From Nitrosomonas sp. Is79A3 (GTDB lineage: Bacteria; Pseudomonadota; Gammaproteobacteria; Burkholderiales; Nitrosomonadaceae): 64,000 nt of DNA. Numbering within the stretch: position 1 is the stretch's first letter; every line of letters starts with the position of its first letter. The notes beneath the pieces were generated by a model. The model ran no database searches, was not told where the DNA came from, and worked only from the letters and a program-made list of their open reading frames with translations. Made by a program: the position numbers and the translations under genes. The stretch covers positions 1,674,001 to 1,738,000 of the forward strand of contig NC_015731.1 in NCBI RefSeq assembly GCF_000219585.1. The letters run 5' to 3'. Of this stretch, positions 1 to 64,000 are shown one piece after another.

Positions 1-3
1 TTT

Positions 4-19
4 GAGGCCTACCGGCCTC
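4..19 (-). promoter_or_regulatory. GC-rich hairpin with GGTA loop downstream of a DGR-like variable region
   Basis: A perfect 6-bp GC-rich stem (GAGGCC/GGCCTC) closes a 4-nt loop that reads GGTA on the coding (minus) strand. It begins about 16 nt after the stop codon of the FGE-like gene at 36-839. It is followed by AAA rather than a T-run, so it is a poor terminator. DGR target genes are known to carry GC-rich hairpins with GRNA loops just past the variable region, needed for efficient retrohoming; GGTA fits GRNA. The stem is shorter than in the best studied cases, so the assignment is an inference. Confidence 0.45.
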
Positions 20-35
20 CTCTTGCCTGTCTCTT

Positions 36-131
36 TCAACCTAGAGTCAAGCGGAACCCGATGTCGATGAGGCGATTGACAGGTCCGCGCCTGAAGCGGT
101 AAGCGGAACGCACTTCCCCGCCATTGAAGTT
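36..131 (-). other. DGR-type variable region of FGE-like gene (copy 1)
   Basis: The 23 codons at 63-131 follow the codon for W in GGSW, and positions 36-62 form the conserved tail. Against the equivalent region of the gene at 3603-6353, 28 of 69 bases differ, 17 of them with A in one copy. Blocks such as CGTTCCGCT and the following 15-nt ATCGGGTTCCGCTTG are identical. Changes fall mainly at the first two codon positions. This matches adenine-directed mutagenesis of AAC-rich template codons, with the tail acting as the IMH-like anchor. Confidence 0.6.
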
Positions 132-839
132 CCAGGAACCACCGCGCAGCACGCGGAAAGTACCGTCTGCTGGACCAACCGGATCGGTCACTGCTCGAGT
201 GGAGTATTTTTCCTCATACCAATCGGTGCACCATTCCCACACATTGCCATGCATCTCATATAATCCCCAGGGATTCGGCAGCAACGATTTAACCGGAACA
301 GTTCTTCCACGGTACAGGCCTTTCTCTCCACCCGCATAGGGATAATTGCCATTATAATTTACTTGCTCTGGTGTGATATTTTCTCCAAAGCAGAATGGTG
401 TTGTGGTACTGGCACGGCAAGCATATTCCCATTGCGCTTCGGTTGGTAATCGGACGAATAGTTCCGGATAAAGCTTGTTCAATTGTGTGATGAATTGTTG
501 TACTTGATTCCAACTGATATTTTCTACCGGAAGATTCGCAGTATCCTGAAAGCGGCTGGGATTATTTTCTTTTCCCATCACTACTATCCATAAGGCTTGC
601 GTGCAGGCGCTATCGGCCAGCCAAAAGCCATGTGATAATGTTACTTGGTGCTGGGTTTCGTTATCACTGCTTTCCGGTTCCGATTTTTTCGAACCCATCA
701 GAAATATTCCAGGAATGATCCAGCGGAAGCGCTGGCGGATACCTTGATAGTTCAAATCCATGTATAAACCAAACCGATCCTGACCCCATTCGCTGGCCCA
801 GGGGGCGGGGAAAGCGGGCGGTAATAATGTGCTATCCAT
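36..839 (-). CDS. FGE-sulfatase/SUMF1-like (C-type lectin fold) protein, probable DGR target
   Basis: About 267 aa, almost entirely one FGE/SUMF1-type domain from about residue 37 (RFRWIIPGIFLMGS) through LPTEAQWEYACRA and EMHGNVWEWCTDW to RVLRGGSW and GFRLTLG at the end. The cysteine motif of catalytic formylglycine-generating enzymes after GGS is missing, so a binding role is more likely than catalysis. I start at the ATG at 839, which has an AGGTG about 12 nt upstream; a longer open frame to 1007 would translate through REP repeats. It resembles the C-terminus of the 916-aa protein at 3603-6353, which lies upstream on the same strand. Codons 63-131 form a hypervariable window typical of DGR targets. 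Confidence 0.8.
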   Translation of the reverse strand: MDSTLLPPAFPAPWASEWGQDRFGLYMDLNYQGIRQRFRWIIPGIFLMGSKKSEPESSDNETQHQVTLSHGFWLADSACTQALWIVVMGKENNPSRFQDTANLPVENISWNQVQQFITQLNKLYPELFVRLPTEAQWEYACRASTTTPFCFGENITPEQVNYNGNYPYAGGEKGLYRGRTVPVKSLLPNPWGLYEMHGNVWEWCTDWYEEKYSTRAVTDPVGPADGTFRVLRGGSWNFNGGEVRSAYRFRRGPVNRLIDIGFRLTLG

Positions 840-902
840 TTTGGTTGTACACCTGTTGTATGAAATTTGTTGACGGATGGCGCTACGCTTATCCGTCCTA
901 CC
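831..902. repeat. 72-bp direct repeat, copy 1 (contains start region of FGE gene and a REP)
   Basis: This 72-bp stretch is repeated at 3500-3571 with a single mismatch that I can see. It contains the AGGTG ribosome-binding site and ATG GAT AGC start of the FGE-like gene (minus strand) followed by one REP unit. The two copies bracket the RAYT/REP/IS1380 block. Confidence 0.85.
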
Positions 903-948
903 AATCTTATTTTTTGTAGGATGGATAAGCGTAGCGTCATCCATCGTA
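871..948. repeat. Pair of inverted REP elements next to RAYT
   Basis: Two REP units, 871-902 and 916-948, lie head to head. Each is an imperfect palindrome of the type GTAGGAYGGATAAGCG...ATCCRTC. Related units in the window are at 3291-3320, 3466-3497, 3540-3571, 55407-55439, 55618-55650 and 56852-56883. They lie beside a REP-associated tyrosine transposase gene, the expected arrangement for a REPtron. Confidence 0.8.
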
Positions 949-969
949 GTCCAATTCATTTCCGGCGAA

Positions 970-1503
970 TCAATTCCTTTCACCGGTCTCCCATGCTTCT
1001 GCTTCACACCCCGCCCAATCCTCTGGGTAAATCCCCTTCTTAACCATCTGATGAAACGTTGAATAAGGCCAATCTTTCACCGATTTTACCCAGCCATGCT
1101 TTACCGGATTGTAATGGATGTAATCCATATGAGCAGCATAGTCTGCGTCATTGTGGATAGTGTGTTCCCAAAAACGCCGCTGCCAGATGCCGCGTTCATG
1201 GCGTTTGATCCGGGCCTCAGAGCGGTATTCTATTTTGGGAATTGATTTGGAGAAAGTTTTCTTGATCAAGCGCCAGCGGTTGGAATAATCCGTATCCCCC
1301 TCGGGTAATGTCCAAATGCAATGCAAATGCTCCGGCAGCACAACCCAGGCATCAATATGAAACGGATACAATTGCCGAGTTTTCCGCACGGCTATGCGCA
1401 GTTCGTCAATATGCGTAACCAGCCATTGCGATTTGCGGTCAAGCAAATTAGCCGTGAAAAAATAAGTGCCACCAGGTTGCCGGTTGCGCCGGTAGTTTGG
1501 CAT
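970..1503 (-). CDS. REP-associated tyrosine transposase (RAYT, Y1_Tnp/IS200-like)
   Basis: 177 aa with the RAYT pattern: the HUH-type metal motif HLHCIW at about residues 60-65, the conserved RFWEHTI stretch, and the catalytic tyrosine region [10 protein letters not shown] near residue 130. RAYTs are domesticated single-stranded DNA transposases that act on REP palindromes. This gene has REPs on both sides (871-948 and, beyond the IS1380 insertion, 3291-3571), so the substrate and enzyme are together. Its upstream region was split by the IS1380 element, which begins about 45 bp before the start codon and may have removed its promoter. Confidence 0.9.
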
Positions 1504-1547
1504 GGGTCAAGTTGTTATCCAGTGAATGTGTAGTAATGTGTGATGAA

Positions 1548-3282
1548 CCTAAACTCCTCTGTTAGGTCACTCCAATGGCCAAAGAGGGTGGAAGGAAACC
1601 GAGGAGCTGTGAATTTTTCGGTCTGGTCGCAATAATTTTGTTAATGATATAACGTACAAGTACGCCCCAATGATCCGCTATGGTCAACTGAGGCGCATTT
1701 GCCAGAACATGATCAAGACCTTTTCGTATATTGGAGATCATCGACTTGATATGATCTCCGGCTGCGTGAGTCAGAGTGAGCAGCAATCGGGATTGACCGG
1801 CATGCTGGGTCAGGCGGGCAATGCCGCTGAGCAACATGGGACGGCTAGTGATTGCCTCCAGGCGTGTCTTCGGGTGTGCCAGTCTGACATACCAACTCCA
1901 CCAATTGTAGATGAGCGCGACTGCTCGCGCTGAGAGGTTGCAACGTTCCAGGTCTTGCGTGGTATAGCCACCCCAGCCCCATTGGTTTTTCAGCTCATCG
2001 AAGCCATTCTCGCAGTCGGCCCGATCCCGGTATAACTGGCCAATGGCGTCGAGGGAGTAGTTTGTATTGGTCACCAATATAGCGTATTCCCAGAGTTTAA
2101 CCTTGTCTGAATGGTCAATGAAGTGGAGCATCGGCTGCTGGTTCTCATTGCTCGTCTCGGCTGCCGCCATGCTGTCTTTGATTCGCCGCCGCAGTACCAC
2201 TACACGCCGCGCACCACTCCAACCCGTCAGCCGAAGCTTGCCTTCCACCGCGTCAAAGCCTTGCCCCGCGTTCTGCCAGTCGCCTTGCTGCCATTGCCGC
2301 TCGATCAGTCGCTTAACTCCGGCAGTTTGCCGTAGCTTGAAGAGGTAGTGCTGTTCAATTCGCTCCATCTCGACCATTACCCCCTGATTGCCAAAGGCAC
2401 TGTCACCGCGCACCAGGGCGGGGCGTTCCTCGGCAGCGAGTCGCTCAATTAGCCGGCACAGGCGCGGTAGGCTATGTTTCGCCGCACTGGCTTTACCGCT
2501 TTGTACCTCGACATCGAGCACCAGTCGAATGTTGCCGATCCAGTAGGTGTGCAAAGTATGGCTCGGCCGTCCCGGCTTGGTTGGGTTGTAGCCAATCTCG
2601 GCACCTGCCTGGTGACCATACAACAGTTTGACGCTGGTGTCGGCATCGAGTATCCAGGGTGTGCGTAAAGATTCTTGGGTACTCTCACCCAAGGCTTTAT
2701 CCATCCATGCTGTGCTCTTCGCCAGTTGGACTGCGTGGGCAGCGCGTTCTTCTTCGCTACCATACTTCTTGCATGGGGCCGGTGCCAAGTGCGCCAGTGC
2801 GCGACGCAGACTCTCGTCACTGATGATCTTGTTCATGCCGAGTATCCGGGGAGCAACTTCATCGCCGCGCAGCCCGGCAACATGTGCATAGCGCCGCTGT
2901 CCATCCAAGATCGATAATAGCCAGGTGCCAAGCACATCAACTACCTTGGGTGCGTTGGGACTGGTGTAATCCATTGGACATCCATCCACCCAGCGGGTGA
3001 ATAACCCAGAAACTTCCAAAAACTCGGCAAAGAATGGTAATTGCCCCAGTGCTGTGGCGCTTCCGCCTTCGTCCCAGCGAACGTGAAACCGGCCACCAGG
3101 AGTGGCTACGCTTTGTTCAGCCGTCGTTTGTTCCGTCTCCTGCAAAGTAGTATTGATCGCCTCGACCAGTGTCTTCTTCTCAAATTTAATTTCACCCATT
3201 GGGTGAGCCTCCTATTCTGTCGCAAACCCTTACCAGAAATACATTCGTGGCAATTTTACTGGAATCAACTGAGGAAAATAGG
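1548..3282 (-). mobile_element. IS1380-family insertion sequence, complete, with 5-bp target duplication
   Basis: The element is 1735 bp. Its left end reads CCTAAACTCCTCTGTTAGG and the inverted right end CCTATTTTCCTCAGTTGAT, giving imperfect terminal inverted repeats (about 14 of 21 positions). It is flanked by the direct repeat ATGAA at 1543-1547 and 3283-3287. Size, repeats and transposase all fit the IS1380 family. It lies between the RAYT gene and its upstream REP cluster. Confidence 0.85.
1562..3199 (-). CDS. IS1380-family DDE transposase
   Basis: 545 aa, full length. The DDE core is visible: D in WILDADTSVK, D in VRGDSAFGN, and E in YRDRADCENGFDELKNQWG. The family hallmark GYNPTKPGRPSH is present near residue 205. 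It fills almost the whole element at 1548-3282. The reading frame is intact, so the copy may be active. No passenger gene is present. Confidence 0.92.
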   Translation of the reverse strand: MGEIKFEKKTLVEAINTTLQETEQTTAEQSVATPGGRFHVRWDEGGSATALGQLPFFAEFLEVSGLFTRWVDGCPMDYTSPNAPKVVDVLGTWLLSILDGQRRYAHVAGLRGDEVAPRILGMNKIISDESLRRALAHLAPAPCKKYGSEEERAAHAVQLAKSTAWMDKALGESTQESLRTPWILDADTSVKLLYGHQAGAEIGYNPTKPGRPSHTLHTYWIGNIRLVLDVEVQSGKASAAKHSLPRLCRLIERLAAEERPALVRGDSAFGNQGVMVEMERIEQHYLFKLRQTAGVKRLIERQWQQGDWQNAGQGFDAVEGKLRLTGWSGARRVVVLRRRIKDSMAAAETSNENQQPMLHFIDHSDKVKLWEYAILVTNTNYSLDAIGQLYRDRADCENGFDELKNQWGWGGYTTQDLERCNLSARAVALIYNWWSWYVRLAHPKTRLEAITSRPMLLSGIARLTQHAGQSRLLLTLTHAAGDHIKSMISNIRKGLDHVLANAPQLTIADHWGVLVRYIINKIIATRPKNSQLLGFLPPSLAIGVT

Positions 3283-3290
3283 ATGAATGA

Positions 3291-3571
3291 GTAGGACGGA
3301 TAAGCGCAGCGCCATCCGTCAAGATGATCAATTTCATTGACCACAAATTTTGTATCCGTATCCAATTTTGTTAAAAAATACACCGCAATGATGCAGGATA
3401 ATGGGGGAAATGTAAGGGGTGATGGATAGTGTGTCAATGGTGATGGGTGGTGTGAAAGATGGTTATGACGGATGGCGCTGCGCTTATCCGTCCTACCTTG
3501 CTATCCATTTTGGTTGTACACCTGTTGTATGAAATTTGTTGACGGATGACGCTACGCTTATCCGTCCTACC
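3291..3571. repeat. REP cluster and second copy of the 72-bp repeat
   Basis: Three REP units at 3291-3320, 3466-3497 and 3540-3571 occupy the space between the IS1380 element and the end of the 916-aa gene. The segment 3500-3571 repeats 831-902. It therefore carries the same ribosome-binding site and ATG GAT AGC on the minus strand, here followed only by a short frame that runs into REP sequence. No gene was recognised between 3283 and 3602. Confidence 0.75.
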
Positions 3572-3602
3572 TTGCTTAGTTGGAGGAGTCCATTCCATTC
3601 GA

Positions 3603-3701
3603 CTACCTTGCTAGGACCAAGCGGAACCCGATGTAGAAGTTGCGCTTGACAGGCTCGATTCCGGCGCGGCGAGCGGAACGCGTGTGCCAGTTGAGGTCAT
3701 A
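3603..3701 (-). other. DGR-type variable region of the 916-aa protein (copy 2)
   Basis: The 23 variable codons (3633-3701) follow GGCW and precede the tail ATC GGG TTC CGC TTG, which is identical to that of the gene at 36-839. The variable window has the same length as in the other three FGE-like genes here. Invariant islands (CGT TCC GCT and CCT GTC) alternate with fully divergent codons. No GRNA-type hairpin is evident directly downstream; a REP palindrome occupies that space. Confidence 0.58.
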
Positions 3702-6353
3702 CCAGCAACCGCCACGCAGGACACGGTAAGTACCTTCATCAGGACTAAGTGGGTTTGTTACCGCTTGTTTGGGGTATTTGTCATGCCAATCCGTGCACCA
3801 TTCCCACACATTGCCATGCATTTCATACAATCCCCATGGATTCGCCGGCAATGATTTTACCGGCACTGTTTTCTCACGATATAGGCCTTTCTCGCCTCCG
3901 GCATAGGGACGCTCGCCATTATAGTTGACTTGCTCGGGTGTGATATTTTCTCCAAAAGAAAACGGTGTTTGGGTGCCAGCACGGCAGGCGTATTCCCATT
4001 GCGCCTCAGTTGGAAGATTGGTGTACAAATCCGGAAACAGCGCATTTAATTTTTCGATAAATTGCTGCGCATCGAGCCAAGTGACATTTTCTACCGGCAG
4101 ATTCGGATCATCCTGGAAATGGCTGGGATTTTCAGCCATTACCGCTGTCCATAATGCTTGCGTACAAGCGCTGTCGGCCAGCCAGAAACCATTTGTCAGT
4201 GTGACTTCATGCTGTGTTTCGTTATGGCTTCTTTCCGGTTCTGAATCCGGGGAGCCCATCAGGAAGGTGCCGGGGGTGATCCAGCGGAAGCGTTGGGTGA
4301 TGAGCTCTTCAGAAGAGGATAATTCGGTAATTTGAGGGTGTATGAACAGATCTGCATAAAGGCCGTATTGATCGATACCGAATGGTAATGGAATAAGCCA
4401 GGAACCCGCCCTGCCTGCTTCCCCAGTAAACCACTTGGCTGTATGTGCTACGCCGCGCCAGGCCGGCAGCCTGACAGATAAGCCTTCGGCATTACACCAG
4501 ATGTCGGTAGCCCAATCAGGTTTGTCGATGGCTTCCAGTTCCAGCCGCTGCCATGCGGTTTGTATCGTGATGATGTCATTATTTAAGTTGAACGTTTGAC
4601 CAGTGCGTATCATTGACGGGTTTTGGTCTGCCGGGGAAGAAAAGCGGTAAGTCGGCGGGAATGCAGGGTGTGCGTCAAATTGAACGACTGGGGGGACAAC
4701 TTCAGTATTTTGGGTACGTTGCTGGCAAATCAATTCACCGCGCGATCCGATTTGCTTGACTTGCCATTGCACGCGCTCATTGTGCTTTTGTTCATCCAGC
4801 ACCCATAACAGACGGCTTGGATCGAAACCGGGTTCTAAGTGATCAGGCCATCGTCCTGCGCGGATATCTTCTTGGTGTGCCATTGCGTATAAATCATACG
4901 CCAAGTCATCCATCGAACTGCGCCAAACATCTGTAGGAAGGCAATTCAGAATCGTTTGGCACTGCATCAGTAAAGCATTTTTTTGCGTTGTTTCCTGCGT
5001 CGTCGTGGCGCACAATCGCTGGAAATAGTGACGGATGTCATTGGTTTGATCACTAACTTCCATTACGCAGTGATTGAGTGCTTCCAGTCGATGCAGACCT
5101 TCGAATGCTTCTTTATGATGTTCTTGCACGCATTGCCACAATTTCGCGGACTCGGGTGAGTGGGTAAATTTTTGTTGATACCGCCGATGGTATTTTTTAA
5201 TCACTGAGTCATGCACGCGAATACCAAGGCTGGTTCGATGGACATCGGGATGATTCCAGATTTGGCTTTCCAGCTCGCTACTTCCCCATTTTAATTGATC
5301 ACGTAAACGCCGCAGCAATCCCTTGTCAATCAAGGGTAAAGGCGATAAAAGTGTCAGAATATCTTCGAATTTCTCCGCGGCAGGTTGGGGTAACCTAAAA
5401 CCGCGTCGGTTCGGGTGGCGAGGTACGCGATAGGTATCATTTAGCGGATTTGGGTTGATTAACCGGCATAGCGATAAGTTTTGTGGTGATTGGTCTGCGG
5501 GGCTCAGTGTCAGTATCGGTGCTGAATGGGTGTGCAAGTGTCTAAACATCCGTTGCCAGCGAATCCGCGCTTCAGGATACGAGTCGCTGATTCCTAAGTC
5601 ACTCAAAATTAGGATTGCTACATCGGCAGCAGGCACACGCCATGTAAACCAATCATCATTTTCTTGTGTAGGCCAGGCAATTACCTGCGCAGGCAATTTA
5701 CCCAGTGTATCTTCTTCAAATCGCAAGGAAGTGACAGCCTCTGTGCCCAACAGCTTCTTAAGCTGCGCGATAATGTCAGCGAAATCAGACCAGTAAGGTT
5801 CCAGAGCAGCTCGGGTATCCACGATGATTTGTAAGCGCTGCGGCCAACGATTGCGGGATAGATTAGGCAAGCGCCGTATGGGCTTGGCATTTGCTAACCA
5901 CCGAGTTACCCGCGGATAATCTATTTTGCCGGTTTTCTGGGGCTGCCCTAAACCGTTATGCAGAAACGGCAGCAAGCGCGACATTGCGAATAATGGGCGC
6001 GGAGGCGCGAATTGGAAGGTGCCCTTAGGTGCTGATTCCGCAGTCAGACGATAGCTCGGATCGTGCAGATAATGTGGTTGGTTAGTATTTAAATCATTTG
6101 ACTGGGTGAGTTGTTCACGTTTGTTAACGCGTAAAAATCGGGCAGAAGGGCGTGGAGCAGGTTCGCTGGTGGTATTGATTGGTAACGAGGATTCAGGTTT
6201 GTGCGTGTTATCGGAACTATCGCTATCGGATTCGTGCTGAAAAGACGAGATTTGTAGCGGTTTTGTTTCGTAGCCGAGCACTTGCGCCATTTTTTGCAAC
6301 GCTTCGTCATTTTCTCCCGCTGCATGAATCAGTACCAGTCGCTCCCAAACCAT
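3603..6353 (-). CDS. Large protein with C-terminal FGE/SUMF1-like domain, probable DGR-diversified sensor
   Basis: 916 aa. Residues 1 to about 680 match no domain I recognise; they include a low-complexity polar stretch (about 40-80) and a region (about 165-300) that could be a TIR-like or Rossmann fold. From about 685 an FGE/SUMF1-type domain follows: RFRWITPGTFLMGSP, LPTEAQWEYACRAG, EMHGNVWEWCTDW and LRGGCW. The end (3603-3701) is a DGR-like variable region. Catalytic FGE cysteines are absent. The ATG lies 2 nt beyond the MoxR stop, so the two are translationally linked. By analogy with the island at 49.7-56.8 kb it is the sensor of a TIR-MoxR system. Confidence 0.75.
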   Translation of the reverse strand: MVWERLVLIHAAGENDEALQKMAQVLGYETKPLQISSFQHESDSDSSDNTHKPESSLPINTTSEPAPRPSARFLRVNKREQLTQSNDLNTNQPHYLHDPSYRLTAESAPKGTFQFAPPRPLFAMSRLLPFLHNGLGQPQKTGKIDYPRVTRWLANAKPIRRLPNLSRNRWPQRLQIIVDTRAALEPYWSDFADIIAQLKKLLGTEAVTSLRFEEDTLGKLPAQVIAWPTQENDDWFTWRVPAADVAILILSDLGISDSYPEARIRWQRMFRHLHTHSAPILTLSPADQSPQNLSLCRLINPNPLNDTYRVPRHPNRRGFRLPQPAAEKFEDILTLLSPLPLIDKGLLRRLRDQLKWGSSELESQIWNHPDVHRTSLGIRVHDSVIKKYHRRYQQKFTHSPESAKLWQCVQEHHKEAFEGLHRLEALNHCVMEVSDQTNDIRHYFQRLCATTTQETTQKNALLMQCQTILNCLPTDVWRSSMDDLAYDLYAMAHQEDIRAGRWPDHLEPGFDPSRLLWVLDEQKHNERVQWQVKQIGSRGELICQQRTQNTEVVPPVVQFDAHPAFPPTYRFSSPADQNPSMIRTGQTFNLNNDIITIQTAWQRLELEAIDKPDWATDIWCNAEGLSVRLPAWRGVAHTAKWFTGEAGRAGSWLIPLPFGIDQYGLYADLFIHPQITELSSSEELITQRFRWITPGTFLMGSPDSEPERSHNETQHEVTLTNGFWLADSACTQALWTAVMAENPSHFQDDPNLPVENVTWLDAQQFIEKLNALFPDLYTNLPTEAQWEYACRAGTQTPFSFGENITPEQVNYNGERPYAGGEKGLYREKTVPVKSLPANPWGLYEMHGNVWEWCTDWHDKYPKQAVTNPLSPDEGTYRVLRGGCWYDLNWHTRSARRAGIEPVKRNFYIGFRLVLAR

Positions 6354-6355
6354 CG

Positions 6356-7369
6356 TTATTGATCCAATTCTTTTTTCAAGGCATAGGACGCAATTTTTTC
6401 CAGGCGCTGTTGTTGTTCATCATGGTTAAGACTTTGTAACGCACCGAGTAAGTCAATGTATTCTGCAAGTCCGGGCGGATAGCGGGAATAAGTGCTTGCA
6501 GTGCGATCGCTCCAAAGCAATTCGGCTGCTCGCAAATACACGGGTTCGGCGATGCGTTTGCCAAAATGCAACTTGCCGCGCTCGATGAGCCAGCTGTATC
6601 GTTTTTCGATATCACCTAATTTTTCAGTCGATTCTTCCATTCTCAATGTGTGTACCAGGCAGCGGCGCACAAAAGCTGTTGGGAGTTCCCGCTCTTCATT
6701 GGTGGTGATTACGACCAATAGGCGCGCAGGATCGGCTGTGATTGGATTCTTGAAGGCTTCGTTCTCATCATCGGGATTAATATAGGGCACAGTGAATTGA
6801 TAATTGCCAAGCGTTTCGAGCAAACCATTGGGTAAATCCGGTTCGGCTTTGTCCATTTCGTCCAGCAACAACACCACGCCATCCGGACTGGATACGCGCG
6901 AGTTTGGGATGAATTGGGGTTTGGGGCGCCATTTGTTGGCGCAAGCATGATATTGTAATTCTGCCGATTGCCAGTCATACGCCCACCAGAAAGCGCCCGG
7001 TGATAAGAAATGCCGCGGATTCATCCGGTTTTCCCAATCACTTTCGGATAATCCCGGCTTATTACTCATGGCTTGCGCTTCACCCAGTCGGCCGATAGCG
7101 TCAAAATGCCAATGCAAATCACTCAATTCCGTATTGCCGCGAATCACTTCGCTGACAAATGCTCAACCTAGCTGCTCAGCAATGGCTTTGGCCATTTGAC
7201 TTTTTCCGGTACCCGGCTTGCCGCGGACCAGTAACGGACGACCGGCAGCATAAGCAGCCCAGAGTGCGTAACAATCGTTCTCATCAAAGATATGATGCAG
7301 ATGTTTGCTTGGATTTGAGACTCTTAAATCCGGTGGAAGAAAATGTTGTAATTGTGGTGGCGTAAACAT
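6356..7369 (-). pseudogene. MoxR-type AAA+ ATPase interrupted by an in-frame TGA
   Basis: The frame would encode 337 aa but TGA at 7163-7165 stops it at codon 69, after AKAIAEQLG; the frame continues as AFVSEVIRGN without a shift. A tryptophan (TGG) is expected there in this family, so a single G-to-A change explains it. Walker A GKPGTGKS is at residues 50-57, upstream of the stop. Walker B (VVLLLDEMDKA) and the sensor region (TTNEERELPTAFVRRC) are downstream. MoxR ATPases remodel partner proteins, often vWA or sensor proteins. The downstream part could restart at GTG 7147, but would lack Walker A. Read-through or sequencing error is also possible. Confidence 0.85.
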
Positions 7370-7382
7370 AAGAATTTCCCTG

Positions 7383-8810
7383 TTACTTCAGCGATAGAAG
7401 CGTGGCATATTGGTCAAGCAATGATTTTGGATCATGGTAAGGTGATGATGTATCTTTACTTGGGCTTTGATTAAAACAAACAAACTGAATATATTCAGCT
7501 GATTGTTGTGACATCTCCGGATACCATGTCTGAATTTCAAACAATTTGAGTGTAGCTTCCGACATGAGGTAATAGATCGGTCTGCGGTTGACATTAAAAT
7601 GTGATTTTGCAAGTGTATAAATACCATCCCGGAGTTCTTGAGGTTCAGGGGGATATTGATCCGATTTATGCAAATCTTTGTAAATCGGTGCTAGCAGCTG
7701 CATTTCGGTTGCGTTGGGTGAAATACTATCAAATAGTGCCATTTCATCGTTACCATTTGCCGGTTGCGCAATTCCTTTGGAATCTAATTTAAATCTGGCC
7801 TGCTGTAACAGGCTTCGAGAGACAATGACTTCAACATACGGAGGATGCATTAACGAGTATCTGCGACTTATACTTTTGTTGGACAATTGCTTCATCTTCA
7901 ATTGATGATTGAACCACCAATTGGAATCGACACTGTTGATCAGCAGCCAACCGCCAATCTGAGTTGCTTGAAAATGACATTCTCCCCATTGCTCCGGGTT
8001 GGAAAATTTTAATTTTTCTCGTTTGTCTTGTATGACGCGAGTTAAAACAGCAATAGCATTTTCGAGTTCGCTTTCGTCTACCCAATGTTGCGCAATATCA
8101 TTTGCCGTTATCCCTGGCGCTAAGCCGATTTCACGTGCTAACTTATCGATTGCCACAAAATTGGTTTTTAGAATCTCAGTCACTTCCCTTTTGATCGTAC
8201 TATGCAGTAATTCTTTTTCTTCTGCGACTGCTGAGTGTATAGCGGCCCGGTTGGCAATAAGGTAATCGCCAAGTATTTTGTCTTTATCGCCGTGCTCCAA
8301 CGATGGGTGAAGTTTATCCAAATACGGTGAAATGACGTTTTTCCAAACGGTTTCGATTTGTTGCCACGCAGCTTCAGGATCGGTATTGAGTAGGCGTGCC
8401 AGTTCGTCACGGATAGCTTTGTTTTCTTCCCAGTATTTTTTTGCATTCGTCCATTGATATGCATTCATATTTTCTGTGACCCGGATCGGATGGATAAAAC
8501 GCCGATCAAGGTCAGCCCATTGGTCGATGGTGACCAGCTCATACAGCGTATAAGCAGATTCGAAGTAATCGAGTGTAAGGAATATGAAAATGCAGCGAGC
8601 GGAAGCCAATTCATCCATAAAAGCTTTGATGCTTTCACCTGGCTTGATTTCCTGATTGTCATAAACAAATTTGATATTTTGATCCGAGCAATGCTTTTCA
8701 AGCAATTCGAGTGCTGTTGCATTGTGTGTATTTCTCTGGCGATAGGATAGGTAGGCTGTTATTGGAATTTGGTTTGCCGATTTACTGGTCGAGTTGTTTT
8801 GTTCAGTCAT
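7383..8810 (-). CDS. TIR-domain protein, putative NADase effector
   Basis: 475 aa. Residues about 16-110 look like a TIR domain: ITAYLSYRQRN as the first strand, FVYDNQEIKPGESI, then FIFLTLDYFESAYTLYEL, where the last glutamate matches the catalytic position of NAD-cleaving TIRs. The remaining 360 residues are mostly helical and unrecognised; VAEEKELLHSTIKREVTEIL could form a coiled coil. The gene precedes the MoxR ATPase by 13 bp and is part of the same transcription unit. A signalling or abortive-infection role is inferred from domain and context. Confidence 0.78.
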   Translation of the reverse strand: MTEQNNSTSKSANQIPITAYLSYRQRNTHNATALELLEKHCSDQNIKFVYDNQEIKPGESIKAFMDELASARCIFIFLTLDYFESAYTLYELVTIDQWADLDRRFIHPIRVTENMNAYQWTNAKKYWEENKAIRDELARLLNTDPEAAWQQIETVWKNVISPYLDKLHPSLEHGDKDKILGDYLIANRAAIHSAVAEEKELLHSTIKREVTEILKTNFVAIDKLAREIGLAPGITANDIAQHWVDESELENAIAVLTRVIQDKREKLKFSNPEQWGECHFQATQIGGWLLINSVDSNWWFNHQLKMKQLSNKSISRRYSLMHPPYVEVIVSRSLLQQARFKLDSKGIAQPANGNDEMALFDSISPNATEMQLLAPIYKDLHKSDQYPPEPQELRDGIYTLAKSHFNVNRRPIYYLMSEATLKLFEIQTWYPEMSQQSAEYIQFVCFNQSPSKDTSSPYHDPKSLLDQYATLLSLK

Positions 8811-8875
8811 TGCATAGTTAATTGAAATTATTTTATCTGGCTGTGACGAGCGGCGGATCGGGATATTGGATTGAT

Positions 8876-9211
8876 CTACCGATGAGCCTGTTTCAATCGG
8901 TTACTGGTGAGCTGCTCGATATCTGCGTGCTTTACTTGCGGAATACCTGCTTGGCGAGCTAACCATAAGTCGTAAGCAGCTTGTTGTGCTACCCAGAGAT
9001 CAGCGCTTCCGCCATTTTCCACTCCTAACCAGCTTTCCAACCGCAATGCCATTTCGGGAGATAGGGCAGCGCGTTCGTTGAGAACGCGCGACAAAGCAGC
9101 GCGGCTAACGTTCAGTTGCTCGGCTGCTTTGGTGATCGATAATCCGAGTGCAGGGAGTACATCTTCTCTTAAAGTTTCGCCGGGGTGTGGCGGGTTATGC
9201 ATTTTGCTCAT
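8876..9211 (-). CDS. higA: HigA-family antitoxin (XRE helix-turn-helix)
   Basis: 111 aa, beginning [19 protein letters not shown], the hallmark of HigA/VapI antitoxins, followed by a helix-turn-helix ([20 protein letters not shown]) and [16 protein letters not shown]. It neutralises the HigB toxin and represses its own operon. It lies 12 bp downstream of higB. It ends 65 bp before the TIR gene and is co-oriented with that island, so it may share transcription with it. Confidence 0.92.
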
Positions 9212-9223
9212 ATTGAATATTTC

Positions 9224-9502
9224 CTAGTGATAATCTTGATAGTCAACCAGAATAGCGTCTTCGTCCTCGAAAGCAAAAGTCATTCGCCAATTACCGTTTA
9301 CTGTTATCGAGTAATGACCGGCAAGCTTGCCGCTTAAGGCATGTAATTCCCAACCTGGAATATTCATATCGTTTGTGCTTTTAGCAAGATCAAGTCTTAT
9401 TAATTGCCTTCTTAATTTTGCCGAATGGTGTGGCTGAATTCCAGATAAACTGCCAGTGGTAAAGAAAGCGTGAAGCCCTTTATGTTTGAAAGTCTTTATC
9501 AT
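9224..9502 (-). CDS. higB: HigB-family toxin (RelE superfamily mRNA interferase)
   Basis: 92 aa with the HigB/RelE pattern: IKTFKHKGLHAFF at the start, AKLRRQLIRLDLA, PGWELHALSGKLAGHYSI, and VNGNWRMTFAFE near the end. Toxins of this family cleave ribosome-bound mRNA. It precedes its antitoxin, the usual higBA order. Both genes appear intact. Confidence 0.92.
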   Translation of the reverse strand: MIKTFKHKGLHAFFTTGSLSGIQPHHSAKLRRQLIRLDLAKSTNDMNIPGWELHALSGKLAGHYSITVNGNWRMTFAFEDEDAILVDYQDYH

Positions 9503-9586
9503 ACCGGATTGTATACCGTAGCGTTACAGGTCGCAATTGATGCCGCACAAACCCATAATCATTCAATTTAACTTGGCTTTTAACTG

Positions 9587-10771
9587 TTACAAACGCTCCA
9601 GCAAAATCTGCCTAATTTCTTCATCATTCAGAACGATGGGATTGGTTTTCATGCTGCTGCCACGGCAATTGGCGATGACTTTAACGAATGCGGTTTCTTG
9701 CAAACCGTAATGCGCTAGGCGTGGTAAAGCAAGTTCGTCGATCCAAGCTGTCAGCAGGTCGATCAAAGCAGTAAAAGCGGCTGCCGATTTTGAGAAATTT
9801 TTTTGGCAGAGAATTTCAGCGACCTGTACGTATTTTGCCAGCGCTTTGTTGTTCGGTTCCCGCGCCAGCATGCTGTGAATATTGATTCGCGTAGCCGAGG
9901 CGACCAGGGTGCCGCAGACGGCACCGTGCGGGATCGGGTAAAAAGCGCCTAATGGGGATGCCAGGCCATGTACCGAACCCAGGCCAACTTGTGCCAGTGT
10001 GATGCCGGAGAGCAGGGCGGCGTAAGCCATTTTTTCGCGGTGTTGTTCAAGCTCTCCTTCTTGGCGAAAGAGCGGGATCAGCGCGTCACGGGCGGCTTGC
10101 AGGCCGCTGATCGCCAAGGCATCGGTGAATGCATTGGATTTGAGGGAAACATACGATTCCAGCAGTTGCGTTAATGCGTCCATGCCGTTGGCGGCGATTA
10201 CACTGGGCGGGCAACTGGCGAGTAAATCCGGATCGACAATGGCATACTCGGCAACCAGTTTGTCATGGCGGAAAGATTTTTTAAAACCTTGCTCGCCTTG
10301 CACGCTGAGCACAGCATTTTTGGTCGCTTCGCTGCCGGTACCGGCGGTAGTTGGCACGGCGATGAATGGTATAGACGGTCCTTCGTAGGGCAGTTCCGGG
10401 CCGACACCTTCGAGATAATCCATCACGGAGCGCTGTACTTTCAGTAATCCGGCAATCGCTTTGGCGGCATCGAGTGCACTGCCGCCACCGATGCCGACCA
10501 CGGCATCAAAAGTGTCATTGGCATAAATTTTGACGAGATCATCGATCAGAACGGGGGAGGGTTCGTCGGCGACCATGCACTGCTGCCAACGGATTGAACG
10601 TTGCTGGAGTTGATCGATAAAAGGCTGCCAGTGACTGGAGTCAATAAAAGATCGCGATCCTGTTACCAGTAGGATACGCGAACCATAGCTGGCAATAATA
10701 TCCGGCAATTTTTTTAATACCCCCGCGCCAAATTCGATGCGCGGCAACCGGGCGATGGAGAAATTGAACAT
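9587..10771 (-). CDS. Iron-containing alcohol dehydrogenase
   Basis: 394 aa, typical length for group III metal-dependent alcohol dehydrogenases. The dinucleotide-binding motif GIGGGSALDAAKA is near residue 95. PTTAGTGSEATKNAV follows, and metal ligands sit in NGMDALTQLLE and in VHGLASPLGAFYPIPHG. Such enzymes reduce aldehydes or oxidise alcohols with NAD(P)H; the substrate cannot be told from sequence. Its ATG overlaps the stop codon of the upstream ABM-domain gene, so the two are co-translated and may handle one small reactive metabolite. Confidence 0.88.
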   Translation of the reverse strand: MFNFSIARLPRIEFGAGVLKKLPDIIASYGSRILLVTGSRSFIDSSHWQPFIDQLQQRSIRWQQCMVADEPSPVLIDDLVKIYANDTFDAVVGIGGGSALDAAKAIAGLLKVQRSVMDYLEGVGPELPYEGPSIPFIAVPTTAGTGSEATKNAVLSVQGEQGFKKSFRHDKLVAEYAIVDPDLLASCPPSVIAANGMDALTQLLESYVSLKSNAFTDALAISGLQAARDALIPLFRQEGELEQHREKMAYAALLSGITLAQVGLGSVHGLASPLGAFYPIPHGAVCGTLVASATRINIHSMLAREPNNKALAKYVQVAEILCQKNFSKSAAAFTALIDLLTAWIDELALPRLAHYGLQETAFVKVIANCRGSSMKTNPIVLNDEEIRQILLERL

Positions 10772-11073
10772 CAGTTGTTTACGATTGGATACAAACCGTC
10801 ATAGACGATGCCTTTGCGCGGTTCAACCATCCAATCCGCCACGGTATTGCGCCATGCCAGATAATGCGCAGTTTCTTTATGCGCAGCGGCGTCCCGTTGG
10901 GTTTTATAGGCTTCGTAAAATACAAACTTTGCCGGATCATCTGCGGACTGCAAAATATCAAAACGAACGTTACCCGCTTCGCGAATGGAGTTTTCGTGGT
11001 TTAACCGGCAGGCTTCCTTGAATGCTTCCACTTTTTCCGGTTTGACTGAGGCATAGACAATAGTTACATACAT
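10771..11073 (-). CDS. ABM-domain protein (antibiotic biosynthesis monooxygenase / LsrG-like)
   Basis: 100 aa from the ATG at 11073, which has AAGGATT about 8 nt upstream; a longer frame starts at 11091. The sequence YVTIVYASVKPEKVEAFKEA at the start and RFDILQSADDPAKFVFYEAY are typical of the dimeric ferredoxin-like ABM fold. ETAHYLAWRNTVADWM follows. The family includes quinol monooxygenases and LsrG. The stop overlaps the start of the alcohol dehydrogenase, which suggests a joint role in detoxification. Confidence 0.82.
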   Translation of the reverse strand: MYVTIVYASVKPEKVEAFKEACRLNHENSIREAGNVRFDILQSADDPAKFVFYEAYKTQRDAAAHKETAHYLAWRNTVADWMVEPRKGIVYDGLYPIVNN

Positions 11074-11385
11074 GATCTGAATCCTTAACAAATCTATTGG
11101 AGTTTAAGGCTCTGCAATTTGCTGCTGCGTGCTTTGTTGCTGGGCTGTATTTTACTATCAAACAGCATCAGTTTTTTCAACCATTGCGGTATCGTTGCAT
11201 TCCAAGCATGAAATTTAAATTAATCATAGGTAAATTCCCTGGCTCAGCGCGGGAATTTCCAGAGATTTTGCCGTTTCTGCGATCGTTGTAACGTTCTCGT
11301 CCCAATCACGAGACGAAGAGTCAAAGAGGAATGAGTGCCAATGTTTGAGTGTTACGTACGGGGATTGTATCAATCATGAAGCATT

Positions 11386-11501
11386 TGTTCTGAAATGGTG
11401 AAAGAAACTGCTATTTGGCAAGTTCAGGAATTCTATAGGGGAGAAGTGTTGCACGATCTGGTAAATCAGAAGGAAAGCGCGATTGTAGAAGGCCATTTGA
11501 T
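11386..11501 (+). pseudogene. IS200/IS605-type transposase remnant, left part
   Basis: Plus-strand reading gives FYRGEVLHDLVNQKES then AIVEGHLM, close to the segment that precedes the HUH motif in IS200-like transposases. No N-terminus is found: an in-frame stop lies just upstream. The remnant is cut by the ISAs1 element whose 8-bp target duplication falls here, and continues at 12707. The rest of the gap from 11074 to 11385 holds nothing that I recognise. Confidence 0.5.
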
Positions 11502-12706
11502 GCAGGGCAATCGGGCTTAAATTACTCCAATAATGCGGAGCAAATAATCATTATTCCAACCGGCCTTTAATCGTTTTATTTTTACACCGACTTTTGATAT
11601 TTTTTCTTTATTTATCAGGTTTAAAGCAATATGTCTGATAGTGGCAAGATTGGCTGCACTATGGCCTTTGCGTGTCCGGTTGCTATCTTCATCAAAAGCA
11701 ATATCAAGCACCCAATGTAAATTGTTCTCGATAGCCCAATGAGCGCGAACAGCATGTTCCAGTTTAGCCGGATTATTGGCGCTCAGACTACTGATGAAAT
11801 AACGCGTTTCCCCGGTGATTCTATTTTCTGATTCTCTTGTTGCTGTAACCGCAATGATACTTTGTAGTCCTGCCCAAGCATGACGTTCTTTTAACCATGC
11901 GATCTCATCTGTCACACAGATAGTACGTGTTTCAATGCGTCCATGATCCCCATCAACAGTCACCATGGCGGCTTCAGGCGATAACTGCGAGGTAAAATAC
12001 GTGGCAACATCTTCATGTAAGTTACCCTGGTTGCCCTTCAGGCTCAAGACATAATCGCCACCTTGTTGAATAATCTGCTGAGCAATTCTTTTCTGGCAAC
12101 CCATGGCATCAACTGTAATCACACTTCCTGCAATATTCAGTCGCGATAACAGCTTGGGAATGGCCGTAATTTCATTGGATTTATTGTCCACTTTAACCTG
12201 ACCCAAGACCAGGCTATTGTGCTGCGCCCATGCACTGACCATATGGATAGCTGCCTTTCTTGAAGCCTTATCAATGCTACGCCTTAAGCATTTACCATCA
12301 ATTGCAATGACTTCTCCTTCAGTCAGACTGGCTAAGTCAGACACCCAGTTGGAAAAACACTCGCCAAACTGTTCATTGTCTATCGCTGCAAAAACATCTC
12401 CAAAGGTATCATGCGCGGGTATCCCATGCTGCAAACCAAGCAATTTAGTGAACCAGTCTATCTTGGCTTTGCCAAATTCTTCAATAGCCACCCAATTGTC
12501 CGCCCCACAGATAACAGCGCATAAGGCGATAAAAAATATATCCTGTAACTGGTGTTTCTTTTGCCTGTCTACTCTCGGGTCTTCAATGCTTGAAAAGTGA
12601 TGGATAATTGACGCTATCGGTTTCTCTATCATTTGAAATCAAAATGATAAAGCTAATACCTCATCTTGTTTCTGTTTTCAAGCCTCTTTTAGCCCGATTG
12701 CCCTGC
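11502..12706 (-). mobile_element. ISAs1-family insertion sequence, complete
   Basis: 1205 bp. The ends are near-perfect inverted repeats: GCAGGGCAATCGGGCTTAAA on the left and GCAGGGCAATCGGGCTAAAA inverted on the right. The flanks repeat CATTTGAT (11494-11501 and 12707-12714), an 8-bp target duplication. It was inserted into a decayed IS200-like gene. Confidence 0.92.
11517..12632 (-). CDS. ISAs1-family DDE transposase
   Basis: 371 aa, full length and intact. Family motifs: FSSIEDPRVDRQKKH at the start, VIAIDGKCLRRS (first D), VITVDAMGCQKRIA (second D) and HWAIENNLHWVLDIAF (E), then FDEDSNRTRKGHSAANLA. It fills the element, ending 15 bp from its left terminus. Nothing suggests loss of function. 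Confidence 0.94.
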   Translation of the reverse strand: MIEKPIASIIHHFSSIEDPRVDRQKKHQLQDIFFIALCAVICGADNWVAIEEFGKAKIDWFTKLLGLQHGIPAHDTFGDVFAAIDNEQFGECFSNWVSDLASLTEGEVIAIDGKCLRRSIDKASRKAAIHMVSAWAQHNSLVLGQVKVDNKSNEITAIPKLLSRLNIAGSVITVDAMGCQKRIAQQIIQQGGDYVLSLKGNQGNLHEDVATYFTSQLSPEAAMVTVDGDHGRIETRTICVTDEIAWLKERHAWAGLQSIIAVTATRESENRITGETRYFISSLSANNPAKLEHAVRAHWAIENNLHWVLDIAFDEDSNRTRKGHSAANLATIRHIALNLINKEKISKVGVKIKRLKAGWNNDYLLRIIGVI

Positions 12707-12756
12707 CATTTGATGGTGGGTACATTCATATGTGCATCAGTACGAGATAAACTACC
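12707..12756 (+). pseudogene. IS200/IS605-type transposase remnant, right part
   Basis: Directly after the ISAs1 right end, one plus-strand frame reads YIHMCIST and then stops, resembling the HUH motif DHIHMCIS of IS200 transposases. It is out of frame with the left part, so the gene was already decayed or was damaged afterwards. Confidence 0.45.
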
Positions 12757-12783
12757 CGGCGGCAAGCTGTCGGGTAGTTTATC
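12746..12783. repeat. Strong hairpin, 13-bp perfect stem
   Basis: The arms GATAAACTACCCG and CGGGTAGTTTATC pair perfectly around a 12-nt loop. No T-run follows, so it is not an obvious terminator. IS200/IS605 elements carry subterminal hairpins, so this could be the right-end hairpin of the decayed element. Confidence 0.6.
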
Positions 12784-12838
12784 TGTCGCTAATCAAAATT
12801 CAGAAACGGTAACGCTCTGAATAAAGGAGAAAGCGTTT

Positions 12839-13411
12839 TTACTTCTTGATACTCATTTCGTTGAGGACTTTTTTTACGCCAGCGATTTTTCCTGCAAGCT
12901 CGATCGCCCGGTCAATCTGAGCTTGGTTTTCAACAAATCCACTGAGTTGAACTTCCCCATCTTGTGTCACTACACTGATATCGGAGCTGTCGACGATTGA
13001 ATCGCTGAAGAGCGAAGCTTTTACCTTAGTCGTAATGACGCTGTCATTAATTTTGTCGCCTACACTGGTATCTTTGGTCTCTATGTCCATTTTGTTATGG
13101 ACCTGTTTGACGCCTTCTACCTGTCGCGCAATCACGAGGGCACGGTCGATTTGACTTTGATTGTGCACAAAACCGCTCAGCTGTACTTCACCTTTGCGGG
13201 TTTCAACTTTGATATCCAAGCTTTCCAGGCCGGTGTCTTTAAGCAGGGCGGATTTTACTTTTGTGGTGATGACGCTGTCGTTGATTCCTGTTCCCACTGA
13301 GGTGTCGGGCTTAGTCTGATGCTCCTGGTGTTTTTCCTGTCCATAGGCTGCGCTGGACAAGCAGACGGCAAACGAGATAGTTAGGACAATGAATTTATTT
13401 TTGATATTCAT
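12839..13411 (-). CDS. Periplasmic protein with two BON domains (OsmY-like)
   Basis: About 190 aa from the ATG at 13411, preceded by GGAG; a longer frame to 13468 adds no useful sequence. A signal peptide is visible (KNKFIVLTISFAVCLSSAAYG). Two BON repeats follow, each starting GxxINDSVITTKVK and containing GEVQLSGFV. BON domains bind phospholipid or peptidoglycan surfaces and are typical of osmotic-stress proteins. The nearby CsbD gene on the same strand points to the same stress response. Confidence 0.88.
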   Translation of the reverse strand: MNIKNKFIVLTISFAVCLSSAAYGQEKHQEHQTKPDTSVGTGINDSVITTKVKSALLKDTGLESLDIKVETRKGEVQLSGFVHNQSQIDRALVIARQVEGVKQVHNKMDIETKDTSVGDKINDSVITTKVKASLFSDSIVDSSDISVVTQDGEVQLSGFVENQAQIDRAIELAGKIAGVKKVLNEMSIKK

Positions 13412-13689
13412 GATTTTTTCTCCAGAATTGAATAAACTGCTCATGACTCCAGACTGACAGATCAGCATGATGTTAGAGCAAAGCGATTATTGATTAGGAC
13501 GATGGTGCTTACAGTGTTGTGTGTGGTAATGAAAGCTTGGAAGCAGGCATCTGCCGAGATACTGCACTCGATATCCGAGGAATCAGTTGTAAACTTTCCC
13601 TGAAGACGAAGCAGAAATGCACTATCGATACTTTATGCGGTATTGCCGCGCATACTAAAACATCCTTGATGTATGCGCGACTGGTAGTG

Positions 13690-13863
13690 CTATGCTTTCT
13701 TGACGGTTTCTTTCAAGTCGCCAACACCTTTTTGTATTTTTCCTTCGACCTGCTTCTCCAGTCCTTTGGCTTGCTGCTCTTTGCTGCCAACCAGTTTACC
13801 GGCTTCTTCCTGAATTTTTCCAGCGATGTCTTTTGCTTCGCCTTTCACTTGATCTTTATTCAT
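13690..13863 (-). CDS. CsbD-family stress protein
   Basis: A short gene of 57 aa starting MNKDQVKGEAKDIAGKIQ and ending DLKETVKKA. The repeated KGxxK...GK pattern (GKIQEEAGKLVG, GKIQKGVGDL) is that of CsbD proteins, small hydrophilic helix-rich proteins induced by general or envelope stress. GAGG lies about 9 nt upstream of the ATG at 13863. It lies near the BON-domain gene on the same strand. Confidence 0.88.
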   Translation of the reverse strand: MNKDQVKGEAKDIAGKIQEEAGKLVGSKEQQAKGLEKQVEGKIQKGVGDLKETVKKA

Positions 13864-14086
13864 GATGAATTCCTCATATTAAGTTGAAACATTTAAAAAC
13901 GAATCGGGTTCGGTTCGTATGCTACGAGTCACATTAATACTCTACGTGTGATGCAACCGATTTTAATGAGAAAGGGATTGCGCTTCTGTGCGCTTGGTAA
14001 CATAGTGTTCAAAATAAATTTTGCTTATGGCGAAGTTGCCTACCATCAGCGCGAAATGGTGAGGTCAAGTGATTCGGGGAAAAATG

Positions 14087-15337
14087 CTAATGGTGTCGTG
14101 CGTGCGACTCGATGCGTTCGATGTGTACCAGCGGAACGAGCAGCCAGATTGCAGCCGTAGCGAGCGTGGAAATGATTACAAGCCAAGTATATGCAAACGG
14201 TCCTTCGCCGAGTTCTGTGTACAAGTGTGCGCCGACATTCTGTGAAGCCAGCGTGCCGAGATTGAAAATTGACATAAGTAATGCAAAGAAGGTCGCTTCT
14301 GCACGTTTGGGGCATGCTCTCGCAGCAAGATCCAGAAATGCCAGAGTAGTGATCATACCGGTGATGCCCCAGATGACATGAATGAACAGTGCGGAAGTTT
14401 CACCGCGATAAGCCAGGTAAGTTAGTAAGGTTATTACCGATAAGCCGATGGCAAAATTGATCAAGTGGCGCAGCGGCATTGCTCGCGACAGAGGTGCATA
14501 AATGAATGCGCCAGCGATACTGGTTGCTGCACCGACTGAGCTTAGGATGCCGATGTATTGCTGGCTGAAGCCGAGCACGTCGGTTTGGTAATAGAGAAAT
14601 GCCGGACCGAAGGACGGGCTGAAATTGAACAAAAAGATAAATCCGGCTACCAGCCACACCGAACGTTCTCCGAATCCTTCCCGCAGTGCTGCCCAGATTT
14701 CCTTGAATCCGTTATTTTTGGGATCTACATGTTTTTCGCGTACGAAAAATACAGTCATCAGCAGTACGATAAAAGGAAATATCGCTGCAACGGCAAAAGC
14801 GGCTTGCAGATTCCTGTACTCGGCAAAATATCCGCCCAACAGTCCCACGATAATTGATGCGGCAGTGACTGCGGTCCATTGCACCGATTGAAATGCTCCG
14901 GTGAGTCCATGCGATTTGCCGTTCTCCACCATCAGCGCATCGGTCAGAACGTCGTTATAGGCGAGACCCAGCCCCATCGTCGTATAGAGAAGGGCAAGTT
15001 CCCAGTAGGTATAATGCGACGAAAACCCGGCAGTCAATCCTGCCATACACGCCAGCGCCGAAGTCAGTAGCAGATAACTTTTGCGCCGCTGGCCGAACAA
15101 TGGCAGAAAATCCGAGATTAATCCGTAGATCGGTTTAATGAACCAAGGAATCGATGCGAGCAGAAAGAAAGTTGCAACATCATCAGCCTCCAAACCATGA
15201 TCTTTGAAGCTAATAGCGATCACCTGGATGGGTAGCGCGGACATGCCCTGAGCGAAGTAGACGATAGCAAATAAGATTGCAAGGCGACGAGCATCTGCAG
15301 TTTTAAATGGATGAAGATGTTGCAGCCAATCTTTCAT
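14087..15337 (-). CDS. BT1/folate-biopterin-type MFS transporter
   Basis: 416 aa with about 12 hydrophobic segments. Family-type motifs include FAQGMSALPIQVI in the first helix, IPWFIKPIYGLISD, FGQRRKSYLLLTS (MFS loop 2-3 type) and YNDVLTDALMVENGKSHGL. This pattern fits the BT1 (folate/biopterin) transporter family also found in cyanobacteria and proteobacteria. The substrate in this organism is unknown. The gene stands alone. Confidence 0.75.
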   Translation of the reverse strand: MKDWLQHLHPFKTADARRLAILFAIVYFAQGMSALPIQVIAISFKDHGLEADDVATFFLLASIPWFIKPIYGLISDFLPLFGQRRKSYLLLTSALACMAGLTAGFSSHYTYWELALLYTTMGLGLAYNDVLTDALMVENGKSHGLTGAFQSVQWTAVTAASIIVGLLGGYFAEYRNLQAAFAVAAIFPFIVLLMTVFFVREKHVDPKNNGFKEIWAALREGFGERSVWLVAGFIFLFNFSPSFGPAFLYYQTDVLGFSQQYIGILSSVGAATSIAGAFIYAPLSRAMPLRHLINFAIGLSVITLLTYLAYRGETSALFIHVIWGITGMITTLAFLDLAARACPKRAEATFFALLMSIFNLGTLASQNVGAHLYTELGEGPFAYTWLVIISTLATAAIWLLVPLVHIERIESHARHH

Positions 15338-16441
15338 GTGTGCGTCATACGGCTAAATGGTGTTGCTTATACTGAAATATTTCATCTTGCTTGACGATGC
15401 GCTGTGCTTCAGTCCAATTCGGCAGTGCTTCAATTGGGAGAAAGTTTGCAAAAGTGTTAACTGAAATCATGATCAGCGGGTTAGTTTGTGGCGATATTAG
15501 TGGATGAGGCAACAACAGGCACACATTTAGGTATACGTTAATCAAGAATAAGATTTCACGTTGCTTTAACCAATTGCGAGAATAACAGTAACAAATTCTA
15601 TCTCTCGGTTGTGCGGTCTGTCTAATTATTATTCGTGCTTGAATGCATCAATCACGAAAATTTACATTTTTTCTTTCTACGAGACCATTTTTGGAATTTC
15701 TGCTTACACGCGAATTCTGTGTGCAAATATCTCAAGCGCAGTGGATGGTTGATTTTCAAAAGTCACTTCCAGAAATATTATAGGCGTTGACTGCCACATA
15801 ATATGATTCTGGAAGGTTTGTACTGAGGCGTTATAACTCAACCATGAGCCGGATTTGTAAGCTGGATTGCATAGGAGAACCCATCTCATAGTTGTTGCAA
15901 TTAAACCGATCAATGCCAGTCTATTTCCAAGCTGCGAAATTTACGGTGAAAATGGTTGTTTGTCAAGTAGTGTGTAGAGAACTGTAATGACTTCACCTAC
16001 TTGTCTCTTTCCATTATGAAGTGTGTCTGAAGGGGCTGCGTATGCCTTGTTAGTCGTAAACATCCAGACGGAGGAATACTTCCAGCATGAAATGTTGTGA
16101 TGCAATGGTAGAATACAAATGAAACATTTTTTAACCAGACCGAATCTGAATTAAGTTCGAATACGCTAATCCATTTCTTCTTTCAGACCCATTTCTAGAC
16201 TGTAAAATACTTTTCTGTGTAACGTAAGTTGGGGTATTTACGTTCAACTCTGTGTTATGGTGAGTCAAAAAATGTTTGTTATTATGTTTGTGGCGTTACA
16301 GATTTAGACTTGAAGTTTTATGCTATTCTAAAAAAAGTATGTAATGAGCTGTATAAATAACTTGTTATACAATGAATTTTCTGGTAATAGTATACGATTT
16401 TTTTTCGCTACGGAATCTGGGATTAAAGAGGAGCCATAAAG
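15338..16441. other. Intergenic region of about 1.1 kb, no confident gene
   Basis: The stretch between the transporter and dksA holds only short open frames. One (15345-15545, minus, 66 aa) is adjacent to the transporter start but has no recognisable domain or clear ribosome-binding site. The half nearer dksA is AT-rich and presumably contains its promoter. I see no RNA gene or repeat here. Confidence 0.5.
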
Positions 16442-16867
16442 ATGCCAAAAGAGCTGCAAAGTAAACAAGTGTCTCCCTATGAACCAAAAGCAGGTGAGGA
16501 TTATATGAATCCTAATCAGCTTATGCATTTTCGTAAGTTACTGGAAGGTATGAAAATTGAATTGGGTCAAGATATTGACCGTGCAGTACATACCATGCAG
16601 GATGAAGCTACAGTTTTTGCTGATCCTAATGATCGCGCAAGCCAGGAATCTGATATGACGCTTGAGTTGCGTAATCGTGATCGTGAGCGTAAGCTCATCA
16701 AAAAGATCGATGAGATAATTGGAAAAATCGATTCTGGTGATTATGGTTATTGTGAAAGCTGCGGGATTGAAATTGGATTAAAGCGGCTTGAAGCCCGTCC
16801 TACTGCGACACTGTGTATTGATTGTAAAACGCTGGATGAAATGCGCGAAAGGCAAATAGCCAAGTAG
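16442..16867 (+). CDS. dksA: RNA polymerase-binding transcription factor DksA
   Basis: 141 aa. The N-terminal half is the coiled coil that enters the polymerase secondary channel (MHFRKLLEGMKIEL, then DPNDRASQESDMTLELRNRDRERKLIK split around residue 60-85, with the tip acidic residues in ADPNDRASQE). A C4 zinc finger follows: CESC and CIDC separated by 17 residues. DksA works with ppGpp to tune rRNA and amino-acid promoters. GAGGAG precedes the ATG. A second possible start lies at residue 22 (MNPNQ). The gene faces pnp across a shared terminator. Confidence 0.96.
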   Translation: MPKELQSKQVSPYEPKAGEDYMNPNQLMHFRKLLEGMKIELGQDIDRAVHTMQDEATVFADPNDRASQESDMTLELRNRDRERKLIKKIDEIIGKIDSGDYGYCESCGIEIGLKRLEARPTATLCIDCKTLDEMRERQIAK

Positions 16868-16880
16868 GTTGTTTGTTGGA

Positions 16881-16919
16881 AAATCAAAAACCCTGTCACG
16901 AGCACAGGGTTTTTGATTT
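16881..16919. terminator. Bidirectional terminator between dksA and pnp
   Basis: A perfect 16-bp stem with a 7-nt loop. The core CCCTGT/ACAGGG is flanked by A-run and T-run on both strands, so it can terminate both convergent genes. Confidence 0.9.
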
Positions 16920-16926
16920 AATCATT

Positions 16927-19047
16927 CTATGATTCTTCCGTTCCAGAATCAGTACTATCTCCATCGGCAGATACTGCTTTCATACTCAGACGCAGTCTTC
17001 CTTTGTCATCTGCTTCAAGTACTTTTACGCGAACTTGCTGGCCTTCATTGAGGTGATCAGAAACATTGTTGACACGTTCATTGGCAATTTGTGAGATATG
17101 CAGCAAACCGTCTTTTCCTGGAAGAACGCTGACAATGGCGCCGAAATCAAGTAATTTTAGCACTATACCGTCATAAATTTTACCAACTTCAACTTCTGCA
17201 GTAATGTCTTCTATTCGTTTTCTGGCTAGCTCACCGCCTTCAGAACTGACACAAGCTATGGTTACCTGACCGTCATCAGTGATATCAATCGTCGTACCGG
17301 TTTCTTCCGTGAGTGCGCGAATGACAGCGCCGCCTTTACCGATAACGTCACGAATTTTTTCTGGATTGATTTTGATTTTGATTATACGGGGAGCGTGGAC
17401 TGAAATATCTTCACGGGTTGAGGGCAGGGCTTGTTTCATGATTTGCAGGATGTGCATCCGTCCTTCATGGGCCTGTATCAGCGCTGCATGCATGATATCT
17501 TTGGTGATACCCTGGATTTTAATATCCATCTGCAATGCAGTAATGCCTTTTTCCGTACCTGCTACTTTAAAATCCATATCACCCAGATGATCTTCATCAC
17601 CGAGAATATCGGTTAATACAGCAAAACGATTTCCATCTTTAATTAAGCCCATTGCAATGCCAGCTACATGCGCTTTTAGCGGAACACCCGCATCCATAAG
17701 GGCAAGACAGCCGCCACAAACCGATGCCATTGAACTGGAGCCGTTTGATTCGGTAATTTCAGATACTACGCGTAAGGAATAACCAAATTCTTCAGGGGAA
17801 GGCAGAACCGCGGCAATGGCACGCTTTGCAAGACGTCCATGCCCGATTTCACGGCGCTTGGGAGTGCCGACACGACCAATCTCTCCCGTTGCATAGGGTG
17901 GCATGTTGTAATGCAGCATAAACCGATCATTATAATCACCTTGCAGTGAATCAATTTTTTGCTCGTCACGCGCCGTACCCAGTGTTGCAACTGCTAAGGC
18001 TTGTGTTTCACCGCGAGTAAATAGTGCTGAACCATGTGTGCGAGGTAGCACACCATTTCGAATTGTTATGGCTCTTACAGTGCGTGTACCACGGCCATCG
18101 ATTCGGGGTTCTCCATCCAGGATTTGGTTACGTACAATTTTTGCTTCCAATGCAAAGAATGCTTCCTTGAAGGATTGCAGATCAGGTCCGCCTTCTGTAT
18201 CAACACCGATTTCAGTAGATATTCGTTGACTAATAGCCTCGATCGCTTCAGAACGTGCCTGCTTCTGTTTAATCTTATAAGCCATTCGTAAGTCGGCTTC
18301 TGCCAGGCTTGCAATCTTTTCTTCAAACGAAGTATCTTTTACAGGCGGAGTCCAATCCCACGCAGTTACACCCGCTTCATCAGCAAATTCATTGATTGCA
18401 TTGATAACTGCCTGCATTTGCTCATGGCCAAATATAACCGCGCCCAGCATTACTTCTTCCGATAACTCCATTGCTTCTGACTCCACCATCAAAACGGCTT
18501 GTTGCGTTCCTGCAACAACCAAATTCAATTGAGTGTCTTTAAGTTCTGAAGTTGTTGGATTAAGAACGTATTCGTTGTTGATATAACCAACGCGAGCAGC
18601 GCCAAGGGGGCCATCAAACGGTATTCCAGAAAGGATAAGCGCAGCGGAAGTGCCGATAATGGAAGGAATATCTGCATCCACTTCAGTATCCGCAGACATT
18701 ACGGTAGCTACTATCTGTACTTCGTTATAGAAACCTTCGGGAAAGAGCGGACGAATTGGGCGATCAATTAATCGAGAAGTTAGTGTTTCTTTTTCTGAAG
18801 GACGTCCTTCTCGTTTAAAGAAACTGCCCGGTATTCTACCCGCAGCGTAAAATTTTTCTTGATAATCCACAGTGAGTGGAAAGAAATCCTGTCCTGGTTT
18901 TATAGTTTTTGCACCAACCACAGTAACAAGTACTACTGTATCGTCCATTGTAACCATTACAGCGCCATGAGCTTGTCGTGCTATTTCACCTGTTTCCAAT
19001 GTAAGTTGATGGCGCCCGTAGGTAATACTCTTCTTAATAGGTTTCAA
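16927..19047 (-). CDS. pnp: Polynucleotide phosphorylase (PNPase)
   Basis: 706 aa, normal length. Two RNase PH-like domains occupy about 1-230 and 310-545, with an all-helical linker between them. Active-site-type motifs of the second core are visible ([30 protein letters not shown]). A KH domain ([20 protein letters not shown]) at about 560-600 and an S1 domain ([18 protein letters not shown]) at about 625-690 bind RNA. The enzyme degrades RNA from the 3' end using phosphate. It follows rpsO on the same strand, the conserved rpsO-pnp order. Confidence 0.97.
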
Positions 19048-19183
19048 TTAACAATCCCTTTTTCCTTTTTGATAAATTTTTCCGAATTATGAATTGCCCT
19101 CAAACCATAGCATCGGTTGTGTAACAATTTGAATGGAAAATAATCTACTTGATTTGCTGCCAGCACAGTTTTGCGAGGAGCGC

Positions 19184-19453
19184 TTATTTGCGTAAACCAA
19201 GACGTTCAATCAGAGTCTGGTAGGCATCATTATTACGTTTTTTTAGATAATCAAGTAGCTTGCGGCGACGACCGACCATGCGTAACAAGCCACGACGGGA
19301 ATGGTGATCTTTGACATGTGTTTTGAAGTGTCCGATTAGGTCATTGATTCGGGTCGTTAAGAGTGCAACTTGGACTTCTGGAGAGCCAGTATCTCCGTCC
19401 GCCCTTTGATAATCGCGCACTACCTGTGCTTTTTGATCGATTGTGATAGACAT
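19184..19453 (-). CDS. rpsO: 30S ribosomal protein S15
   Basis: 89 aa, canonical length. Sequence blocks typical of S15: [42 protein letters not shown] and [23 protein letters not shown] (each shown within its limits at residues 23-89). It binds 16S rRNA early in small-subunit assembly. It lies upstream of pnp with a 136-bp gap, which in related bacteria contains an RNase III-processed site. Confidence 0.96.
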
Positions 19454-19667
19454 AAATTTCTCCGCTTAAAATAACCAGTGTAAAAAGCCGGAATTTTACT
19501 CTTTAATATTGCTCTTGTCCAAACCAGATCAAAGTGTAGGGGCATTAAATGCTCCTGCGGAATATGTGGTAGAGGATGAGGGTCAATTGATATAGTTGTT
19601 TTTAAAATTCTGGTTTTTAATTCCAAGCATAAAGCATTGTTGTTTTTATTAATCTCTGCGGGTTCAA

Positions 19668-19747
19668 TTCCCCGTCCCTTGGACCGAAAGCTGGTTGAAA
19701 ACCGCAGATTGAAGAGCGTAGTTAATACCCCGCTGATTGCGGCGGGG
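19668..19747 (+). other. Possible tRNA-like remnant followed by a terminator-like hairpin
   Basis: A segment GGGTTCAATTCCCC near 19669-19682 resembles a tRNA T-arm but has only a 3-bp stem, and no D-arm or anticodon arm is apparent upstream. Downstream, CCCCGC and GCGGGG (19728-19747) form a 6-bp stem followed by ATTTTC, a weak intrinsic terminator on the plus strand. No plus-strand gene is visible that would use it. The 330-bp gap between rpsO and the PstS-like gene holds nothing else that I recognise. Confidence 0.3.
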
Positions 19748-19786
19748 ATTTTCTCAAAGGGGTATAAATATTTCGTAACACCTATT

Positions 19787-20806
19787 CTAGTAGTGCTCGA
19801 ATTCTAACCGGCCTTCTCGTCTGATTAATTCATCGATAGTGAGACCCACAGCTGATATGCCATTGAATACCGTTCCCACTCTTTTCTTGTTAAAATGCTC
19901 CATCATGGTGGTGTAGGCTCTGGGTGGTAACGGAAAGAATTCGGCTTCTTTTACTAGGAGAATTGCATTCTTCATATAAAATTCAACAAACTCTTTAATT
20001 TCAGGTTTCTCAGTTGCTTTCGCATTGACATAGATAAAGATAGGTCGGGATAGCGGTTGATAACTTCCATTTTCAACGGTTTCGACAGACGGGAGAATGC
20101 CGCCTTTTCCATTGTTTATCGCTACTGCTGTCACTTTAGTTTGATTCTCGATGTAATAGGCAAAGCCAAAAAAACCCAACCCATTCTTGTTACTCGCTAC
20201 TCCTTCTACTAATACATTGTCATCCTCGGATTCGGTGAAATCATTCCGGCTTGATTTGATCTTGCCAACGATGGCCTCGGTAAAGTAATCGAAGGTACCG
20301 GAATCTGCATCTGCACCATAGAGTTTGAAAGATTCATCGGGCCATGCCGGGTTTATCTGATTCCATTTGGTAATTTTACCTTGAGCTGCGGGCTCCCATA
20401 TTTTCTTCAGTTCCGCGATCGTCATGGTTGTACTCCAAGAATTCTCTGGGTTCACCGCCACGGTTAATGCATCGAATGCTACCGGAATCTCAATAAATTG
20501 CACCCGGGAATTTTTGCAGTCTTTTATTTCATTTTTTAGAATCGGGCGGGAGGCATTAACGATATCAATTTCACCGCGGCAGAATTTCTTGAAACCGCCA
20601 CCGCTACCGGAGATATTAACGGTTACGCTAACTGCATTTTTTTTTGCGATCTGAAACTTGTCTGCGACTGTTTTTGTGATCGGATAAACGGTGCTCGAGC
20701 CATCAATTTTTATAACCGCTTGAGCGCTTGCAACACTGATGATACTAAATGATGCGCTAAATAAAAAAGACAAACTCAGTAACTTAAGGCTGTGTAATTG
20801 TAACAT
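19787..20806 (-). CDS. PstS-family phosphate-binding periplasmic protein
   Basis: 339 aa from the ATG at 20806, preceded by a strong GGAGG 5 nt away. A signal peptide (LLSLSFLFSASFSIISVASA) is followed by IKIDGSSTVYPIT, the phosphate-binding loop of PstS proteins, and by NISGSGGGFKKFCRGEID and NASRPI. YGADADSGTFDYFTEAI is another ligand-binding loop. It delivers phosphate to a Pst ABC transporter, which is not in this window. It lies downstream of a phosphate-type porin on the same strand, suggesting joint phosphate uptake. Confidence 0.85.
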   Translation of the reverse strand: MLQLHSLKLLSLSFLFSASFSIISVASAQAVIKIDGSSTVYPITKTVADKFQIAKKNAVSVTVNISGSGGGFKKFCRGEIDIVNASRPILKNEIKDCKNSRVQFIEIPVAFDALTVAVNPENSWSTTMTIAELKKIWEPAAQGKITKWNQINPAWPDESFKLYGADADSGTFDYFTEAIVGKIKSSRNDFTESEDDNVLVEGVASNKNGLGFFGFAYYIENQTKVTAVAINNGKGGILPSVETVENGSYQPLSRPIFIYVNAKATEKPEIKEFVEFYMKNAILLVKEAEFFPLPPRAYTTMMEHFNKKRVGTVFNGISAVGLTIDELIRREGRLEFEHY

Positions 20807-21032
20807 TTCACCCTCCATTTGATTGAGATAGCTACCGCACGCCTAGCAACTTCAGTACGCTATGTATGAGAATAGTAACGTATGTTTTTTGACAATAGTA
20901 GTATCTTGATAGATAAGTACTTAAATGCTTGTTAGTAGAATCGAAGCTGATATTACCGGGAATTCATGAAATGAGATTCCGAATTCCCTGTTTACATACG
21001 CGCAATTTAAGCTGCAGATTTCTTGCGCAGAC

Positions 21033-22790
21033 CTAAAAGTCGACTGTAACTTGCGTCAGGAATGAGCCAAAATCAGCATTATTCCATCCGTGAGTACGTG
21101 CACCGGCACCGCCTGAATACCCATTTGTGTTTGTGGTTGGAGTTCCCGCAGTGTTGATATCCAACATATAAATAACATTACTTTGGAATTTAACATTCGA
21201 ATGGGGATACCAATTTAAACCGAACCTAACCATATCCGCCTTTCCGCCTTTAATCACGCCAGAGTTCATGTCGATGTAATCATAGCCTGCAGCGACTTCC
21301 CATGCGCCCCAGCCGGCGCCGTTCCACTGAAATGGACGATTAGGCTTAATCCGGTTTGCCGCACCATTTCTGACATGATAAGCCTTAGATTCGCCGGTCA
21401 GGAAGTAGCTTGCAAAACCGTAATAACCTGTCAGATGTTCATCGTTGTACCCGGTGCCATTGATATTGGTGCGTAAGTATTCGCCTTGTGCTGAGAATGG
21501 ACCGTAAACAAGCCATGATTCTGCGCCATAGCGATCGTAACTGCTCACCCGGCGGTGAAGCGGATCACTCAGCGCGCCTGTGCTTAAGTTGCCGGTATTC
21601 AGTATATTAGTACGATCTACGTTGGTTCCAGGGAAGGCAAAGAACGACATCCCGCCGCCGCCGCCGTTGGATCCTTCACCAACCATTGTGCCGTCTGCTC
21701 GATACTGGGTATTAACTGCGGTGTGTCCCGCAGAGATACCGACATGCATGAACTTGGTTTCGCTTTCCATCCAGGGTCTGCCGCTGACACGGCCGATGCC
21801 TTGCCAGCCGGTGTCGCCAGAACCGTTATTGCGGCTTTGATTGCCGTTAGCGTTTACAGAAGTGGAAGCAGCCGACCAGGAACCAATCGGTTCTGTTTGA
21901 AAAGCCAAGCCGGTTTGCCACCGCTGAACAGCGTAGTTGGCACCGATACCTGTTTTGTAGGTATTGGGATTGTCGACGAATGAGTTGACCGACATATGAC
22001 GTTCAATGAATGTTAGGTAACGGTTACTGGCAGCTTCTTCCAAACTGAATGGTTCTTTAAATGAGCCAATTTTATAAGATAATGCATTGGTATGATTTAA
22101 ACGTACAAATGCATCGGTAATGCCGGATCCGACTGAGCCATTGCCACGGCTAAAGTCATATTCGAATTTGTAATCCCATACTTTGTAAAAAGTACCTTCA
22201 ACGCCAAGACGTGCACGGCGGATATTCATACCGCTATTCAATTCATTCGGCGTGTTGGTTCCGAAAGCAGGGTCAGGTTCATTGATAAAATTGTATTGTG
22301 AGGCTGGTTGTATCCGTCCATTGAGCGATACTGAAAAATTGCCATCCTTGGTTGACCAATGCAATCCACGGTCATCAAAATTCCCGTGTATTTTCTCAAC
22401 TTCTTTGACACGCTCTTCGAGTACGGAAACTTGACCTTTAAGCTGTTCTTTCTCAGCCTTTTCTCGCAATCTTGTCAGGCGGTCACCCCCAGTTCTATTG
22501 CCTGCTTCCAATCTCTGATCCTCTTGGACTGGAGCTAATTCAGTTACTTCTGTTTTTCTCGAAGCATCGGTTGAAGCCAGCGCTGGTGCTGATGGTGTTT
22601 TGGGTGTTTCTGCCTTTTTTCCGGCTTCTTCAGCCTTAACAAATGAACCCATGTGTACCCGGCCAGGCCCAGGTTCTGCAAAAATTTGCTTAGTTTTTGT
22701 GTCAACATATAAATCCATCGCATAAGCGTTGGATAGGGTACATAAATTTATTACTGCTACGGTTGCTAAAAAAAATCTGAGTGATTTCAT
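21033..22790 (-). CDS. OprO/OprP-family phosphate-selective porin
   Basis: About 585 aa from the ATG at 22790. A signal peptide (SLRFFLATVAVINLCTLSNAYA) is followed by a charged coiled-coil segment at about 100-140 (LTRLREKAEKEQLKGQV). The rest is an outer-membrane barrel with porin O/P features: GLHWSTKDGNFSVSLNGRIQ, MNIRRARLGVEGTFYKVWD, YKFEYDF, and a C-terminal aromatic end FLTQVTVDF suited to BAM insertion. Proteins of this family pass phosphate or pyrophosphate. The PstS-like gene follows after about 230 bp. The true ligand is inferred from the family and the neighbour. Confidence 0.82.
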   Translation of the reverse strand: MKSLRFFLATVAVINLCTLSNAYAMDLYVDTKTKQIFAEPGPGRVHMGSFVKAEEAGKKAETPKTPSAPALASTDASRKTEVTELAPVQEDQRLEAGNRTGGDRLTRLREKAEKEQLKGQVSVLEERVKEVEKIHGNFDDRGLHWSTKDGNFSVSLNGRIQPASQYNFINEPDPAFGTNTPNELNSGMNIRRARLGVEGTFYKVWDYKFEYDFSRGNGSVGSGITDAFVRLNHTNALSYKIGSFKEPFSLEEAASNRYLTFIERHMSVNSFVDNPNTYKTGIGANYAVQRWQTGLAFQTEPIGSWSAASTSVNANGNQSRNNGSGDTGWQGIGRVSGRPWMESETKFMHVGISAGHTAVNTQYRADGTMVGEGSNGGGGGMSFFAFPGTNVDRTNILNTGNLSTGALSDPLHRRVSSYDRYGAESWLVYGPFSAQGEYLRTNINGTGYNDEHLTGYYGFASYFLTGESKAYHVRNGAANRIKPNRPFQWNGAGWGAWEVAAGYDYIDMNSGVIKGGKADMVRFGLNWYPHSNVKFQSNVIYMLDINTAGTPTTNTNGYSGGAGARTHGWNNADFGSFLTQVTVDF

Positions 22791-23016
22791 AGTCAGTTTT
22801 TGATCCAAGGTTTAAAAAGAAAGCCATAAAAGATGGCAACCTTTATATAACAGTAATGTTACAGTTTTGTGACAGCATGTTTTTTAATCCAAATTTAGTT
22901 TTTAACTTCTTAATTACTTGTAGTTAAAATCAATATTTCTTAAAATATGCGATACATTTGACGGAATTTGAATAATCTATTTGTTTGATGCGTGATTTAA
23001 CAATTTTGAGTTGACG

Positions 23017-23046
23017 GGAACTTTCTTTGCGAAATGACCTGTCTAA
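23017..23046 (+). promoter_or_regulatory. Candidate sigma-E promoter of amoC
   Basis: GGAACTT (23017-23023) matches the -35 of extracytoplasmic sigma-E promoters, and GTCTAA (23041-23046) matches the -10 with a 17-nt spacer. It lies about 95 bp before the amoC start codon. In Nitrosomonas europaea the lone amoC3 copy is known to belong to a sigma-E-linked stress response, which supports this reading. Confidence 0.6.
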
Positions 23047-23133
23047 ATTAAGTGTTTAGTTGGATATTTGATTTTTCCATGCTAAACACTCATTTCTATT
23101 AACTAGCTTGTTAAATTAATTAATAGGAGGTAA

Positions 23134-23949
<816 letters not shown>

Positions 23950-23980
23950 TCAAGATCCAACCTCTGATGTTTTAGACATC

Positions 23981-24012
23981 ATACTGCTGCCTGCTTCGAC
24001 AGGCAGCAGTAT
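23981..24012 (+). terminator. Terminator of amoC
   Basis: A perfect 13-bp stem (ATACTGCTGCCTG and its complement) with a 6-nt CTTCGA loop starts about 31 bp after the amoC stop. The stable UUCG-like loop suggests it may also protect the mRNA 3' end; the T-tract after it is weak. Confidence 0.8.
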
Positions 24013-24104
24013 ACTTTCCCAACCTACTTGCTAAATTTCTGTCCATAGATCTTTATCCAGTTAAGTTTGAAAAATCTTGTTCCACATATCTGGATTTTTG
24101 TGTC

Positions 24105-24542
24105 ATGGAAGATATCATTGTAATCATTCAGCAATGGGGGCCTGTCAATATTCTTGTTGGTTTGACCGCGGCATCTGTTATTGGCTTTATTGGTTCTCTA
24201 GTCGCAATTCCCTGGATTCTGATTCGATTGCCGAGCGATTACTTTGATTTGCGAGTCCCTCGTCACTGGATGAAAGATCATCATCCAGTGTTACGCATCA
24301 TCGGTTTGGTTATAAAAAATATTTTGGGCATTGTGTTCCTAATAGCGGGTTTTTTGATGCTTTTTCTGCCAGGGCAAGGCGTGTTGACGATGCTGATCGG
24401 AATTTCATTTATGGATTTTCCTAATAAGCGTAAGCTGGAAGCCCGGATTGTCGGGCAACCCGCATTATTGAAAGTCATAAACGCAATGCGTCAGAAATTC
24501 AACAGACTTCCACTTACGTTGTCACCAGACTGTAATAAATAA
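24105..24542 (+). CDS. Small membrane protein of the PGPGW type
   Basis: 145 aa with two or three hydrophobic helices: one at about 14-40 (ILVGLTAASVIGFIGSLVAI) and a second at about 65-100 (GIVFLIAGFLMLFLPGQG). The LPGQGVLTMLIGISFMDFP stretch resembles the PGPGW transmembrane family. It is downstream of amoC but separated by a terminator, so it has its own expression. Function is unknown. Confidence 0.65.
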   Translation: MEDIIVIIQQWGPVNILVGLTAASVIGFIGSLVAIPWILIRLPSDYFDLRVPRHWMKDHHPVLRIIGLVIKNILGIVFLIAGFLMLFLPGQGVLTMLIGISFMDFPNKRKLEARIVGQPALLKVINAMRQKFNRLPLTLSPDCNK

Positions 24543-25071
24543 CGCATATTTGCAATGCCTTAATATCAGGAACAATGCGAGAAGCGGCGTGCGTTCCGGT
24601 GCGTTTTCATGCATTCTTGGGTCTGTAGATGCTTCACTGGATAGAGTATCCAGACTTATGAGGAATGCGTTTAGTTCTTTCTCCGGCTCTGAAATGACTG
24701 GATAATGATCTTTATCTTTTGGATATTGATCATTGCCGATCAGATCTATTTAATGCTTGATGTGCGGAGGCAGCGCTGATTGTCAAAATTCATCGAATCG
24801 CTAGAGTCCGTTGAGAATCGTTCAGTCAGTATGGTGACTGCAACTTCTCCAGTCGAGGTAAGTTCCTTAAATTATCAGGCGGGTAGTGCATAATTCCCTC
24901 CCAGAGTAAGTGAAGTGTATTATTAGCATTAATACAATAAGAGCTTTATGGATTAAATCACAGTCACTATATTTATTGGCGGATTCAAAATTTCATTGAA
25001 GTGATAAATATTGAAAATAACTGGATATTACCCAGTTCAAGTGTAGTGTATCGCAACATTGCAACCTGCTG
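24543..25071. other. Intergenic region of about 530 bp, nothing recognised
   Basis: Between the PGPGW-type protein and the acetyltransferase I see no convincing open frame, RNA gene, or repeat. The AT-rich part nearest 25,000 presumably holds the promoter for the dapF-containing operon. Confidence 0.4.
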
Positions 25072-25599
25072 ATGAATACTAAACCACCTGATGTATTACC
25101 TTTAACGTCGTATGATGTGCGTGACGTCTCAATGTTGGCTGAGACGATCTGGCGCCATCATTATGCGGATATCATTTCATCGGAACAAATCGGTTATATG
25201 CTGGCGCAACGTTACCAGCCGGAGTTAATTAACAAGCAGCTACTGAGTTCAGATATCTGGTGGAGAAAACTGATTTTGGATGATGGGATTATTGGTTTTT
25301 CCTGTTGTATGCGTACGAACAAAGCGGACGAACTTAAGATTGACAAACTGTATATTCATTGTGATCATCATCGCAAAGGTTATGGGGCATTGCTGGTGGC
25401 TGATGCCATTAAGATAATGCAGGAAAATAATTTGCAATCACTAAGCCTGACGGCCAATAAACATAACCAGACGGCAATTTCAGCCTATCAGCATTATGGT
25501 TTTGAGATTACGGGTGATAGTGTTGTGGATATCGGGGATGGTTTTATCATGAATGATTACTTGATGAACTTAACAAAATTGAATCGCTGGAATGTTTAA
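25072..25599 (+). CDS. GNAT-family N-acetyltransferase
   Basis: 175 aa. The acetyl-CoA-binding motif A is readable in IDKLYIHCDHHRKGYGALLV, where the RxxGxG-type loop is RKGYGA. NKHNQTAISAYQHYGFEITG forms motif B. The N-terminal DVRDVSMLAETIWRHHYADI resembles family members that act on small molecules or peptides. The acceptor is unknown. Only 3 bp separate it from dapF, so it heads or belongs to that operon. Confidence 0.85.
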   Translation: MNTKPPDVLPLTSYDVRDVSMLAETIWRHHYADIISSEQIGYMLAQRYQPELINKQLLSSDIWWRKLILDDGIIGFSCCMRTNKADELKIDKLYIHCDHHRKGYGALLVADAIKIMQENNLQSLSLTANKHNQTAISAYQHYGFEITGDSVVDIGDGFIMNDYLMNLTKLNRWNV

Positions 25600-25602
25600 T
25601 TC

Positions 25603-26430
25603 ATGAAGTTGAAATTTACTAAAATGCAGGGCTTGGGCAATGATTTTGTCGTCCTGGATGGGATCAATCAACCCGTAAATCTTGATCAACAACAGATTCG
25701 TTTACTCGCCGACCGTCATTTCGGTATCGGCTGCGATCAGTTATTGCTGGTTGAAAAAGCTACAGGTCAGGCTGATTTTCGTTATCGTATCTTCAATGCC
25801 GATGGTAGTGAAGTTGAGCAATGTGGCAATGGCGCGCGCTGTTTCGTTCGTTATGTGCACGACCATGGCTTAACACAAAAAAACGAAATTCGCATCGAAA
25901 CACTGAGCGGCGTAATATCTCCGAAACTGGAAATTGATGGAAATGTCACGGTTAATATGGGAAAACCTATATTCGAGCCGGAAGAAATTCCTTTTGTTGC
26001 TGAGAAAACTGCTTTGACTTATCAGCTTGAAATACAAGGTAAGCCAGTTACAATAAGCGCCTTGTCGATGGGTAATCCGCACGCCGTACGTGTCGTGCAA
26101 AATATTGAAAACGCCCCAGTAGATACTGAAGGCGCATTGATAGAAACGCATCCGCGTTTTCCCAAAAGAGTGAATGTTGGTTACGTGCAGGTAATTGACC
26201 GTAGCCATATCAAGTTACGGGTTTTTGAGCGCGGCGCTGGCGAAACCCTGGCTTGTGGAACAGGCGCTTGCGCAGCAGTCGTTGCGGGCGTTAATCAGGG
26301 TTTGTTGGATAGTCAGGTAATTGTCAGCACACGTGGCGGTGAGTTGACGATAAGCTGGCAGGGGCAGGATGAACCCGTTTGGATGACTGGCCCGGCAGTT
26401 ACAGTATTCGAAGGTGAAATAAATTTGTAA
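25603..26430 (+). CDS. dapF: Diaminopimelate epimerase
   Basis: 275 aa. It converts LL- to meso-diaminopimelate for lysine and peptidoglycan. Both catalytic cysteines are in place: [13 protein letters not shown] (about residue 73) and [12 protein letters not shown] (about residue 216). The start [14 protein letters not shown] is characteristic. It is followed by the DUF484 gene and xerC, a conserved proteobacterial order. Confidence 0.97.
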
Positions 26431-26444
26431 ACAACCAAGGAAGA

Positions 26445-27149
26445 ATGATGAAACCTGAAGATGTCGCGCAGTACCTACAGGAGCACCCGCAATTCTTCAA
26501 TGAATATGCCGACTTACTGGCAGATATTCAAATTTCTCATCCGCAGGATGATAAAGTGATTTCACTGAATGAGCGTCAAGTACTTTCATTAAGGGAAAGG
26601 AATCGCGTATTACAGGATAAATTACTTGAACTGATCAGTTTTGGTGAAGAAAATGATGCCATCGGTGAAAAAATGCACCGATTGGCAATTGCGCTGCTTT
26701 CTGTTTCCAGTTTGGACGAGTTTTTTAATGTGTTGTATTTCAGCCTGAAAGAAGATTTCGCAGTTCCGCTTGTGGCAATGCGTTTCTGGAATATTTCCTG
26801 CAGCAATAATCCTTATACCGAATTTACGCCCAGCAGTGAAGATATTCATGTCATTGCTGCAAGTTTGTCACAACCTTATTGCGGCAATCATATCGCGGAT
26901 GAGATCAAGCAATGGTTTGGTGAAGGCGCTGAGCACCTCAATTCATTCGCCATGATTCCATTGAATACAACACAAACCATCGGTTTGCTTGTTTTGGGCA
27001 GCCCTGATGCAGAAAGATTTTATCCCGAAATGGGGACACTGCATTTAAAACGGTTAGGGGAACTGGTGTGTACCACCATTACTCGCTATGATCAAGCGGA
27101 AACTTTAAGCAGTAAAGCGATTCAAGATCATGTAACCAATGAGCAGTAA
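26445..27149 (+). CDS. DUF484 family protein
   Basis: 234 aa. The start MKPEDVAQYLQEHPQFFNEY is diagnostic of DUF484, which folds as a GAF-like domain; LLELISFGEENDAIGEKMHRLA continues the family pattern. It is usually between dapF and xerC, as here, but its role is unclear. Two ATGs in tandem (26445, 26448) follow AAGGAAGA. Its end overlaps xerC by 11 bp, implying translational coupling. Confidence 0.9.
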   Translation: MMKPEDVAQYLQEHPQFFNEYADLLADIQISHPQDDKVISLNERQVLSLRERNRVLQDKLLELISFGEENDAIGEKMHRLAIALLSVSSLDEFFNVLYFSLKEDFAVPLVAMRFWNISCSNNPYTEFTPSSEDIHVIAASLSQPYCGNHIADEIKQWFGEGAEHLNSFAMIPLNTTQTIGLLVLGSPDAERFYPEMGTLHLKRLGELVCTTITRYDQAETLSSKAIQDHVTNEQ

Positions 27150-28032
27150 ACCTGAATCATTGGCTGCCGCATTTATCCATCATTTAACTTATGAACGGCG
27201 TTTGTCACCGCTTACCAGTGAAAATTATGCGCGCGATATTCGTGTTCTGCTGAAACTTTTAAATAAAGACGATTTGGAACAGGTTCAATTTCTGAATATC
27301 CGTCATGTCATTGCGCAACTCCATAGCAAAGGACTTTCTGGTAGAAGTTTGTCTAGAATGTTATCGGCATGGCGCAGCTTTTATAATTATTTGATCCGTA
27401 AACACCACTATCAGCATAATCCCTGTAATGGAATGCGTGTTCCCAAATCACCACAAAAACTGCCCAACGCGCTTTCACCCGATGAAGCTACGCAGTTACT
27501 GACTTTCTCGCCCGATGGCATTTTGATGGCACGCGACAGTGCGATGTTTGAATTATTCTATTCTTCCGGTTTAAGGTTGACGGAATTAGCGCAATTGAAG
27601 CCTGCGGATATCCATTTTGCGGAGGGAACGGTAAAAGTTCTGGGGAAAGGGGAGAAGGAACGTATTGTCCCTGTCGGCGCTTTCGCGATTCAAGCATTAA
27701 AAGTTTGGCTTGAACAACGCGTATTGATTATCAAACCGGAAGTGACTGCACTTTTTTTATCGCAGCATGGGGATGCCATTAGCGCTCGCACCATCAGCCA
27801 TCGCCTGAAAAGCAGGGCCAGACAGCAAGGCATCCATCAAAATGTACATCCGCATATTTTACGGCACTCTTTTGCTTCTCATTTGCTGCAATCCAGCGGT
27901 GATTTGCGCGCTGTTCAGGAAATGTTGGGCCATGCGCATATTACTTCCACGCAAGTCTATACCCATTTGGATTTTCAACATTTAACGAAAGTTTATGATA
28001 CCGCACATCCACGGGCGAAAAAAAGAGATTGA
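27139..28032 (+). CDS. xerC: Tyrosine recombinase XerC
   Basis: 297 aa. It acts with XerD at dif to resolve chromosome dimers. An N-terminal SAM-like core-binding domain covers about 1-90. The catalytic domain has R in SSGLRLTELAQL, HILRHSFASHLL (H and R), LGHAHITSTQVYTHLD (H and the nucleophilic Y). Placement after dapF-DUF484 favours XerC over XerD. Confidence 0.94.
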   Translation: MSSKPESLAAAFIHHLTYERRLSPLTSENYARDIRVLLKLLNKDDLEQVQFLNIRHVIAQLHSKGLSGRSLSRMLSAWRSFYNYLIRKHHYQHNPCNGMRVPKSPQKLPNALSPDEATQLLTFSPDGILMARDSAMFELFYSSGLRLTELAQLKPADIHFAEGTVKVLGKGEKERIVPVGAFAIQALKVWLEQRVLIIKPEVTALFLSQHGDAISARTISHRLKSRARQQGIHQNVHPHILRHSFASHLLQSSGDLRAVQEMLGHAHITSTQVYTHLDFQHLTKVYDTAHPRAKKRD

Positions 28033-28076
28033 TCATCAAAGAATCTTTCAGTCTGAATCGGCTATGTTTTATACGT

Positions 28077-28082
28077 TATAAT
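28077..28082 (+). promoter_or_regulatory. Candidate -10 box upstream of hslVU
   Basis: A perfect TATAAT lies 30 bp before the hslV start codon. The -35 candidate 17 bp upstream (TGAATC) is poor. hslVU is a heat-shock operon in many bacteria, but I see no clear sigma-32 motif. Confidence 0.3.
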
Positions 28083-28111
28083 GATATTTTGTAATACGTT
28101 CAGTAAATTCC

Positions 28112-28633
28112 ATGACAACAATTGTTTCAGTAAGGCGCGGCCGTCAGGTTGCATTAGGTGGTGATGGCCAGGTAACGCTTGGCGCTGTTGTGGCCAAATC
28201 CAGTGCACGCAAAGTTCGCAGACTCTATCATGATAAAATTCTGGCCGGATTCGCTGGTGGTACTGCCGATGCTTTTACCTTGTTCGAGCGATTTGAAGGC
28301 AAACTGGAAGCGCATCATGGTCATATTATGCGTGCGGCCGTTGAACTGGCCAAAGACTGGCGCACAGACCGGATTCTCCGTAGATTGGAAGCGATGCTGG
28401 TGGTTGCCAACGAAGATGCTACACTGATTATTACCGGTGCTGGCGATGTGATTGAACCGGAATTGGGCCTTGCCGCTATTGGTAGCGGCGGTTCTTATGC
28501 ATTGGCTGCTGCCCGTGCGCTTTTGGAAAATACGGATTTGACGCCAAAGGAGATTGTGAAAAAAGCGCTCACAATAGCGGGGGATATCTGTATTTATACT
28601 AACCAGGATCATGTCATTGAAACCATCGACTGA
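28112..28633 (+). CDS. hslV: HslV peptidase subunit of the HslUV protease
   Basis: 173 aa. After removal of Met the N-terminal threonine (TTIVSVRR) is the nucleophile. [24 protein letters not shown] and [11 protein letters not shown] are family signatures. HslV forms a double hexamer, activated by HslU, that degrades misfolded proteins. It precedes hslU by about 120 bp. Confidence 0.97.
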
Positions 28634-28754
28634 GTTAATCCTGTCAACGTATTAAGTATGCAATTATTATTGTTATAGAGATCGAGCAATCGATTTGTTT
28701 CGATCTGTAATTCGGAAGTCCTGTTCATATTTTATCTATTGCAGAATTAACATT

Positions 28755-30086
28755 ATGTCTCAAATGACCCCGCAGGAAATTGTCCATGAGCTGGACAAAC
28801 ATATTATCGGCCAGGACTCAGCCAAGCGCGCAGTGGCTATTGCGCTGAGAAATCGTTGGCGCAGGCAGCAGATTGCCGATCCGTTGCGTCAAGAGATTAC
28901 GCCCAAGAACATTCTGATGATTGGGCCGACAGGCGTGGGAAAAACTGAAATTGCGCGCCGTCTGGCAAAATTAGCGAATGCCCCCTTCATTAAAATTGAG
29001 GCCACTAAGTTCACCGAAGTTGGCTATGTTGGGCGGGATGTCGATTCAATTATCCGCGATCTGGCCGAAACAGCGGTTAAAGAATCGCGCGAGAGAGAAA
29101 CCAGAAAGAAACAACCTCTTGCGGAGGATCGTGCAGAAGACCGTATTCTCGATGCTTTGCTACCGGCTGCCAGGGATTTTGACTTGAATTCAAATACTGA
29201 AGGCCAGGATAACGCGACACGGCAGAAGTTTCGCAAGAAATTACGTGAAGGCGAATTGGATGACAAGGAGATTGAAATCGAACTGGCCGCACCGCGTGCC
29301 AATATGGAAATCTTTGCCCCGCCTGGAATGGAGGATCTGACATCGCAGATTCAAGGGATGTTTCAGAATATGACGGGGGATAAAAAGAAAACCCGCAAGC
29401 TGACGATCCGCGAAGCCAGAAAAATGCTGCTGGAAGAAGAAGCCGCGAAAATGATTAACGATGAAGAATTGAAACTGACAACGATACAGAATGTGGAGCA
29501 GAACGGTATCGTATTCCTGGATGAGATAGACAAAATCGCCAGTCGCGCAGGAAGTACAGGTGCTGATGTTTCGCGCCAGGGCGTGCAACGGGATTTACTT
29601 CCTCTGGTTGAAGGCACAACCGTATCAACCAAATACGGCATGATCAAAACCGATCATATCCTGTTTGTGGCCAGTGGCGCATTTCATATGTCCAAACCCT
29701 CTGACCTGATTCCGGAGCTACAAGGACGTTTCCCGATTCGCGTCGAACTGACGAGCTTGAGCGTCAGTGATTTTGAGCAGATTCTAACCAATACGGACGC
29801 ATGCCTCACCCGTCAATATGAAGCGCTTCTGGCCACAGAAGGCATACAATTGCAATTTGCCAGCGATGCAATTAAGCGTTTGGCTGAGATTGCGTTTTCC
29901 GTGAACAGTAAAACTGAGAATATTGGCGCCAGACGTTTGCATACTGTCATGGAAAAATTGCTCGAAGAAATTTCTTATAATGCAACCAAGCACAGCGGAG
30001 AAACCATTATGATTGATGCATCATATGTTGATACGCGTCTCAAGGATCTGGCACAAAGTGAGGATCTGGCGCGGTATGTGCTGTAA
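28755..30086 (+). CDS. hslU: HslU ATPase subunit of the HslUV protease
   Basis: 443 aa from the ATG at 28755 ([20 protein letters not shown]); a longer frame from 28695 lacks homology. Walker A is [12 protein letters not shown], Walker B is VFLDEIDKI. The I-domain insert covers about 110-240. The C-terminal tail ends RYVL, close to the usual ending that docks into HslV. It unfolds substrates for HslV. Confidence 0.97.
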
Positions 30087-30225
30087 TAATCTTCTTAAGG
30101 GCGCGTCGGTCTGATTTGAAAATAACCGCATTTTGTGATCCGATCCAATGTGGTTTTATTATCGCGGATAGCGATTCTAAACTTTATTGAATCAGATCAA
30201 ATAAGGCGGTGCTGTCAAAGTCGAG

Positions 30226-30912
30226 CTAAATATTTTGTTTCCTTCGTCTTGCGGTAAAGCCAAGCAAACCGAGTCCGGCTAATAGCATTGCATAGATTTC
30301 AGGCTCAGGAATTGGTGCAGAAAGGTTTACATTATCCAGGGCGATATTCTCTTGGATCGGGGTAAAATGCTCCGCGTTGATCCAGAGGGAATCCAGATTG
30401 GAAAGTACAGCGAGCATTTGAGCATCCGTGGCGAAAGCGCCGGAGAAGGTGTCGGAGATTCGCCAGGCACCGCTTGTGAGAGCTACATCAAAGTGAGTCC
30501 AGGACACGGGTAAGCTATTGGTGATATCGTAAACTAGAGTTAATCCCGCACCTTTGAGCACTACTTCTGCTTCATTGGCATAACTCGTGCCAGGGATAAC
30601 ATATCTGCTGTCGAACTGGAGGCGGCCGCTGAGGGCAGCACTTTGATCTCCAAGGAACTTACTGGGAGCGCTAAAATAACTCCATTGCCCGTCTGGATCG
30701 GCCAGTACGATGGAGCCATCGGGAACGCCGTCCGAACTGAAAGCTGGTGTCAAACCAGAACTTACAACTGACCAAGAAGAGGAACCATCTGTTGTGAGCC
30801 CGGTCCAGCCATCGGCATCACTATCAAAAGTGCTGGATACCAACGGACTGGCGGTAGCAGAATTGGTCAGAACAAAGCAAATGCAAGTTAGAAAAATAGA
30901 TAGGCGAATCAT
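30226..30912 (-). CDS. PEP-CTERM sorting domain protein
   Basis: 228 aa. A signal peptide (IRLSIFLTCICFVLTNSATA) is followed by a beta-rich domain of about 170 residues (STFDSDADGWTGLTTDG onward). The C-terminus has PEPEIYAMLLAGLGLLGF then ARRRKQ, the PEP-CTERM motif-helix-basic pattern cut by exosortase. Such proteins are exported and often associated with exopolysaccharide. The middle resembles laminin-G/CBM-like sandwich domains, but I cannot name one. It has no operon partner. Confidence 0.88.
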   Translation of the reverse strand: MIRLSIFLTCICFVLTNSATASPLVSSTFDSDADGWTGLTTDGSSSWSVVSSGLTPAFSSDGVPDGSIVLADPDGQWSYFSAPSKFLGDQSAALSGRLQFDSRYVIPGTSYANEAEVVLKGAGLTLVYDITNSLPVSWTHFDVALTSGAWRISDTFSGAFATDAQMLAVLSNLDSLWINAEHFTPIQENIALDNVNLSAPIPEPEIYAMLLAGLGLLGFTARRRKQNI

Positions 30913-31181
30913 GAGAGTGCTCCTTCATCGTTGTTGAGATCAATGGAATTAGAACACAAAACCTTTTTATTTAACAGGAATATAGTTCGGATTTCCCATA
31001 TTCTAAAATTTACTGAGAATGAACTACAGAAAGGGAGTAAGTGGAAATCGGGTTACCCATCCTGCCTTTCTTGTTTGGTTTCTTTATTCGCATAGTCTGG
31101 AATGATATAGATGCATATCAAATAAAGATGGTTAAGGTATAATGCCCGGTTTCTCAATACATTGGATTGTTGGAGGTCTCT

Positions 31182-31505
31182 ATGCCTATTTATGAATATC
31201 TTTGCAATTCATGCGGTGCCGAGAAAGAACACTTGCAAAAGATTAGCGATGCACCGATTGCGGTTTGCCCTATTTGCGGCAGTAGTAACTATACAAAACT
31301 GATATCCGCTGCAGGATTTCAATTAAAAGGCAGTGGCTGGTATGTCACTGACTTCAAAAATAACAAAACAAAGCAGACAGATACTAAGGCGGGCACAAAA
31401 GATAGTGCGGATAGTGCGCAACCAGCAGCAGCATCTACTGCTCCGGATGCAGTAGCAACAAAAGAAAGCAATCCGCCTTCGACTGCAACGGCAACTGTTG
31501 ATTGA
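31182..31505 (+). CDS. FmdB-family zinc ribbon protein
   Basis: 107 aa from the ATG at 31182. The start MPIYEYLCNSCGAEKEHLQK and PICGSSNYTKLISAAGFQLKG form the FmdB-type ribbon with CxxC and CxxC pairs. The rest is a polar alanine, threonine and lysine tail. Its function is unsettled; FmdB was first linked to regulation of amide genes. The gene precedes aspS, an arrangement common in proteobacteria. Confidence 0.88.
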   Translation: MPIYEYLCNSCGAEKEHLQKISDAPIAVCPICGSSNYTKLISAAGFQLKGSGWYVTDFKNNKTKQTDTKAGTKDSADSAQPAAASTAPDAVATKESNPPSTATATVD

Positions 31506-31644
31506 TTAGCCGTGGAGTATCGCTATAAAGTTCTTATTGTTAAGATGACGTCAATCTAACAAATTTTTATCGTAAAAATATCGATACCTCGCAGAATAAC
31601 AATAAATAATCATAAATCCCCCACTCAGACTATTGAACAGAATT

Positions 31645-33432
31645 ATGCGTACAAATTACTGTGGCGCCATTAATGCCGAATATCTTGATAAAACAGTGAC
31701 TCTTTTTGGCTGGGTTCACCGGCGCAGAGATCATGGTGGTGTGATATTCATCGATTTGCGCGATCGCGAAGGTCTGGTACAGATCGTTTGCGATCCTGAC
31801 AATGTAGAAACATTCCAAACCGCAGAAAAAATACGCAATGAGTTTGTGTTGGAAATCACAGGTAAGGTAAGAAGACGCCCTGAAGGAACCATCAACTCAT
31901 CCTTATTCAGTGGTGAGATTGAGATTCTGGTCGCAGCGATAGAGGTGTTGAATACCTCACTGACACCGCCTTTTCTGATGGATGATGACAATATTAGTGA
32001 AGTCGTCCGATTGGAGCATCGTTATCTGGATTTACGCCGCCCGGTGATGCAATCCAACCTTCGCTTGCGCCATAAAGTAGCGATGGCGGTGCGGGTGTTT
32101 TTGGATCAGCATGGGTTTCTGGATATTGAAACACCGATGTTGACCAAATCCACACCGGAAGGTGCGAGAGACTATTTGGTCCCGTCACGGGTTAATGCCG
32201 GTCATTTTTTTGCATTACCGCAATCGCCGCAGTTGTTCAAGCAGCTCTTGATGGTATCTGGGTTTGATCGTTATTATCAGATCACACGTTGTTTTCGCGA
32301 TGAAGATTTGCGCGCTGACCGGCAGCCGGAGTTTACGCAAATCGATATTGAAACATCTTTCTTGTCGGCCGATGAAATTATGTTTCTGATGGAAGAAATG
32401 ATACGTGGCTTGTTCAAGACCTTAAATAATGTCGATTTACCCAATCCATTCCCGCGGTTGACCTACGCAGACGCGATGTTCAGGTATGGCTCGGATAAGC
32501 CGGATTTACGTGTCCCATTAGAATTTACCGAATTAACCGACATCATGAAAGATGTTCCTTTTAAGGTGTTTCGTGAAGCGGCGGAGAAGCCGGATGGCCG
32601 CGTTGCTGCATTGTGTGTGCCGAGAGGCGGGGAGTTGTCGCGCAAGGAAATTGATGACTATACCAGTTTTGTGGCGATCTACGGCGCGAAAGGATTGGCT
32701 TACATTAAAGTAAATAATCTGGCCGATGGCGTTGAAGGGTTGCAATCGCCGATTCTGAAATTTCTGCCGGAAGAAACCATTAAAACAATTCTTGCGCGCA
32801 CTAATGCAAAGAATGGCGATTTGATATTCTTCGGCGCGGATAAAACTAAAGTCGTCAATGAATCTTTAGGTGCATTACGTATCAAAATTGGTCATCAGCA
32901 TGGTCACGCCGAATCTGGCTGGAAACCGCTATGGGTTGTTGATTTTCCAATGTTTGAACGCGATGAAGAAGAAAATCGCTGGCAAGCGCTACATCATCCC
33001 TTCACATCACCTGTCGATGGACATGAGAATTTATTGGAAACAGATCCCGGCAAAGCAATCTCAAAAGCTTATGATATGGTTCTAAATGGCTCTGAAATTG
33101 GTGGCGGTTCGGTACGGATTCATCGTCAGGATGTTCAGTCTAAGGTGTTTCGTGCTTTGAATATTTCAGCACAAGAGGCGCAAGAGAAATTTGGTTTCCT
33201 GTTAGAAGCTTTGCAGTATGGGGCTCCGCCGCACGGGGGCATTGCATTCGGTTTGGATCGTATCTTAACCATGATGACAGGCTCGGAATCAATCCGTGAT
33301 GTGATTGCATTCCCTAAAACACAACGTGCACAATGCTTGTTAACACACGCGCCTAGCACTGTGGATGAGAAGCAATTAAAAGAACTAAACATTCGCTTGC
33401 GCCAAACTGAAACAAAGCCAGTGAATGGGTAG
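31645..33432 (+). CDS. aspS: Aspartyl-tRNA synthetase
   Basis: 595 aa from the ATG at 31645. The OB-fold anticodon domain is at about 1-105 ([21 protein letters not shown] split). Class II catalytic motifs follow: [38 protein letters not shown], and [13 protein letters not shown]. The GAD insert of bacterial AspRS lies at about 285-420. A 3' partner, nudB, follows. Confidence 0.97.
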
Positions 33433-33449
33433 TTAATTGCTTTTATGTA

Positions 33450-33893
33450 ATGTATAAAATTCCGATATCAGTTCTGGTTGTTATTCACACTACCGATCTC
33501 CAGGTTCTACTATTGGAGCGAACAGATCATCCAGATTACTGGCAATCGGTCACAGGAAGCCAGAATCCAGGCGAGACACTGCATCAAACCGCATTACGTG
33601 AGGTTTCTGAAGAAACTGGCTTGAATGCAGCCGATTATTCTTTATCAGATTGGCAGGTTGAAAATCAATATGAAATTTACGAAGAATGGCGCTGGCGCTA
33701 TGCACCGGAAGTCAGAATCAATACCGAACATGTGTTTGGTTTGTGTTTGCCCGATATAATTCCGGTAAAGATTGCTGCCAGGGAACATTTGAACTACATT
33801 TGGTTGCCTTGGCAGCAAGCGTCTGAAAAAGTATTCTCTCGCAGCAATGCAGATGCCATCCTAAGCTTATCTGTGCGCCAACAATCTGACTAG
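33450..33893 (+). CDS. nudB: Dihydroneopterin triphosphate diphosphatase (Nudix)
   Basis: 147 aa. The Nudix box is GSQNPGETLHQTALREVSEE followed by TGL. PISVLVVIHTTDLQVLLLER and WRWRYAPEV are NudB-like. NudB removes pyrophosphate from dihydroneopterin triphosphate in folate synthesis. The position 3' of aspS agrees with this role, as aspS-nudB is a common pair. Confidence 0.9.
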   Translation: MYKIPISVLVVIHTTDLQVLLLERTDHPDYWQSVTGSQNPGETLHQTALREVSEETGLNAADYSLSDWQVENQYEIYEEWRWRYAPEVRINTEHVFGLCLPDIIPVKIAAREHLNYIWLPWQQASEKVFSRSNADAILSLSVRQQSD

Positions 33894-33902
33894 AAATAAT
33901 TC

Positions 33903-35171
33903 CTAGTCCACGCCGCCTTCACCGGCAAAACGTTCAAGATATTTTTTAACGATTGCACGTGCTTTTATATTGTGTGCATGATGAAGCACAATAAAATTGA
34001 CGATACCATGCATCGCTAAAGCAAGTAACAATCCTTCGAAAATACCTTGTTTATACACAAGCAGGGCGCACAATGTGGCCAAAATCATAGCATATTGACC
34101 TTGATGAGCTACATGCAATAACCCCATGATCATTTTCCAGCCGGTAAAAATCATAATGACAGCCAAAGAAAATTTGGGCAGATATTCCAGATATTGGGTA
34201 TTTAATACAAAGAAGAGAATAACCAAACCGATCACCAACACCGAGAATTTGGTATAGGCTCCAGCTAGCTTATTTGTAGTGCTTTTGGCCACACCATCCA
34301 GATTGGTCATTCCGCCAAAAAAGCTTGAGCCCATGTTGGCAATCCAGATAGCCAATAAGCTGTTATTAGTATTGCATTTACGCTGCAAAGGATCAATTTT
34401 CTGAATGGCTGCATTGCTCATGACTTGCTCGATCACATCAATAATGGCTAGCATGGCTGCAAAACCAATGACGTACAGCCAAGTTAATGCGCTGTCAAAG
34501 TGAGGCAGGGGCAATGACAGGTTAAGCGGTACATCTTCAACATGCAACATAGGCATTGCAATAAATTGCGCCAGTATTGCACCAGCAATAATTAGCACAA
34601 AATAGGGGATAGCCGGTTGCGTTGTTTGGAATTTGGTAAAAAGATACAAAAAAGCCACAAATCCAGATATGGAAATCAGAAGCATTTGGATACGTGCGCC
34701 ACTCCAGAATGGTTCAGATGCCAACCCTTCTGGCACTTCATAAATCATGGCAAAAAAGTTAATGGCGATCTTCAATCCTACACCGGCTAACAGGCCCTCT
34801 ACCAGATACTCGGGTACAGCCAGAAGAATGTATTTTTGTAGATTGAATTTCCAGATAATGGCCTGCATGAATGCAGTTAGAAAAATGACAAAAGCCATAT
34901 TTTCCATACCAAAGTTTGCTACACCCAATGCAAGAACGGGTGCCAAGCCTGCCGCCACACCGGGTGCACCGATATAGTTTCCTGGCTTGATCCAGGCATT
35001 AATCCAACCAATAAAACAGGCCAGAGCAACTGTAGCCAGTGCAACCTTGATGGGATACTCTGACATCATTGCAATCCCGACTGTCAAAGGGATCGCCATT
35101 GTCCCAGTTATAATTCCGGCCTGAAGATCGCGGAATAAAAATTTAGCTTGAAAAGCAGCTGAATCTTGCAT
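33903..35171 (-). CDS. SulP/SLC26-family anion transporter, likely bicarbonate or sulfate
   Basis: 422 aa, about 10-12 hydrophobic helices. The start DLQAGIITGTMAIPLTVGIA is the SulP-type helix 1, and NYIGAPGVAAGLAPVLALG fits helix 3. No C-terminal STAS domain is present, so it is shorter than typical SulPs. It lies at the end of a minus-strand cluster for inorganic-carbon uptake. By that context a bicarbonate role is plausible, though the sequence alone does not settle the substrate. Confidence 0.8.
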   Translation of the reverse strand: MQDSAAFQAKFLFRDLQAGIITGTMAIPLTVGIAMMSEYPIKVALATVALACFIGWINAWIKPGNYIGAPGVAAGLAPVLALGVANFGMENMAFVIFLTAFMQAIIWKFNLQKYILLAVPEYLVEGLLAGVGLKIAINFFAMIYEVPEGLASEPFWSGARIQMLLISISGFVAFLYLFTKFQTTQPAIPYFVLIIAGAILAQFIAMPMLHVEDVPLNLSLPLPHFDSALTWLYVIGFAAMLAIIDVIEQVMSNAAIQKIDPLQRKCNTNNSLLAIWIANMGSSFFGGMTNLDGVAKSTTNKLAGAYTKFSVLVIGLVILFFVLNTQYLEYLPKFSLAVIMIFTGWKMIMGLLHVAHQGQYAMILATLCALLVYKQGIFEGLLLALAMHGIVNFIVLHHAHNIKARAIVKKYLERFAGEGGVD

Positions 35172-35354
35172 GTATGAACTTATGGAACTAAATATTTAAT
35201 TAAGCCCCTTTTCAAATGTGATTATGAGTATGCCACAACGAGATCATATGCTTATTTATGTATCTTTTTTCTTCGTAATTGCTATTTTGCACGAAGTTCT
35301 CGTGATTCTGTTTTGTGCGGCGATTCCTACTGGTGTTAACTTTAGAATTGATTT

Positions 35355-35588
35355 TTATGCTTCGTCTTTAGCGTGACGTGTATCAGCTTCTACTGAATTC
35401 GATTCGGTTTCGTGTGTACTTTGTGGTATCAAATCACTAACGATTTGATTCTGAGTTTCGGTTTCCTCATATGTGCTTTGCATAACTTCCGCACCTTCAT
35501 CATCACTGCCCTTGTTGTTTTCACTATCGTTATTTTCTTCGTCACTTTTAGAACTGAAAAGACCTGAAAGCCAATCAAATAAACCCAT
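35355..35588 (-). CDS. Small acidic hypothetical protein
   Basis: 77 aa with an amphipathic N-terminus MGLFDWLSGLFSSK, then a very acidic, asparagine- and serine-rich tail. No domain is recognised. The ATG at 35588 is preceded by AAGGAG. The same short N-terminal pattern occurs in unrelated membrane-anchored small proteins. It lies inside the carbon-uptake cluster, so it may be involved with that system, but that is only context. Confidence 0.6.
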   Translation of the reverse strand: MGLFDWLSGLFSSKSDEENNDSENNKGSDDEGAEVMQSTYEETETQNQIVSDLIPQSTHETESNSVEADTRHAKDEA

Positions 35589-35746
35589 GGTGTATCTCCT
35601 TTTGTTGGAACAACGATAAATTGATAAGCCGGAAGTAATCTGTGCAACATCTTTTCTATTTAGTATGTGTCACATAACTACAATTAACTTTATTGCCTCC
35701 TTTTAAAAAAATTGATCAAATAAAATCAAAGCTAGGTAATTGAAAT

Positions 35747-35824
35747 ACACGCTCACCATCCCAAACGACAATCCGATTGCCGAAGTAATAATATAAAAAT
35801 TACTTGCTCGAGTGGTGAGCGTGT
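35747..35824. repeat. Nested inverted repeat between the acidic gene and the carbonic anhydrase gene
   Basis: A perfect 12-bp arm ACACGCTCACCA at 35747-35758 pairs with TGGTGAGCGTGT at 35813-35824. Inside, AAGTAAT and ATTACTT (35783-35805) form a second 7-bp stem. It could be a structured RNA, a small MITE, or a processing hairpin in the operon mRNA. Confidence 0.55.
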
Positions 35825-35887
35825 TGCTTATTCCATATCCCGAAAATGAAAGGCTGATAGCATTAATTCGCATCAGATTGCTATGCT

Positions 35888-36937
35888 TTACCCAACTCGC
35901 TCTATCACTTCAAATTTCCTGGTATTTAAGTTAGTACGTCCCGTCAGTATTTGTAAATGCGGCGCCAAATCAGGAACTTTGTCTTTTATGATGTTGAGTG
36001 CAAATTTGCTAAGAAATAATGCCTTCTCCCTAGAAAGATGATATTCGGGACCCGCTTCATCCCTATATACCGCTGAAGTCAAGAGTACGACACCATCTGC
36101 ATCGATTCGGCCTTCGTCAATATTGTTTTTCAGAAGTCTGCCAGCCGTTTCAATGGCAACCGAAAGATTCGGATCAAAAGGCCCAACAATAAAAGCTGTA
36201 TTGATGACATGCAACCAGTCAAATCCACGGCCAACCCCCAGTACCCATTCTTTGTGTTCGGCTTCTTCGATTGGCCTGTTTGTTGTACGAATCTCTGCAA
36301 TGTGTTTAATATTTCCCCGAATCAGTGGTATCAGATCACGAATAACCCGTTCAGGCATTGATGGGTAGAGTGAACGAAGCATTTCTTCTAATTCGAGTTG
36401 AGAAGATTCTTTTGCATTCGCTAGATCAATAGAGCGACCGTCGTCTCCGTGTAAAATTAAGGCATCTAAGTCGGTCTCAATTCCACAAACAATCGGAACT
36501 ACTGCGCCACCTTTGCCATACACAGAATCAAATTGATTCTTCAAATTGATCGCTGCAGCTTTGGCGGCGTCAGTGTCATACTGAAACCCTCTGCATCCAC
36601 GATGTGTGTCACCACGCGCAAAGTGATAAGTTACAAAGACTAGACAATGTCTGCCACGGCTAATGGAATACTCCACCCATTGGTCAATAGTTGCTTGAAA
36701 AAATGGCCAACCTAGATTAAATATACCCCCCAGATTACGAAATGGCTGAATGATACCGAGTGCGCTTTGTGTCATAACCGGTAGGTGTAATCTGCCATCC
36801 ATACATTTCAATGCAGCAATCTCAGTAGGATGCTCGCCTCTATACCTGCGGCGTTCCGTGGCTAAATCCATAAAGGCTTGGGAATGTCGTGTATTTAAAT
36901 CAAGTAGATAATCGATTCCTGTATTGACATTTCTCAT
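35888..36937 (-). CDS. Carboxysome-shell-type (CsoSCA-like) carbonic anhydrase
   Basis: 349 aa. The beta-class active-site pattern is visible: C45, D47 and R49 in ALKCMDGRLHLP, H105 in FVTYHFARGD and C115 in THRGCRGF. The spacing C-60-H-10-C is close to that of CsoSCA and unlike the HxxC of canonical beta enzymes. The protein is shorter than CsoSCA (about 500 aa) and no carboxysome genes are in this window. It sits 42 bp downstream of the Nuo-like genes of the DAB operon, where a hydratase for imported CO2/bicarbonate fits. The assignment rests on these motifs and the neighbourhood. Confidence 0.68.
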   Translation of the reverse strand: MRNVNTGIDYLLDLNTRHSQAFMDLATERRRYRGEHPTEIAALKCMDGRLHLPVMTQSALGIIQPFRNLGGIFNLGWPFFQATIDQWVEYSISRGRHCLVFVTYHFARGDTHRGCRGFQYDTDAAKAAAINLKNQFDSVYGKGGAVVPIVCGIETDLDALILHGDDGRSIDLANAKESSQLELEEMLRSLYPSMPERVIRDLIPLIRGNIKHIAEIRTTNRPIEEAEHKEWVLGVGRGFDWLHVINTAFIVGPFDPNLSVAIETAGRLLKNNIDEGRIDADGVVLLTSAVYRDEAGPEYHLSREKALFLSKFALNIIKDKVPDLAPHLQILTGRTNLNTRKFEVIERVG

Positions 36938-36979
36938 TATTATTTTCCTATTTATATTTAGTATGTTATGAGTTAGAAG

Positions 36980-38485
36980 CTAGGGAGACTGCATGGTCAG
37001 GCGAGACAGCCAAGCCTCCGAAGCCACTTGGTTTATATCAAGAATATAATCTGGATATAAACCAAATGACAATATTAACAGCGCAGGAATGAGTAGTAAA
37101 ATCATTTCTCGCGGTTGTAGATCAATCACTTGTTTTACTTCATTATGAATAATTGGACCCAAGAAGGCCCGGCGAGTGTAGGAGAGCATATAAGCAGCGC
37201 TAAGAATTGCGCCGGATAATGCAGCTACCCCTAAAACTGAATGCGCATTCAGTGCACCAATAATCATTAGCAATTCAGCCGGAAAACCACTGGTTCCGGG
37301 TACGCCAATACTGGCCAATAAAAAAAGAAAATAAAAGAAAGTTAATTTTGGCATAACCTTGGCTAGTCCGCCCAAGTGAACAATTTCAGTACTTCCGAGC
37401 CGATGGTGTATAAATCCGGCAATTAGTATGAGTGAGCTGGCAATAAGGGTGAAATTAAGCAGCTGAAAAACGGCCCCTTGAAAACCCTGCATGTTTAACG
37501 ATGCAATACCGACCATGACTAATCCAACGTGACTGATACTTGCGTATGCAAGCAAACGGCGCAAATTCGTTTGTTGCAGCGCTATCAAAGCGCCATAAAT
37601 CAATGTAAAGGCTCCAATCACACTTAAAACCCAGCTAAACTCTACCGCAGCAACAGGCGCTAGCGGCATTGCAAAACGTAAGATGCCGTAAACACCTAAC
37701 TTTAGACCTACTAGAATAGCGACAATGTGAGTCGGACCTTCCATCGCTACCGTCGGTAACCAAGTGTGGAATGGAACTAATGGTGATTTAACCGCAAAAC
37801 CAAATAATAACAACAGAAAAACAAGATTCTGCAAATCATGTGGTAATGGTGTTCCCAGTAAAACAGGCAGACTAAAAGTTAAATCATTGGGTATTTGACC
37901 GCCAGTTTGTGTAGCATGGTTCGTGGCCAGTACGATAATTGCGAGCAACAGCGTGACGCCGCCCGATAACATAAATAATGTATATTTCATGGCTGCACTA
38001 CGACGCTGTGAACCTATACCCCATAGTCCAATCAAGAAGAAGAATGGAGGTAAAGAAAGTTCCCAGAATAGGAAAAATAATACGGTATCGAGTGCGCAAA
38101 ATATTCCAATACTGACCCCCTCTAATGCCAGCAATAAAGAAAAATGAAAGCGTGAGGAATGAGAAACAGTATTCCATGAAGCAAGCATCGTCATCAAAGT
38201 GAGCAGTGCAGTCGCCGGTAAAAATAATACCGAAATCCCATCGACTCCAACCAGATATTCAATATTTAAAACCGATATCCAGCCATGACGCTCAACTAAT
38301 TGAAAACCACTTTTATCAGGATCAAATAAGATGAGAACGAAGAATGTCAGAAGCAGAGATAGCAAAGCGATAAAAAAAGCAACTTGTTTTGCGAGATCAG
38401 TATTGCGTATTGAGCCAGCTAGTACAGCTCCCAATATAGGGATAATAATAGTTAGGCTTAAAAGTGGAAAATCAGCTTCAATCAT
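36980..38485 (-). CDS. NuoM-like proton-translocating antiporter subunit
   Basis: 501 aa, 13-14 hydrophobic helices. NuoM/MrpD hallmarks: VGVDGISVLFLPATALLT, WELSLPPFFFLIGLWG (glutamate of helix 5), FAVKSPLVPFHTWLPTVAME (lysine of helix 7) and RRLLAYASISHVGLVMVGI. The subunit likely forms part of the energy-coupling membrane part of a DAB-type complex. It abuts the next gene with a 1-nt gap. Confidence 0.85.
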   Translation of the reverse strand: MIEADFPLLSLTIIIPILGAVLAGSIRNTDLAKQVAFFIALLSLLLTFFVLILFDPDKSGFQLVERHGWISVLNIEYLVGVDGISVLFLPATALLTLMTMLASWNTVSHSSRFHFSLLLALEGVSIGIFCALDTVLFFLFWELSLPPFFFLIGLWGIGSQRRSAAMKYTLFMLSGGVTLLLAIIVLATNHATQTGGQIPNDLTFSLPVLLGTPLPHDLQNLVFLLLLFGFAVKSPLVPFHTWLPTVAMEGPTHIVAILVGLKLGVYGILRFAMPLAPVAAVEFSWVLSVIGAFTLIYGALIALQQTNLRRLLAYASISHVGLVMVGIASLNMQGFQGAVFQLLNFTLIASSLILIAGFIHHRLGSTEIVHLGGLAKVMPKLTFFYFLFLLASIGVPGTSGFPAELLMIIGALNAHSVLGVAALSGAILSAAYMLSYTRRAFLGPIIHNEVKQVIDLQPREMILLLIPALLILSFGLYPDYILDINQVASEAWLSRLTMQSP

Positions 38486-38486
38486 C

Positions 38487-40079
38487 CTAATTGTCCTTTG
38501 AAATAATATACTGTGTAGCCAGTAGCTTGTCTGGGTGGGGGGATTCCGTGCTGGAATGAGAATTACCGCTACTGGTAGCGCTAATGCTTTGGTCTATGAT
38601 ATTTAGCCATGGTGAAGTGTTAGCTCCGGTTGTAATAAGTAAACCGCAGATAGCGATTGTAATAATCCATTCATTTCTGGGGGATGGTTGAGAGCTTGCG
38701 TGATGCACATTCACGTATGGTCCTTGGAAACGTTTGGGATTAGCAATAAATATTTGCTGAAAAGCGCGTAGCAACAATCCAACCGTTAAAACGTTTCCAA
38801 ATAAAATTGCAATTGCAATGAGCCATCCTTGCCCTTGGATAGTGCCGTCAATCAATAAATGGATGCCATCGAAACTCGGTGTTCCGGGCATACCCATCGT
38901 ACTTAAAGCACAAATTACGAACAAAACCGCAATAGCTGCATTGGTGTCAAACATACCACCGAGACGAGGTATAAATGCAGTATGAGTGCGTTTATAGATC
39001 ATGCCGAGACTCAGCAGTATCCCAGCAGTTGCCATACCAAAAGCTATGGCTAACGTGATACCTCCCTCCATTCCATGGATACTAAAATCAAACAAACCAA
39101 TTGTAATCAGACCGGTTTGACTGATAATCGCAAAAGCCAGCAAACGGCGAAAATTAATCTGCATGAATGCAAGCAGTGCACCGTAGAAAATGCCGATTAA
39201 ACTGAGCATGATCACAAACCATGCCCATTGTTCTGCAACTTCTGGAAGCAGAGGAATCAAGAAACGTATGACAGCATAAACACCGAGTTTTAGACTGACT
39301 AGAAAAATTCCTGCACTCGCGATGGTTCCATGCTCAGCAACTACTGGTAACCATCCATGAAACGGGAATAATGGCATGCGTATTGCAAAACCAAATAAGA
39401 GAAGGAAAAAAATCAATGTGGCATATTCGTGTTTAACATTACTTTCTTTTAAAACAAGCCAATCAAACGACAAGACATCTGTCGATAGCATAATGCTAAA
39501 TCCAAGCATCAAGAAACCGGCCAACACCATCATTAAGCCGCTGCTAAAGTGTTGTAACACTAGCGCAACAACCCAACGCCGGTTCTGACTTGATCCGGAT
39601 CGAAGTGTCATTAAAACGACCGGGATCAGTTCAAGAAAACACCATAACCAGAATTGCATTGCATTCATCGCAACGAAAGCGCCGAGTAGAATCGCTTCAT
39701 AGCCAAGTATCGAGGCGATATGCGTCCGATCCGACACGTGTCGTGCTGTGAAGGTATAAATAAGCGTGAGTAATGCCAGAACTGTAGTAAGTAGTACGAA
39801 TAAAATATTGCTACCATCCACACCAACACTATAAGTCATTCCTAGAAACTGATATCGTTCATAGAGCTGAATGCCGGGCAGATCCGCATTAAAGACCGTA
39901 AGAAGGTATATGCTGAGTAAGAATGTTACTATGGCCCCAACAAAGCCAAGCCGCAAAGCCATGGCTGGAGAAGAGGTCGACATCACAGAAATCATAGTTA
40001 CCAGCGGAATTAGCGTTAATACCGACAAAATAGGAAAAGCTACTGTTTCCGACCACAAAGTTATATTTGTAATATCCAT
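38487..40079 (-). CDS. NuoM-like proton-translocating antiporter subunit
   Basis: 530 aa from the ATG at 40079, preceded by GAGG; the longer frame to 40103 overlaps the upstream gene. Motifs include YSVGVDGSNILFVLLTT, LWCFLELIPVVLMTLRSGSS, FAIRMPLFPFHGWLPVVAEH (arginine in place of the lysine of NuoM helix 7) and RRLLAFAIISQTGLITIG. It resembles but is distinct from the subunit at 36980. The pair suggests a modular proton path. Part of the DAB-type operon. Confidence 0.82.
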   Translation of the reverse strand: MDITNITLWSETVAFPILSVLTLIPLVTMISVMSTSSPAMALRLGFVGAIVTFLLSIYLLTVFNADLPGIQLYERYQFLGMTYSVGVDGSNILFVLLTTVLALLTLIYTFTARHVSDRTHIASILGYEAILLGAFVAMNAMQFWLWCFLELIPVVLMTLRSGSSQNRRWVVALVLQHFSSGLMMVLAGFLMLGFSIMLSTDVLSFDWLVLKESNVKHEYATLIFFLLLFGFAIRMPLFPFHGWLPVVAEHGTIASAGIFLVSLKLGVYAVIRFLIPLLPEVAEQWAWFVIMLSLIGIFYGALLAFMQINFRRLLAFAIISQTGLITIGLFDFSIHGMEGGITLAIAFGMATAGILLSLGMIYKRTHTAFIPRLGGMFDTNAAIAVLFVICALSTMGMPGTPSFDGIHLLIDGTIQGQGWLIAIAILFGNVLTVGLLLRAFQQIFIANPKRFQGPYVNVHHASSQPSPRNEWIITIAICGLLITTGANTSPWLNIIDQSISATSSGNSHSSTESPHPDKLLATQYIISKDN

Positions 40080-40086
40080 CAGAACC

Positions 40087-41655
40087 TCAAATTGAAGCAG
40101 CAATCATTAAAACAATGAATACAAACAAAACCAGATAGCGTGGTTTGAGAATAAGTTGTTCAAAAGAATTTGCGAGCTGCCCAAGCTTTCTCCCGATATC
40201 CACTGTATCCATACCGATACCACGCAATACAAGGCGATCCTCAAACCAACTCATGATGTTTGCTATCCACTCAAACAATTTGCCCACTATTCCACTGCTG
40301 CGAACGAATTCAAGCTGTATTCCCCCTTGAATCTTTTTATTGAGTTTTTTTTCTAATTGAGTAAGTGATGAAATCATATAGTTTGAAGAAACCGGCGAAC
40401 CCATGGCACTGTCAATAACATTTTTATCAAAACGATCCAGGTCATGCCCTAAGCCGCTGATAGGCCTAACCAATACCCTGTCGGTAATAGGATCCAGCCA
40501 GAATCGCTGTAGCGATGCGATATATAGCCAGCGTTTATTGGCAATTTTAGATGCAACTGGCCGCATGGGATTACCATATGCATAGCGCAATAACGAAGGA
40601 GCGGTTAACACTTGATAGCATCTAACGATGGCATGCGCACAAAGATGCCAACTTGCCAATTCCCATAAACCTAAACCGCATTCCAGAAACATGAGCCCTA
40701 ATTGTCCAGAGATGGCAAAACACAGTGAGCTTTTAGCATCTGTTTGTGTTAATCCGACAATAAAACTATAGATGGCTGTGAATAATCCTATGACCACAAG
40801 CACACCCATTGTAAGTGGTGCTTTCTCGATAATCGGTTGCAGTAAAATGACCAGGAAAATACCGGCATGTATCATCACTGCACCATAAAATACTGCACTT
40901 GAAGGTGTCGGTCCTTCCATCGCTCTTGCCAGCCATGGCGTAAATGGCAATTGTGCTGATTTAGCAATCGCAGCAACTACAAAGCATAAGCTGATTACAG
41001 TAGCGGTAGGCGTTGCCAGACTCCCGGCTAATTCATTCAAATTTAACCAATTGATTGTGCCGGCAAAGTAGAAAGAAAGGGCAATCCCCAGGATAAAACC
41101 GGCATCACCGATACGGTTAGTAACAAAAACGCGCGTGGCATTAAGGGCTGCAACGGGCCGGTCATATGCGAAGGATATTAATAGGTATGAACAAAGTCCG
41201 GCGAGTTCCCAGCCAACAAACGTACCGATCGCATTACCAGACAGGATTAGCAAGAGCATTGCGGATGAGAACAGGCTTAGAACGAAAAAGAACCGGTGAA
41301 ACCCAGGCTCTGCATGTATATAATTTGTTGAAAAGCGCGCAATTATGACCAGGATAATTGAGAATAAAGCAGCTACGATGACACTAAAACCTGTTGTAAT
41401 AAAATTTAATTCAATAATGAGACTGCCGCTACCAAGCCATCTCCCTATCGTAATTGAATCAGAATTCATACCCAATAAATCAGTAGCAAGTAAGCTGATA
41501 GCGATCAGGCAGGATAGAGTAATAGCATTTTTAGTAATATTCGAACTAATATGCTCGTCTTTCTTATCGCTGATTCGATTAAACAAAAAACCAAATCCGA
41601 TGATTGCAGCAGCAATGAATGGCAGTAGAGGAATTAAAGCGACCAGATAATCCAT
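40087..41655 (-). CDS. dabB: NuoL-like membrane subunit, DabB-type
   Basis: 522 aa, NuoL-like with IGTFVGWELAGLCSYLLISF, NATRVFVTNRIGDAGFILGI and SAQLPFTPWLARAMEGPTPS. The C-terminal extension of respiratory NuoL (long lateral helix) is missing, in keeping with DabB. DabB couples the proton gradient to DabA-driven CO2 hydration. The stop of dabA lies 2 bp before its start, so they are co-translated. Confidence 0.85.
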   Translation of the reverse strand: MDYLVALIPLLPFIAAAIIGFGFLFNRISDKKDEHISSNITKNAITLSCLIAISLLATDLLGMNSDSITIGRWLGSGSLIIELNFITTGFSVIVAALFSIILVIIARFSTNYIHAEPGFHRFFFVLSLFSSAMLLLILSGNAIGTFVGWELAGLCSYLLISFAYDRPVAALNATRVFVTNRIGDAGFILGIALSFYFAGTINWLNLNELAGSLATPTATVISLCFVVAAIAKSAQLPFTPWLARAMEGPTPSSAVFYGAVMIHAGIFLVILLQPIIEKAPLTMGVLVVIGLFTAIYSFIVGLTQTDAKSSLCFAISGQLGLMFLECGLGLWELASWHLCAHAIVRCYQVLTAPSLLRYAYGNPMRPVASKIANKRWLYIASLQRFWLDPITDRVLVRPISGLGHDLDRFDKNVIDSAMGSPVSSNYMISSLTQLEKKLNKKIQGGIQLEFVRSSGIVGKLFEWIANIMSWFEDRLVLRGIGMDTVDIGRKLGQLANSFEQLILKPRYLVLFVFIVLMIAASI

Positions 41656-41656
41656 T

Positions 41657-44600
41657 CTAAACTCCTGTCATCATATTAGGTTGTTTGATTAAAGTGGGAG
41701 GTAACGGCACGTTTATATTTCGATAGTAGGCAATGGATGACTCGTATTCAGGTATTTCTTTTTTATCAGCTTGCCAAGGAACAAACCCAATCCCCCGTTC
41801 AAAAACTGATATTTCAGCGGTATCGGGATCAATTGCACTGAGCAAAATCCAACCACCACCGACAAGCTCGCGGATACTGGCCTGACGTTCATAAATCTGT
41901 CCGAGTATTTCAGTTTTTGCTTCGACCAGTACTTGCAAGCGAAGTGGTTCGTGGATTTCGACCATCTGCTTAGTCAAGCCCGTACGTAAATCGCTGCTGG
42001 TACCTTCAAGCACACCAAACATTCCAGTGATGTTATGAGTAACTTTTGAACCAGAACCAAAAAAGTCATTATTTACCGTAGAAAAGTAATATTCCAGATT
42101 GATACCTGCACCGACCGGACTAACAGCTAGCAGCAAGTTTTCCAGCAATTTGCCATCTGCATCCTGTGTTGGATCATACGAAATTAGAAAAACACGCCGA
42201 TCAAGAAATGTACCTTGTGACACAGAACGCCGGCCGACAATAGCTGCAGCAATAGTAGCGTGATTGAATTCCGGGAAAGCTTGAGAAAAATCGTTTGCCC
42301 GTAAATTCACGTGCTCTTTGCCTTCTTCAGGTGTTTGGGGATTATTGGCTGAAACAAAGCGCCGGCAGCGCTCTTGAGCAGAAATTTTACTTGCTTTTAC
42401 CAAATCATTTCTAAAAGTTTCAAAAGCTGGTAATGAGCTTTGTGGGATATCCTCAAGATCAAACCAAAAGAATTCATCGCTGCAAGTGTCATGTTCTGCA
42501 CCGATAAACCAGGTGTCATCTGGTATGTTTATTCCACGTTCCGCCAGTAATTTTCTAATTTCCGGGCGATTTGCCATAGCAGCAAATAATCTTGCATTTG
42601 GGCCGCCACGTTTACCGCTACACGCGCCACAGTTATATCCAAATTCATGCGGGTTGTTCAGATTGGTAGAACCATGACCAGACAAACATACAATTGGAGC
42701 AAAGCCATACGATAAACCAGTTGTACGCATAAAGACTGATAGCCTTTCAACTTGTTCCAAATCTGTAAAACCAGAACGGGGATTATCGGCCGTTGCAGGT
42801 GTATCTGACGCAGGCGCTTTGAACATTAACTCAGTGGAAACTTTCTTTTCTATGCTTTGACGCAGTGAATTATTAAACGCTAAAAAATACTTAGGTAAAA
42901 ATACTCTGCCCACTAAACCCATAAATACTATCGGTGCCAAGGCATCTATGACCGCATGCGAGAAAATGAGGCTACGTCGAAGTGATTGATTCATTAAATA
43001 GGCGAGCTTTTTGTAAAAGCGATACCCTTTGGTATGTTCTTGTAGTATTTGCTCAGTTCCCTTTCTGGGTATTTCATTTACATCATTTGCAGGTCTTACT
43101 ACAACGGGGCATTGCATTTTAATTTCAGTATCATCAATTCCTTTATAATTCATTGGTATGCCAAAGAATCCAGCTGCACCTATGGTTTCAATAGCTGGAT
43201 TTATCTCTTCTAACTGGCGCCGTAAACTTTCCTCGCGGTCATCCATACAAGTTACAATTTGTGCTTGTGGTCGCTGAGCTCGCTTAGCCCATCGTCCACG
43301 ATTGGTATTCGCGCGTATAGTCTGAAAGAAATCCTCTCTGTAATGATATTCATAAGCATACAGCCACACTTTACTGCGTTCCGGGGCGGTAAATTCATCT
43401 AATACTGCTAAAATTTTCAGGAGATCATTTTTCTGTATGCCTTGAATATCTTCAGCAGTAAGTCCCAAATGCTGGCATAGGCAAAAAAGCCGCCAGCCAC
43501 TATTAAAAGCTGCGTGCTCAAAATCATTTTCTACTAATGGGCTGAATTGCCAAGTCCACGCTAAATCAGCTAAAGATTGCCATTCTTCACGTTTTTGGCG
43601 CTCCGAGCCCGCGCGCATGATCAGATCCTTAGCAAGATGTGTCAGATACTCTGGTAAATTACCTTCATATAATTGTTTTCTGACCATGAATTCCGATAAA
43701 TTCTTGCGGAAATAGTATTCGATAGTCCCCAGCCTGGCCTCTATTTTCCAATTATCTTTACAAGCTTGATTCAGCCATAATCTATCCATGGTTAGACGAA
43801 TGGCTAAGTAATCAGCTAAATGCAAAGTTGCATTATTTTCAGTTTGATAATCGGGATTATGTTGACGCCAATTGATCATTCCTGACCATCCTGGGATTTC
43901 AAGCGCGAGATGTTGTATATACCCTTCCCATTTTTCTTTAGGAATTTCCAGGTTGGTTAATTGCAGGATAATACAATCAATTGGATCATCCGGCGTCTCA
44001 TCAACAATATTTTGCCAGTCTGGTAAATCATGTAGGAAAGGGTTTACATCAAAATGTTCTGTGGATCGCCAAGCAGCATAAAGCCCTAATTGATTGCGCT
44101 CAGGTAGCTGCCAGGCTGCAACGCCTTCATCCAGTACGGATGAACAAATTCGAATGATTTGTGGCTTTATGGAATAAAGGATATCGATACCACTTAATGC
44201 CATGACTAAGCTGCGTAGCGTAATTTTGTCACCAATCTGCGCCAGCATTTCATCTAACTTAGCTTCGGCCTCCATTCTCATTTTCTGGTGAACAGGAATT
44301 CCTTCCCCATTTTCAAGACTGGTTTTGATTTTTTCAAGCCATTCCTTCGCTTGTTCTTCTGAAAGATCAAGCATATTTTCTGGGTGTAAATCAGTTAACT
44401 CAATATCGAGTTTGTTGAGAATGCTTTCCCATAGCTGTTTGATGACTACACTAGGATCAGTATTGGATGTAAGCAGTCGTGTGCGAGCCTCCTTGGAAAC
44501 ATCCGCCTGAATTGTGTGAAGTACATTGCGTTCCTCGATTAACCAGTTGAGCTGGCTAATCGAGAGATTTGATAGCTCATGAAGCAATGCAACATGGTAA

Positions 44601-44932
44601 ATGTCTTTACGTTTGATAGTCAGATTGCCTGCTTGAAAAACAATTTGCTCCGCATGTAAATTCTTTGCCTGCGCAAAAGCAGCCGATAAATCTGCATCAG
44701 TAATTCTGCCTTGCTGGTACAGTTCGCGATTTTTAGAATCAGGCAAATAGCCATAAATACCTGTCAGTTTCTCAAATTCTGCTACCCCTTCTTCGAACGG
44801 GAGATGCTGAAAACCATGAATTGTATTGTGATGTATAAATTTATGAAGCGGACGCTGTCCTGGCAAGATATGGTCCAGATGATCTATCGTTTCGATAATA
44901 TGTTTGCGTGGGTCATGAAATTCAGAAGTCAT
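41657..44932 (-). CDS. dabA: DabA (DUF2309) inorganic-carbon accumulation subunit
   Basis: 1091 aa from the ATG at 44932 (AGGA 8 nt upstream), longer than many family members (about 800-1000). DabA is a distant beta-carbonic-anhydrase-like protein. The predicted zinc and catalytic residues are present: C562 and D564 in VTCMDDREES, H753 in CLSGHGSTN and C768 in YNCGACSGKRGGPNAR; the H-to-C distance of 15 equals that of the characterised protein. With DabB it hydrates CO2 to bicarbonate vectorially. Flanked by Nuo-like genes in one operon. Confidence 0.92.
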   Translation of the reverse strand: MTSEFHDPRKHIIETIDHLDHILPGQRPLHKFIHHNTIHGFQHLPFEEGVAEFEKLTGIYGYLPDSKNRELYQQGRITDADLSAAFAQAKNLHAEQIVFQAGNLTIKRKDIYHVALLHELSNLSISQLNWLIEERNVLHTIQADVSKEARTRLLTSNTDPSVVIKQLWESILNKLDIELTDLHPENMLDLSEEQAKEWLEKIKTSLENGEGIPVHQKMRMEAEAKLDEMLAQIGDKITLRSLVMALSGIDILYSIKPQIIRICSSVLDEGVAAWQLPERNQLGLYAAWRSTEHFDVNPFLHDLPDWQNIVDETPDDPIDCIILQLTNLEIPKEKWEGYIQHLALEIPGWSGMINWRQHNPDYQTENNATLHLADYLAIRLTMDRLWLNQACKDNWKIEARLGTIEYYFRKNLSEFMVRKQLYEGNLPEYLTHLAKDLIMRAGSERQKREEWQSLADLAWTWQFSPLVENDFEHAAFNSGWRLFCLCQHLGLTAEDIQGIQKNDLLKILAVLDEFTAPERSKVWLYAYEYHYREDFFQTIRANTNRGRWAKRAQRPQAQIVTCMDDREESLRRQLEEINPAIETIGAAGFFGIPMNYKGIDDTEIKMQCPVVVRPANDVNEIPRKGTEQILQEHTKGYRFYKKLAYLMNQSLRRSLIFSHAVIDALAPIVFMGLVGRVFLPKYFLAFNNSLRQSIEKKVSTELMFKAPASDTPATADNPRSGFTDLEQVERLSVFMRTTGLSYGFAPIVCLSGHGSTNLNNPHEFGYNCGACSGKRGGPNARLFAAMANRPEIRKLLAERGINIPDDTWFIGAEHDTCSDEFFWFDLEDIPQSSLPAFETFRNDLVKASKISAQERCRRFVSANNPQTPEEGKEHVNLRANDFSQAFPEFNHATIAAAIVGRRSVSQGTFLDRRVFLISYDPTQDADGKLLENLLLAVSPVGAGINLEYYFSTVNNDFFGSGSKVTHNITGMFGVLEGTSSDLRTGLTKQMVEIHEPLRLQVLVEAKTEILGQIYERQASIRELVGGGWILLSAIDPDTAEISVFERGIGFVPWQADKKEIPEYESSIAYYRNINVPLPPTLIKQPNMMTGV

Positions 44933-44942
44933 ATCATTAATC

Positions 44943-46415
44943 CTATTGAATACTTTGACTGATAGTGCCATTCATTTGATTCATAGTTGCCATTGAAAGA
45001 TCGATCAAAGGAGCAGGCCATAAACCAAACAGAACGATTAATACAACCAGAAAACTGGCAGCGATCAGTTCGTATAATTTCAAATCTTCAATATCACGCA
45101 TTTGAGGCTTTACAGGGCCAGTAAATAACATACCGATGGTGCGCATGGCGTAAGCTGTTCCGATCAGAATACTAACTCCGAGCAATATCATTAGATTCCC
45201 CCATTGTTGAAATCCACCAACGATTGCATGCAATTCTGCGATAAAACCTACTGTGCCCGGTAAACCCATAGCTGCAAATAGCGTAATTGTCATAAATAAG
45301 GCAAAGCGCGGCATTACCCTGACCAGAGAACTGTAGTCCAGAATATTCCGGGTATGTGTACGCTCATAGAGTAAACCAACCAACAGAAACATTGCGCCCG
45401 CTACCAAACCATGGGCTGTCATCTGTAAGACCGCGCCAATTAGGCCTGTTTTATTCATGGTTGCGATATCCAAAAGGATAATCCCCATATGGCTTACAGA
45501 AGAATAGGCAACCATTGCTTTCATATCTGTTTGCCGCCATGCCAGAACACCGCCATAAATCATTCCTATCAAAGCAAGTGTAATTAATAGCGTTTGCAGC
45601 GTTTGTGCTGCCTCTGGCAACATAACAACCACTCTTATCATGCCGTAGGCACCCATCTTAAGCAGGATGCCGGATAACAAAATACTGACAGGACTGGGTG
45701 CTTCAACGTGTGCTAAAGGTAGCCAGCCATGTATTGGGAAAATTGGCATTTTGACACCAAAGCCGATCAAGAAGCCCATCAGAACCCAAATCTGCTCATC
45801 CTTGGGCATGCTTTGCGCTGCGATAGTCATCGCGGACATCAAAGTGCCACCATGAGGCGGCATATACTGACTGATCGCTAATAAGCTGATCAGCATAAAA
45901 ATTGAACCGCCCATCGTATACAGCACGAAATTCAAGCTTGCCATATGTCGGCGTGCACCTCCCCAACGATCGATAAGCAGAAACAGTGGCGCTAGAGTCA
46001 ATTCCCAGAAGATATAAAACAGAGACCAGTCTTGAGAAAGGAATACGCCCAACATGCCCATTTCCAGCAACAAGATACAGACATAGTAGCTTTTGATATT
46101 GCGCGTTATATTAAAAGAGGCAAGTAATGCAATGACTGTAAGCAAAGATGCTAATACCACCATTGGCAGTGATAATCCGTCAACACCCAATGCAAGGGCA
46201 GTATTTAATTTGGGATTAAATACAAAGTGCTCATAAAATTGTATTCCGCCATCTAATTTATCGTATTCAAGAACTAGCCAGAAACTTAGCAGAAACACAA
46301 TCGTAGCAACTAGATTTGCTGTAAAGCGGATATGATCTGTGTTTTTACTCGGTATTAATGCCAGTATCAGAATGCCTAATACCGGTGTCAGAAGTAATGT
46401 ACTGAGTATCCCCAT
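44943..46415 (-). CDS. NuoM-like antiporter subunit, first gene of the DAB-type operon
   Basis: 490 aa, 13-14 helices. Typical NuoM features: ALGVDGLSLPMVVLASLLT, FYIFWELTLAPLFLLIDRWG, GVKMPIFPIHGWLPLAHVEA and KAMVAYSSVSHMGIILLDIA. Being first on the minus strand, it lies 10 bp upstream of dabA. Three NuoM-like and one NuoL-like proteins in one cluster is more than the minimal DabAB pair. Confidence 0.88.
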   Translation of the reverse strand: MGILSTLLLTPVLGILILALIPSKNTDHIRFTANLVATIVFLLSFWLVLEYDKLDGGIQFYEHFVFNPKLNTALALGVDGLSLPMVVLASLLTVIALLASFNITRNIKSYYVCILLLEMGMLGVFLSQDWSLFYIFWELTLAPLFLLIDRWGGARRHMASLNFVLYTMGGSIFMLISLLAISQYMPPHGGTLMSAMTIAAQSMPKDEQIWVLMGFLIGFGVKMPIFPIHGWLPLAHVEAPSPVSILLSGILLKMGAYGMIRVVVMLPEAAQTLQTLLITLALIGMIYGGVLAWRQTDMKAMVAYSSVSHMGIILLDIATMNKTGLIGAVLQMTAHGLVAGAMFLLVGLLYERTHTRNILDYSSLVRVMPRFALFMTITLFAAMGLPGTVGFIAELHAIVGGFQQWGNLMILLGVSILIGTAYAMRTIGMLFTGPVKPQMRDIEDLKLYELIAASFLVVLIVLFGLWPAPLIDLSMATMNQMNGTISQSIQ

Positions 46416-46972
46416 TGAATGATTAACCTTTTTATAAATATTTGTTTTTCTTTAAAGAATAATATTTACATTATTAAGCATTTTTAGTTCTAAATTTTTT
46501 AAGTGAATCGTAACCTGATTAATAAGTAAAAACTGTTTTCGTGTCATATAAAAAAGGCCGTTTTAGCCCTTATTGCAGCGTGGTAAGCTAACACAGGAAA
46601 TGTGAATAAATAGTGAAGATAATTAAGTACTAATATTGCAGTTGGGGAAAAAATATGAGAAGTTTCGTCGAACTGGAATACATTTTTTGTAACATCAGGA
46701 GTGATTAAGACATCATTCTGCAGGATAAAACACAATGTGAAGAAAGAAAATTCTGCGTTCAGAAAATAAATAGATCGAAGCGGTTCGTGTTTGTACTTAC
46801 GGTGAAAAATAAGACAAAACGAACATTCATTTCCAGTTGATTGTGTGCGATATGTAGCAGGAGCAATTCCACGACTTTATCTTGACATAGGATTATGAAA
46901 TTGTACGGATATGTAAAAGGGGAGCAACTGTAAATTAGAGCGGAATGAATTAAATGCGCGATACATTAATTA
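46416..46972. other. Intergenic region upstream of the DAB-type operon
   Basis: About 560 bp, very AT-rich, between the first Nuo-like gene and the IS630 element. It should contain the operon promoter (minus strand). I see no gene, RNA or repeat. A short frame at 46544-46735 has no recognisable product. Confidence 0.4.
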
Positions 46973-48085
46973 TAGATCCGGCCAATAAATAGTTTGATTT
47001 TTGTTGATTTTGCATGTCGTAGGAGGATGGAAAAAATAGATGCAAGAACCTTAAGAGATGAAGCGCTGCATGAACGTCGCCGGCAAGTGATTCGTCTTCA
47101 CAAGCGAGGCGGGAAACCTGGGCAAATAGCGCAGGTTACGGAGCTGAGCGACACGGCTGTGAAGAAGATTATTCGACTTTATGAAGAAGGTGGTGCAGCT
47201 GGACTAAAGCCTGGTAGACGCGGCCGACGTACGGGTGACAAACGCAGCCTAAGCGAAGAGCAGGAGTTGAGATTGCAACGGCTTATTTGTGATAAGCGTC
47301 CTGAGCAACTGAAGATGGATTTTGCGTTGTGGAATCGTGGGGCGATAAGACAGTTAATTGAGCAGGAATGTGGCATATCCATGCCGATACGCACGGTGGG
47401 ACACTACCTCAAGCGTTGGGGATTTACCCCGCAGAAGCCGATCCGACGTGCTTATGAACAACGCCCGGAGGCGGTAAAGCAATGGCTCAATGAGCAATAT
47501 CCGGATATTGCCAAGCGCGCTCAAACTGAAGGCGGGGAGATTCACTGGGGTGATGAGACAGGATTAGTCAATACGGATGTGCGAGGACGTGGCTTTGCAC
47601 CCAAGGGAAAAACACCCGTGACCTACGCTCCTGGCACGCGGCAACGGCTGTCAATGATTGCCACTGTAACCAACAAAGGCTGTGCACGCTGGCAGATTAT
47701 TGATGGAAATTTCAATTCAGATAGACTCATTGAATTTCTCGAACTACTGATCAAGGATGCAGGGAAGAAAGTGTTCTTGATCCTGGATAATTTGAGAGTG
47801 CACCACAGCAAACCAGTGAAGGCTTGGCTGGAAGAAAATAAGGAAAAGATCGAATGCTTTTATTTACCCAGCTACAGTCCGGAATTAAATCCAGAAGAAA
47901 GATTAAACTCAGATTTGAAGCAGGCTATCGGTTCGAAAGTTCCGGTGCGTACCAAGGAGAAATTACATGCCGCTGTCGATGATCATATGTTGATGCTGCA
48001 GAATAATCCAGAGCGCGTTGCTTCTTACTTCCAAGATCCGTACGTAAAATATGCCGCTTAAAACTATTTAATGGCCGGATCAATA
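46973..48085 (+). mobile_element. IS630-family insertion sequence
   Basis: About 1.1 kb. The left end GATCCGGCCAATAAATAGTTT and the inverted right end GATCCGGCCATTAAATAGTTT differ at one position over 20 bp. TA dinucleotides lie at both borders (46973-46974 and 48084-48085), as expected for IS630 target duplication; the exact outer border is uncertain by a few bases. Confidence 0.85.
47027..48061 (+). CDS. IS630-family transposase
   Basis: 344 aa from the ATG at 47027. A helix-turn-helix region (RQVIRLHKRGGKPGQIAQVT and TAVKKIIRLYEEGG) is followed by the DDE domain: IHWGDETGLVN, LILDNLRVHHSKPVK and YSPELNPEERLNSDLK. The frame is intact. AGGAGG directly abuts this ATG, so a slightly different start is possible. 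Confidence 0.93.
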   Translation: MEKIDARTLRDEALHERRRQVIRLHKRGGKPGQIAQVTELSDTAVKKIIRLYEEGGAAGLKPGRRGRRTGDKRSLSEEQELRLQRLICDKRPEQLKMDFALWNRGAIRQLIEQECGISMPIRTVGHYLKRWGFTPQKPIRRAYEQRPEAVKQWLNEQYPDIAKRAQTEGGEIHWGDETGLVNTDVRGRGFAPKGKTPVTYAPGTRQRLSMIATVTNKGCARWQIIDGNFNSDRLIEFLELLIKDAGKKVFLILDNLRVHHSKPVKAWLEENKEKIECFYLPSYSPELNPEERLNSDLKQAIGSKVPVRTKEKLHAAVDDHMLMLQNNPERVASYFQDPYVKYAA

Positions 48086-48342
48086 AAGATCAGTCACACT
48101 GCTTTAGTGATCACGAATTGAACGCCTACGACCACTTATTCTGCGGCACGCACTTGGATCTGGTCATCAACGACATCGGAGCTGACTCCATCATCGCCAA
48201 AGGTTCTCATATGGCGATGGCAGACGTGTCTTCTCTCAAGGGATACTGGCGGCAACAGGATGAATATTTTGCCTCCAACCCAAGTCCCTTTCTGGATAAT
48301 TTGTATGAATTGGGATTAAACCAACCAAAATCACGTAAATAA
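48082..48342 (+). pseudogene. Fragment of an unknown gene, cut by the IS630 right end
   Basis: The open frame reaches back to the IS630 border without a normal start; a TTG at 48118 is the only candidate. It reads INKDQSHCFSDHELNAYDHL, then LDLVINDIGADSIIAKGSHM, and ends LGLNQPKSRK. No domain was recognised. It looks like the C-terminus of a larger protein whose 5' part is not found on the other side of the IS. Confidence 0.5.
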
Positions 48343-48346
48343 TGCT

Positions 48347-48465
48347 CTTAGGGAATCGCTGAATTATTTGGAATGTATCATTCGGGCGAAAGCCGGAATC
48401 CGGAAGAATCAACGAACTGGGCACCGGCTTTCGCCGGTACGACGAATATTTCAGTAGTTCCTTAG
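48347..48465. repeat. MITE-like element with IS5-type ends
   Basis: About 119 bp bounded by inverted ends: CTTAGGGAATCGCTGAATTA on the left and CTAAGGAACTACTGAAATAT inverted on the right. It has no coding potential and contains an internal GAAAGCCGG/CCGGCTTTC palindrome. Its right border is the TTAG target of the IS5 element that follows. Confidence 0.6.
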
Positions 48466-49656
48466 GGAAACTCTGATTAAGTCCCAAAAACTTGTAAAAT
48501 ACGCGGTAGATTGTAACCACTGCAAGGGAATGCATTGATGAAACAATTAGTATTATCGATTCCATTATTTATCAAGAAACCGAAAGTAACTCGCCGGCAA
48601 AAGTTTCTCGAAGAAATGGAGCAAGTGGTTCCATGGGTAGACTGGACGCATCGGATCGCGCCGCACTATCCGGTAGCAGGTTTGGGACGCAAGCCATTTG
48701 CGTTGGAAGCGATGCTGCGGATTCATATGATGCAGCAATGGTTTGGTTATTCAGATCCGGCAATGGAAGAAGCGTTACATGATGTGCCGATGCTACGTGA
48801 ATTTGCAGGACTAGATGCGGGAGAAGATGTTATGCCTGATGAGACGACGATCCTCAAGTTTCGCCACCTGCTGGAGAGGCATCACTTGGCACAAAGCCTG
48901 TTTGCTGAAACAACTGGGCGGTTAGCGCAACAGGGATTATTGCTGCGTCAGGGCACGATAGTTGACGCCACGCTGATAGCGGCTGCGCCATCGACCAAGA
49001 ACCGGCAACGCAAACGTGATGGCGAGATGAGTTCGACTAAGAAAGGCAGCAACTATTACTTTGGATTAAAAGCACACATAGGCGTAGATGCCGATTCCGG
49101 CCTGGTGCATAGCCTGGAAATTACCACGGCCAAAGTGGCCGATGGCAACATGATTGATGCGCTGGTACATGGCGAAGAGGCAATTGTATTGGGTGATCGG
49201 GCTTATACTCGTAATGATCGCAATCTGGAAGCGCAACGACAGCCGGAAGAGCCGGTCTGGGGTATGCCATTCAAACGCAAGCGCGGTGAGGAATTGCCAG
49301 CAGAACATGTCGTGCTCAATCGTATGCTAGCTTCACTACGCGCAAAGGTTGAACATCCGTTTCGTATTGTCAAAAGACAATTTGGTTATACCAAAGTCCG
49401 TTACCGAGGATTGTTCAAGAATGCACAACAGCTTCATCTGTTGTTTGCTCTGGCTAATCTCTACCATGTTCGTAAGGTGTTAATGCCAACCACGGGATAA
49501 TTCCGTCCAATACCCCTGAAAATCAGCCTCAGGGGACAGAATAGTATGCAATCTGCTAAGAATTACAGCTACAAATCGTACAATAATGCCTATATTAGCT
49601 ACTTTGCCGATGGCTTTGTCGACAAAACTGGAATAAATAACTTAATCAGAGCTTCC
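48466..49656 (+). mobile_element. IS5-family insertion sequence with TTAG duplication
   Basis: 1191 bp. Terminal inverted repeats GGAAACTCTGATTAAGT and (inverted) GGAAGCTCTGATTAAGT match at 16 of 17 positions. TTAG flanks both sides (48462-48465 and 49657-49660), the typical 4-bp target duplication. A related right-end sequence remains at 59985-60005. Confidence 0.92.
48538..49500 (+). CDS. IS5-family DDE transposase
   Basis: 320 aa from the ATG at 48538. Motifs: GRKPFALEAMLRIHMMQQWF in the N-terminal domain, GTIVDATLIAAAPSTKN (first D), VLGDRAYTRN (second D) and KVEHPFRIVKRQFGYTKVRY (E) near the end. The copy is complete with intact inverted repeats. It separates the gene fragment and MITE from the SEFIR gene. 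Confidence 0.95.
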   Translation: MKQLVLSIPLFIKKPKVTRRQKFLEEMEQVVPWVDWTHRIAPHYPVAGLGRKPFALEAMLRIHMMQQWFGYSDPAMEEALHDVPMLREFAGLDAGEDVMPDETTILKFRHLLERHHLAQSLFAETTGRLAQQGLLLRQGTIVDATLIAAAPSTKNRQRKRDGEMSSTKKGSNYYFGLKAHIGVDADSGLVHSLEITTAKVADGNMIDALVHGEEAIVLGDRAYTRNDRNLEAQRQPEEPVWGMPFKRKRGEELPAEHVVLNRMLASLRAKVEHPFRIVKRQFGYTKVRYRGLFKNAQQLHLLFALANLYHVRKVLMPTTG

Positions 49657-49750
49657 TTAGTTTTTTGCCTGAAACTTTCTTTCTGAACCGGCAATTCATC
49701 CGCTTAGCCACGCCTTTGACAACGCATTGGACATTCAGTACATTTGCCCA

Positions 49751-51061
49751 ATGACCAAAGTATTCATCAGCTACAGCCACGATTCCGACGAGCACCGCGA
49801 GTGGGTACTCCGTCTATCCGAGTGCCTGCGCCAGAATGGCATAGTAACGATCATTGACCGCGACTTTGAAAACAGCTCTCCACCGGAAGGCTGGCCACGC
49901 TGGATGTTGAATTCGCTGGATAAAGCAACGCATGTGTTGTGCATTTGCACCGGAATCTATTATCGCCGTTTCCGCGGATTCGAAGTTCCCGGAAAAGGTA
50001 AAGGGGTAGACTGGGAAGGCACTGTGATCACGCAAGCACTCTACGATGCGCGCAATGTTTCCAACAAATTCATCGCAGTGCTGCGTACTTCAACTGACGA
50101 ACCGTTTATTCCGGAACCACTAAGGCCACGAACCCATTATGTGCTGAACACTGAAAACAGCTACCCGGCACTTTACAAGGTATTGCGGAATCAAAATGGC
50201 GTGAAACCGGGAATTGTTGATCAGTCAAAAACAAAACCGCCACGTACCCCGGAATATTTATTGGGTTTGTTGGATAGAAAGCCGCAATATGGACATTTTG
50301 ACGATCATGTCCCCGAAAGGCGACACGTTAACGAAGGAAAGGCTTATGGATTTTGTATTTTCGGTCTCCGAAACGAATGGCCTAACGCGGTGCGGTTTAC
50401 GCTGTCGCATTTGCTTGAAGAGCACAAGATCGCTAATCCCAAGAAGGCTCCGGACTTTGGTTTGCTGGAAACAAGGCTAAATCTAAGAAATAAAAGTACA
50501 GGAATTCAGCAAGCTGAGTTGGCATCAATAGGCGAAGCGTATTTATGGAAGCTTTTGGGGCACCGCTTGGATCGCAATCCTGAAAAACCGGATATTTTGA
50601 AGATGCTGCAGAGTAAAGAAGCATCGCATATTTTTTTCCGTGAATTGACTGCGGACGAGGTTAAAAATCATGCTTTCATCGCCGGATTGCTGCTAGCATG
50701 GTCTAAGCTCACATTCGGCACCAACTCTCCCGATCATTTCCTCTTGCTGATTTGCGAATCGGATTACTTGGGCGATTCAATGCTTGATCGGTTATTTCAG
50801 AAACAATCATCTTCGAGGTGGTATCGGGATTTGGAGAAACTGCTATCCCAACATGGGTTACAAAATTCGTTGTTGCCGGCACTCGGCCCACCGAACGTTG
50901 CCGAAGATGTCGAAGATTGGCTAAAAAACCGAGAAGAAATACCAGAACATTTACGCAGCACGATTCGAAAAATACTTTCCAAGCATTCAGCCATCCCGCT
51001 TGGAGATTTGAAAGAAAAAATATTCCCGTTATTACAAAACTACCAATCAACCCGAGAGTAA
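49751..51061 (+). CDS. SEFIR-domain protein (TIR superfamily), putative effector
   Basis: 436 aa from the ATG at 49751; a TTG 24 bp upstream is less likely. Residues about 1-150 form a SEFIR domain: TKVFISYSHDSDEHREWVLR, LSECLRQNGIVTIIDRDF, and ATHVLCICTGIYYRRFRGFE. SEFIR domains are related to TIR and mediate signalling or act as effectors in bacteria. The C-terminal 280 residues are unrecognised, mostly helical, and resemble effector-associated adaptor regions in general composition. It starts an operon with the MoxR ATPase (7 bp downstream). It is the counterpart of the TIR protein at 7383-8810. Confidence 0.82.
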   Translation: MTKVFISYSHDSDEHREWVLRLSECLRQNGIVTIIDRDFENSSPPEGWPRWMLNSLDKATHVLCICTGIYYRRFRGFEVPGKGKGVDWEGTVITQALYDARNVSNKFIAVLRTSTDEPFIPEPLRPRTHYVLNTENSYPALYKVLRNQNGVKPGIVDQSKTKPPRTPEYLLGLLDRKPQYGHFDDHVPERRHVNEGKAYGFCIFGLRNEWPNAVRFTLSHLLEEHKIANPKKAPDFGLLETRLNLRNKSTGIQQAELASIGEAYLWKLLGHRLDRNPEKPDILKMLQSKEASHIFFRELTADEVKNHAFIAGLLLAWSKLTFGTNSPDHFLLLICESDYLGDSMLDRLFQKQSSSRWYRDLEKLLSQHGLQNSLLPALGPPNVAEDVEDWLKNREEIPEHLRSTIRKILSKHSAIPLGDLKEKIFPLLQNYQSTRE

Positions 51062-51067
51062 CCCATC

Positions 51068-52228
51068 ATGTCAATTTTTTTAGAACCGCACTATTACTTG
51101 GGACCCAACAACAAGCATCCTAAGCCGCAAAAATGGCGCGATCTACCCGGATTCAACCCCGATGATTTGACGCACCCGAAGGATTATTTGGCGCCGCAGG
51201 GATTAGTGACGGCCGTCAATGTGGCGCTAGAGCTGGGTATGCCGCTGTTGCTGACTGGCGAGCCGGGTTGCGGCAAGTCGCAACTGGCTTATAGCCTGGC
51301 ATGGGAATTGGATCATCCGCAAAATCCGAATGATGCTTGGCAAAGACCGCTGGCTTTCACCGTCAAATCGGATACGCAAAGCCGCGATTTGTTTTATCAC
51401 TTTGATACCTTGGGGCGATTCCGCGCCACCCGCAGGGATGGTGAAAACGACGATCCCCGGCGTTTCTTGCGTTTTGAAGCGCTTGGCATGGCGATCTTGC
51501 AAGCATTGGGAATAGACGCCGTCAGCAAGCTTGGATTGTACGATTGTCTTGATGTGTCGGGCGAATCGCAACCGGTTGCAGAACCACGGCGCTCGGTGGT
51601 GTTAATCGACGAAATCGACAAAGCGCCGCGCGAGGTGCCGAATGACATTTTGAACGAAATCGAACGCATGAGTTTTGATGTTCCGGAATTGTTCGAAACC
51701 GCGCGCAAGAAAACCACGATATCGCTGCAATCGGCAGCAATGCGTCCGATTGTGATCATCACCAGTAATCGCGAACGCGAATTGCCGGATGCTTTCCTGC
51801 GCCGCTGCGTGTATTACCACTTAGAATTGCCGGCTTTCCGCAGCAAACCCAGCAACAGCAACGGTTCTTCAATTGACGACAATGTCACCATCGAAGAGAT
51901 TATCGAGAAACGGCTGGGCATCAAAATCCAAACGGAAGAGCACGTGCCGAATGCGCAGAAAAGCGTTTGGGCAGCCGGTATTTCTTTTTTCCATTATCTG
52001 CGTAACGAAGCCCGGCTGGAGATACAGCCCTCCATCGCGGAACTGCTGAATTGGATGCAACTACTGCAAAAGCGCGGCAAAGGGTTAGCAGAGACGCCGC
52101 ATTTAACCAATACCGCATGGCTCGATGTGTTCACCACCAGCGCCAGTGTGACGTTGCTGAAACACAAAGAAGACCAGGAGCGTATCAAAAATTTGATCGA
52201 CGGCTGGAAAGCGCAACCGGTATCCTAA
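51068..52228 (+). CDS. MoxR-type AAA+ ATPase
   Basis: 386 aa. Walker A GEPGCGKS is at residues 64-71. Walker B is SVVLIDEIDKAPREVPND at about 175-192. The sensor-1 and arginine-finger region is IITSNRERELPDAFLRRC. An insert of about 60 residues (LGRFRATRRDGENDDPRRFL and beyond) separates strands. It corresponds to the interrupted ATPase at 6356-7369 but is intact. MoxR ATPases normally work on a partner encoded next door; here that would be the 1043-aa protein, 9 bp downstream. Confidence 0.92.
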   Translation: MSIFLEPHYYLGPNNKHPKPQKWRDLPGFNPDDLTHPKDYLAPQGLVTAVNVALELGMPLLLTGEPGCGKSQLAYSLAWELDHPQNPNDAWQRPLAFTVKSDTQSRDLFYHFDTLGRFRATRRDGENDDPRRFLRFEALGMAILQALGIDAVSKLGLYDCLDVSGESQPVAEPRRSVVLIDEIDKAPREVPNDILNEIERMSFDVPELFETARKKTTISLQSAAMRPIVIITSNRERELPDAFLRRCVYYHLELPAFRSKPSNSNGSSIDDNVTIEEIIEKRLGIKIQTEEHVPNAQKSVWAAGISFFHYLRNEARLEIQPSIAELLNWMQLLQKRGKGLAETPHLTNTAWLDVFTTSASVTLLKHKEDQERIKNLIDGWKAQPVS

Positions 52229-52237
52229 GCTAAATCC

Positions 52238-55200
52238 GTGGATAGCCGCAAATTTTATTCCCGCATCGATGGATTGGGTGCGTTGCTGCGTGCCGAGGGT
52301 ATGGCGCACGGCGTCGATGTTTGGATGTCGGTGGCTCGCCTATTGGAGCGTCTTGAACGACAAGGAAGATTGCCCCACGATGCGAGCGATCTTGCGCCGC
52401 TGCTGAGGCCCCTGTTTTGCCGCAATCCGCAAGATCAAGCACGTTTTCCGGTGTTGTTTGAACAATGGCTAAAAGGTGAAAGCCAATCATCCCTGGCAAA
52501 GGAAAACCGTATCAGCTCACCAGGCCGCAGTGCCTTCGTTGCAGCGCAAGAAGCCGCGCAAAAAACGCAAAAAATCTGGATCATGGGCGGCATCGCGCTG
52601 ATCGTCTGCGTGATCGCCGTGTTGCTGGTCAAAGGACCGGATTGGTTTCTGCCAAAACCACCGCCGCCGCCGACCATAAAAATCCCTGAAAAACCGTCAC
52701 AGCCGATTCCCCGACGCAAACCGCAACCGGCCACTGCAACCGTTGCCATCGTCGATCACATCGCGCCCCGGCCGCAACCGGAACCGGATTACGTGGGATT
52801 AGAATGGGAAAGTATCGTGCGCAATATCGGCTGGGCGTTGTTCGCATTGCCTTGGTTGCCGGTGCTGTTGATTTTGGCTTGGCGCTATCAACGCAACGCG
52901 GTTTTGCGCAAACAAACCGCATCGGTTGACGACCTGCTGCATCATTTTCGCTTTGATCGCTTACTGCAACCCTTTTTTGGCGGCGCCAAGGCCGAGCAGG
53001 CATTACGCGAATTGCACGCAGCGCGGCAGGTACCGACGAATCGCCTGCATATCACCGCCACCATCGAAGCCACCGCGCGCAACGGTGGTTTTTTCCAACC
53101 GGTGTACCGCAATCGCCGTGTTTCTCCTGAACACTTACTGCTGGTGCGCAGCCAGCATCGCAACGACCAGCAAGCGGCATTGGCGGAAGAACTGGAGAAG
53201 CGCTTTAAAGCACTCGGACTGCCAATCAACACTTATCGCTTTCGCGACGATCCGCGCTGGCTGGTGCGCTGGCATGACGACGACAGCAAAGCTAGCTACT
53301 ACCAACTGCAGCAACTGGTGGCGCGGCACGAAGCCGCACGTTTACTGATCATCAGCGAAACAGCGATTCTGTTTCATCCATATAGCGGGGAGATTCGCAC
53401 CTGGCTCGATGATTTGTCGCCTTGGCAGGACAAAGTTTGGCTGCACCCGCGCGATGCCGGTACCGCACACGCAGCACTATTGGCGCAGCACCACTTTCTG
53501 ATGCTGCCGCTGGCGCAAGACAACCTGCCGCAACTGGTCGAGCATCTGACCACGCCGCAACCGCACAAGCTGATGTTACAAAAAACGGATCCATCGCCGC
53601 TGCCCGCGCTGATCGCTGCCGAACCCGATGCCTGGCTCGGTGAGCGCCCGCCTTATGGTGCGAATCTTGACTTGCTGGTGCAGCAATTGGAGCAATTCCT
53701 GCATGCCGATGGTTTGCGTCTGTTGCGCGCAGTGGCGGTATTTCCAAAGCCGCACTGGGCGTTGACACGCGCGTTGGATTATTTGCTATTTGAAAACTTA
53801 AGTACAGCCGATCCGCTACCGCAGCGCGAACAGCGGCTGGCGCGCTTGAGCCGCTTGCCGTGGTTGACGCATGCGCATTTGCCGGATTGGCTGCGGGAAT
53901 ACCTCCTACTCGGCATGGACCGTGACGAAAGGCAACAAATAGCCACTGCCTGGCAGCGCTTATTCAACCGTCTGACCGATAAGGACAGCCCCAATTCGCT
54001 GAGCCTTGAAGTCAGAACACCGCCTAAGCTGCAACTTAAACTAAAGCTCGATGACTTGCGCGCACTCTCTCAGGACGATGCGATCAACGACCCGATTTTT
54101 GCCAATATCCTGCTGGGCGGAAAACTGGGCTTGTTGGATTTCCGTATTCCACAAGCTCTGGCTAAGCTGCTGCCTAAAACCAATCAATCGCTGATTCTGC
54201 GCCCGGCCTTAATCCTGCTGTTTTGGGTGCTGCTCGGCACCGGTACGTTATACGCGGCCTGGCATTACGTTGGCCAGCACGCATTCATCGACTATCAACG
54301 CAACCAAATGGCGCAGGAAAATGCCCAATGGCGCGTCACGCTCAACCACCGCGAAGATACGCAAGTACTGATGGAAGCGCTGCAAAGCAAGCTGAAAACC
54401 GCTCAATTTCCCGTATCCATCGGATCGGATACCCTCAATGCCACGACGATCAACACCATCCATTTTGCGCGCGGCGGGCAGGCTGCTGCCGTACGGATTA
54501 CACGCAGTCTGGCTTGGCTGACGTATGGCGCAGCGATCAACGTGATGGCGTCAACAGACTTATCCGCAGGTACTATTCAAGTACAGCTTAACCGCACGTA
54601 TCAACACGGTGCAGGATTTAATGATGAGTTGCGCGCAGCACAAGAATCCCGGCTTCCGTTTGAGCCAGAAATGGTGCGTATCCCACCCGGAAAATTCCTA
54701 ATGGGTTCGCCTAAAACCGAAGCTGGTCGAAGTTCTAACGAAGATCCGCAACACGAAGTCACCATCACCTACGCTTTTGAAATCAGCAAATATGAAGTCA
54801 CATTTGACGAATACGATGCGTTTGCCAACGCCACCAAGCGGCAATTACCCAGTGGTGGTGGTTGGGGGCGCGGCAAACGCCCGGTAATCAATGTGAGCTT
54901 TAACGACGCGCAAGCCTATGTTAAATGGTTGTCGGACAAAACCGGTAAGCAATACCGCCTGCCAACGGAAGCCGAATGGGAATATGCCGCACGGGCTGGA
55001 AGCGAAACGGCATACTGGTGGGGTAATGACGTCGGCAAAATCTATGCAAACTGCGCTGGTTGCGGCAGTGAATGGGATGGTAAACAGACTGCACCAGCGG
55101 ATTCATTTAACCCCAATGCATTCGGCCTGCATAACACGGCAGGTAACGTGTGGGAATGGGTGGAGGATTGCTGGCATGAGAATTATCAAGGCGCGCCAGC

Positions 55201-55369
55201 AGATGGCTCGGCGTGGAAGGAAGCCAATGGCGGGGATTGTAATCGCCGGGTGGTTCGGGGCGGTTCGTGGAGCATCGGTCCACTGAACTTGCGATCGGCT
55301 AACCGTAACCGGAACTTCACCGTTGCTGCCAACTTCAGTTTGGGTTTTCGCATCGCCAGGGCTTTTTGA
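52238..55369 (+). CDS. Large membrane protein with C-terminal FGE/SUMF1-like domain, probable DGR-diversified sensor
   Basis: 1043 aa with a GTG start at 52238. The first 80 residues (GLGALLRAEGMAHGVDVWMS, RFPVLFEQWLKG) recall the N-terminus of CoxE-type MoxR partners. Transmembrane helices are likely at about 113-131, 198-216 and 653-675, with a proline-rich linker at about 138-185. The region 230-640 is an unrecognised soluble domain. From about 807 an FGE/SUMF1-type domain follows: MVRIPPGKFLMGSP, YRLPTEAEWEYAARAGSE, NTAGNVWEWVEDCWHENYQG, VVRGGSWSIG and FRIARAF. Catalytic FGE cysteines are absent. The codons are visibly more GC-rich than neighbours. The last 23 variable codons look DGR-made. 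Confidence 0.82.
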   Translation: MDSRKFYSRIDGLGALLRAEGMAHGVDVWMSVARLLERLERQGRLPHDASDLAPLLRPLFCRNPQDQARFPVLFEQWLKGESQSSLAKENRISSPGRSAFVAAQEAAQKTQKIWIMGGIALIVCVIAVLLVKGPDWFLPKPPPPPTIKIPEKPSQPIPRRKPQPATATVAIVDHIAPRPQPEPDYVGLEWESIVRNIGWALFALPWLPVLLILAWRYQRNAVLRKQTASVDDLLHHFRFDRLLQPFFGGAKAEQALRELHAARQVPTNRLHITATIEATARNGGFFQPVYRNRRVSPEHLLLVRSQHRNDQQAALAEELEKRFKALGLPINTYRFRDDPRWLVRWHDDDSKASYYQLQQLVARHEAARLLIISETAILFHPYSGEIRTWLDDLSPWQDKVWLHPRDAGTAHAALLAQHHFLMLPLAQDNLPQLVEHLTTPQPHKLMLQKTDPSPLPALIAAEPDAWLGERPPYGANLDLLVQQLEQFLHADGLRLLRAVAVFPKPHWALTRALDYLLFENLSTADPLPQREQRLARLSRLPWLTHAHLPDWLREYLLLGMDRDERQQIATAWQRLFNRLTDKDSPNSLSLEVRTPPKLQLKLKLDDLRALSQDDAINDPIFANILLGGKLGLLDFRIPQALAKLLPKTNQSLILRPALILLFWVLLGTGTLYAAWHYVGQHAFIDYQRNQMAQENAQWRVTLNHREDTQVLMEALQSKLKTAQFPVSIGSDTLNATTINTIHFARGGQAAAVRITRSLAWLTYGAAINVMASTDLSAGTIQVQLNRTYQHGAGFNDELRAAQESRLPFEPEMVRIPPGKFLMGSPKTEAGRSSNEDPQHEVTITYAFEISKYEVTFDEYDAFANATKRQLPSGGGWGRGKRPVINVSFNDAQAYVKWLSDKTGKQYRLPTEAEWEYAARAGSETAYWWGNDVGKIYANCAGCGSEWDGKQTAPADSFNPNAFGLHNTAGNVWEWVEDCWHENYQGAPADGSAWKEANGGDCNRRVVRGGSWSIGPLNLRSANRNRNFTVAANFSLGFRIARAF
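55271..55369 (+). other. DGR-type variable region of the 1043-aa protein (copy 3)
   Basis: The 23 codons at 55271-55339 follow GGSW. The tail at 55340-55369 is nearly identical to that of copy 4 (2 of 30 differ). In the 69 variable bases 25 differ from copy 4, and 21 of these have A in one copy. The 69 bases upstream differ at only 6 positions. Third codon positions stay C/T in most variable codons, as expected from AAC/AAT template codons. Confidence 0.78.
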
Positions 55370-55375
55370 TGGTTT

Positions 55376-55577
55376 GTTCTTTGTGATTTGTGGTTTTATG
55401 GTTTTTGTAGGATGGATTAGCGCAGCGTAATCCGTCATAGATTTGGTTTCGTGCTCCGCTGCTTGGTGCATTGCGCTATGCGGAATAGCACCCTAATTTT
55501 TGGGTTTGCTGTCATTCCGAACGCAGAGAGGAATCTTTTGCGGTGGCGCAAGATTTCTCCCTTTGGTCGAAATGACA
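55376..55577 (+). repeat. Duplicated 3' flank with REP and inverted-repeat elements
   Basis: The segment from about 55376 to 55542 is colinear with 56814-56988: TTTGTGATTTGTGGTTTT, a REP (55407-55439 and 56852-56883), a second REP-like palindrome GGTGCATTGCGCT (55465-55494 and 56912-56941), and GTCATTCCGAACGCAG. In the first copy GTCATTCCGAAC at 55511 pairs with a GAAATGACA arm ending near 55577, forming a MITE-like inverted repeat. Another REP lies at 55618-55650 and a REP-like palindrome at 55723-55753. Confidence 0.75.
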
Positions 55578-55801
55578 CAATGGGGTCTTTTGATGTTTGC
55601 GGGTTGTTTAGCTTTATGTAGGACGAATAAGCGGAGCGTTATCCGTCATAACCATTTTTGGTTACTTTGTTGGTTGCGTTTTAAGCGATAGGACGGTTTT
55701 TTATGACATTGAACAGAGAAATGGTGCATTGCACTTCGCTGAATGCACCCTACGATGCTTACCAGCCAAAGAATTTGCTGTGTTCGGCCAGGGGCAGCTC
55801 G

Positions 55802-56791
55802 GTGTTACGAAGCTGCCGCTTTTTATCGCTGCTGCTGAGTTTGATTTTTTCTCAGGGAATCCATGCCAGTGAGGATGTTTTGCTACGAGGTGGTCAAAAT
55901 GCCAAAGAAAAAGCGGTTACCCAGCAATTAGCGCAAACTTGCTATGCCACCGAGGCCAAATTGGCACCTGCGATGGTAGCAATTCGTCCAGATCGATTTT
56001 TGATGGGATCACCGGAAAACGAAAAAGATCGTCAATCGGATGAAGGCCCGCAGCATTTAGTTTCAATTCCAAACCCCTTTGCCATCAGCCGCTGTGAAAT
56101 TACCGTGGGGCAGTTTAAACAATTTGTTCAAGAAACCAATCATCGCACGACTGCTGAAGAGAACGGCAAAGGTTGTACTGTGTGGAATGCTGAGAAAAAA
56201 CAACCGGAACAATTGCCGGAGCATAACTGGAAGAATCCTGGATTTGCTCAAACTGATGCCCATCCGGTGGTCTGCGTTTCCTGGGATGATGCCCAAGCCT
56301 ATGTGAAATGGCTGTCGCACCGCACGGGCGCGGCTTACCGCTTGCCAACCGAAGCGGAATGGGAATATGTGGCACGGGCGGGAACGAAAACAGCACGCTT
56401 TTATCAGGACGGCAAGCAATGCGATTACGCCAATGGTTTGGGTCAAGAAGCAAAATCGAATGCTGACGCTAACTGGACGCTGGCGGAATGTTCCGATGGA
56501 CATGTTTATACCGCACCGGTTGCCAGTTTTGGAGAAAATCATTTCGGTTTGTTTGATCTGTTGGGCAACGTCTTGGAATGGACTGAAGACTGCTGGCATA
56601 AGAATTATCAAGGCACGCCAGCGGACGGATCGGCGTGGAAAGAAGCCAATCGCGGAGATTGTACTCGCCGGGTGGTTCGGGGCGGTTCGTGGCTCTACGA
56701 TCCGCAGGGCTTGCGATCGGCTAACCGTGTCAGGACCGGCTCCGATGAAGCCGACAACGACCTGGGTTTTCGTATCGCCAGGGCTTTTTGA
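55802..56791 (+). CDS. Secreted FGE/SUMF1-like protein, probable DGR target
   Basis: 329 aa if started at the GTG at 55802, which has AGGGG upstream and yields a clean signal peptide (RSCRFLSLLLSLIFSQGIHA). A longer frame from ATG 55703 would translate a REP-like repeat. The FGE-type domain runs from about 55970: MVAIRPDRFLMGSPENEKDR, YRLPTEAEWEYVARAGTK, LLGNVLEWTEDCWHKNYQGT and VVRGGSWLYD to FRIARAF. Its last 100 residues are very close to those of the 1043-aa protein except in the 23-codon variable window, so the pair arose by duplication. Export to the periplasm or surface fits a binding role. Confidence 0.82.
   Translation: MLRSCRFLSLLLSLIFSQGIHASEDVLLRGGQNAKEKAVTQQLAQTCYATEAKLAPAMVAIRPDRFLMGSPENEKDRQSDEGPQHLVSIPNPFAISRCEITVGQFKQFVQETNHRTTAEENGKGCTVWNAEKKQPEQLPEHNWKNPGFAQTDAHPVVCVSWDDAQAYVKWLSHRTGAAYRLPTEAEWEYVARAGTKTARFYQDGKQCDYANGLGQEAKSNADANWTLAECSDGHVYTAPVASFGENHFGLFDLLGNVLEWTEDCWHKNYQGTPADGSAWKEANRGDCTRRVVRGGSWLYDPQGLRSANRVRTGSDEADNDLGFRIARAF
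56693..56791 (+). other. DGR-type variable region of the secreted FGE-like protein (copy 4)
   Basis: The 23 variable codons (56693-56761) encode LYDPQGLRSANRVRTGSDEA and three more residues. Combining copies 3 and 4 by choosing A wherever either has it gives an inferred template close to NNDPQNLRSANRNRNNTDEA, the asparagine-rich pattern of known DGR templates. No template copy is seen in the window. Confidence 0.78.
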
Positions 56792-57105
56792 TCTTTTGTC
56801 ATTTTGTTCTTTGTGCTTTGATTCTTTGTGATTTGTGGTTTTGTGGTTTTTGTAGGATGGATTAACGCAGCGTAATCCGTCATTACTGTAGTTTCGTTCG
56901 CCACTGTTCTTGGTGCATTGCGCTTTGCTTAATGCATCCTATTTTTTTGGTTTAGTGTCATTCCGAACGCAGTGAGGAATCTTTTGCGATTCTTTGACCT
57001 GTTAACGGCTGTGAAAAAATCGATTTTCCCGAAGGATAGTAGTGTGGAGAAGCTGTTGTCGAACCCATGCGTTTTTTGTGTGCGTGGGCGATAGACAACT
57101 TCCAA

Positions 57106-57633
57106 TCACTGCAACGGGTTGACTGCGGTGCAGCGTTCTCCGACCCAGCGGCCGTATGTTTCAGCCAATGCATGAACCGGCGTGCCGCCGACGGTGCTGT
57201 CGAATTCGGTATTTCCCGAGAAGCTTTCCGGGCTGCTAAAAGTGCCTCGTGCGGTTCCATTACCTTGGAAATGCTGGTTGCTACAGACCAGATCCAATTC
57301 GTAGCTGTTGCCGATGCGCTTTGCGTTCTGGACGGTGCAGCCGGAACGGTTTTCATAAAAATAGGCGGGGATTTCCTGTTTGGCCATTTCCGGAGTGATG
57401 CAGATTTTTGACGTGGCTGCGCCATTTTCTATTTGGGGCAGTTTGAGGCCATAGCGGCGGGCGAGGTCGCTGAGTTGTTGCATATGCTCCGAGGGAATAT
57501 GCGGCACCAGCGCCAATAAATCCGATTTCGTGGTGATTTCCCATAATCCGGGGCGGATGTGTTGGTGCGCGAAACTGGAAGTTGCCATTGTTAAACTCAG
57601 GCCGGATAGAAATGAAATAAGGGTTTTATGCAT
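57106..57633 (-). CDS. DUF3617 family periplasmic protein
   Basis: 175 aa with a signal peptide (KTLISFLSGLSLTMATSSFA). The start of the mature part, HIRPGLWEITTKSDL, is the DUF3617 signature, followed by ICITPEMA, YFYENRSGCTVQNAKRIG and ARGTFSSPESFSG. The family is common in proteobacteria and of unknown role. It stands alone on the minus strand, convergent with the second accessory island. Confidence 0.85.
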   Translation of the reverse strand: MHKTLISFLSGLSLTMATSSFAHQHIRPGLWEITTKSDLLALVPHIPSEHMQQLSDLARRYGLKLPQIENGAATSKICITPEMAKQEIPAYFYENRSGCTVQNAKRIGNSYELDLVCSNQHFQGNGTARGTFSSPESFSGNTEFDSTVGGTPVHALAETYGRWVGERCTAVNPLQ

Positions 57634-57895
57634 TGGGGTTTCCGCATGGCGTGTTCTGAAAAAATCAATTGTGCAAAAGTTTATTGAAATCGTGCCGTCA
57701 ATTACCCACGCGTACGGTCAACGGTGATTTCTAAGTTTAAGCAAGTTTAGCTGATAACTGGAAAAACCTCTTGGAATTTAAATCTGTCTGCATGGCTGCA
57801 TATAATTTGTAGACATATCATTATAATAATTAATTATTTATAGCCGTATCAGTAACTGCTGTATATTTCGAATCTTTTCTCAGGAGTGTAAAACT

Positions 57896-59671
57896 ATGGA
57901 ATGGCAAGGCTGGTTTGCACTGAGTTTATGCATCGCTGTGTTGGCGACACTTATTTTTACCCGGATTGGCCCGCATTTAATCATGATCGGGGCGCTGACG
58001 ATACTCAGTGTATCCGGGATTTTGAGCGCTAACGATGCGTTAAGCGGCTTTAGTAATTCGGGTTTGATTACCGTTGCGGGTATGTTTGTGGTTGCCGCGG
58101 GGATGCATGCCTCCGGCGCGATCGATTTATTAGTGACCACTATGTTAGGCAGACCGAAAACAGTACGCGGGGCAATTTCCCGGATGTTCTTTCCGGTTGT
58201 GTTCCTCAGCAGTTTCCTCAACAACACTCCGGTGGTTGCCACCATGATTCCGGCTATTTATAGCTGGTCGCGCAAGATTGGGATTTCGCCTTCGAAGCTG
58301 ATGATACCGCTGAGTTATACGGCGATTCTGGGCGGCACGATTACATTGATTGGAACCAGTACCAATCTGATCGTCAACGGCCAATATCAGGTGTTGACCG
58401 GTGAATCCGGGTTTTCCTTGTTTTCGATTACCGCTGTTGGTATACCTGTTGCCATTGCCGGTTTTTTATTAATGTGGCTAGCCTTTCCCAAATTGCTGCC
58501 AGAGCGGACTCAAGGCCAGGTTTTTTCCAATTTACGCGAATTTACTCTGGAAGTTTCCATCGCGCCGAATGGTCCTTTAGTCGGCAAAACTATCGAGCAA
58601 GCCGGGTTAAGGCACCTGCAACGCGTATACCTGATTGAGATTGATCGAAATGGAACGGCGATTACCGTTGTTTCACCCGAAGAAGTGCTTCAAGGTGGTG
58701 ACCGGTTGGTATTTGCCGGTGATACCGATGCGATCTCAGATTTGATGCGCATTAATGGGATTATTCCGTCGACTGAGGAAGAGCAAACTCAAACATTCAC
58801 CATGCAGCATGCTGAACGGCGTTTGATCGAAGCCGTTGTGTCGCCGCATTGTTCGGCGCTGGGGCATGCCATTCGCGATGCGCGCTTCCGTGCCCGCTAT
58901 GGCGCAGCGGTATTGGCTGTGGCGCGTAATGGCGAACGCATCAAAGGCAATCTCGGAAGCATCATATTGCAGGCCGGTGATACGTTATTGCTGGAAGCAA
59001 GACCGGCTTTTGTCAGCCGCCAGCGTTACAACAAGGATTTTTTGCTGATTAATGATCTGAACACTGAAGCGCCGCGTCATGAAAGGGCGTATCTTGCCTG
59101 GACAATTCTTGTCGGTATTATTGCAGCGGCAAGCTTTGATGTTATTACCATGCTGAATGCGGCATTGATCGGTGCTGGCCTGATGATTATTACGGGCTGC
59201 TGTTCTGCCAATCAGGCAGAAAGAAGTCTTGATTTGACGGTTATCATTACTATTGCATCATCATTTGCCTTGGGTATGGCTTTGGAAAAAACTGGTGTAG
59301 CCAAATATCTTGCGGCAAATATCGTGGATTTGAGCGGCGGCACACCCTGGCTTCTACTCATTCTGGTCTACATATCCATCTCAATATTAACCGAAGTCAT
59401 TACCAATAATGCCGCAGCGCTTTTAATGCTGCCCATTGTGCTGGAGATCACCGAGAAAGCCAGTTTAAATAATGAACCTTTTGTGTTCGCCATCATGATG
59501 GCGGCTTCCGCCAGCTTCGCGACACCTTTGGGTTATCAGACGAATATGATGGTTTATGGTCCGGGCGAATATCGATTCACCGATTTCCTGCGAGCAGGGA
59601 TACCGATGAATATCGTGGCGGGGGTTGTTACCATCACAGTATTGTTAATCGGCTGGCCTTTGGCCAAGTAG
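57896..59671 (+). CDS. SLC13/DASS-family permease with two TrkA-C domains
   Basis: 591 aa. About 11-12 hydrophobic helices flank a central soluble part at about 205-385 that contains two RCK_C/TrkA-C domains (APNGPLVGKTIEQAGLRHLQ and VSPHCSALGHAIRDARFRAR). Permease motifs include FLNNTPVVATMIPAIYSW, TLIGTSTNLIVNGQY, VITNNAAALLMLPIVLEI and ASFATPLGYQTNMMVYGPG. Members carry dicarboxylates or sulfate, usually with sodium. The exact substrate is unclear. Confidence 0.87.
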   Translation: MEWQGWFALSLCIAVLATLIFTRIGPHLIMIGALTILSVSGILSANDALSGFSNSGLITVAGMFVVAAGMHASGAIDLLVTTMLGRPKTVRGAISRMFFPVVFLSSFLNNTPVVATMIPAIYSWSRKIGISPSKLMIPLSYTAILGGTITLIGTSTNLIVNGQYQVLTGESGFSLFSITAVGIPVAIAGFLLMWLAFPKLLPERTQGQVFSNLREFTLEVSIAPNGPLVGKTIEQAGLRHLQRVYLIEIDRNGTAITVVSPEEVLQGGDRLVFAGDTDAISDLMRINGIIPSTEEEQTQTFTMQHAERRLIEAVVSPHCSALGHAIRDARFRARYGAAVLAVARNGERIKGNLGSIILQAGDTLLLEARPAFVSRQRYNKDFLLINDLNTEAPRHERAYLAWTILVGIIAAASFDVITMLNAALIGAGLMIITGCCSANQAERSLDLTVIITIASSFALGMALEKTGVAKYLAANIVDLSGGTPWLLLILVYISISILTEVITNNAAALLMLPIVLEITEKASLNNEPFVFAIMMAASASFATPLGYQTNMMVYGPGEYRFTDFLRAGIPMNIVAGVVTITVLLIGWPLAK

Positions 59672-60506
59672 AAAGGATGCTATGGTTTTCAAATTCCAAT
59701 TTAATTTCTCGCCTTGTTGCTCCTTTGACCGCGGTTATGCATTAATTCAATAACATTGCGATTAAACTGTATCCAACGCCTTTCAGTTTTTTTGATTATC
59801 AAGGTAGACCATAGACCAGTAGGGGAGTCGACTTAAGATCGCCTCAATTCGTCAAAGAAGAAAACCAGCGTACTGCTCATCGAAGCTATCGGATTTGTAC
59901 ATTAAAAATAAGGAAAATGCTTATTTAAGCGATTCTACGTTTCAGTTATGATGATTCCTCACTACGTTCGGAATGACGTCGGTGAGTTAATCAGAGATTC
60001 CTTAAATTGGGGCAGGGCGCAATGTATACTCTAATCTCATTAATAAATGGCCGGCTCAATAACCATTCAGGCGGTCAAGTATCTTCGAAGTTTCAGGAAA
60101 ACAAGAATAGTGCTTACGCCATGTTGCCGTTCGGAGTCGGCCATTTAGTCAGCAGCAGTTGTATCCATCGCTTACTGCTAATCGGATGACTGCTAGCCAA
60201 GAAAAAAACGTTCTCCCATATCCATACTAAATTCCTGATACCTGCGTGGCGAGGTTTTCAATGAGCCATCTAAAAAGTTTGCTATCAGGATCGTGGACTT
60301 ATCATTGCAGCAAATCCACGGAGAATTGTAAGTTGAAGCTGTTTTCTCATCGTATCTCTTCGATTCCCGGGGTAATCGGCTTGGATAGGCCTTGACGGAA
60401 ATGCCCTTAAAAAGATTGCTGTGACAGTTGAAACGATACCTTCAATCATCCGAATTGATGCCGTTCTTACAATGCAGTATCAGCCAATCTTAACTCGGAG
60501 ATAAAA
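59672..60506. other. Gap of about 830 bp with IS and repeat remnants
   Basis: No gene was recognised. An inverted copy of the GTCATTCCGAACG-type repeat lies at 59953-59977. TTAATCAGAGATTCCTTAA at 59987-60005 resembles the right end of the IS5 element. AATAAATGGCCGGCTCAATA at about 60043-60062 resembles the right end of the IS630 element. These look like solo ends or decayed copies. Confidence 0.5.
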
Positions 60507-61924
60507 ATGGATTTGTATGCAAGCATACCCAAAGAATCGAGGCAATCTGCGGTAATCAAAGAGTTCCAGGCTTTAATTTTGAATCTTTATTGCGGTATCA
60601 GGTTGCTTGGCTTTCGTCGCAATGTGCTGGAACAGGTGACAGTTTCTCACGATCAGCTCATTTTGCTCCTGGGTTTTTATGGTCTTACCGCATTGATTGT
60701 TTCCTATGTTATGACACGCAATCCCGTTTTCGACCTGTTTGGTCTGGGATTTCTTAGTATTGAGTTGTTGATTGTACTTCTGGTGGGGTTTGTACTGACA
60801 AAGTTAACCGGTAAACAGAGTGATTTGCTCAAGTTTCTGGTTATAACTTACTGTGTCTTGCCATTTCGTTATCTGATTTCTTTTGCCGGTTTGTCTGACT
60901 TGCCCGATACAATCTTTGCGGCTGGATATGTCATTTTTATGCTATGGAGTTTAGCCATTTGTTTTTACATTGCATTGCAATTATTGGATCAACAAAAGCT
61001 TAAAGCGGCATTGATTGTTATGCTTTGGATGGCAGCATCTTTTCCATTGGCTAATCTATCATTCAGTTTCTGGTATGAAGATTATGACTATCCCAACGAG
61101 ATGGCGGCGTTTTCTGATGATGCATTATATGATGTTAATCAGGAGCATGTTTACTATAACCAGCCTATGCTTCTGAATAATGCCTTAGACCCCATTCAAC
61201 CTGGCATTGATGGAGTGTCCGATCTTTTTTTTGTAGGATTTGGTTCTGATGCCACTCAGGATGTGTTTATGCGGGAAATTGGCCATGTGCAGCGTGTTAT
61301 GAGTGAGCGTTTGGGCGCATCAGGGCGGTCTATTGTATTATTAATAATCTGAAAACGATCAATACGACACCACTAGCATCCTCAACAAACCTGAGAATCG
61401 CATTGAGTCATCTAGGCAATAAAATGAATCGTGATGAAGATGTTGTCTTTCTGTATCTGACCAGTCATGGATCTATGGATCATGAACTTTCAGTGCAAAT
61501 GTGGCCGCTTGATCTTAATGCTGTCCGCCCGGAAGATATCAAGACTTATCTGGACAATGCCGGTATACGCTGGCGAGTTATTCTGATTTCAGCGTGTTAT
61601 TCAGGCGGGTTTATTAAGGCACTCCAGAACGAATACAGCCTGGTTTTCACTGCCGCAGCATCGGACAAAACATCATTTGGCTGTTCTCATGAAAATGAGT
61701 ACACATATTTTGGCGAAGCACTTTTTAAGAATATTGAAGATAAGCCCTATCAGTTCATTGAGAGTTTTAATCGGGCCATCACGAAAATCACACAACGCGA
61801 GCGCAATGAAAATTTGATTCCCTCAGAGCCTCAGTTATTTATTGGAAGTCAAATGAAGGAAAAGCTGCATCGGCTGGAACAAGACATGGTTCATTACACT
61901 CCCGAGAGATTCGGTGTTTATTAA
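60507..61924 (+). pseudogene. Membrane-anchored C13-family (legumain-like) cysteine peptidase, frameshifted
   Basis: The first frame (60507-61352, 281 aa) has four or five hydrophobic helices (GFYGLTALIVSYVMTR, IELLIVLLVGFVLTKL) and then a soluble start of the peptidase domain (FVGFGSDATQDVFMREI). It breaks at about 61340. The second frame (open from about 61343, first start 61403) carries FLYLTSHGSMD and ILISACYSGGF, the His and Cys of the clan CD dyad. One missing base near 61340 would restore INNLKTINTTPLASS and join both. Otherwise intact, so the frameshift is recent or a sequencing error. Confidence 0.85.
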
Positions 61925-62170
61925 TAAGCATTAAGCGCGCCTGAAAGAATTCATGATTAGTCAGCATCGATTGCTGGTATTAAGAAGGGATTTGAACGTG
62001 AGGAGTAACAGATTTCAGTGTGACAAATGTCATAGTTAATCCAAACTAACCTGAATAATAATAAATTGTAGTGCAAGCTTGATAATGAATCTATTGCTCG
62101 GAAGGTTTCGAGGAATAATATTGATCTTTTTTTAATAGTTTACTTGCCTAATTACACAGGAGATAAGGAA

Positions 62171-63178
62171 ATGATATTTCTACGAAAGAGCACTTTTTTT
62201 CAGGTTTTTCTGGTTATATTGATAATCGGTTATGCCCATTCGGCAGCGGCCAAAACCTTAGGTATTTTCTCTGCGCAGCAATCCTGTCCCGCCTATGTTT
62301 CAAAGAATAAATTAACCAATCCAGATAATACGCAGATTCTGGCGGATAAAAAATACGATATTATCGAGGCGAATAAACCAGATCATGCTAGCTGGTACCG
62401 GGTTATTCTGCCTACTGCGAATCCCAAGGAGCGCTGGATTAGCGCTGACTGTGGTGATGCTCAACTGAGCGGCGGGCAGGGAACGGGAGACAATGGAAAC
62501 AGCAGTAGTTGTAGTATTACTGGCGAGGCGGATAGTCATGTTCTCGCACTGTCATGGCAACCCGCTTTCTGTGAAACCAAACCACAAAAGCCTGAATGTA
62601 AAATCACCGACCCGCAGGTATATCAGGCCAAACATTTCACCTTGCACGGCTTATGGCCTAATAAAAAAAGTTGTGACACGCATTACGCCTTTTGCGGCGA
62701 TGTCAAAGCTCAGAAACAAAATTTCTGTGATTATCCGGAGATTAAATTAAATCCAACTTCGCAAGCTTCATTAGCGGAGGTCATGCCTAGTGTGACAGCA
62801 GGTTCTTGCCTTGAGCGCCATGAATGGCATAAACATGGTACCTGCCAATCCGCCAAGTCGATAGAAGAATTTTTTGATTTGTCTGTAGATTTGGCCCGCC
62901 AGTTTAATGATTCCGGTATGGCTTATTTTATGAATCGCAGGATTGGCCAGCAAGTTCGTACCGAAGATTTTCTCAACCGGATCGCTGCGGTACTGGGATC
63001 TGCCGCTCGTGATCGGATTAAGCTTAACTGCGATCAGGGGATGCTGGTGGAAATTCAATTGAGCTTGATTGCTGATCTAACCCCGGGCGCTGATCTTGAG
63101 AAACTGATTGTCAATGCACCGGCACAGAGCAATTCCAATTGTGGAGAGACTTTCCGTGTCGATCCGATTGGGCAATAG
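62171..63178 (+). CDS. Secreted ribonuclease T2
   Basis: 335 aa from the ATG at 62171, preceded by AGGAGATAAGGAA. A signal peptide (STFFQVFLVILIIGYAHSAAA) is followed by an SH3-like or cysteine-bearing N-terminal segment (about 30-105). The RNase T2 domain starts near residue 120 (SHVLALSWQPAFCE), with active-site motifs CAS I FTLHGLWPN and CAS II ERHEWHKHGTC. It cleaves RNA outside the cytoplasm, for scavenging of nucleotides or phosphate. Confidence 0.93.
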   Translation: MIFLRKSTFFQVFLVILIIGYAHSAAAKTLGIFSAQQSCPAYVSKNKLTNPDNTQILADKKYDIIEANKPDHASWYRVILPTANPKERWISADCGDAQLSGGQGTGDNGNSSSCSITGEADSHVLALSWQPAFCETKPQKPECKITDPQVYQAKHFTLHGLWPNKKSCDTHYAFCGDVKAQKQNFCDYPEIKLNPTSQASLAEVMPSVTAGSCLERHEWHKHGTCQSAKSIEEFFDLSVDLARQFNDSGMAYFMNRRIGQQVRTEDFLNRIAAVLGSAARDRIKLNCDQGMLVEIQLSLIADLTPGADLEKLIVNAPAQSNSNCGETFRVDPIGQ

Positions 63179-63203
63179 GGAAGGGATCTATCTGGATTGA
63201 TCA

Positions 63204-63235
63204 TTTGTACTGGCTCAGATCTGAGCCAGTACAAA
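63204..63235. terminator. Perfect palindrome between RNase T2 and serralysin-like gene
   Basis: A 32-bp perfect palindrome (16-bp arms around AGATCT) directly abuts the stop codon of the minus-strand gene and lies 26 bp after the RNase T2 stop. The A/T ends on both sides let it act as a bidirectional terminator. Confidence 0.7.
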
Positions 63236-64000
63236 TTACAAAGCCTGGAATATCACATCAGCCGCTGATAATGCTGTGGATTGTTGTAATACGCCGATAA
63301 ATGTAATGCTGGCTGCATCGCCTACAAAATGCACCGCGACATCATCACCTTGGATATCGATACCGCTAATGTAGGGAGTTAATTGCGCAAAATTCTGAAT
63401 GCCTAGCTGAATATCGAATCCGATTTTATCCACTCCCGGAATAAAATCTTGAAAAATGTAATTACCCACATTGGCTATACCAAAAATATCCGAACCTTCG
63501 CCACCAGTCATCGTATCTGTGCCCAGTTGTCCGACCAAAGTGTCATCGCCATTGTTACCGATTAGCGTGTTGCTGGAACTGTTTCCAATTAATTTATCGT
63601 TGCTAGTGCCGCCAATCGCGCGTTCAATTAATGTATTCAATCCGAGTGACAAGTTATTTTCCGCGGCTTGTCCATCTGGCGTAAGACCAACGGAACTGAG
63701 TGTGCCAGGTGCAGCAACATTGAGATTGAGTGTTACTGGCGTATTTATCCCAGATGCATCAAGCGTATCATTACCCCCATCATCATAGATTGTCTGGACA
63801 ACTTGGCCACTTTCTTCTGTTAATGCGTATGAATTATCGCCTGAATTAAGCAGTTTTGCATTGTATAGATAGGACAAGGCAGCGTAATCGTATGGTGCCA
63901 GATTGATCCGTTCAAGCCCCTGATTTTGCGGTGTGTAAGACATGATGCTATACAACTCAGAGTCTTCTACACCCGTTAGGAAGGGCCCTTCGTTGGTGTC
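63236..64000 (-). CDS. Serralysin-type (M10) metalloprotease, C-terminal part, cut by the window edge
   Basis: About 254 aa are visible; the frame is open to position 64000 and continues beyond it. The Met-turn SIMSYTPQ of metzincins is near the visible start, after EGPFLTGVEDSELY. Then comes RTX-type calcium-binding sequence: GGNDTLDASG, GGTSNDKLIGNSSSNTLIGN, NGDDTLVGQLGTDTMTGGEG and SDIFGIANVG. The zinc-binding HExxH would lie upstream, outside the window. Such proteases are exported by type I secretion with a C-terminal signal. Confidence 0.87.
   Translation of the reverse strand, partial: DTNEGPFLTGVEDSELYSIMSYTPQNQGLERINLAPYDYAALSYLYNAKLLNSGDNSYALTEESGQVVQTIYDDGGNDTLDASGINTPVTLNLNVAAPGTLSSVGLTPDGQAAENNLSLGLNTLIERAIGGTSNDKLIGNSSSNTLIGNNGDDTLVGQLGTDTMTGGEGSDIFGIANVGNYIFQDFIPGVDKIGFDIQLGIQNFAQLTPYISGIDIQGDDVAVHFVGDAASITFIGVLQQSTALSAADVIFQAL

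What the first reader, a model, noticed from the sequence alone, without database searches (positions are those of the whole stretch)
55271..56791. Adenine-biased hypervariable windows in two duplicated FGE-like genes: DGR mutagenesis signature
The 23 codons after GGSW in the 1043-aa protein (55271-55339) and in the next gene (56693-56761) differ at 25 of 69 bases, and 21 of those 25 have A in one copy. The preceding 69 bases differ at 6 and the following 30 at 2. Taking A wherever either copy has it yields an asparagine-rich template like those of known diversity-generating retroelements. Ordinary drift would not confine changes to these codons.
Basis: partly seen in the sequence, partly recalled or inferred. 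Interest (0 to 1): 0.93.

Follow-up and report, generated by a model that had tools for sequence, protein, structure and literature searches.

The report
Hypermutated gene pair without its mutator
In the ammonia-oxidising bacterium Nitrosomonas sp. Is79, two neighbouring genes each carry a short stretch changed mainly at the adenines of a known template, the mark of a targeted-mutation system called a diversity-generating retroelement, but searches of its complete genome found neither the reverse transcriptase nor the template that sit between the same two genes in related species, so the two genes are likely frozen in their last version.

Summary
It is DGR mutagenesis. The relative G021 has the same locus with avd, reverse transcriptase and template repeat (TR) between the two target genes; against that TR the window's copies differ at 14/30 and 15/30 template adenines but at 3/51 and 0/51 other sites. 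In the window genome (3,783,444 bp, the length of Nitrosomonas sp. Is79) the cassette is missing: 1673 bp of G021 face 161 bp here, and searches found no RT, Avd or TR genome-wide. These are orphan variable repeats. Of 23 genomes of the genus seen with this VR family, 5 hold the cognate RT. The scar is shared with one other species, G008, whose repeats differ from the window's mainly at template adenines and bear another template's mark, so at least one lineage was probably rewritten after the loss, in trans or by imported alleles. A second target pair in the window has an IS and a REP transposase where relatives keep the RT. New variant of a known kind.

The parts
49727..51061 (+). SEFIR/TIR-domain gene upstream of the target pair (putative effector)
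   Evidence: Pfam SEFIR 4e-11 and TIR_2 2e-10; PADLOC bSEFIR 4e-46
51068..52228 (+). AAA_5 ATPase (MoxR-like) gene
   Evidence: Pfam AAA_5 2e-10; NCBIfam MadB_ATPase below its cut-off
52238..55369 (+). target gene 1, 1043 aa, FGE domain at residues 810-1041
   Evidence: Pfam FGE-sulfatase 2e-56
55259..55351 (+). VR1 (GGSW to GFR); TR-homologous stretch 55242-55359
   Evidence: 14/30 TR adenines and 3/51 other sites changed; extent by blastn to the G021 TR
55407..55439 (+). REP-like palindrome behind VR1, where many relatives have a GC-rich hairpin
   Evidence: inverted repeat; pattern copy
55598..55758 (.). scar: 161 bp in the place of 1673 bp (avd, RT, TR) of G021; holds a REP-like palindrome at 55618 and, at 55703, the first ATG of the gene 2 reading frame
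   Evidence: blastn to G021; alignment with G008, G016 and G021; of 85 genus genomes only G008 shares it at length
55703..56791 (+). target gene 2, 362 aa, FGE domain
   Evidence: Pfam FGE-sulfatase 9e-64; PDB relatives PvdO, FGE and Treponema variable protein 1 (2y3c, 2e-6)
56681..56773 (+). VR2 (GGSW to GFR); TR-homologous stretch 56665-56781
   Evidence: 15/30 TR adenines and 0/51 other sites changed
56852..56884 (+). REP-like palindrome behind VR2
   Evidence: pattern copy; best inverted repeat in the 150 nt behind VR2

Best explanation
The two windows are variable repeats of a diversity-generating retroelement whose writing cassette (avd, reverse transcriptase, template repeat) is missing from between the two target genes and was not found in the rest of the genome, so both repeats are likely frozen. 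Mechanism (known for DGRs, inferred here): the RT copied template RNA with errors at adenines and the cDNA replaced the 3' end of each target gene, changing residues of an FGE/C-type-lectin-like domain that would act as sensor of a SEFIR/AAA-ATPase conflict system. Shown: the changed sites are template adenines, relatives hold the cassette between the same two genes, and a 161-bp scar stands there in the window. Inferred: the cassette was deleted rather than never present; the repeats were written fairly recently; and at least one of the two species sharing this scar was rewritten after the loss, by a writer elsewhere in the cell that is now gone or by target alleles imported from cassette-bearing relatives.
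For: Template adenines: VR1 14/30 against 3/51 other sites, VR2 15/30 against 0/51. Cassette between the same two genes in G021, G082, G038, G006 and G009. Own genome: no RVT_1 match, no Avd, no third TR/VR copy; the G021 RT as query finds only a 20-residue stretch at VR1, where its gene overlaps the TR; one replicon, no extrachromosomal elements in the genome paper (passages). Scar 55598-55758 against 1673 bp in G021, shared with G008 (87% over 182 nt). G000 and G008 VRs differ at 20/30 and 14/30 adenines against 4/51 and 1/51 other sites; three of five scored G008 VRs, at two loci, carry C48, both G000 VRs T48. The 200 nt before VR1 are 99.5% identical to G016, yet VR1 differs there at 19/30 adenines.
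Against: The own TR is not available; the G021 TR stands in for it, and VR1 has 3 non-adenine differences from it. rpoB and gyrB disagree on the branching of G000, G008 and G021, the locus is mosaic between species, and G021 with a cassette falls among scar-bearing relatives, so 'lost once, then rewritten' is not the only history. The G000-G016 comparison also has 6/51 non-adenine differences, more than the flank. G008 and G016 are drafts of 97% and 99% completeness and could hide an RT.
Confidence: 0.84

Rival explanations
1. VR alleles written in cassette-bearing relatives reached cassette-less genomes by homologous recombination; no writer acted in the scarred lineages.
For: Mosaic identities along the locus: G000-G016 99% at 55000-55200 against 72-96% in the 200-nt bins from 51200 to 54999; G021-G016 94-100% at 51200-52399, where G000-G021 falls to 70-76% in three of six bins.
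Against: VR1 differs at 19/30 adenines from G016 although the 200 nt before it are 99.5% identical, so import alone, without later writing in one of them or in a donor, does not suffice. The C48 mark on VRs at two G008 loci points to a template rather than piecemeal import.
Confidence: 0.3
2. The cassette-free arrangement is the older state of this locus in the G000/G008 group, and cassettes entered G021 and others later by horizontal transfer or recombination.
For: G021, with cassette, nests among cassette-free relatives in both gene trees. RT identity G021-G082 (89.2% nt, third positions 77.2%) exceeds that of rpoB (84.6%, 61.2%).
Against: Five cassettes spread over the rpoB tree sit at the same place between the same two genes. 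VRs of cassette-free genomes were written by a template of this family, so a writer was once there or near. T31 of the G021 TR is shared with the G000, G008 and G016 VRs but not with the G082 TR.
Confidence: 0.2
3. A live writer still serves these VRs in Is79 from a place that the assembly or the searches miss.
For: Trans action is likely in the genus: a G082 target on contig C80 matches the TR on contig C68 at 52/52 non-A sites and differs at 16/29 adenines. VR2 has no non-A change at all.
Against: Closed 3,783,444-bp genome without extrachromosomal elements; no RVT_1, Avd or third TR-like copy. Both VRs lack the palindrome that follows 25 of 39 VRs in the genus.
Confidence: 0.05
4. Ordinary divergence of two duplicated FGE genes, with drift or positive selection on a binding loop and no retroelement.
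For: FGE genes are common in this genome (10 PF03781 matches) and loops can diverge fast.
Against: Changes fall on adenines of a template found in relatives (p = 2.5e-5 and 1.9e-8) next to a DGR-type RT and Avd.
Confidence: 0.01

Closest known systems
DGR loci of Thiohalocapsa PB-PSB1 and related cellular DGRs (PMC10907252; passages and sections 7 and 8 read)
   Same: C-type-lectin/FGE targets beside MoxR-like ATPase and TIR-type genes; incomplete loci where repeat arrays replaced the RT; targets inferred to be written in trans from a perfect match at non-adenine sites.
   Different: PB-PSB1 keeps working RTs elsewhere in the genome. Here searches found no RT at all, and the deletion scar is shared with another species.
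RT-less DGR fragments of Nanoarchaeota (PMC4372165) and the all3226 paralogue in a cyanobacterium (PMC7517822); passages read
   Same: VRs with a history of adenine mutagenesis and no RT beside them; those authors already offer fossil, remote writing, or removal of the components after an optimal variant.
   Different: By those passages the absence is local; here it covers a closed genome, with related loci with and without cassette to date the loss.
BPP-1 DGR target site (PMC3240598; abstract and passages read)
   Same: Adenine mutagenesis and a GC-rich hairpin behind VR needed for efficient retrohoming; a 19-nt palindrome follows 25 of 39 Nitrosomonas VRs and 0 of 5 TRs.
   Different: The palindrome here has a 3-nt GNA loop, not 4-nt GRNA, starts 37-60 nt after the GFR codon, and is missing behind both VRs of the window.

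Membership tests
Diversity-generating retroelement | VR/TR differences confined to template adenines | tested here: met
   14/30 against 3/51 and 15/30 against 0/51, with the TR of a relative
Diversity-generating retroelement | VR at the 3' end of a gene with a C-type-lectin/FGE domain | tested here: met
   FGE-sulfatase to within a few residues of both C-termini; PDB 2y3c among relatives
Diversity-generating retroelement | Template codons that adenine mutagenesis cannot turn into stops | tested here: met
   0 of 27 codons of the G021 TR in the target frame
Diversity-generating retroelement | DGR reverse transcriptase in the genome | tested here: not met
   No RVT_1 match and no cognate RT in the own genome; present in five relatives
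Diversity-generating retroelement | Template repeat in the genome | tested here: not met
   Only the two VRs match
Diversity-generating retroelement | Avd accessory protein | tested here: not met
   10 of 85 genus genomes match PF22296, the own genome does not
Diversity-generating retroelement | GC-rich hairpin behind VR | tested here: not met
   Genus palindrome behind 25 of 39 VRs, not behind the two of the window; a REP-like palindrome stands there. Some VRs of cassette-bearing genomes lack it too
Diversity-generating retroelement | Ongoing variation at VR in the population | not testable with these tools
   No reads or strains of the same species at hand
MoxR/VMAP-type ternary conflict system as described in PMC10907252 | MoxR-like ATPase directly upstream of a target gene whose N-terminal part has no known domain | tested here: met
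   AAA_5 at 51068-52228; only the FGE domain found in target gene 1
MoxR/VMAP-type ternary conflict system as described in PMC10907252 | vWA domain and VMAP protein | tested here: inconclusive
   No vWA or VMAP model in the eight window genes; the paper describes a variant without vWA (clade 5A), but RT clade placement was not tested

The most novel reading that the evidence does not exclude
In Nitrosomonas the DGR writer is a transient tenant and the targets are the permanent residents: avd-RT-TR cassettes are lost, with REP, RAYT and IS elements in their place, and regained, while target genes stay, recombine between species, are rewritten in bursts by a writer acting in trans, and are then locked. 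Surveys that start from the RT would miss most such targets.
Probability: 0.3. Interest if true: 0.8.

Novelty: new variant of a known kind. Interest (0 to 1): 0.58.

Why it matters
A large DGR survey (PMC8144416, passages) begins by finding the RT and says that it would not detect remote targets, so targets without a writer go uncounted. In this genus 18 of the 23 genomes seen with this VR family show no cognate RT, five of the 18 in one or two contigs. If the targets are immune sensors, as proposed for related loci, this makes a question testable: do bacteria write a repertoire, keep one version and discard the mutator? A deletion scar shared by two species with differing VRs on either side gives a way to date writing against loss.

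Tried and rejected
Ordinary drift or selection alone: rejected by the template adenines. Live DGR in the own genome: no RT, Avd or TR found. REP-like palindrome as the retrohoming hairpin: a different 19-nt palindrome fits better across the genus, but G021 VR1, both G038 VRs and one G006 VR, all beside cassettes, lack it, so its need is not shown. Species order: rpoB puts G021 beside G008 (support 1.0), gyrB puts G021 beside G000 (0.83); in both the cassette-bearing G021 lies within the group spanned by the two scar-sharing genomes, so cassette regain or spread of the scar is needed; I could not decide which. Non-A changes in VRs with and without their own cassette (0-1 in 7 against 0-13 in 29, Mann-Whitney p = 7e-4): confounded, since cassette-less VRs were scored against another species' TR and the remote VR of G082 was filed in the second group; three VRs of other length were dropped, and the G066 VR was left out because it lacks the LRSA string. 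VRs of one genome share non-A marks more than shuffled labels (1.45 against 0.75, p = 0.015): weak. The REP count used a pattern drawn from the two loci it then finds, so it is biased. VR counts per genome are lower bounds, because one search scored at most four candidates a genome. (rpoB) read one strand only and is void; one search replaces it. One search failed on a file name; one search replaces it. Not done: structure prediction, the search for homologous proteins, any read mapping.

Full report
Observation. The window is 1674001-1738000 of a single 3,783,444-bp contig rated 100% complete. That length equals the chromosome of Nitrosomonas sp. Is79, whose genome paper gives one replicon and no extrachromosomal elements (passages of PMC3764937). 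The identification rests on that length and on the Nitrosomonas relatives.

The template exists in relatives. An exact 17-base pattern from the conserved middle of the repeats found 23 stretches in genome contigs; two of them, both Nitrosomonas, carry this kind of repeat by a GGSW...GFR search. The RT matches RVT_1 and a PHROG reverse transcriptase; its best PDB relative is 8ub7 (that this is the BPP-1 DGR RT is recalled). The small protein passes the cut-off of NCBIfam DivGenRetAVD.

Mutagenesis test. Against the G021 TR, over 81 nt, VR1 differs at 14 of 30 adenines and 3 of 51 other sites (p = 2.5e-5), VR2 at 15 of 30 and 0 of 51 (p = 1.9e-8). Across 36 VRs of standard length in the genus, sites that are A in the G021 TR read A 474, T 288, G 276 and C 42 times. 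None of the 27 codons of the template frame can become a stop by changing its A.

The writer is missing. In the own genome there is no RVT_1 match, no Avd and no third TR/VR copy. The G021 RT as query finds only a 20-residue stretch at VR1, where its gene overlaps the TR. Aligned with G021, the window is co-linear to 55597 and again from 55759; 1673 bp of G021 holding avd, RT and TR face 161 bp here. A REP-like palindrome starts at 55618, close to the left junction.

Genus picture. The genus has 85 genomes held. Twenty-three carry VRs of this family in the loci fetched, a lower bound. Five of them (G006, G009, G021, G038, G082) have an RT at least 68% identical to that of G021, between two target genes in each. 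Eighteen have no such match, five of them in one or two contigs (G000, G028, G043, G045, G066). Most of the others are drafts, and some (for example G048 and G067) have distant DGR-like RTs or an Avd. G059 and G062 carry other DGR types and are not among the 23.

Order of events. Of 85 genus genomes, only G008 shares the scar at length (87% over 182 nt; other matches are under 60 nt). G000 and G008 VRs differ at 20/30 and 14/30 template adenines against 4/51 and 1/51 other sites. Three of five scored G008 VRs, at two loci, share C48, whereas both G000 VRs and the G021 TR have T48. G009 shows that VRs copy such marks: its TR and both its VRs have C48. So the VRs of the two scarred loci come from different templates, and at least one was written after the loss if the scar is one event. 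Further, 200 nt before VR1 are 99.5% identical between G000 and G016, yet VR1 differs at 19/30 adenines and 6/51 other sites. Against a simple tale: the locus is mosaic between species, and rpoB and gyrB disagree on the branching. Import of alleles by recombination stays a serious rival.

Trans action. In G082 a target on contig C80 matches the TR on contig C68 at 52 of 52 non-A sites and differs at 16 of 29 adenines, so a cassette of this family likely writes remote targets.

Landing site. A 19-nt palindrome, GCAGGGGCGNAGCCCCTGC, lies 37-60 nt after the GFR codon of 25 of 39 VRs with the LRSA motif, within three mismatches, and after 0 of 5 TRs. BPP-1 needs a hairpin behind VR for efficient retrohoming (PMC3240598, abstract and passages). 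Both window VRs lack the palindrome and have a REP-like one instead. Since G021 VR1, both G038 VRs and one G006 VR lack it as well, its loss alone does not prove the sites dead.

What the genes would do. Upstream are a SEFIR/TIR protein and an AAA ATPase. PMC10907252 describes DGR targets of such layout as putative antigen sensors of conflict systems and names Nitrosomonas species among organisms with multiple related DGRs (passages). The sensor role is inference. In G008, target gene 1 is broken by a 10-nt gap just before GGSW and a frame change near residue 245; in the window both genes are open.

A second locus. At 36-8810 on the minus strand lie a TIR gene and two FGE genes of 916 and 323 aa, relatives of the G062 and G059 DGR targets (45% along the G062 protein, up to 73% in the FGE domain). 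Where G062 and G059 have RT and TR, this genome has an IS transposase and a REP-associated tyrosine transposase. The A bias there is weak (15/25 against 12/56 and 13/25 against 13/56 with the G059 TR), as expected for an old relic.

Literature. RT-less DGR pieces are known: Nanoarchaeota fragments (PMC4372165, passages), a cyanobacterial paralogue (PMC7517822, passages) and replaced RTs in Thiohalocapsa (PMC10907252). My searches on DGR with Nitrosomonas, orphan, loss, relic, trans or remote targets, gene loss and REP transposase listed no title or abstract on writer-less targets in Is79 or on a genus-wide count; of the listed papers I opened only those cited, and only open-licence papers are held.

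Verdict. The DGR signature is real. The new part is a DGR target pair whose writer is missing from a whole closed genome, with relatives showing that absence of the writer is common in the genus and that writing and loss can be uncoupled.

Noticed in passing
window 36-8810 (- strand): Second DGR-type target locus: TIR gene, 916-aa and 323-aa FGE genes, with an IS transposase (1562-3199) and a REP-associated tyrosine transposase (970-1503) where G062 and G059 have RT and TR.
   Followed up: partly
window 881-936, 3291-3570, 55407-55638, 56852-56872: REP-like palindromes: 10 copies in the whole genome with at most one mismatch, 8 of them at the two target loci of this window (the pattern was drawn from these loci, so it is biased).
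   Followed up: partly
L007 (G000:C1:818590-822192) and L010 (G000:C1:100795-104322): Two further FGE genes with VR-like ends of another DGR type: against the second TR of G038, L007 differs at 16/26 adenines and 5/55 other sites (p = 1.4e-6, best of ten TRs tried), L010 at 17/26 and 12/55.
   Followed up: partly
L108 (G008:C8), about 1836-1857 and 4100-4130: G008 target gene 1, at the scar-sharing locus, is broken by a frame change and a 10-nt gap, a possible decay after loss of the writer.
   Followed up: no
downstream of VRs in the loci: Conserved 19-nt palindrome GCAGGGGCGNAGCCCCTGC behind 25 of 39 VRs and 0 of 5 TRs; usable as a handle to find remote targets without an RT.
   Followed up: partly
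window 56693-56703 and L108 VR2: VR2 of G000 and G008 begin with the same changed letters CTCTACGATCC, as if only the rest was rewritten; the distant G009 VR2 begins alike, so chance or selection is possible.
   Followed up: no
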